From: a virus
Reading direction: 5' to 3' (one strand)
Length of the DNA: 25,871 nt
IMG/VR virus record: IMGVR_UViG_3300042465_005782
Location: 1-25,871 of that record
Part shown: positions 1-25,871 of the stretch, one piece after another
Layout of the letters: each line of letters starts with the position of its first letter
Numbering within the stretch: the first letter of the stretch is position 1
The notes under the pieces: generated by a model
Database searches by the model: none
What the model was told of the DNA's origin: nothing
The model's input: only the letters and a program-made list of their open reading frames with translations
Made by a program: the position numbers and the translations under genes

Positions 1-961
1 TTTCATCCGTGCCTTTTATTGGATCTTCATAAACCAATAAACCTTCACCATTTCTATGTCTTGGTTTACCATAACTTAATTGATTTAATTTATTAGCATC
101 TATAAGAGTATTAGCAGAACCTATGAATGAGCAATTAAATTCCGCATCAAATTGCCTTTCAGAAGTATTTTTGATTTGCTGTTCTTTCCATGCATCATCA
201 CGTAGTGGACCGCCTGGATATTGTGGAATCTCTTTCCAATTAACTTCAAATGGAACATATTCATTTTGTTTTGATATAGCAGCTTTCCATAGCTGATAAT
301 ACATATTCAACCCTTTAGGCGTTGAAATGATAATCATTTGAGTACTTTGACCAGCAGTAATTGTTGGATACACAGATGAAAAGAATTCTTCGGCTACTGT
401 AGTTGGAACGAACGCAAATTCATCCAAAAAAATTATATTGTAACTTCCACCACGAACAGCAGATGATGACGTTGCTGCTGCTAATATTTTAGAACCATTC
501 TCTAAAACAATAGATCCTTTATTCCACTCAACAATACCTTGTTGAAGCCAGTTTGGTAAATATTCATATGCTTCACGAATTCTTGCAAGAATATCTCTAG
601 CTGTATTCAATTTATTTGCAAGAATACAGACATTCATATTTTGATTAAATAAAACTTTATGTAAAAGATAACAACAACCAACGGTAGTTGTTTTTCCAGC
701 CTGCCTAGCAAGTTTACCAATAACGAATCTATTTTTTTCTAAAGTACGAATAAGTCTTTCTTGGTAATCATATAGATCAAAGTCTGTTATACCTTTATCT
801 AATGTAACTACTTTGACATATTTTCTAGCAAAATATACAGGATCACCAGCACATTTCACATATTCTTCTACTTGCTCTTTTGTAAAGTCAATCTTAACAC
901 CAATGGGTTTTAGATTGGCATTTCCAAGATAACCAGGTTTTTTCTGATATTGACTAGACAT
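1..961 (-). CDS. gp17: Large terminase subunit (gp17-like), N-terminal ATPase part, 3' end outside the window
   Basis: ATPase of the DNA packaging motor, which docks on the portal and pumps DNA into the prohead. About 320 residues are visible, read from an ATG at 959-961. A Walker A motif ARQAGKTT lies at residues 85-92 and a Walker B IIFLDE at 176-181, with the catalytic Glu last. A coupling motif STPKG follows near residue 215. The order and spacing match the terminase ATPase fold of T4 gp17. The nuclease domain would follow beyond base 1 and is not seen. The start overlaps the gp16 stop by 8 bp, as expected for a coupled terminase pair, and AAGGA upstream serves as ribosome binding site. 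Only the family assignment is inferred; the motifs are directly visible. Confidence 0.96.
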   Translation of the reverse strand, partial: MSSQYQKKPGYLGNANLKPIGVKIDFTKEQVEEYVKCAGDPVYFARKYVKVVTLDKGITDFDLYDYQERLIRTLEKNRFVIGKLARQAGKTTTVGCCYLLHKVLFNQNMNVCILANKLNTARDILARIREAYEYLPNWLQQGIVEWNKGSIVLENGSKILAAATSSSAVRGGSYNIIFLDEFAFVPTTVAEEFFSSVYPTITAGQSTQMIIISTPKGLNMYYQLWKAAISKQNEYVPFEVNWKEIPQYPGGPLRDDAWKEQQIKNTSERQFDAEFNCSFIGSANTLIDANKLNQLSYGKPRHRNGEGLLVYEDPIKGTDE

Positions 962-1385
962 CAGGTAATTCCTTAGCTTGAGATCGTGATTTATTAATCA
1001 GATTCTGTAAATCTGTTGTAGATCCGACATATATTGAATTATTAGTAATATTTGTAACTTTTTCTTTTTGAATATTTTCTGATTTTTCATGAACAACCAT
1101 TAGATCTTTATTCATATCAGATAATGTTTTTAATAATAATGCTGCAACTTCATACGCTCTTGGAGAATCACTTGCAGAGGCAACTTTCATAATTCCATCT
1201 AACGCATCCATGCCATTATTAATAAGTTCTTTCATATTAGTTCTTGCTGAATTAAAATCAGCCTCAAGAACTTCTTCTTTAGATCTCTTGATTTCTTTTA
1301 CAATTTGAATATCTTTCTTTTCAGGATTTTTTTCAAATGTAGTTTCTAAAGCTTTTGATATATTTTCAAATGGATCTTTTGACAT
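954..1385 (-). CDS. gp16: Small terminase subunit (gp16-like)
   Basis: 143 residues, close to T4 gp16 (about 164). In the family this protein forms an oligomeric ring that recognises viral DNA and regulates the gp17 motor. The centre (about residues 45-110) is a helical segment with the pattern seen in gp16 relatives: a 'NGMDALDGIMKVA' stretch, then 'PRAYEVAALLLKTLSDMNKDL', shown here in part. It is flanked by charged, probably flexible ends. It lies directly between gp15 and gp17, its fixed place in T4-like genomes. The assignment rests on that pattern plus synteny. No enzymatic motif is expected or seen. Confidence 0.88.
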   Translation of the reverse strand: MSKDPFENISKALETTFEKNPEKKDIQIVKEIKRSKEEVLEADFNSARTNMKELINNGMDALDGIMKVASASDSPRAYEVAALLLKTLSDMNKDLMVVHEKSENIQKEKVTNITNNSIYVGSTTDLQNLINKSRSQAKELPDV

Positions 1386-1387
1386 AA

Positions 1388-2137
1388 TTAAACACCATCA
1401 TAATAAGTAATACTTCCTGTTTCTGCATTTCCAGTATATCCTGGGCTTGAAACAAGATTTGAAGGAGCTGATTGCATAGTCATTCCATTGTAAATATTTA
1501 CACGTGCATTTTCTATGATTCCTCCAATATCTCTCTTAATGTTTCCATAAACATAAGATTTCATAGTAAAATTAAAAACACTTGTAACACTTCTTCTTGT
1601 ACTAAAATCACCTTCGTAGTCTTCAGATGTACTAACATCATTTAATACAATCGGAACATCAACTTTTTCATTTAATGAATTATAATTTATCGTTACGGTA
1701 AAATCTGGCGCAAAGAACGGAACGATTTGTTCTATAATTTGTAAATTATCTTCTAAATTTCTAGTGAAAGAGTATAAATTTAAATTAATATTATATGGTA
1801 TTTCAGTAAATGTACTTTCGTTATATCCAGAAACAGAACTCTTTTTCTTATAAATTCTATTTAATTTTCTTGTTGGATCATAAAGAATATTAATTATTTC
1901 AAATCCCATTTTTGGAAATGTTGATTGAATATGTGTATTATCCGTAACACCAGTTTCTGTTGTTAATCTATAAATAAACTTTTCTTTAGGACCATATAAA
2001 ATAGGAACTTTTATCCTATTTGTAATATTATCATTGCTATCTTTTCGTAATATAGTTATTTGATTAAATAAAGTTCCAAATGCAACTATATTTTTACGAA
2101 TAGTTTCATTATAAAATGATACATTTTCTCCAAACAT
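1388..2137 (-). CDS. gp15: Tail terminator / proximal sheath stabiliser (gp15-like)
   Basis: 249 residues; T4 gp15 is 272. The T4 protein caps the tail tube and sheath and joins the tail to the neck. The N-terminal half shows family landmarks: 'NETIRKNIVAFGTLFNQI' near residues 10-27, 'VPILYGPKEKFIYRL' near 43-57, and 'YDPTRKLNR' near 85-93. The C-terminal half carries 'IVPFFAPDF' and 'DYEGDFSTRR', also typical of this family. The start codon overlaps the gp14 stop in TAATG, and AAGGGA lies upstream. The last ~30 residues (Gly, Ser, Thr-rich) look flexible. Confidence 0.92.
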   Translation of the reverse strand: MFGENVSFYNETIRKNIVAFGTLFNQITILRKDSNDNITNRIKVPILYGPKEKFIYRLTTETGVTDNTHIQSTFPKMGFEIINILYDPTRKLNRIYKKKSSVSGYNESTFTEIPYNINLNLYSFTRNLEDNLQIIEQIVPFFAPDFTVTINYNSLNEKVDVPIVLNDVSTSEDYEGDFSTRRSVTSVFNFTMKSYVYGNIKRDIGGIIENARVNIYNGMTMQSAPSNLVSSPGYTGNAETGSITYYDGV

Positions 2138-3018
2138 TAATATTTCCCTTCACTGAATGGATCAGTTTCTGTGAAATCAAATAAATCCTTTTTAGCTCTT
2201 TCATTGTCAAAATCAACATTATCACCATCACTACGATCCTTAACAGGATCAGTAGGTATAATAGTTGTAGTTACGGATCTATTGAATCCTGTATATCCAG
2301 CACCAGACAATGCACCAGAAAGTGTGATACCATTTACATATGTACCAACTTCATCAAATACGTACATATATGAATAGCTGAACCCTTTAGTAAATTGCTG
2401 TACAGTTGCGGTATATCCAGAATGATTCACATATTCTCCAGGTAAATAATTTCCACCTTGTATACCTTTGAGAAGAATTCTTGAAACATACGACTTTCTA
2501 TCATTCGTGGCATTATCAAGAATATCAATGCCAGTATTAAACTCTTCGTGTGAATATACAAAGGCTTCTAGTGTTAGAGTATATGTTGTCAATGCACCTA
2601 ACTGATAGAATGGAATCTCGTCCTCTAGTTTATTAATTTCAAATATAGTCCCAGATAAAGGAAAATATACCAAGTCACCTTCTCTCGGTCTTACAATCAG
2701 TGAATCTTTAGAATATATTTCTTGTTTGAATCGTGTCTTGGATACTTGAATAGTCATTCTATCGGTGATCATAACACCGAATTTACTAATTACATCTGCT
2801 TGACCATCGAATGATAATACAGTTTGAACATAACATTCCAATTGATATGCTTTTGTAAATTTGGATTGAATATCTTCACCCAAAATATTATCCAATTTAA
2901 AATATTCTCTTGGTATATAAAGAATATCAATACCAGTAACTTTAATAGTTTCTATAGTGAGATCATCTATTAACTTTTGATCTAGATTTGAATATTTGAA
3001 AAATGGATTTGTTGCCAT
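2137..3018 (-). CDS. gp14: Neck protein (gp14-like)
   Basis: 293 residues against 256 in T4. With gp13 this protein closes the filled head and gives the tail its docking surface. The family look is clear: an N-terminus 'ATNPFFKYSN', the 'GIDILYIPRE' segment near residues 29-38, and the barrel-like middle 'GDLVYFPLSGTIFEINKLED' followed by 'PFYQLGALTTYTLTLEAF' near 130-150. Those strands recur in gp14 of marine T4-like phages. The C-terminus, roughly residues 185-293, is longer than in T4 and rich in Gly, Tyr and Thr. It starts 2 bp after gp13 with a TAGGT-type ribosome binding site. Confidence 0.92.
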   Translation of the reverse strand: MATNPFFKYSNLDQKLIDDLTIETIKVTGIDILYIPREYFKLDNILGEDIQSKFTKAYQLECYVQTVLSFDGQADVISKFGVMITDRMTIQVSKTRFKQEIYSKDSLIVRPREGDLVYFPLSGTIFEINKLEDEIPFYQLGALTTYTLTLEAFVYSHEEFNTGIDILDNATNDRKSYVSRILLKGIQGGNYLPGEYVNHSGYTATVQQFTKGFSYSYMYVFDEVGTYVNGITLSGALSGAGYTGFNRSVTTTIIPTDPVKDRSDGDNVDFDNERAKKDLFDFTETDPFSEGKY

Positions 3019-3019
3019 A

Positions 3020-3823
3020 TTAACCTACAAAGAAATTTACTGGCAATTCGTGTGAAGTAATAAACTCATTTTCAATCGCAGCTATCTCGCTTACTGCCTC
3101 AGCGTAGATCTGACCGCCTTTCATTACTATACCACCAGGTAGCTGAACACCATCATATTTGGCCATATTCGCTCCCCATTGACGTTTAATTAAGGCTGTT
3201 AAATATTTTTTCAAAAGTCTATCATTAAATATTTTTGTGTATTCTTCTGGATCAAGTGCTGCATATGTTTCAAAAACAATATAGTCACCGACAATAATAT
3301 CGGACAAAGATCCATCAATATGAATTCTATTCGTGACTTTACTGAATCTAATTGCCTTTTCACCTTGAAAGAAATCCTCAATCAATTTAATATATTGTTT
3401 TGTTGAATGATATGAGGCAAGACCCATAGATCCACCACCATTCATACCTCTATTGATTCCGAAATAGTCAACAAGAGCTAATTGATATTTTAAATCAAAC
3501 ATATCAATATTAGCAAAATTACCAAATTGAAATAATTTTACAACAGATATAATATCAGAACCGTTTGGTCTTGCATTTGCATTTCCATTCCAACCACCGA
3601 TATTATTAATATCAATATATTTGTTGGTTTTATCCGTTTGTGTTACTTGATATTTAAAAAATACCTTTTCAACACCATCAAAATGACGTTCAGTAAAGAA
3701 TTGTAAAGCTTCGTCTAGACGATCTTCACATTGTTCTCTATCAACATTTATTTCTATTACTGGACTACCAAGAGTTCTTAATGCATAATCAATAATTGAA
3801 TCTCTTGAATTAGGTGCTGCCAT
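3020..3823 (-). CDS. gp13: Neck protein / head completion (gp13-like)
   Basis: 267 residues (T4 gp13 is 309). It binds the portal vertex after packaging, together with gp14. Diagnostic stretches are 'GSPVIEINVDREQCEDRLDE' near residues 18-37, 'YLTALIKRQWGANMAKY' near 205-221 and 'GVQLPGGIVMKGGQIYAEA' near 223-241, all characteristic of gp13. Expression control is visible in the sequence. A strong Shine-Dalgarno AGGAG lies at 3829-3833, inside a hairpin, with a T4-type late promoter just upstream (see those entries). It is followed without a gap by gp14, gp15, gp16 and gp17, so the promoter probably serves the whole neck/terminase run. Confidence 0.94.
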   Translation of the reverse strand: MAAPNSRDSIIDYALRTLGSPVIEINVDREQCEDRLDEALQFFTERHFDGVEKVFFKYQVTQTDKTNKYIDINNIGGWNGNANARPNGSDIISVVKLFQFGNFANIDMFDLKYQLALVDYFGINRGMNGGGSMGLASYHSTKQYIKLIEDFFQGEKAIRFSKVTNRIHIDGSLSDIIVGDYIVFETYAALDPEEYTKIFNDRLLKKYLTALIKRQWGANMAKYDGVQLPGGIVMKGGQIYAEAVSEIAAIENEFITSHELPVNFFVG

Positions 3824-3826
3824 AAA

Positions 3827-3852
3827 ATCTCCTATTTTATTTATATGGAGAT
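3827..3852 (-). promoter_or_regulatory. Hairpin sequestering the gp13 ribosome binding site
   Basis: Perfect 6-bp inverted repeat: ATCTCC at 3827-3832 and GGAGAT at 3847-3852 on the plus strand, with a 14-nt loop. In mRNA, AUCUCC pairs with GGAGAU, and the latter contains most of the gp13 Shine-Dalgarno. After one U-U mismatch two further A-U pairs are possible. The late promoter octamer is in the loop, so mRNA started there would lack the 5' arm and leave the site free. The stem is short, so strength is uncertain. Confidence 0.6.
3838..3845 (-). promoter_or_regulatory. T4-type late promoter (TATAAATA)
   Basis: An exact TATAAATA octamer on the minus strand, the consensus of T4 late promoters recognised by the gp55 sigma factor with gp33 and the gp45 clamp. 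It lies 14 nt upstream of the gp13 ATG. With the usual spacing, transcription would start near base 3832, just before or within the Shine-Dalgarno. It sits between the stop of the 174-aa gene and gp13, not inside a coding region. Octamers of this sort arise by chance in AT-rich DNA, but position and context favour a real promoter. Confidence 0.75.
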
Positions 3853-3853
3853 A

Positions 3854-4378
3854 TTATTTATTAGTAGGAGCATGAATAGTAACAGGTATCTTTTCAAGAT
3901 CTTTATATGTAATATTGTTTTCTAGATAATATCTTCTCGTAACAGGTTCGATGCCCTCATCTGATTCAGATTTCTTATAATTTGAAAAACCAGGCATTTG
4001 CAATGGACATGCTAATTTTGGATAATCTAATTTAGAATACTCATCACCTTCGGCAATTAGCCAAGTGCCTTTTCTATCTCCACAGCCACAACCTCCACAG
4101 AAAAATTGTCCTGCTGTCGAACTTGGCTTTAAATGTTCACATGGGGGTAATTCCCCACCCTGCTTCATATTACCAAAACAAGATGCTACCCTGAGTTGTT
4201 TTACGGGTAAACTTACTTTATTATTAGATACACCCCGAGATACTATTGCTGATGCAAAATTTTGCATCATGGTCATTTTATTAGCAATAGTATTTTCTTG
4301 TTTAATATCCTGAGTTCTAAATTTTATTTTTTCTTCGTTTTCTTTATTTTCTTTATTTTTTCCACAATTGCAACTCAT
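3854..4378 (-). CDS. Cys-rich protein, putative metal-binding, function unknown
   Basis: 174 residues, not assigned to a family. It opens with CNCGK, then a Lys/Glu/Asn-rich stretch (to about residue 30) likely to be disordered or helical. The core, about residues 75-140, holds six cysteines: one in 'VASCF', one in 'PPCEHL', three in 'FCGGCGCGD' and one in 'LACPLQMPGF'. This spacing suggests a bound metal (zinc or iron-sulphur) rather than a secreted disulphide knot, but that is inference. The start overlaps the stop of the 483-aa Cys-rich gene (ATGA), so the two are probably translated together. It occupies the place of wac/fibritin in T4 but shows no coiled-coil heptads of that protein. A virion or fibre-assembly role is possible. 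Confidence 0.6.
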   Translation of the reverse strand: MSCNCGKNKENKENEEKIKFRTQDIKQENTIANKMTMMQNFASAIVSRGVSNNKVSLPVKQLRVASCFGNMKQGGELPPCEHLKPSSTAGQFFCGGCGCGDRKGTWLIAEGDEYSKLDYPKLACPLQMPGFSNYKKSESDEGIEPVTRRYYLENNITYKDLEKIPVTIHAPTNK

Positions 4379-5826
4379 GTTAAAATAACCTTTCTAAAAA
4401 ATCTTAAATTTCCTTTTTTATTTGAAGGAATTAAATAAGTTTTACCAAATTCACTAACACTATTATTTATACTCAGACAATAGTTAAAAATATATCCATT
4501 AAAAATACTTTTATTTGTTTTTTCAGATGTCAAATTTTCAAAAAATATAGATGATGATGTTAGATTATTTTCAATGTTAAGAATATCACTTAATAAAGGA
4601 TTATTTCTTATGGAATTTGCAAGATAATACAATTCTATTATGCTTGGTATGTAATAATCAGCGAATCCATTTCTTATTTTACCTTTAATTGTATTAACTG
4701 TAAGATAATCTACTCCATAAAAATTAGTTTTATCACCATAGCAGTTATAAAATCCATCAGACAATGAAGTGAAAGACGGTGAATATTTCATTTCATCACT
4801 TGTCATAAATGAAACATTATAATCAGTTGGATCAACAATCAAAGCCCATTTTGTATAGGTATCTCTTGGAGTATCATCTATGTAATATTTTTCTTCTGGA
4901 GCAGAAAGATTCAATGATCCATATACTTTTGAATTTGGAGAATTGACTATAAATTTACCTATGTAAATGCCACCTTTATAAGAATCACCAATCTCAAGAT
5001 TTAATTGATCGAATGTTGATTCAGACATTGTTTCTGGCTCAATAGCTCGACCAGATTGTATAACAGGAACTTGAGGAGCATATGAATGACCACAGAATAT
5101 GGTAGAATTATTTCCAAAATCTGATGAAGTCCAATATCCAGAACAATCATGAAGCATTTTTAAATCACAAGAATATGTAAATCCATCATTAATTTTTGTC
5201 AGAGTATAACATGTTCCTATATCAAAATAAGCAAAACTACTTGAACCAGTAACAATTTGAGCAAATCTTTGAGGAGTGATAGCAGAAGATTCACATTGAA
5301 CTTCAGAACATAATTTATCAGCTGTATATATTGGTGTATTTTTTAGTTCGCCTGTTTCAAACGTGATACCCTTGAGAGAACATTCTTTTTCAGAACAAAC
5401 ATTTTCACAAGTAATTCCTATAGGGAATCCATTTGCATTATAATCTAAAAAACAACAAGCTTTAGGAATTCTTATATCTCTACCTGATGAATCCAATATA
5501 GATTCACTTCCTCCTATTCTTGTACATTCACACTTTGTGACTGTTTTTGTTCCCCACGTAGGATTCGTAGTTAAAATATTTGAGTTTGATATTACTTGTT
5601 CTCTTTGTGAATCTGTCAAATATGAACAAGCATAACATAAAATTTGTTCACCTTGATCTGGACATTCTGCATTTGTTCCAAGTAAGAAGGTTCCATTTTT
5701 TATAAAACACTCATAGAATGATAATTGTTCACTTGTTCCATTTGTATAGCAACAAGTTCCTATTGATTTTAAATCTGTTCCGAAATCAACTACTGATTTT
5801 ACTCTAGATCTAAATTGTGTGCTCAT
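4375..5826 (-). CDS. Cys-rich virion protein with DUF1566-like C-terminus, no collagen segment
   Basis: 483 residues, a shorter relative of the three large fibre genes just upstream. Residues 20-220 hold degenerate six-cysteine modules: 'GTCCYTNG' near 22, 'ACCFLDY' near 123 and 'GTCYTL' near 203. From about residue 279, 'GDSYKGGIYIG' opens a domain also seen in the 904-aa protein and, less clearly, in the 980-aa protein. It continues with 'WALIVDPTDY' and, near residue 388, 'DYYIPSIIELYYLAN', the core signature of DUF1566/Lcl_C. The terminal 'RFFRKVILT' resembles the usual VRPVRR end of that domain in degenerate form. It lacks the collagen N-terminus, so it may pack on a fibre tip or bind a partner. 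Start codon is in a TAATG junction. Role inferred as adhesin or fibre accessory. Confidence 0.7.
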   Translation of the reverse strand: MSTQFRSRVKSVVDFGTDLKSIGTCCYTNGTSEQLSFYECFIKNGTFLLGTNAECPDQGEQILCYACSYLTDSQREQVISNSNILTTNPTWGTKTVTKCECTRIGGSESILDSSGRDIRIPKACCFLDYNANGFPIGITCENVCSEKECSLKGITFETGELKNTPIYTADKLCSEVQCESSAITPQRFAQIVTGSSSFAYFDIGTCYTLTKINDGFTYSCDLKMLHDCSGYWTSSDFGNNSTIFCGHSYAPQVPVIQSGRAIEPETMSESTFDQLNLEIGDSYKGGIYIGKFIVNSPNSKVYGSLNLSAPEEKYYIDDTPRDTYTKWALIVDPTDYNVSFMTSDEMKYSPSFTSLSDGFYNCYGDKTNFYGVDYLTVNTIKGKIRNGFADYYIPSIIELYYLANSIRNNPLLSDILNIENNLTSSSIFFENLTSEKTNKSIFNGYIFNYCLSINNSVSEFGKTYLIPSNKKGNLRFFRKVILT

Positions 5827-8800
5827 TAGGTATCACATCTTTCAAATTCTTCTGTTTCTGGATCTATTACTATTGGTACACAATAATCAATATTATTTAT
5901 TGTAATTTTTACATTCGTAACAGATACAAATGTAAATGGATTTGCACTACAATCACCTACAGTTTTTACACATTCTGGACAATCACTAAGTCCTAATTGT
6001 TCACATTCACGACGACAACATGGATTAACAAATCTAGCACATTGTGATTTACAAGAATCATAATAACCAGTAGAACATGTGGCTCCTACACAGCTTCTAT
6101 ATGATATTTCAAAACCATTTCCACTATTGTTATTAGTGCGTGGCAATCTATCGATACTTCTTACACAAGATTGTGGAGAGGGTGTATTGGTAAATCTAAA
6201 GGGAGCATTATCAATATTACATGGATTCTGGAATTGACATAATGACACAGTACCACAATAAACATTACGTCTCTCGAGAAACGATGTCTCGGAAATATCT
6301 TTAGCCTGACATACAAATCTACGTAAATAATTATAAATTCTATATTCAGTTAAATTACCACATGCAGCATTTAAATCTGATATTGACCAATTTATTTCAC
6401 AATTAGCAAATAAACTATTGTAAATATCTTGTTCACTACCAGTAAAATCAGGACAATTTTCAAGATTGTTACGATAAACACACCATCTAGCTAAACTTTC
6501 GTAGCAGTTTTTATATCCTCTACATGTTATACTTTCTGAGTTAGTTAAATCATCACAAGTAATTGGTGGTAGACCTCCAGATGTACATATTGATGATTTA
6601 TATTCTTTAGTAGCTGTACGCCAATATTTATTACCATTAGAATCACTTCTAATACGATCTTCACAATAAGGAAATGTAACACAACAACAATTTTCAGTAG
6701 AATTACATGATCCACTACCAGATCCTGGACCACCATTACCACCACCACCAGGACCAGGTTCTTGATTTGGACCATCCCCTTGCCAACCAGATCCACCACC
6801 ACCACCATTTAGAACCTCTTCACAATCAATATCATCACAGCTAGTTATATCCTCACCAAATGGAGTAAATACTGCATCATCACCAACACATAAACTTTCT
6901 TGAATTTCAACACATCCTCTAGGTGTACAACACGCACCAAATGGATCTGCGGCACATCCTCCTTCAATTTGGGTTGGTGTACAGCTTGCTTCATTAAATA
7001 CCCCTTCACGAGCAGCACACTCTTCTTCTGTTGTATCATCACATGTATTCTTATAACAACAACTTCCAATTCCAGGTTCATCTGGTGGATCTGGATCTTC
7101 TGGATCATCTATACTACAGTCTATTTCAAGACATGTAGCACCTTCCGTGAATACAGCACCCGCTACTTGCTCACAATTAAGTTTAGAAATATCTATACAA
7201 GCATTACCTCTACAACATGCTCCAGGACTACACATAACAGTAGCACAGGTTTCATTTGGAGTAAATGTACCTTGACATGAATCACTTGTTGTAGTATAGC
7301 ACTCTCCACCTTCCCTACAACATGCTCCATTTTGCGGACCTCCACCACCACCTCCACCACCACCTCCACCACCACTTTGACATTGTTCACAACTACTTAC
7401 TACTTCTCCACCATTTGCTGGATTACAAATAGATGCTGGAACATCTACTGAACAATTTTTATTGCCATTATTCTCTGTAAAACAACAAGTTACATTATTT
7501 GATATTTGATTACAATTATTTCTTTCTAAACATGTGGATACTGCCCAACCAGTTGGATTTGAACATTTAGATTTTAGTACATCATCCTGACAACTTCCAG
7601 GTTCAGTGCAACAAGATCCAAGAGCTTCTGGTGGATCAAAACAATCACAATTTACTTCATCACATCTAAATCCTTCTCCTAAAAATATTCCGTTTGCTTT
7701 ATTACAATCAATTTTATTTAATTGAAAACATCCAGCAGATGTACAACAAGCACCTACACCAACTAATTGATCACAACAATTTGCTTCTGAACAACTACCA
7801 TCTGTAGCGGTTCCTTCTAAAAATTCTTCACACAACAATCTTGTATAATTATCACCAAGACATACTCCATTTTTACAACAGGCAACTAGACCATCTATTT
7901 CACAATTATTTGGACATAATCTATCTCCAAAGTTTACGTCATCTGGATTGTTATTATATGCTCCACAATTTATTCCACTGTAAAAACTTCCACCGAATGA
8001 TTCACATTCAGCAGGATTACTATTTTCTATGCATTTACCATTAGTACAACAAATACCGATATCAGTGCAAGCATTACTACATGGAATCAAAGCATTAAAT
8101 GTACCAAATAAAGTATCACAATTTTCTTTTGTAGTATAATCAATACACTTTTGTGTTAAATTCTCTCCAGAATAGCAGCAAGAACCAAATGAACTAGATG
8201 CTAAACACGTATCAATTGAAACATCAAAACCTCTAGCAGCAACTGTGGCCAACCATGTTTCGCCTTGATCAGTTGAAGTTATATTAATAATTGATTTACC
8301 ACAGGTTAAATAATTTTCACCAGATTCAAAATAAATATTTTCTGGGAAATGCCATATATTTTCATTTTCTGGAATCAATGTTAAAGATATTGATTCATTT
8401 GCTCTAAATGTACCAGTAATTCCTGCAATACCAATTGGTGTTGCTAAGTAAAATGTTCCTGCATCATCAGCATTTAGATAGATTAAATCATCATCTCTAG
8501 TAATTGGACCAACATATTTTATCTTAGAAGAAGCATTTAATTTTGCTCTACCGTTTCCAGAACCAGTATCATTATATACGAGAGTTCCATTATAATAATT
8601 TCCATCATAAGATACTCCAACAGAAGTACTTGATATCTGTGTATTTGTTTTCAAATATACTAATGTATTTTGATTTAAATTTGCTATATCAAGTTCTGAT
8701 GGTGCTTCTGATATATTTGTATGAATATAGATATAATCTGAATCTTCAGTTAAATATAAAGAACCAGTGAATGTCATTCCACGTATTGAAACAGTCTGTG

Positions 8801-9101
8801 TTCCTGAATCATATGATGATATAAAACTATAAGAATCTTCTGGACTTGTTGTGCCACCAATATAAAATTCACTCGTAGCACCACGGAAATTTCCAGTTAC
8901 TTCTTGGGTTGAACCATTGGATAATGTCAATATTATACTATTAGTGTAGGCTTGTATAGATTGAATATACACACCATAATCACCAGTTGGTCCTGTAGGG
9001 CCAGTATTTCCCGTTTGTCCAGTATTTCCTGTGGCTCCTAAATGACCAGTTGGACCCTGTGGCCCTCTAATAACGTATGTTCCTATCGTACTTTTTGACA
9101 T
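5826..9101 (-). CDS. Giant collagen-like fibre protein with ten Cys-rich repeats
   Basis: 1091 residues; probable virion fibre or whisker. Order of parts: a 12-residue head; ten uninterrupted Gly-X-Y triplets (13-42); a beta-rich domain (about 43-300) similar in pattern to those of the next two genes; ten six-Cys modules (306-760) with a 12-Gly run inside; a Gly/Pro-rich linker (about 765-797); and a Cys-rich C-terminal domain (about 798-1091) not recognised, with 'ENCCCVTFPYC' and 'NPCCRREC'. Unlike its two paralogues it has no DUF1566-like end. The collagen segment should drive trimerisation. The cysteines imply disulphides, formed late or after lysis, or metal sites. GGAA before the ATG is a plausible ribosome site. 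Fibre function is inferred from position between baseplate and neck genes. Confidence 0.8.
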   Translation of the reverse strand: MSKSTIGTYVIRGPQGPTGHLGATGNTGQTGNTGPTGPTGDYGVYIQSIQAYTNSIILTLSNGSTQEVTGNFRGATSEFYIGGTTSPEDSYSFISSYDSGTQTVSIRGMTFTGSLYLTEDSDYIYIHTNISEAPSELDIANLNQNTLVYLKTNTQISSTSVGVSYDGNYYNGTLVYNDTGSGNGRAKLNASSKIKYVGPITRDDDLIYLNADDAGTFYLATPIGIAGITGTFRANESISLTLIPENENIWHFPENIYFESGENYLTCGKSIINITSTDQGETWLATVAARGFDVSIDTCLASSSFGSCCYSGENLTQKCIDYTTKENCDTLFGTFNALIPCSNACTDIGICCTNGKCIENSNPAECESFGGSFYSGINCGAYNNNPDDVNFGDRLCPNNCEIDGLVACCKNGVCLGDNYTRLLCEEFLEGTATDGSCSEANCCDQLVGVGACCTSAGCFQLNKIDCNKANGIFLGEGFRCDEVNCDCFDPPEALGSCCTEPGSCQDDVLKSKCSNPTGWAVSTCLERNNCNQISNNVTCCFTENNGNKNCSVDVPASICNPANGGEVVSSCEQCQSGGGGGGGGGGGGPQNGACCREGGECYTTTSDSCQGTFTPNETCATVMCSPGACCRGNACIDISKLNCEQVAGAVFTEGATCLEIDCSIDDPEDPDPPDEPGIGSCCYKNTCDDTTEEECAAREGVFNEASCTPTQIEGGCAADPFGACCTPRGCVEIQESLCVGDDAVFTPFGEDITSCDDIDCEEVLNGGGGGSGWQGDGPNQEPGPGGGGNGGPGSGSGSCNSTENCCCVTFPYCEDRIRSDSNGNKYWRTATKEYKSSICTSGGLPPITCDDLTNSESITCRGYKNCYESLARWCVYRNNLENCPDFTGSEQDIYNSLFANCEINWSISDLNAACGNLTEYRIYNYLRRFVCQAKDISETSFLERRNVYCGTVSLCQFQNPCNIDNAPFRFTNTPSPQSCVRSIDRLPRTNNNSGNGFEISYRSCVGATCSTGYYDSCKSQCARFVNPCCRRECEQLGLSDCPECVKTVGDCSANPFTFVSVTNVKITINNIDYCVPIVIDPETEEFERCDT
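6822..8186 (-). repeat. Array of ten six-cysteine 'GxCC' modules
   Basis: Residues 306-760. Each module begins with a Gly-x-Cys-Cys (or near match) and continues roughly as CC-x(3-6)-C-x(7-9)-C-x(4)-G-x-F-x(4-8)-C-x(3-5)-C. The ten CC pairs are in YSG, TNG, KNG, TSA, TEP, FTE, REG, RGN, YKN and TPR contexts. From memory, similar GACC-type modules occur in extracellular proteins of planctomycetes and some other bacteria, with no known function. Unit length is about 36-55 residues. Confidence 0.9.
7338..7373 (-). repeat. Poly-glycine run from a 12-bp tandem DNA repeat
   Basis: Twelve glycine codons (residues 577-588) made of three copies of a 12-bp unit, tccaccaccacc on the plus strand with the first copy starting acc-tcc. 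It separates Cys modules six and seven, likely a flexible hinge. Loss or gain of a unit keeps the reading frame. Confidence 0.9.
8973..9065 (-). repeat. Collagen-like Gly-X-Y segment of the 1091-aa protein
   Basis: Ten consecutive triplets (residues 13-42): GPQ GPT GHL GAT GNT GQT then GNT GPT GPT GDY. Thr dominates the Y position, as in spore and other bacterial collagens, where Thr can be glycosylated. The triple helix needs three chains, so a trimeric stalk is expected. Confidence 0.95.
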
Positions 9102-9119
9102 AATAATTCCAATATATAT

Positions 9120-12062
9120 TTAGCAACCATCAGGACATGATATACAAGTTTCAAGATCATAATTATTGTATGCGTTAATAATTGAATAATTGCAATCATC
9201 AGGCAATACTACAATTGGTATTCTACGTACTGGCCTTAAAGCAGCAGATTTAGTATTTCTTGATTTAGATTCAACAAGACCATCATCAAAATTCTGAACA
9301 AGCATATTTTCGCCAGCACATGAATTCATACTAAGATCATATAATTCATTATCTGAAATATTATAATCTGATCTGGTAAATCTAAATTTACTGTTATAAG
9401 ATCCCGATGGAGTTTCAAATATTTTATACAATGATTTATTATCAGGATTATTATTATTCCATTCATGTAGAACACAAAGACTTGTTGAACTCCAATATTT
9501 AAGTTCAGAATCCAATGGACTTTGACCATTGATCAATAATGATGCATTTAATTCATCTTTGTTTGCATAGATGTAATTTAATTCAATAATACTTGGTATA
9601 TACCAATCAGTATAACCATTAATACCAGTTTGATTTATGATTGATATTTGTTTAGTGCAAGAATCTGTTGAATTATTTGAGTCCCACATATTTGCATATG
9701 CTGATTTGAATAAATCAATATTATTTTCAATGGAAGTTTCATTTACATTTGAGTTCCAATTTGACTTTCCATTGACAGATCCATTATAGAAACAGAATCT
9801 ATCGTATGATTTATTATCACCTGAAGAATTCCTATACCAGAAATAAATGTTTTCTTTAGATGTTTCGTCATGAATTCTTGTAGTCAATAATCCATCTAAG
9901 GCACATGTACTAATTGGTTCATTGTTATATGAATTCAATCCTCTCGCTCTTCCCTCAGACATACCCCATTTTAATAAGTAATCTTCATCTTGAAGTTCAA
10001 TATCTGAAGGAGCTATGATCAAGGCCCATAATACTGGAATACCAGATGAACCATAAAATTGTGTTGCTAAATTTCTATATTTATCAGATTTTGGTAGACC
10101 AAGACCTTCAAATAACATGACATTGCTTAGATCACCAAGTGAATAAGATAATTGTTTTGCGTTAGGGTTTGATTCGAATATAGCGACATTTAACCATTCT
10201 ACATCTTCATCTGAAGTAGCAGTGGTTCTAATTTTACCTTCATAAGTCTGCATGACATATGGAGAACCACCCTTAAATAGACATTTTTCTTCTCTATGTT
10301 CATTAGTTAATACTTCAGGATGTGTTCTTGAGAAATATTTAATATTGAGTTTTGATGCTGGTAAATCAGTTGTACCAAAGGTTTGACCAGAATTTCCGTA
10401 ACAATTCTTATACTTATACGATTGATAACCAGATACAAAGCCTCTTGGATAATATCTACAGCCTAATACTTGACCTTCCGCAATCAATGGGGTTGAAAAA
10501 TTATTACATGGAGATGGTTGTCCTACAATGCCAACTAAATATCCACCACCTATTCTTGTACCAATATTCAGACATGGTATATTGATTGTACTTCTACACG
10601 AAGAATCTTCTTCACTTGTAAAGTATGCTGTTGTTGATTCGCGTGTACAACATTTGCCACTAAAAATTCCTGGACCTAAAAATACACCAGTACATTGATC
10701 GGCAAATTTACTAGTTATTTTACCATCTTCCTCACAACATCCTCCTAAAGAAGTAGCCTGACATAGTGGATCACAGTCACCATCACAGTGTTCATCCTCA
10801 TAAAATACACTATTATTCAATGATTCACACTCAAAATTAGTAAAATCATTAAAGCATTTACCATTTACACAACATTTTCCAGTTTTTATTTCAGATGGAC
10901 ATGTTGTTGGGCATGTAAAATACGCATCACTTCCATCTGTATTATTACATATCTGAAGTGGATGAAATATACCACCATATTTCAAACATAGATCCTGTGA
11001 TGTATTTACACAACTATTATTTACACAACAAGCTCCCTCGGAAAAACAATCACCATTTATTACTCTAGCCGAACATGATGTAGTTCTAAAACTTCCACCC
11101 ATAGACAAACAATATTCTTTATTAACATAATCAAGACATTTTATATCAGCATCTGTTTCATTTAATTCACATAAACAACAAGATCCAACATTTTCACTTG
11201 TTATTAATTGTGGAGTAAACGAATATCCACGATTGTATGTGTTTTTCAAAAATGAAATATTAAAATTACTTGCACCACTTGAACCAATATACAATGTTTG
11301 ATTTAATTCAATCTTATTACCTACATCAAAATTTACTTGATATCTAGAAAAGTTTTGATTAATAGCATATGATGGATTAAAATTAAATAATGTATCAGCA
11401 ATACCAGTAGCACCACTAAATCCTACTATATTTTGAGTAAATGATATAGAACTTCCATAATTTATATTATTGTGTATTGCGTGTCTCTCTGATGCTAATG
11501 GTAAATCCAACATAGAAATACCATTATCCCAATAACTATTAGGAACTCCTTTTGCTTTTGTGGCACTGTATATAAATGCTATATTACCAGTGTCGCCTAC
11601 AGGATAAACTGTGTATGTTTTACCAGCTACTGATATTTTATTCACATCTACAGAAATTGAACTAAAAGAATTTGTAGAAGATTTAAATGTTATACCTTTA
11701 AGGGCTAATGTGGCTCCTTCAGTAAGTAATTGTATATTTAAAGCTCTCAAATTTTCTGTTTCATGAACAATAACAGAAATACCATTTGTAGTATTTCCCT
11801 TTAAAATAGAAAATTCATTACTATAAGCAGATGTATTTCCTTGTATATTTAAAGAAACTGAACCAGTTCCTCCAATATAAATTGTAAGATTTTTTCCAGA
11901 AATATATGTAAAGCCAGTAATACCTAAACCAGATGCACCAGTTGGACCAGCAATAAGTGGTCCACTGATGCCAGTTGGACCAGTGGGACCATTTGGACCT
12001 GTTGGACCTGTTGGACCAACAATATTGCTTATATAAGGTAAAAATGAGCTTCCTATAGTCAT
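9120..12062 (-). CDS. Collagen-like fibre protein with Cys modules and DUF1566/Lcl_C-like tip
   Basis: 980 residues; likely receptor-binding fibre. Parts: 15-residue head; collagen triplets at 16-36 and 39-47; beta-rich domain to about 290, including a 'LKGITF' segment matched by 'IRGMTF' and 'FKGISS' in the paralogues; five CC modules (293-489); then 'GGGYLVGIVG' and 'WALIIAPSD'; then the DUF1566 signature 'DWYIPSIIELNYIY' near 819, 'YWSSTS' near 856 and the closing 'ALRPVRRI' near 941. DUF1566 with collagen repeats is the layout of the Legionella adhesin Lcl, which binds glycosaminoglycans. The tip may therefore bind host glycans; that step is inference. The end carries another Cys pair (CISCPDGC). 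The gene follows the 904-aa paralogue by 1 bp. Confidence 0.82.
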   Translation of the reverse strand: MTIGSSFLPYISNIVGPTGPTGPNGPTGPTGISGPLIAGPTGASGLGITGFTYISGKNLTIYIGGTGSVSLNIQGNTSAYSNEFSILKGNTTNGISVIVHETENLRALNIQLLTEGATLALKGITFKSSTNSFSSISVDVNKISVAGKTYTVYPVGDTGNIAFIYSATKAKGVPNSYWDNGISMLDLPLASERHAIHNNINYGSSISFTQNIVGFSGATGIADTLFNFNPSYAINQNFSRYQVNFDVGNKIELNQTLYIGSSGASNFNISFLKNTYNRGYSFTPQLITSENVGSCCLCELNETDADIKCLDYVNKEYCLSMGGSFRTTSCSARVINGDCFSEGACCVNNSCVNTSQDLCLKYGGIFHPLQICNNTDGSDAYFTCPTTCPSEIKTGKCCVNGKCFNDFTNFECESLNNSVFYEDEHCDGDCDPLCQATSLGGCCEEDGKITSKFADQCTGVFLGPGIFSGKCCTRESTTAYFTSEEDSSCRSTINIPCLNIGTRIGGGYLVGIVGQPSPCNNFSTPLIAEGQVLGCRYYPRGFVSGYQSYKYKNCYGNSGQTFGTTDLPASKLNIKYFSRTHPEVLTNEHREEKCLFKGGSPYVMQTYEGKIRTTATSDEDVEWLNVAIFESNPNAKQLSYSLGDLSNVMLFEGLGLPKSDKYRNLATQFYGSSGIPVLWALIIAPSDIELQDEDYLLKWGMSEGRARGLNSYNNEPISTCALDGLLTTRIHDETSKENIYFWYRNSSGDNKSYDRFCFYNGSVNGKSNWNSNVNETSIENNIDLFKSAYANMWDSNNSTDSCTKQISIINQTGINGYTDWYIPSIIELNYIYANKDELNASLLINGQSPLDSELKYWSSTSLCVLHEWNNNNPDNKSLYKIFETPSGSYNSKFRFTRSDYNISDNELYDLSMNSCAGENMLVQNFDDGLVESKSRNTKSAALRPVRRIPIVVLPDDCNYSIINAYNNYDLETCISCPDGC
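10596..11186 (-). repeat. Five Cys modules of the 980-aa protein
   Basis: Residues 293-489. CC pairs in SCCLCE, ACCVNN, KCCVNG, GCCEED and KCCTRE. The second and third are closest to the canonical unit ('GACCVNNSC...LC..GG.F'). The fourth and fifth are compressed and diverged. Confidence 0.85.
11922..12017 (-). repeat. Collagen-like segment of the 980-aa protein, with kink
   Basis: Seven triplets (16-36: GPT GPT GPN GPT GPT GIS GPL), a two-residue break Ile-Ala, then three triplets (39-47: GPT GAS GLG). The total is ten, the same as its neighbours. Confidence 0.94.
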
Positions 12063-12063
12063 G

Positions 12064-14778
12064 TTAGATTAATGGCAAACGCCATAGTTTGTATGTTTCA
12101 TCACTTACTGAAGGATACGATCCATCACATCTTATTAATTTAATTGGCCTAACTTTATATGTATTTTCTGTTCTATTAGCAGTTATAGAATAATTATTTT
12201 CTGGATTTTCTGCATCAATCTTATGAATCCAAGCATTTGATCCTTTATTAGAGAATGCTTGTGCATTTGCTGTAGTATGTGCTCCAGTTGATGTCCAATA
12301 AATTCCATTTAATTGATCATAACCAGACAATAGTAATGAAACATTTATATTAAAATCTGTTGTCTGCTGTGTTAGATATGAAATAAAACCAAGTTCATCG
12401 TGTGATGGAATAAACCAACTTGATTCTCTTTCTGTTGTAGGAGGATTGTCAATATTGTATTGTGTAATTGCTTGGTAGATTGTTGGAAAAGTTAATGATG
12501 TATCTTCAGTATATGACAGCTTAGATGTCAATAGTCTATGAGTATTATATAAACCATAATTTCTTCTCCATTTACCAGTATATCCAGAAGATGATTGACT
12601 GAAAAGCCATTGTAAAGAACTACCACTATTTCTTATATTTGGTAATGCAAAGGTATTGCTTAATAGACTTGTCAAAGATACAACACCTTCACCTAAACTA
12701 AATACAGGTGTTGATGTGATCTCTTCTATATTATTTGTTATTGGATTGTGTATATATCCCCAAGCAATTTGATTTTTAGACCAAATGAAATGTGAAGTAT
12801 TTTGATATTCTAAATCTTGTTTAGAAATAATTAATATAAACTTATCATCTCTAGAAGTTCTAGATGCAAAAGATTTATCAAAACCATATCCATTAAAATC
12901 GTATTTAATAGTAAATACTGATGAAGGTGTGTTAGAGTTTATAGTATCAATGTCAGTGAAATTAGAAACTGCACTAACATCATTAAAAATACTATTTCCA
13001 AATATTTTAGAAGTATTCAAATCAAATATTCCAACAACAATACCTCCAGCATATTCATCACCCTGTTTTAATTCTGATATACCTGGAATAGTCTGTGAAC
13101 ACGCAATAGAATCTGGTGAACAATTAAATGATTGACAATATTTCTGATCACCTAGATATGATTTACTTTCAGAAATACACTGTGATCCTGTATATCCATT
13201 AACACAAGTGATACCAGAATCACAACATCCACCACTACCACCAGAACATATGTTTAATGGCGAGACAGCATTAGGTTTACATTTAACACCAATGCCTTGA
13301 AAAAAGTAACCTTGTGCATTGCAAGTATTATTATTAAGAGCTTCACACCCACCAACTCCATTGCAACATGAACCTGATGGAAGAGTACCAAAACATGTAT
13401 CATCACATAAAAACCATTCTAATGTACTCTTTAGCCCCTCAAATGGGTGAAAAATAAATTCATTCTCTCCAGCACTAGTAGCACATTGACAATAAGTTAA
13501 TTCACTTGGTGTAAAGATATTTTCTGCTGTTTTAATACAACAACTACCTTTTCTCGTACACAATGATGAATTTGATATTCTTTTTGTTGGAATGAAATAG
13601 CCAGTACACCCACCACTTATGCTTTCATAAGCGGAAGAAGTACAATTGCCTGGACAGCATAAACCACCAGTAAAAAATTCTTGTGATGGCAATCTTTCTG
13701 AATATGGGTAGCATGTTACACTTAAACTTTCTGAATCAATAGAAGTATTTGAACTTGCACTATTTTGTTGATATTGTACAGGATATGCAAGATATCTTCC
13801 ACCAATTGAAATTAGATTGAGAGCATTAAATGATGAATCTGGGCAAAAATATGAATTATTTTGCCATTCTATACCAGCAACATCAAATCTATTATAGAAA
13901 TTATCACCTAATGTAATTCCAGAATCAATATCAGCATCATTATCATAAATTACATAATATATTTTATTTGAATTTAATGTAAATGTGTTTGGAAATTGAA
14001 TTGTGATACCTTTAGATAAAGTACCATATTGTGGTTCTTTTATAAAGAACACATATCCATTTATTTCATTATTTGTATTTAAAGTATTTGTATATGGATT
14101 GATGTGAAATATAGATCCTTGTGATGGATCTATTTTCCAATAAACTAATGATGAACTTACAACATTTGGTTTGCAAATTACAAGACTTTCATGTATATTT
14201 TTATGTTGTATTAATATAGATGCTTCATCTTCATTATATTTGGTAGAAGTAATTCCAGCCTGTTTTTGTCCTGGAAGATTTTGTAAAATATTTCCTAAAG
14301 TCCCACCACTTATACCAATAAATCCAATATTGATTGCATCAAAATCAACACGAATTGTGTTATTATTGATATAATTTACTCTTACGTATGGAGAACTCGC
14401 TGATGATATACCTTTGAATGTTAATATATCAACAGGAAATTGAGAGTCATATGTTTGATTTGTTAATGAATTACTTAATGGACTAAAATTAAAAAGACTT
14501 ACACCAAGTAATTTTATTTTTGAATAACCATTAGCACCAATAATACGTTCATTGGAAGAGATAGTTTTTCCATCACTATAATGAAAAACAAATGTTTTAT
14601 CTTCTGCAATAGTAATATTTACTAAATTGGCTCCAGTGTTTCCTGTAGGTCCAATAATACTATTACCAGTTGCTCCAATTGAACCAGTAGCACCAGTATT
14701 ACCTGTAATACCAATTAATCCTGATCTATAGGATTCGATTTCTAAAGAATAAACATAACTGCTTCCAGTACTTCCCAT
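12064..14778 (-). CDS. Collagen-like fibre protein with Cys modules and DUF1566-like tip
   Basis: 904 residues, first of the three tandem paralogues in transcription order. Parts: head 1-19; collagen triplets 20-40 and 43-51; beta-rich domain to about 365; four CC modules (371-553); 'GDEYAGGIVVGIF' near 572, which matches 'GDSYKGGIYIGKF' in the 483-aa protein; then a DUF1566-like region with 'SWFIPSHDELGF' near 787, 'YWTST' near 827 and 'KVRPIKLI' near 877. A 20-residue tail follows. Trimeric, disulphide-stabilised fibre with a binding tip is the best reading. A receptor cannot be named. It starts 3 bp before the end-proximal 158-aa gene stop and may be co-translated with it. Confidence 0.82.
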   Translation of the reverse strand: MGSTGSSYVYSLEIESYRSGLIGITGNTGATGSIGATGNSIIGPTGNTGANLVNITIAEDKTFVFHYSDGKTISSNERIIGANGYSKIKLLGVSLFNFSPLSNSLTNQTYDSQFPVDILTFKGISSASSPYVRVNYINNNTIRVDFDAINIGFIGISGGTLGNILQNLPGQKQAGITSTKYNEDEASILIQHKNIHESLVICKPNVVSSSLVYWKIDPSQGSIFHINPYTNTLNTNNEINGYVFFIKEPQYGTLSKGITIQFPNTFTLNSNKIYYVIYDNDADIDSGITLGDNFYNRFDVAGIEWQNNSYFCPDSSFNALNLISIGGRYLAYPVQYQQNSASSNTSIDSESLSVTCYPYSERLPSQEFFTGGLCCPGNCTSSAYESISGGCTGYFIPTKRISNSSLCTRKGSCCIKTAENIFTPSELTYCQCATSAGENEFIFHPFEGLKSTLEWFLCDDTCFGTLPSGSCCNGVGGCEALNNNTCNAQGYFFQGIGVKCKPNAVSPLNICSGGSGGCCDSGITCVNGYTGSQCISESKSYLGDQKYCQSFNCSPDSIACSQTIPGISELKQGDEYAGGIVVGIFDLNTSKIFGNSIFNDVSAVSNFTDIDTINSNTPSSVFTIKYDFNGYGFDKSFASRTSRDDKFILIISKQDLEYQNTSHFIWSKNQIAWGYIHNPITNNIEEITSTPVFSLGEGVVSLTSLLSNTFALPNIRNSGSSLQWLFSQSSSGYTGKWRRNYGLYNTHRLLTSKLSYTEDTSLTFPTIYQAITQYNIDNPPTTERESSWFIPSHDELGFISYLTQQTTDFNINVSLLLSGYDQLNGIYWTSTGAHTTANAQAFSNKGSNAWIHKIDAENPENNYSITANRTENTYKVRPIKLIRCDGSYPSVSDETYKLWRLPLI
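13120..13668 (-). repeat. Four Cys modules of the 904-aa protein
   Basis: Residues 371-553. CC pairs in LCCPGN, SCCIKT, SCCNGV and GCCDSG. The third ('SCCNGVGGCEALNNNTC', then 'GYFFQGIGVKC') is the most canonical. Confidence 0.85.
14626..14721 (-). repeat. Collagen-like segment of the 904-aa protein, with kink
   Basis: Seven triplets (20-40: GLI GIT GNT GAT GSI GAT GNS), a two-residue break Ile-Ile, then three triplets (43-51: GPT GNT GAN). Break position and flanking GPT are the same as in the 980-aa protein. Confidence 0.93.
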
Positions 14779-14780
14779 AA

Positions 14781-15257
14781 TTATTCACTTACTGGTACTT
14801 TATAACCAATGTAGTTTACTACTGTTCCTGTAAAATTACCGTGTGGTGCTACTTGATATACTGGTTTTACAATATGGTTTTGATTAGTTGGAGCCAATGA
14901 CTGTAATTTTCCAGCAGTTAAACCGCTAAGGAAATAAATATCATGACCACCTTCACCACCATCATCAATATTAATATATCCAGTTAAACCGATTGATCCA
15001 TATAATACAACATTCGCATTTCCAGAAATATCAACACTTTCTACTATTCCGAAAACTTCAGCAGTATTTGGTGAATCTGCTTTTGATCTCTGATACTTTG
15101 ATGATGATATACTATAAAATATTGCATCTCCTGCTGATATACCTGGTGATGCAAATTGTGCTGCTGACAACTGTACAATCAATCTATTACCACCATCAGA
15201 TGATAAATTTACTACTGTATTTGCTGCTCGTATATTTGAACTAATTGATGTAGCCAT
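14781..15257 (-). CDS. Small virion protein sharing a domain with the adjacent fibre
   Basis: 158 residues, mostly beta by composition. From about residue 38 to the end it resembles residues ~102-218 of the 767-aa fibre upstream. Shared landmarks are 'SKADSPNTAEVFGIV' against 'SRANTPENAEILGLL', 'GLTAGKL' and 'IYFL', then 'VKP' against 'SKPI' and a closing 'VVNYIGY' against 'VLSYRGNY'. It therefore looks like a free copy of one fibre domain, possibly a cap, adaptor or decoration on the same structure. AAGGAAT lies 6 bp before the ATG. No enzymatic motif. Identity beyond 'structural' is not claimed. Confidence 0.72.
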   Translation of the reverse strand: MATSISSNIRAANTVVNLSSDGGNRLIVQLSAAQFASPGISAGDAIFYSISSSKYQRSKADSPNTAEVFGIVESVDISGNANVVLYGSIGLTGYINIDDGGEGGHDIYFLSGLTAGKLQSLAPTNQNHIVKPVYQVAPHGNFTGTVVNYIGYKVPVSE

Positions 15258-15267
15258 ATGTTATTCC

Positions 15268-17571
15268 TTAAATTGGATAGTCAGCATCAGCAATGAAATG
15301 GTAATAAATTTGATCGTATGAAGTATATCCTTCACTCACATTTATTTTAATAGTATTTATTCTTGGTATGGCATTTATTGCTATACCACCAGATGCACTT
15401 CGTATTCCTCCAGCATATCCAACAGTACCATTTGTGTACCTTAATTCTCTTGTCGCTGTTTGATTATATGCTTCATTTGAAGATCCACTGTATGGTGAGT
15501 ATAATGTTATAGTAGGTGTTGTTCTCATGTGAATTGGTAATTCATGAACAACTGATGAATAATTTGGAAGAGTTACAAGATATGGAGTAGTTTCTGATGT
15601 TATGAATGTTGAAACTAATGTTGGTGTTCCTATTCTTTCTTCCCTTGCATATGTTGTATAATAATATTGTTGGCAATAATCTAATTGTTGGCCATATGGA
15701 ATAAAATGATGATTAGATATAGATGATGTTCCATATGAAGCATTGAATGAAGCTAAAGATACATAAACATTTGTTGAAATTGATTCAGATGCTTCATTTG
15801 CTTGAGTAATTAAAGGTATTAAATCAAGTCCAATTTCAGAATAATCATTCGCCAATGGTGTAACCGACGAAGATACTTCATCAACATAAGTTGTTATATT
15901 ATATTTTGCCCAGTTAGTAGTTAAATTTACAGTTCCCAATACTTTATAATCTAACAAAGAAGTTCCATTATATCTTGAGAGATATACTATAGCAGTATTA
16001 TAATTTGAATGTGATGTCTTAGCATAGAAACTAACTGTTACATTTTTCTTATCGACTGCTTTTGCATCTGGAATAACATGACCAACCATCATATGATCGA
16101 AGAAAGTATATCCAGGGTAACTAGCAGTAGTGATTCCAGCATAAGATGCTGCTGATGAACCTAAAGCCTTTATATCGACATAATAATTTGGACTTCCTTC
16201 TATTTCTGTCTGATAATCACTAAATGATTGTCTAGTTATATAAAAGTTCTTGAAACTGTCTCCACCAGTGACACCATCGTGTCTTCTCCATAGATCAGCA
16301 AATATAACATTCCCAGTTGATGTATAAGGCACATCTCTACCAATATTTGATCTCTGCCATACTTCAAAATTACCATTTATAAGAACATTTGGAGTTCCTG
16401 CTGATGACGATGAGGTAGAACGAAGATCAGTTGTTGATGAAGTAGTATAAGGCTTTTGTATATCAATTACTGAATAACCAGATGATACATCATAATTAAT
16501 AGCAATAAGAGGAAGAGTACCTGGTCTTGTCGTGGCTGAAATTAATTGAGGATTATCAGACCTATCTGAAAGATCAAACTCATCATTTAAATATGAACCA
16601 CCAACACCAGGTAATACTGATGTATATCCAGATAATTGTAAAGTAATATAAAGATTTGAACCAACTATAAATTTTTCAATCACAACACCAACAATATAGA
16701 CTTCTTCATCATTTCCAGCTCTACTATGGAACCAACCTCCATAATTTTTTCTATTACCTAAATCATCGACACCATTTATTGAAGTTGCATAAGACGGAGA
16801 AAATGACAACACATCACCAAGCAATATTTCTGAGTCTGCTGTTGAATAAAGTATAGTATTAAGAGAAAATACTATTTGATTTGAGCCAGAAGAACCATAA
16901 CTTGTGAGATCGTAATTTAAATAATTACCACGATAACTTAAAACTATACCTTCATTTAGAGTTAAACCCATCACTATTGGTTTAGAAACAGTACCAGTAG
17001 TTTGTGGTTCATCATCATCAATTTTTCCAGCATTTATGCTATCTAAAAAATAGATGCAACCAGCACTAAGACCTTGCCCATAAATTCCAGAAAAATCTCC
17101 AGTAATTTTACCAGCAATGGTTATAGTTGATGATGTGATTCCTCTTGAAGATAATAATCCTAATATTTCAGCATTTTCTGGAGTATTTGCTCTTGATGCT
17201 GTTAAACCCAATGCCTGTGTTGTTGAGTCTAAGTAAATTCTAACTGGTGTACCAAATGTATAACCAGAAGTTCCAGATGTAATACCAGTTGTCTGAATAT
17301 TAATATTTGGAATATTTACATTACTATTAAAAGTAATTGTATTATTAAATGTTAAAGGAGCTTGAATTATTCCAGATGTACCACCTATTGATAGTGATAA
17401 TTGGCCACTTGTATTAGTAGTTGCTAATATCCCATCTCCACTCGTTGCTCCATAAACCTTTAATAGATTTAATTTAGCAATAATATCATTATTTTCTTTA
17501 TTAAACCAATCATAAAAAGTAGCTGTTGAACCTAATGTTGAAATTACATATGTATTATTTGTAACTGGCAT
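15268..17571 (-). CDS. Tail fibre / adhesin with carbohydrate-binding-like C-terminus
   Basis: 767 residues. The N-terminal ~35 residues ('STATFYDWFNKENNDIIAKL') look like a short attachment helix. Residues ~102-218 form the domain shared with the 158-aa protein, and ~225-370 may be a diverged second copy. From 'LINGNFEVWQR' near 395 comes a jelly-roll-like domain of the kind widespread in phage fibres ('NGdF.vWQRG ... DLWRR'). It continues through 'VTVSFYAKTS' and the 'LDYCQQYYYT' segment near 630, and ends in 'YYHFIADADYPI', a usual closing strand of such fibres. The substrate is probably a surface glycan. It may replace T4 gp10-gp12 functions; that is inference from position. AAAGGTAAG is its ribosome site. 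Confidence 0.8.
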   Translation of the reverse strand: MPVTNNTYVISTLGSTATFYDWFNKENNDIIAKLNLLKVYGATSGDGILATTNTSGQLSLSIGGTSGIIQAPLTFNNTITFNSNVNIPNINIQTTGITSGTSGYTFGTPVRIYLDSTTQALGLTASRANTPENAEILGLLSSRGITSSTITIAGKITGDFSGIYGQGLSAGCIYFLDSINAGKIDDDEPQTTGTVSKPIVMGLTLNEGIVLSYRGNYLNYDLTSYGSSGSNQIVFSLNTILYSTADSEILLGDVLSFSPSYATSINGVDDLGNRKNYGGWFHSRAGNDEEVYIVGVVIEKFIVGSNLYITLQLSGYTSVLPGVGGSYLNDEFDLSDRSDNPQLISATTRPGTLPLIAINYDVSSGYSVIDIQKPYTTSSTTDLRSTSSSSAGTPNVLINGNFEVWQRSNIGRDVPYTSTGNVIFADLWRRHDGVTGGDSFKNFYITRQSFSDYQTEIEGSPNYYVDIKALGSSAASYAGITTASYPGYTFFDHMMVGHVIPDAKAVDKKNVTVSFYAKTSHSNYNTAIVYLSRYNGTSLLDYKVLGTVNLTTNWAKYNITTYVDEVSSSVTPLANDYSEIGLDLIPLITQANEASESISTNVYVSLASFNASYGTSSISNHHFIPYGQQLDYCQQYYYTTYAREERIGTPTLVSTFITSETTPYLVTLPNYSSVVHELPIHMRTTPTITLYSPYSGSSNEAYNQTATRELRYTNGTVGYAGGIRSASGGIAINAIPRINTIKINVSEGYTSYDQIYYHFIADADYPI

Positions 17572-17584
17572 TGCTTACCTTTGT

Positions 17585-18235
17585 TTATATTTTCTTACCA
17601 TTCATGAAATAATATTCATTAGCAATTTTTTGAACTATTGCTTTTGTGTTTGTTTGAAGATTCGCAAAACTAACATTTGTAACATTATGTTCAATACGAT
17701 ATGCACCTGGACTATTAGTGTTATATGATCCAGAAGAATTATCATTCAATCTATTGTCTGCTGAAGAAAAAATATCAGTTGTTGAAATTGAAAATCCAAT
17801 AAATCCATCAGCTGGATCACCAAATGAATTATATGATATTTCATTTGAAAGATAAATCCAATAATTTAAACCACTGATATGATTATATGAATACCATCCA
17901 GATGAAAATGTTATAGTTGATCCAGATACAGTTACCATGTCTGGTGATAATGGAATTGTTCCGTCCCATATTATTCCAGTGAAATCTGATATATCTGCAA
18001 TATTTTGTAATGCATATAATGTCCAATTAGACATCATAGTATTACTTAATTTATCTATTTTGTGATAAATATCTTGAATTTCATTTAATTCAGCGGCTTG
18101 TAATGCTAACCCAGGTGTGAATCCGATCAATATATAATTATCTTCTGTGTTTTCAAAAGAAGTAAATCTTGAGTAGAATGGTTTTCTACTCAAGGATGAT
18201 GGATTTGCAATATCTCCAAATATTTCGTTAGCCAT
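17585..18235 (-). CDS. Small baseplate-associated structural protein
   Basis: 216 residues. The N-terminus 'KPFYSRF', then 'ILIGFTPGLALQAAELNEIQ' near residues 36-55, is a recurring signature of baseplate or fibre-attachment proteins in T4-like and marine phages (an F-x-PG-x-x-LQA-x-EL-x-E-x-Q pattern). The remainder is Ser/Asn/Tyr-rich and beta-like. It lies between the gp8-like wedge and the first fibre, where T4 has gp9 and gp10, so it probably ties fibres to the wedge. It starts in a TAATG junction with AAGGGA upstream, preceded by a late-promoter-like octamer. Not equated to a specific T4 gene. Confidence 0.65.
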   Translation of the reverse strand: MANEIFGDIANPSSLSRKPFYSRFTSFENTEDNYILIGFTPGLALQAAELNEIQDIYHKIDKLSNTMMSNWTLYALQNIADISDFTGIIWDGTIPLSPDMVTVSGSTITFSSGWYSYNHISGLNYWIYLSNEISYNSFGDPADGFIGFSISTTDIFSSADNRLNDNSSGSYNTNSPGAYRIEHNVTNVSFANLQTNTKAIVQKIANEYYFMNGKKI

Positions 18236-20025
18236 TATAATCCCTTAATCATATTTATTCTAATTATTCTGGATAATGTACCAGATGTTGTTGTTAACTT
18301 TAGATCTCTTGAAGTTCTTTTTGTTTGTAATACTTTACCAGAATATTGTTTAAATGACGGTGATGAAATTACAGTATTTACAATGAATTCATTGTCACTT
18401 GAATCTGTAATTGCAGATAAAGAAGACAAGTTAGAATAATCTATTCCACTAACAGTTATTATAGATTCAAACGGTGATTGTGGATAATCAATAAAATATA
18501 ATTGATCATTAGATACATTCTGCAAAATTCTAGATGTATTTGTAGTTTTACTTACACCAGATACAATAGAATTTGCAGACCCTTTACCTTTACTTGGAAT
18601 AGTTGTGGGATTTCCAAGTGTTTCGTCACCAGGATAATAAACAGAAACCACAGAACCACCTGATTTTACTTTACTGTTATATGGAGATAATTCAGCTCCA
18701 GCAATAACAAGATCACCATTTGGTAATTCTTCTAAAGGATTAGATACTAAACCAAATAAATTTATAGTTTCTGGCAATGCTACAGCACTCGAATATAATT
18801 CATTTGTATCTATTCTTGTATCTACCATAACATTATTACAATTCAATACATCATATGGATCTATGTTTAATCCATCAATATTATCAAAATTAACATTAAT
18901 TGATGATAATAAAATATCAACAATGTTAGTATTTGTAAATATTGAATTAGATATACTCAAACTAATATCTCTGTAATTCGTTCCACCTGATTGAACTTCT
19001 ACACCTTCTACAATATATTTTCCATAAATATTTGTGTAGGTCAGGAATCTCATTGATGCTCCTGATCCAGTTGCTGATGTAATAGTAATTTGAGGATTTT
19101 GTATACTAACAACTAAATCATCACCAGTTATTCCTGATAAATCTAACTGTGCAGAAATAAGAGAACCATCATCTGGCCCATTGTTTGCTATTTCATATAA
19201 TGCATAATATGGAGATGAAGCTGGTAGTTTATTTTCTGAAATCAATCTTCCAATTAAATCAAACTTATCTTCAATTGTATAAGTTGAATTTACACTAGTA
19301 CCAGTTGGATAGAATTTATTGTAAAACTTAGGATTATCTGTAAAAAGTGTATAACACTCAGAACAATCACTAATAAAGGAGGTATATAAATCTCCTTTAG
19401 AATAATTTTCAAAACTTATACCAGATATTGGTAATTGATTATTATCTTTAAAATATAAAGCACATGATCCAGTTGCTGTTATATTGTTTAAACAAAATTC
19501 AGTCTGTGCAGTATATTCTGTAGAAAATGTTTGTTCTTCAAAAGTTTCAAATGATATAACAGGAATCCATTCAGTCTTAACAAATCTTAGCAAATCACCT
19601 GTTATTCTGTAAATGGGTAGCCAGGAATAACCATCTGGATATGATTGTATTCCATAACTGTGATTTGGAATATATGTTGAAGCATTTTGTCCTTCACGAT
19701 CTATTCTATTATATGCATTATTTTGAATACAAAGATAAACATTTCCATTTTCTTTATTCCATGCATAATATGAATTTGTATTTTGTTTGTTTGATTTCCA
19801 AGGATAGTAAATATTTCCAGATGACCATGGATTGTTATTAATAACACCTATAACGTCAGCCTTACTAACTTTCTTACTAAATGCCATATCTCTCCACAAA
19901 TCTATAGAAGATATTGTAGAAGTATCATCAGCAACACTATCTGATTGACCGACAAAAACATGTAGATGTTCGGTTTTTCCTATAGATGAAATATATGACT
20001 GAATATCTTTAGATTTTTTTAACAT
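18235..20025 (-). CDS. gp8: Baseplate wedge protein (gp8-like) with long C-terminal extension
   Basis: 596 residues from the ATG at 20023-20025; T4 gp8 is 334. That ATG makes a TAATG junction with the previous gene, so I prefer it to a TTG three codons upstream. The N-terminal ~150 residues follow gp8: 'HVFVGQSDSVADDTS', 'DLWRDMAFSKKVSKADVIGV', 'WSSGNIYYPW', 'NGNVYLCIQN' and 'DGYSWLPIYRI'. T4 gp8 is a wedge component beside gp7 and gp10. The extension (about 300-596) contains a 'GSGA...GG-T-x-Y' module near 325-365, common in phage structural proteins and probably a beta sandwich. It may be a binding platform for the fibre genes downstream. Confidence 0.83.
   Translation of the reverse strand: MLKKSKDIQSYISSIGKTEHLHVFVGQSDSVADDTSTISSIDLWRDMAFSKKVSKADVIGVINNNPWSSGNIYYPWKSNKQNTNSYYAWNKENGNVYLCIQNNAYNRIDREGQNASTYIPNHSYGIQSYPDGYSWLPIYRITGDLLRFVKTEWIPVISFETFEEQTFSTEYTAQTEFCLNNITATGSCALYFKDNNQLPISGISFENYSKGDLYTSFISDCSECYTLFTDNPKFYNKFYPTGTSVNSTYTIEDKFDLIGRLISENKLPASSPYYALYEIANNGPDDGSLISAQLDLSGITGDDLVVSIQNPQITITSATGSGASMRFLTYTNIYGKYIVEGVEVQSGGTNYRDISLSISNSIFTNTNIVDILLSSINVNFDNIDGLNIDPYDVLNCNNVMVDTRIDTNELYSSAVALPETINLFGLVSNPLEELPNGDLVIAGAELSPYNSKVKSGGSVVSVYYPGDETLGNPTTIPSKGKGSANSIVSGVSKTTNTSRILQNVSNDQLYFIDYPQSPFESIITVSGIDYSNLSSLSAITDSSDNEFIVNTVISSPSFKQYSGKVLQTKRTSRDLKLTTTSGTLSRIIRINMIKGL
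18252..18259 (-). promoter_or_regulatory. Candidate late promoter (AATAAATA)
   Basis: Minus-strand AATAAATA, matching the NATAAATA late motif reported for T4-like cyanophages. It ends 16 nt before the ATG of the 216-aa gene, leaving the AAGGGA ribosome site in the transcript. It lies in the end of the gp8-like coding region, and such octamers occur by chance in AT-rich DNA. Confidence 0.4.
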
Positions 20026-21218
20026 TAGTTGCAACCAGTACAGGATAGATTTTCGTTTGGGCTAGTAAAACCGTCAGCATAGCATAAAATAATAAAATCT
20101 TGTATATTTATATTACCAAAGGTATCTTCAGTGATTAGCTGATTCCAATTTGGGAATCGATGTGTAGGTCCAGTAAATCCAGAGTAACTAGCCCCACAAC
20201 AACCTACACAGGAAGTTATTCCATAGAAAGTATATCCATTTATAGTTCCTAAAGAACCATATGTCACATTAAGACGATATGGGGCATAGTTTGAGAGCAT
20301 TGGGTATTCACAAATAGTTCCCACCTCATCATCTGGTTCTGCTGGCTGAAAATCTGATAATTGTTTACCAAATATTAAATGTGTTCCAGCTGGATGGTTT
20401 GAAGCTCTATAAACTTGTTCTAGGTCATCATTATCATTATAATTTGACCCTACAAATACAAGATATGAGTAATCATGAAACCATGTTGTATCATGAAATT
20501 TTGAAAAATTCAAATAACTTCCAGATAGATCACCTTTTTCAAGATAACTACCAGTGTCACCTGTTCCAGTTCTAAAAGTGAAATTTGAGTCAGCAAATTT
20601 ACCACCATTTAGTCTTAATATAAATTGTTTCGGTATTTCAATTTCAATATCAGCTTCATCAATTACGAATAATGTAGTTAATAGCTTTCTAATACCATCT
20701 TCTGTTCCTTTTCGATGGTAAAAGTTTTTTCTTATTCCTATAAAGAATTTTTCTAATTCCGATCTTCCAACTGTTAATGAACTAGAATCAAATATTCCAG
20801 TAAATGATTCTGCGTATACGGCATACAAATTTTGTATTAGATTTTCTTTTGTTTTTCTTATATCAATGAGATCTAAAATATTATTTGAAAGACCATATTG
20901 ACCACCAGTAGAATTATCACAGTATAGCCAATCATAATATTTTTGTAAAAAATCATAGATTGTTAAAACAGTTTCTCCATTACCTTCACGTTCTGTTTTT
21001 TCTTTGATTACCCACAATGGAATAAATTTTGTAATATCAAATAAAGTACCACAAGTTTCTGTATTATTTGTATTAAATCTAGGATCATTCTCAACAAGAC
21101 GAGTTGCAGATGATGATTTATTTTGAGTTAATTCAATTTCTTGAATAACCAAATCAATCAATGCATTTACAGCATGATTATTATTTAATACTGCGTCTTG
21201 TATAAGATATGGTATCAT
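20025..21218 (-). CDS. Baseplate wedge, gp7 / tail protein I-like, short form
   Basis: 397 residues. The middle has the tail-protein-I pattern: 'FLQKYYDWLY' near residue 88, 'SELEKFFIGIRKNFYHRKGT' near 152-171 and 'EDGIRKLLTTLF'. In contractile systems this family (P2 gpI, T4 gp7 core) pairs with the J/gp6 protein to form the wedge, and here it directly follows gp6. T4 gp7 is 1032 residues, so this is a reduced version. The C-terminus carries 'CVGCCG' near 337 and ends in 'CTGCN', an unusual Cys cluster. It overlaps the gp6 stop by 4 bp (ATGA). The gp7 label rests on family and order, not on full-length similarity. Confidence 0.72.
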   Translation of the reverse strand: MIPYLIQDAVLNNNHAVNALIDLVIQEIELTQNKSSSATRLVENDPRFNTNNTETCGTLFDITKFIPLWVIKEKTEREGNGETVLTIYDFLQKYYDWLYCDNSTGGQYGLSNNILDLIDIRKTKENLIQNLYAVYAESFTGIFDSSSLTVGRSELEKFFIGIRKNFYHRKGTEDGIRKLLTTLFVIDEADIEIEIPKQFILRLNGGKFADSNFTFRTGTGDTGSYLEKGDLSGSYLNFSKFHDTTWFHDYSYLVFVGSNYNDNDDLEQVYRASNHPAGTHLIFGKQLSDFQPAEPDDEVGTICEYPMLSNYAPYRLNVTYGSLGTINGYTFYGITSCVGCCGASYSGFTGPTHRFPNWNQLITEDTFGNINIQDFIILCYADGFTSPNENLSCTGCN

Positions 21219-22951
21219 GTACCAGCCTCTATTACCTTATTAGATAAAATTGTAAATTTAGTATTCTGAGAAGTTATAAATTTATCATTTATAAAATTTA
21301 AATCAACTTGAATGTTTCCAGATGCTATATTGTATATTTCCAAAATACCCTTTTTAACATTAATTCTTCCATAATTTAATGATGAATTATAATTATATGA
21401 GCCTGTAGCTGATCTTACAAAAGTTTTAAGTTGTACGAATGTATCTAATTCATTAGTATTTGTAATTGTTGCTCTTAATTGTACTGTTCTACCATTTTTA
21501 TCTAAAAAAGGCTCAGTTACTGATTTAGTTGAACCTACTAAAATATTAAATTCATTTTCTAAATTTATAGTTACACCAGTTGTTGATGCATCTGTATATA
21601 TCTTATTATAGTTCATGATAACGTCTACAGAACGAACATTCGAGAAATTATTTAAAATATTTGTTTTTATTTGGGCTATATCAAAAGTAATATTATATTT
21701 ACTTATAATAGAATAATTTGAAATTAAATAATTTTTGATATTTGAAATTATTCTTTGTTTTGTAGATGATGATGTAATCTCTGGATTGAATTTCAATTGC
21801 ACATCATAAGTAAGATTGTCCGATGTGGATTGAACATATTCAGGAAGAATAGTAACAGCACATTTTGTTTTAAGATATGATATAAGATCTAATACATCTG
21901 ATGTCGGAATAGAATCAGTTGCAATAAAAACTCTTCCATATTTTGGTGGAAATAATTCATCGCCACCAAAAATTGAGAAGTTATCTTTTGATACATCAAA
22001 ACCTTTATTTCTTAAATATACAGTAGATATTGCTAAAAAGTCATTTTTTGTAATTGCTCTATTTTGTGCAGCAAAAAACTTAGGACCAATAAATTTTAAA
22101 TAATCTATATCTGGACCATTCAATCCACCAGATGATGTTTGTATAAGTTCAATATTATTGCTTGTTTCTTCAACATATTCAAAATTAACTATATTATTTG
22201 CAGCAGTTCCATTAGATGTCAAATAACTAATTCTTGTATTATATGAATCTAAAACTTCATTTCCAAGTGAATTTTCTTTACCAAACTGTATCTCAAATCC
22301 TGTCTCAAATCTTTCAACGAAATAACTAGTTTGACTTAAATTTTCGGTTGAATCTCCGATATTGTCTAATAAAGTCCACTGTCTCCAAACACCATCTCCT
22401 TCATCTATTTCAACAATTAATGTTGAAATATCAACGGTGTTATCTGCAATAAAATATGTTTGATTTGTATAATCTATTAGATTCGTTATAATTTTATGTT
22501 TTACAAGTTGACGGCCTTCGACAATTAATATATTATCGATGAAATCGTCAGCATTTACATCTGCCGCATAGTCTTGTAGAGTATAAAAATTGTATATGAT
22601 TCCAGAATCATTTTTTCCTGAAAATTGAGCAAATTGAGGAATATTTGGTGATCCACCCATTTTTACTTTTGCTCTAGCAGATGTTCTAGTTGGAACTGTT
22701 ACTCCTAATGGCTTTAAAAGAGAAATGATAGATTCTTCTCTTTGAGCTGAATCCAGAAACATTTCATTTGCCAACATATTGGAATAAAATGCGTAATACA
22801 TCGTATTGTAACTAAGAAGACTTACAATAGATTGTAAAACAGATCCTTCAAAATTATAATCTTTAAGGGTGTCTTGGGTTTTTAAAAATTCAGTAAGACT
22901 ATTTTTTATTTGTTCATAGCTAATAGAACCCAAATTAATATTATTTGACAT
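21215..22951 (-). CDS. gp6: Baseplate wedge protein (gp6, baseplate J-like)
   Basis: 578 residues (T4 gp6 is 660). gp6 forms the inner ring linking the wedges of the baseplate. Signature stretches are 'EGSVLQSIVSLLSYNTMYYA' near 40-59, 'ANEMFLDSAQREESI' near 62-76 and 'AKPLG/LKPLGV' type turn 'LLKPLGVTVPTRTSARA' near 79-95, all typical of gp6/J proteins. 'RAITKNDFLAI' near 298 is the usual J-family 'avT.~DY' site. It starts in an overlap with the gp25 stop, so sheath initiator and wedge are co-translated. Confidence 0.93.
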   Translation of the reverse strand: MSNNINLGSISYEQIKNSLTEFLKTQDTLKDYNFEGSVLQSIVSLLSYNTMYYAFYSNMLANEMFLDSAQREESIISLLKPLGVTVPTRTSARAKVKMGGSPNIPQFAQFSGKNDSGIIYNFYTLQDYAADVNADDFIDNILIVEGRQLVKHKIITNLIDYTNQTYFIADNTVDISTLIVEIDEGDGVWRQWTLLDNIGDSTENLSQTSYFVERFETGFEIQFGKENSLGNEVLDSYNTRISYLTSNGTAANNIVNFEYVEETSNNIELIQTSSGGLNGPDIDYLKFIGPKFFAAQNRAITKNDFLAISTVYLRNKGFDVSKDNFSIFGGDELFPPKYGRVFIATDSIPTSDVLDLISYLKTKCAVTILPEYVQSTSDNLTYDVQLKFNPEITSSSTKQRIISNIKNYLISNYSIISKYNITFDIAQIKTNILNNFSNVRSVDVIMNYNKIYTDASTTGVTINLENEFNILVGSTKSVTEPFLDKNGRTVQLRATITNTNELDTFVQLKTFVRSATGSYNYNSSLNYGRINVKKGILEIYNIASGNIQVDLNFINDKFITSQNTKFTILSNKVIEAGT

Positions 22952-23334
22952 TATCTTGTTCTCGCTATTTCTATTTTAAATGTATCTATTGTATTTAATG
23001 ATGTTATTGAATAAGATATCTCTACATCTACATTTTGATCAGAGGTTGTATATACAATATCAATCAATTTTATTCTAGGTTCATATTTATTAATTGCTAT
23101 CCGCAAATTTTGATCAACATAAAATTCTACCAATTCTGGATGTTCAAAAACAGAATTGTAGATATCAGTGCCAAAATTTCTTAAAAATGGTCTTTCCCCA
23201 AAATTTGTTAAAACAATATTTTTTATCGATTGTTTAATAGCATTATGATCTTTTCGTATGGCAAAATCACTAGTAAATGGATTTTTACTAATGAAAAAAT
23301 TTAAATCGGAATATAGATTTTTTTGTAATACCAT
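22951..23334 (-). CDS. gp25: Baseplate wedge / sheath initiator (gp25)
   Basis: 127 residues, against 132 in T4. gp25 sits at the base of the tail tube and templates the first sheath ring. The conserved 'EPR' motif is present in 'KYEPRIKLI' near 83-91. 'NFGERPFLRNFGTDIYNSVF' near 40-59 is the characteristic core, and 'DLNFFISKNPF' marks the N-terminus. Length and motifs leave little doubt. No obvious Shine-Dalgarno precedes the ATG. A late-promoter-like AATAAATA is only a few bases upstream, so the gene may be leaderless from that promoter or coupled to the preceding gene. Confidence 0.95.
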   Translation of the reverse strand: MVLQKNLYSDLNFFISKNPFTSDFAIRKDHNAIKQSIKNIVLTNFGERPFLRNFGTDIYNSVFEHPELVEFYVDQNLRIAINKYEPRIKLIDIVYTTSDQNVDVEISYSITSLNTIDTFKIEIARTR

Positions 23335-23340
23335 ATATTT

Positions 23341-23348
23341 TATTTATT
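23341..23348 (-). promoter_or_regulatory. Candidate late promoter (AATAAATA) before gp25
   Basis: Minus-strand AATAAATA at the end of the previous gene, followed by AATATATGG with the gp25 ATG 6 nt later. Transcription from here would give an almost leaderless mRNA. Chance occurrence is likely in such AT-rich spacers, hence low confidence. Confidence 0.25.
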
Positions 23349-25871
23349 ATTGAATTACTATTGGTTCAGACCCTTCATTTGGATTTAAATAAGAACTGTC
23401 TCTATTTAATGTCAATTCATAATAATCTACAGCATTTCCATTAAAGATGTAGTTTATAGAAGTAACCAGATATTTTCCAGTGAATCTCTTAAAAAAGTTT
23501 TCTCCATTTGGAACAGTATTTGGCTGTAAGATATAGATTATATCACCAATCTTAAGTGATGGATTTGCCTGTACTTTTATAGAAAGTTTTGTACTAAATA
23601 ATAAATTGATTTGAGCATTTCTAAGTAATGGAGTTTTGGCTGGTGTATTCCAGAATGTAGCATATGTGCGATTATATTCTAGATAATCCATAAATTTATC
23701 ACCAATTTCTGGACAGTTACAGCTAAACGTACTGTCTGGATTTGACCAAACACAACCTAACCAATCCTTGCCAAGATGTTCTGAAATTAAAGAACATTCT
23801 TTTATTTCTTGTTCTAATTTATAGATTTCAAGATAGGATGGCTCTGCTTCGGTTGGTTTTCTATTTTGTGCTGGACAATTGCAATACGGATTACCAGCCG
23901 TACATCCACTCGTAGTAACAAAGCCATTAGGATTAATACATTTCAAATTAGATTTTGTACAAATATCTGTTGTCTTAGCAAAAACAACAAATTGAGCAGC
24001 AAAATTATTATCAAAAATATCACAATGATTTTGTCTTACAGGAGGAAATACCATTCCATAATCCGTATTTCCAGATAAATCATATTTCCATACATCCTCA
24101 GTAACCAATCCAGGTCTGTATATGACATGATCACCAGATAACCACCAATTTGTCATTTCCTTAAAGTAAGTTTTTATATCAGGATGTATTTCTGAAAATG
24201 TATCATTGTCTTTAAAAACTGTTATATAGTTATAATCATTATATTGATAATGATAAAAATCAATATCAGCTGTATTATATGCATCTAAAATTTCATTAAA
24301 ATCTTTAGTCTTATCCAATCTCAAAATGTCATATTCATCACTAGCTAAAAGAGTTTTATAAGTCGTTTGATAATAGAAATTATATTGATCACGATATTGG
24401 TCAAAGGCGGACCTGGAATCAAAGAAAATATTTTCATATGTTCGATATGGATCGCTGAACATTTCACTTAGTCTAGGTAAAATTATAATTGATTCTGGGA
24501 TATGGAAAGACCACCAATTTCTACAAGCTTTCAAAACTTTATGTGAATTAATTAAAAAATTAGATGCAAAATTTAAATTTGATAAATTTTTTGTATAATA
24601 TGAATTTTTATTTTCACTATAATCGTATCTACCAAGTTTATTATTTGTATTGAATGCAACCTGTCCATTCTCTCTGTCAAGTTCATTTTCATAAAGATTA
24701 GATTCTAGTGTGACATAATCTTTATATTGCGAGAAGCTATAATAATCATTATCAGTATTTTCAGATAAAATATAACTGTCATTACATGTCACATAATAAG
24801 GATATTTTGTTTCAAAAGCAATTTCTGGCCATAAATCCATCTGTGAAGATTGAATACCAGAAGACCACCAATAATATTCACCATTATATTGTGGATCTGG
24901 TATTTTTTTCATTGCAACATCAAATCCATATGGATCCATGCCAATAACAACAACATTTTGATTAATTGTTTGTCTACCATTTGGTCCAGCTGTTAAAGAT
25001 ACAATATATGGTAAAAAATATTCATAACCAGCATTTCTCACAAAACCGTTGGGAAAATCACTCAATGATTCAACTCCAATTGGTTGTTTAAATTCAATTC
25101 TAATATATGAAGATATTTCTTCTCTTTTTAAATTTGGTGGCTTTTTGTCAATTATATCAGATTTAAAAATATTAAATTTATTTTCATAATTTGATAAATC
25201 TGCCGAATATAATGTACTTATAGATTCTAACATTCTATTTCCATAACCTAAATCGGTTGTATTTTGATTATTTACAATATTAGAATTTCTAGCTTCAAAA
25301 TATCCTCCTAATTTTGGTAATGAATCTGGAGAATATTGACCAAGAGGAGGATCATTTGATTTAAATATTTCATCTTTAAATTTCAATCTAGTTGGAATAT
25401 CTGATCCTAAAAAAGTATTTTCTTGTTTATATTTTTGATCATAGTATGGGTGATTACCATCCTCAGATATATCCACTTCTTCATCATCAAAAAATATTTT
25501 ATATAGATATTCTCCAGTTTGATTACCAGTTATTCCATTAGTTCTAGCTAATATTTCATAGCGAGATCCCCTTACTGGTTTTCTTTTAATTGATTTAATA
25601 TTAAATAAAGAAAGATTTGATGCGACTATTTCATTATCAGCATTTTTAACTTTTGTTTCTTCTTTTGATATAAAAAATGCTTTTCTATTTAAATATTCTT
25701 CTTTAGAGGTTTTCCATTTTTCATACAACTTTTCAGAAATAGTATTTTTAAAGAATGTTATTAACTTTATTTGCTGTTCAAGAAATACTTTCCTTTTTTG
25801 TGAAGTTCTTTTTAATATTTCCAAACCAAGATTATTTAAACATGAAAAACAAAATGCTTTTTTGTTATTTA
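23347..25871 (-). CDS. Large baseplate hub-region protein, 5' end outside the window
   Basis: At least 840 codons, open to the window edge. The only candidate start inside is a TTG at 25824 with no ribosome site, there is no in-frame ATG for about 200 codons, and the frame continues upstream ('KKAFCFSCLNN'), so the gene is probably truncated. The N-terminal part is Lys/Glu-rich and helical, the middle Tyr/Trp/Asp-rich. Cys clusters 'CTKSNLKC', 'CNCPAQ' and 'CNCPEIG' lie at about 620, 645 and 700 counted from the TTG. The last ~90 residues ('LKIGDIIYILQP', 'GKYLVTSINYI', 'YELTLNRDS') match the C-terminal barrel of hub proteins related to gp27/gpD. It precedes gp25, where T4 has gp5 and gp53. 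Hub function is likely; the rest is unassigned. Confidence 0.55.
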   Translation of the reverse strand, partial: NNKKAFCFSCLNNLGLEILKRTSQKRKVFLEQQIKLITFFKNTISEKLYEKWKTSKEEYLNRKAFFISKEETKVKNADNEIVASNLSLFNIKSIKRKPVRGSRYEILARTNGITGNQTGEYLYKIFFDDEEVDISEDGNHPYYDQKYKQENTFLGSDIPTRLKFKDEIFKSNDPPLGQYSPDSLPKLGGYFEARNSNIVNNQNTTDLGYGNRMLESISTLYSADLSNYENKFNIFKSDIIDKKPPNLKREEISSYIRIEFKQPIGVESLSDFPNGFVRNAGYEYFLPYIVSLTAGPNGRQTINQNVVVIGMDPYGFDVAMKKIPDPQYNGEYYWWSSGIQSSQMDLWPEIAFETKYPYYVTCNDSYILSENTDNDYYSFSQYKDYVTLESNLYENELDRENGQVAFNTNNKLGRYDYSENKNSYYTKNLSNLNFASNFLINSHKVLKACRNWWSFHIPESIIILPRLSEMFSDPYRTYENIFFDSRSAFDQYRDQYNFYYQTTYKTLLASDEYDILRLDKTKDFNEILDAYNTADIDFYHYQYNDYNYITVFKDNDTFSEIHPDIKTYFKEMTNWWLSGDHVIYRPGLVTEDVWKYDLSGNTDYGMVFPPVRQNHCDIFDNNFAAQFVVFAKTTDICTKSNLKCINPNGFVTTSGCTAGNPYCNCPAQNRKPTEAEPSYLEIYKLEQEIKECSLISEHLGKDWLGCVWSNPDSTFSCNCPEIGDKFMDYLEYNRTYATFWNTPAKTPLLRNAQINLLFSTKLSIKVQANPSLKIGDIIYILQPNTVPNGENFFKRFTGKYLVTSINYIFNGNAVDYYELTLNRDSSYLNPNEGSEPIVIQ

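Follow-up and report, generated by a model that had tools for sequence, protein, structure and literature searches.

Based on our analysis of sequence and predicted folding, we propose that gp13, the first gene of the neck/terminase operon in an environmental T4-type virus, is probably controlled by a late promoter and a read-through silencer combined in one element, a device of the T4 gene e type that would make gp13 depend on its own promoter. RNA entering gp13 from upstream would contain both arms of a hairpin, fold and bury the Shine-Dalgarno sequence or, in other lineages, the AUG; as the read-through RNA would be folded over the start site, little gp13 would be made from it. RNA initiated at the late promoter would instead start at about position 3832, inside the 3' arm (5'-GGAGAUUUUAUG), where the hairpin could no longer form and gp13 would be translated. 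The working parts of this device are known. What is new is gp13 as the controlled gene, the all-late setting and a clade-wide conservation in which the stems have been re-made. The claim cannot be upheld on the window by itself, and its significance is supplied by the relatives.

Locus and architecture of the gp13 leader

The window, by which we mean the whole stretch of 25,871 nucleotides that was analysed, is a 25.9-kb IMG/VR virus fragment whose minus strand carries virion genes of T4 type: first the genes for baseplate wedge and tail fibres, next an unclassified gene (483 aa) and a Cys-rich one (174 aa), and then gp13-gp14-gp15-gp16. A near-identity search of phage records gave no match. 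All features described below lie on the minus strand. The controlled gene, gp13 (3020..3823), encodes the head-tail adaptor Ad2, a neck protein (phrog_211, E 4.6e-35), and is followed by homologues of gp14 (head closure Hc2, 2137..3018), gp15 (tail sheath stabilizer, 1388..2137) and gp16 (terminase small subunit, 954..1385), so that the label 'neck/terminase operon' used in a preliminary description of this DNA is correct. All recognisable genes 5' of gp13 are late virion genes (baseplate and tail-fibre), the window stopping about 22 kb upstream. The Cys-rich ORF (3854..4378) lies directly upstream of gp13 and its TAA stop (3856-3854) adjoins the hairpin; the 174-aa product matched no PHROG or Pfam family. 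Homologues of this gene are always found immediately 5' of gp13, at 112 related loci (leader classes A, B, C and 0).

On the mRNA strand the leader immediately 5' of gp13 is TAATATCTCCATATAAATAAAATAGGAGATTTTATG. Sequence, inverted repeat and fold define the 5' arm, ATCTCC (3852-3847; extended to ATAATATCTCC, 3857-3847), and together with opening energies also the 3' arm, GGAGAT (3832-3827; extended, 3832-3822), which is the gp13 Shine-Dalgarno. The extended arms make an inverted repeat of 11 nt with one mismatch (91%; 3857-3847 with 3832-3822) that covers the AU of the start codon (ATG, 3823-3821). In the loop lies the T4-type late promoter octamer TATAAATA (3845-3838), whose position is conserved in relatives. 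Checked against the sequence, the coordinates given earlier for promoter, arms and ribosome site proved exact. The T4 late octamer occupies -13 to -6 relative to +1 (PMC2988020), and with this spacing the predicted +1 falls within the hairpin at 3832, the first G of GGAGAU; late RNA would therefore open with the Shine-Dalgarno itself. A second possible anti-Shine-Dalgarno, CTCCTA (3865..3870), pairs with TAGGAG (3834-3829) and is not conserved in the three relatives L001-L003, in which the window hairpin is letter-identical. The octamer TATAAATA shows no enrichment in the window, where it occurs 4 times against an expected 7.6.

Predicted folding of the two transcripts

The preliminary description had called for folding of both transcripts, and the predictions agree with the design it put forward. 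In the read-through RNA of the window the stem is present in the minimum free energy structure and the start site is paired, whereas in RNA beginning at 3832 the 5' strand is absent and the site is open. The computed cost of opening the start site is 10.9 kcal/mol in the read-through RNA versus 1.4 in the late RNA; the same calculation for T4 gene e gives 15.3 kcal/mol for the long RNA versus 1.9 for the late RNA. Taken alone, the window hairpin is near chance, since 10 of 100 shuffled upstream flanks hide the site equally well; the hairpin itself scores z -1.2.

Predicted start-site hiding across gp13 leaders

A wider set of gp13 loci was fetched from IMG/VR by protein homology only; some of the seeds came from the pattern scan described below, but the returned loci were not selected for their leaders. 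Almost all of the homologues have a late octamer shortly 5' of the gp13 ATG. Removal of near-duplicates left 149 leaders. In 141 of them a late octamer is present, defined as NATAAATA or NATACATA, which is a permissive motif where DNA is AT-rich. For the read-through RNAs the free-energy cost of exposing the start region was computed and set against that of RNAs with a shuffled upstream part. The mean z of these 141 leaders was 3.54, and 61% were beaten by at most 1 in 100 shuffles, figures that are descriptive and do not represent independent trials because the rows are related. The corresponding values for 94 other late-promoter genes from five long related contigs, a control set that includes one gp13 (G007) missed by the script, were 0.14 and 7%. 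By set, the start site is hidden most strongly in the leaders around L071 and L076; around L143, where 31% reach the 1-in-100 level, the effect is weaker.

The gene-blind scan of IMG/VR searched for the pattern ATCTCC-TATAAATA-GGAGAT in any context, with shuffled 5' arms as controls. It matched 88 contigs, versus 18 and 8 for two such controls. Among the 71 readable ORFs downstream of the matches 54 were gp13, with identity to the gp13 of the window down to 39%, and the gp13 representatives obtained in this way match phrog_211. The nameable ORFs other than gp13 were homing endonucleases, for which such a device is already known, and a head maturation protease: the promoter-in-hairpin pattern stands before the protease and before HNH and GIY-YIG endonucleases (L070 and L104; L078, L079 and L128; L092).

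Covariation and unrelated stems in sister clades

The preliminary description had looked to relatives for compensatory changes, and these are abundant. Covariation was scored on 33 distinct class A stems whose loops had been cut back to the octamer: the score is 0.347, compared with 0.115 when shuffled (0/500) and at most 0.080 with slid partners. Both sides have changed in 6 of the 10 stem pairs; the four CTCC/GGAG pairs prove nothing, because the alignment was anchored on them, and the signal is carried by the other six. More distant kin have other stems, such as ACTCCAGTCAT/ATGACTGGAGT (L465), CTCCTCTTTA/TAAAGAGGAG (L316) and TCACCTCTGA/TCAGAGGTGA (L428). At the gathering score Rfam gave no match for the window and ten relatives.

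At least three sequence-unrelated hairpins with the same job are found in sister clades. In class A the Shine-Dalgarno is hidden and TATAAATA lies in the loop; in class B (TTGCCATAAATA...ATGGCAA) the promoter's own CAT is paired with the AUG; class C (CTCCTGATGC-tttatacatata-GCATCAGGAG) has a variant octamer, whose promoter activity is assumed. On the gp13 tree class B makes up one clade (43 rows, support 96) and class C another (11 rows, support 99), while class A occupies 55 of the 59 rows of a single clade (support 97), many of which came via the pattern scan. We also considered class B as a general promoter consensus and rejected it, as GC precedes the octamer in 0 of 37 other CATAAATA genes at the gp13-homology loci. 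In other phages (L480-L558) TTGCCATAAATA...ATGGCA is also seen 5' of other virion genes, several ORF clusters among which resemble baseplate and sheath proteins; this occurrence may reflect either the device or a promoter habit.

The expectation that the repeat would be kept wherever relatives keep gp13 fails for L004, L005, L010 and L013, in which gp13 is present and the hairpin absent. These four rows all fall within the window's own nine-row subclade and are most simply read as losses. In L004 and L005 the space of the 5' arm is taken by the end of the upstream gene, whose stop lies 13 and 21 nt, respectively, ahead of the gp13 start codon.

Comparison with known systems and cultured phages

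In T4, the genes e, soc, 49 and I-TevI have a hairpin that hides the ribosome-binding site in the long RNA, while the late RNA is translated (PMC3014915, PMC2988022); the transcripts on which genes of this type sit code for early and middle products as well (PMC2988022, PMC3014915). The gp13 leader resembles e, soc and 49 in that a late promoter lies inside or beside the helix burying the Shine-Dalgarno or AUG of long transcripts (PMC3014915); in those genes the 5' strand is missing from the late RNA, which is translated, and the opening energies of e are similar to those of the window. However, e, soc and 49 are found on transcripts with early or middle products, whereas gp13 here is placed among late virion genes and heads the neck/terminase operon. 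At I-TevI, I-TevII, I-TevIII, segB and mobE a sequestering hairpin is likewise combined with a late (or middle) promoter, from which a transcript without the hairpin arises (PMC2988022), but these genes are mobile, non-essential and located in early/middle units, while gp13 is a core virion gene. The split ribosome site hairpins of T4 genes 25 and 38 are likewise conserved leader hairpins of late genes, 25 being a virion gene (PMC3014915), yet they lie between Shine-Dalgarno and AUG and raise translation, whereas the gp13 device buries one or the other. Sequence and folding support the preliminary description in placing a T4-e-type device, a late promoter within a ribosome-site hairpin, at gp13. 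Its suggestion that this is a new use also stands, in that no description of the device at gp13 was found in the open-licence literature, an absence that is weak evidence.

Among the cultured phages whose gp13 was examined, the device is absent from T4, Melnitz, HTVC008M, P-SSM2, Cr30, DLP6, phiN3, P-TIM40, S-CREM1 and others, and Mosig and S-SM2 have weak versions at most. In S-BM3, C48C1 and Kc304 our reading of the sequence places a terminator-like hairpin, and after it a late octamer, directly 5' of gp13. This arrangement would likewise separate gp13 expression from upstream transcription, but it would act by termination, with the hairpin located upstream of the promoter and the start site not hidden. 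The gp13 of Synechococcus phage S-CAM9 (L477 301-1422) is a 373-aa protein that aligns in two pieces, pointing to an insertion of roughly 100 aa.

A model for gp13 control

What would be the purpose of such a device? The T4 rationale, silencing of early and middle read-through, does not suit the window. Insulation is favoured instead, because the recognisable genes upstream of gp13 in the window are late virion genes, because in pelagimyophages and cyanomyophages a hypervariable host-recognition region borders a neck gene, named gp14 (PMC7029224), and because some cultured relatives have a terminator plus octamer at this place; the argument is thus one of position and analogy. The likely purpose would be to tie the first gene of the conserved neck/terminase operon to its own late promoter, independently of any transcription that enters from the variable tail-fibre region. 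The sequence features, the predicted folds, their conservation and covariation and the specificity for gp13 come directly from the analysis; we infer the +1 at 3832, translational repression by the hairpin in vivo and insulation as the purpose.

A broader version of the model is offered tentatively, as a possibility that we rate somewhat short of even: in numerous T4-related lineages from the environment, a hairpin that evolves fast and encloses a late promoter may serve as a boundary insulator of the virion core, standing between the conserved gp13 neck/terminase operon and a variable host-recognition region, with unrelated stems re-made in different clades and a terminator plus promoter used instead in some cultured phages. 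A device regarded as special to a few T4 genes on early/middle transcripts appears to be permanently built into a core structural operon across many environmental phages, and it suggests a way in which phages may keep the output of core genes independent of an adjoining, exchangeable host-range region. The silencer reading predicts exact mRNA starts and start-codon accessibility. In uncultured phages, the covarying stem also provides a mark by which genuine late promoters can be identified. Among the points against a silencer, the window hairpin is weak alone, four near relatives are without it, and the cultured phages examined have the device weakly or not at all.

Alternative explanations

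The strongest rival is translational coupling to the upstream gene, in which ribosomes finishing the Cys-rich gene would open the stem on read-through RNA and the late promoter would be an uncoupled second source. Since the upstream stop codon directly adjoins the stem in the window, coupling could open it; the gap between stop and 5' arm is often short elsewhere too (median 3 nt in class A, 12 in B and 8 in U3), and the upstream gene belongs to the same family at all 112 loci. However, gaps extend up to 129 nt and are beyond the reach of a terminating ribosome in many class C, U2, U3 and U4 loci, and coupling alone leaves the nested promoter unexplained. We consider coupling unlikely.

An intrinsic terminator would stop upstream transcripts just before gp13, with the nested late promoter restarting transcription. 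T runs do follow class C and some class A stems, and the terminator-like hairpin and octamer of S-BM3, C48C1 and Kc304 provide a precedent before gp13 itself. Nevertheless, counted strictly, 12 of the 116 strong stems have a T run behind the full stem, a figure that is too low because in class A the T run lies partly inside the extended stem; in addition, class B stems include the start codon and the stems are AT-rich. As most stems have no following T run, termination is an improbable general answer; class C stems and some of those in class A could nonetheless both silence and terminate.

That a genuine late promoter in the window is merely flanked by a repeat that arose by accident is a reading to which we give very little credence, even though the window's hairpin is weak by itself and has been lost in four near relatives. 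The window and L003 share 42 identical leader nucleotides while the fourfold sites of their gp13 genes are 62% identical; with that level of divergence such a stretch has a probability of about 2e-9, unless local recombination, which could be an alternative source of the identity, has acted; moreover, hairpins are found at the same place across the clade. For the gp13 hairpin family, chance is rejected by the pattern scan with its controls, the leader z-scores and the covariation, while for the window taken alone it would be plausible. Least credible of all is a DNA-level palindromic operator, at which a protein bound to the inverted repeat would repress the late promoter: the repeat is centred on the promoter and I-TevI is a known autorepressor overlapping its own late promoter (PMC2988022), but pairing persists although arm sequence and loop length vary without constraint, a freedom that a site for a specific protein would not tolerate, and the interior non-Watson-Crick pairs lean towards G-U over A-C (17 to 7), a weak sign of RNA given that the rows are related.

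Other leader layouts

The read-through silencer proposed for gp13 is accompanied in the collection by further leader arrangements. In a fourth layout, found in the gp13 leaders of L366, L367, L372, L373, L379 and L380 (TATAAATAGTCCTATAG...TATAGGACTAT), the promoter ends inside the 5' arm and the +1 would lie within that arm. The octamer ends 6 nt before the gp13 ATG in L051, L052, L053, L060 and L239; late gp13 mRNA would therefore begin one base before the AUG and be virtually leaderless. Finally, L206 has nearly the same long hairpin leader as L335 and L338 ahead of clearly different gp13 types, which suggests a cassette-like exchange of the gp13 leader.

Follow-up and report, generated by a model that had tools for sequence, protein, structure and literature searches.

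What is encoded, in an uncultured T4-like phage, in the interval that holds genes 9–12 and wac in T4? In the 25.9 kb virus record IMGVR_UViG_3300042465_005782, which was analysed over its whole length of 25,871 nucleotides and is referred to here as the window, this interval is occupied by four genes, designated F1 to F4, which form a putative fibre cassette carried with the structural genes on the minus strand. The initial annotation regarded these genes as a tandem fibre family combining collagen, a six-cysteine repeat and DUF1566, and the four open reading frames were found to lie exactly at the span that it had claimed (Table 1). The present analysis considers the architecture of the four proteins, their divergence between related phages and their possible function.

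Gene order and affiliation of the locus

In the order of transcription, the window encodes an 840-aa tail protein (phrog_350), gp25, gp6, a 397-aa protein called gp7-like by position, a gp8-like wedge protein (phrog_438), a 216-aa protein, fib767, s158, F1, F2, F3, F4, s174, gp13, gp14, gp15, gp16 and gp17, so that the F1–F4 block (4375–14778) sits between the gp8-like baseplate genes and gp13. The best matches of gp17 were to marine cyanophages (approximately 60%) and those of gp13 to Pelagibacter and Methylophilales phages (approximately 40%), on the basis of which the phage is considered to be T4-like and related to the Kyanoviridae. None of 17 related contigs carried psbA, and there is thus no positive pointer to a cyanophage; a scan of GTDB genomes for relatives of F4 found none and therefore identified neither a host nor a bacterial source.

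The proposal that the block replaces the T4 gp9–gp12/wac region was supported. The interval is the same, and models of gp9/10 and fibritin (PF07880 and PF07921), which detected their T4 controls at 2.2e-75 and 2.3e-34, respectively, had no match in the window or in 11 relatives. A Pfam scan of the interval's proteins listed neither gp11 nor gp12.

Several neighbouring genes possess features of their own. The s174 product contains a cysteine cluster (FFCGGCGCGDRKGTW), and its gene directly precedes gp13 in almost every locus, whether or not the cassette is present; in distant relatives it is often more conserved than gp14 or gp15, and a tblastn search against 50,697 phage records returned no match. 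Cysteine clusters are also present in the C-terminal parts of the 397-aa gp7-like protein (20025–21218, minus strand) and the 840-aa tail protein (23347–25869, minus strand). The 216-aa gene, P0007 (17585–18235, minus strand), matches short stretches of far larger phage families, namely phrog_358 (2056 positions) and DUF4815, and its C-terminal half is divergent between close relatives.

Table 1. Positions of the cassette genes, their domains, the adjoining genes and the segments that diverge from contig IMGVR_UViG_3300042478_000653.
Feature	Coordinates	Strand	Basis or remark
F1, 904 aa: collagen, middle domain, Cys modules, DUF1566-like tip	12064..14778	-	Upstream-most cassette gene
F1 collagen-like G-x-y region, aa 20-49	14632..14721	-	Pfam Collagen 0.082 (sub-threshold); run of 7
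F1 Cys modules, aa 371-562	13093..13668	-	3 module HMM matches
F1 DUF1566/Lcl_C-like tip, approximately aa 573-885	12124..13062	-	Lcl_C in family members; hhalign to F4
F2, 980 aa: collagen, middle domain, Cys modules, Lcl_C tip	9120..12062	-	
F2 collagen-like region, aa 16-45	11928..12017	-	Pfam Collagen 0.062 (sub-threshold); run of 7
F2 Cys modules, aa 292-472	10647..11189	-	3 strong module HMM matches
F2 Lcl_C core match, aa 793-869, within C-terminal tip	9456..9686	-	PF07603
F3, 1091 aa: collagen, middle domain, at least 9 Cys modules, Cys-rich tip without detected DUF1566	5826..9101	-	
F3 collagen-like region, aa 13-45	8967..9065	-	Run of 11 G-x-y
F3 Cys-module array, aa 305-771	6789..8189	-	9 strong module HMM matches
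F4, 483 aa: Cys modules and Lcl-fold tip, without collagen	4375..5826	-	
F4 predicted DUF1566/Lcl CTD-fold domain, aa 268-482	4381..5025	-	AlphaFold2 and structure comparison
s158 and fib767: structural genes adjoining the cassette	14781..17571	-	fib767 matches phrog_4492 tail fiber
s174: small conserved Cys-containing gene at the cassette/gp13 junction	3854..4378	-	Kept in relatives without the cassette
Divergent segment 1: F2 tip	9120..11190 (approximate)	-	68-78% nt tiles; aa profile
Divergent segment 2: F3 tip, all of F4, s174	3850..8190 (approximate)	-	nt 70-80% or unaligned; 99% again at gp13

Architecture of the four proteins

The collagen-like repeats of F1–F3 begin within approximately 20 residues of the N-terminus. 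Their longest unbroken G-x-y runs (7 repeats in F1 and F2, 11 in F3) were matched by none of 2000 shuffles, and most of the collagen glycines form invariant columns in a 22-row alignment of F2/F3 homologues, the mean column identity of which is approximately 25%. Profile searches gave a weak PDB match of the F2 region to the collagen-like stem of BclA, and the F3 ortholog L006 matched Pfam Collagen at an E value of 2.2e-4 (21.4 bits versus a cut-off of 27.2). With so few repeats, the cut-off of this family (PF01391) was reached neither by F1 and F2 (E values of 0.06–0.08) nor by the F3 ortholog; the presence of collagen repeats in three of the genes is nevertheless borne out by the shuffled controls and by the invariant glycines. 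The repeats are followed in F1–F3 by a middle domain of roughly 250–300 residues. Full-length F2, predicted by AlphaFold2 on a mixed F2/F3 alignment, attained a pLDDT of 35.7 and this model was not used.

Beyond the middle domain lie modules with the pattern G-x-C-C...C...C...F...C...C, for which the consensus is xGxCCxxxxC...C...G.F...C...C with all six cysteines invariant. An HMM of the module, built in this analysis, recovered the annotated six-cysteine repeat in F1, F2 and F3, while F4 carries related but diverged CC modules that this HMM missed. Cysteine accounts for 3.1–8.7% of the residues of F1–F4 as against 0–2.3% for the remaining genes of the window, with the exception of s174 (4.6%). 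No Pfam family matched the module, and its sole PDB profile matches, Notch EGF repeats, were weak (best E value 0.035) and were set aside as a product of chance cysteine spacing.

Concerning the C-terminal tips, F2 matched Lcl_C (PF07603) with an E value of 7.7e-7 (29.8 bits, under the Pfam cut-off of 34.9) and the adhesin_Lcl model NF046116 with an E value of 0.0041, at 15.7 bits versus an equivalog threshold of 500, and its tip gave a weak PDB profile match to the Lcl C-terminal domain (CTD) structure 8q4e (E value 0.58). F1 itself had no Lcl_C match, but six of its nine family members did (best 0.0013), as did 13 of the 21 members of the F4 family (best 4.2e-5), matches being counted at an E value of 0.1 or better; moreover, hhalign aligned F4 with F1 across the W-x-IPS region at a probability of 98.5 and an E value of 3e-15. 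In the corresponding comparison of F4 with F2, the aligned positions lay mainly in the Cys modules and not in the tips. In F3, DUF1566 was not found, and the C-terminal stretch of approximately 290 residues is rich in cysteine. Two of the three collagen-bearing genes thus end in DUF1566-like tips, as had been claimed, and in both of them the collagen region and the C-terminal DUF1566 domain are joined as in Lcl, with the Cys modules between.

The fold of the F4 tip was addressed by structure prediction, which gave an AlphaFold2 model with a pLDDT mostly of 75–94 over residues 268–482. In a Foldseek comparison with solved structures this model ranked the Lcl CTD 8q4e first (probability 0.99, E value 0.024), and the pair superimposed with a VIA Z of 9.5 and an rmsd of 3.0 over 121 of 131 residues. 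The Bacteroides fimbrial protein 4eps, which is the structure named for DUF1566 tips in papers on diversity-generating retroelements (DGRs; PMC8143477, PMC4159848), scored similarly (Z of 10.2), followed by snake-venom and mammalian C-type lectins (Z of approximately 5), while the viral matches in BFVD were DUF1566 proteins of uncultured Caudovirales. According to the model, the tip of F4 is therefore of the Lcl CTD, or C-type-lectin-like, fold. The Lcl-type pairing of collagen with DUF1566 in the initial annotation is in agreement with this model and with the F2 match, and its description of a fourth gene with CC and DUF1566 parts applies to F4, which is devoid of collagen.

Conservation of the cassette and divergence of its tips

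Searches of viral contigs identified 65 places related by gp13 and 134 related by F4. The cassette is therefore common, yet none was found in 50,697 phage records, in which tblastn with F2, F3 and two F4 relatives gave no matches. All four genes occur together in 47 of the fetched loci (30 distinct by the F4 C-terminus). The order F1-F2-F3-F4-s174-gp13 is unbroken among labelled loci, where each label is the best-scoring HMM and single labels could be wrong as F1–F3 share modules. In two loci, L059 and L060 (8258–9964), s158 is directly followed by s174 in the order fib767-s158-s174-gp13, from which it follows that the cassette is optional. At the F2 position of L022, a 154 kb contig, a related collagen head is combined with RCC1-like repeats (4324–6735). 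In L043, the relative of F4 (6682–9351; 889 aa) has a C-terminal extension of approximately 400 residues beyond the Lcl-like tip.

Comparison of the window with contig IMGVR_UViG_3300042478_000653, by DNA tiles and a protein identity profile, revealed a sharp contrast between heads and tips. DNA identity is 91–100% from gp6 to F1, except in s216 where it falls to 76%, and 98–100% from gp13 to gp17; most of the flanking genes are at 94–100%. Past its head, F2 drops to 68–78% with 97–100% on either side; the head of F3 returns to 97–98% before the alignment is lost, and F4 and s174 are at 70–77%. At the protein level the F2 and F3 heads are 97% identical, as opposed to 35–69% for their tips and the entire F4. 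The profile places F2 at 90–100% up to residue 300 and the F3 head at 83–100%, with identity declining once the first Cys module (residue 295 of F2 and residue 308 of F3) is passed.

Such a fall in DNA identity, flanked by nearly unchanged sequence, indicates that one allele has been replaced by a diverged one, and the comparison points to an exchange of tips in which the breakpoints lie close to the first Cys module. Fast point mutation of the tips was rejected for this pair, as 68–78% nucleotide identity next to neighbours at 97–100% fits an imported allele. The clean contrast between tip and head was seen in this one pair: in L037/L068 the entire cassette is divergent beside a gp13 at 98.8%, in L095/L099 the difference lies mainly in the F3 tip, and in several close pairs tips and backbone are equally conserved. 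Since whole-cassette divergence and conserved tips both occur, exchange is episodic.

Relation to known systems and proposed function

The closest parallel by position is the host recognition cluster of pelagi- and cyanomyophages, the structural proteins of which are described as including triple collagen repeats and domains resembling Mtd (PMC7029224). That cluster, too, precedes the neck genes in the structural block; it contains tail-fibre genes and is hypervariable. The cassette likewise lies between baseplate and neck genes, and its variability extends to the clean pair, L037/L068 and the F3 tip of L095/L099, the other close pairs not being hypervariable. It differs from the cluster in its fixed order of four genes, its Cys-module shafts and its Lcl-fold tips, and neither auxiliary metabolic genes nor glycosyltransferases were recognised within the cassette interval of the window. 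Metaviromic islands of marine phages (PMC3909814) are similarly hypervariable between otherwise closely related phages and include some host-recognition genes, but collagen, DUF1566 and cysteine are unmentioned there.

Legionella Lcl, the CTD of which forms a trimer and has sulphated glycans as ligands (PMC11162425; 8q4e), shares with the cassette the combination of collagen and DUF1566, and with the F4 tip its predicted fold. In contrast to Lcl, the cassette is in a phage structural locus and its proteins are longer, with intervening Cys modules and only 7–11 unbroken G-x-y repeats. DGR targets of the Bacuni phages of Bacteroides uniformis (PMC8143477) and proteins of uncultured Caudovirales (BFVD) also carry C-type-lectin-like DUF1566 domains that are thought to set host range; for the cassette, no reverse transcriptase was found in 17 related contigs, and its diversity resembles the exchange of whole tips. 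The side tail fibres of Escherichia coli O157:H7 prophages have a collagen triple helix and are proposed to be trimeric, but trimerise through a coiled coil and PfC, and the parts of that account consulted describe no Cys modules or DUF1566 (PMC3368898). The view that no phage structure of this kind has been described consequently requires qualification: collagen fibres (PMC3368898), DUF1566 proteins (PMC8143477) and collagen repeats in the host recognition cluster (PMC7029224) are each on record, while a four-gene set uniting collagen, a shaft of Cys modules and an Lcl-fold tip is, as far as our searches extend, undescribed, a literature search on DUF1566, collagen and phage having returned none.

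Based on these findings, we consider it probable that F1–F4 are the virion-attached receptor-binding fibre set of an uncultured, Kyanoviridae-related T4-like phage, with tips swapped by recombination. The location of the genes between the baseplate-wedge genes and gp13 favours this reading, and it is further supported by the divergence of tips relative to heads and by the host recognition cluster known from this place (PMC7029224). By analogy with Lcl (PMC11162425) and other phage collagens (PMC3368898), F1–F3 would trimerise via the short N-terminal collagen helix, and the collagen together with the following domain would constitute the conserved virion-proximal part by which the fibre is attached. 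The six-Cys modules would act as a stiff, probably disulphide-bonded shaft that carries the tip outward, the tip being a C-type-lectin-like DUF1566 domain in F1, F2 and F4 and another Cys-rich type in F3. During adsorption, the tips may bind glycans or other polymers of the host surface, and host range would shift when recombination near the first Cys module swaps them, an exchange at the border of head and shaft that may alter specificity while leaving assembly untouched. Cysteine-rich modules are odd in proteins assembled in the reducing cytoplasm, which counts against the fibre reading.

The same proteins might be neck or head-decorating fibres of the whisker/fibritin or Hoc type, which hold other fibres or stick the virion to particles. 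F4 and s174 lie immediately before gp13, the position of wac in T4, and a collagen stem bearing a lectin-like tip would fit a role in general adhesion to polymers as well; given that no fibritin domain was detected in the window or its 11 relatives while the T4 control was positive, and that tip exchange on a near-identical backbone better fits a host-matched receptor than a general glue, we regard this as unlikely. Still less probable is that F1–F4 are not part of the virion but are produced in the course of infection as, for example, secreted adhesins or proteins that modify the surface: Lcl is itself a secreted cell-surface adhesin (PMC11162425) and Cys-rich modules suit an extracytoplasmic place, but the genes are within an uninterrupted structural block from gp25 to gp17 of invariant order, and the N-termini of F1–F3 lead almost directly into collagen with no signal peptide apparent by inspection. 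That a DGR generates the tip diversity, as in Bordetella and Bacteroides phages, DUF1566 being a common target domain of such elements (PMC4159848, PMC8143477), is the most improbable of all, since an RVT_1 search with working controls found no reverse transcriptase in 17 related contigs of up to 154 kb, which may be fragments, and whole tips differ at 68–78% nucleotide identity rather than in a short block of A-directed changes.

Receptor-binding fibres thus remain the preferred reading of F1–F4. A broader proposal, which we advance tentatively and with some doubt, is that they represent a distinct class of host-recognition apparatus, in which each virion would bear four different fibres, three of them collagen-stemmed, with disulphide-stabilised six-Cys shafts and glycan-binding Lcl-fold tips swapped as units, and which would be widespread in T4-like phages known from metagenomes and without an isolate. 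In a phage lineage without cultured members, the cassette indicates which genes probably encode receptor binding, and separates their fixed parts from those that are swapped. It also connects a phage fibre with the fold of a bacterial adhesin, and offers a direct means by which phages may be matched to their hosts in metagenomic data.
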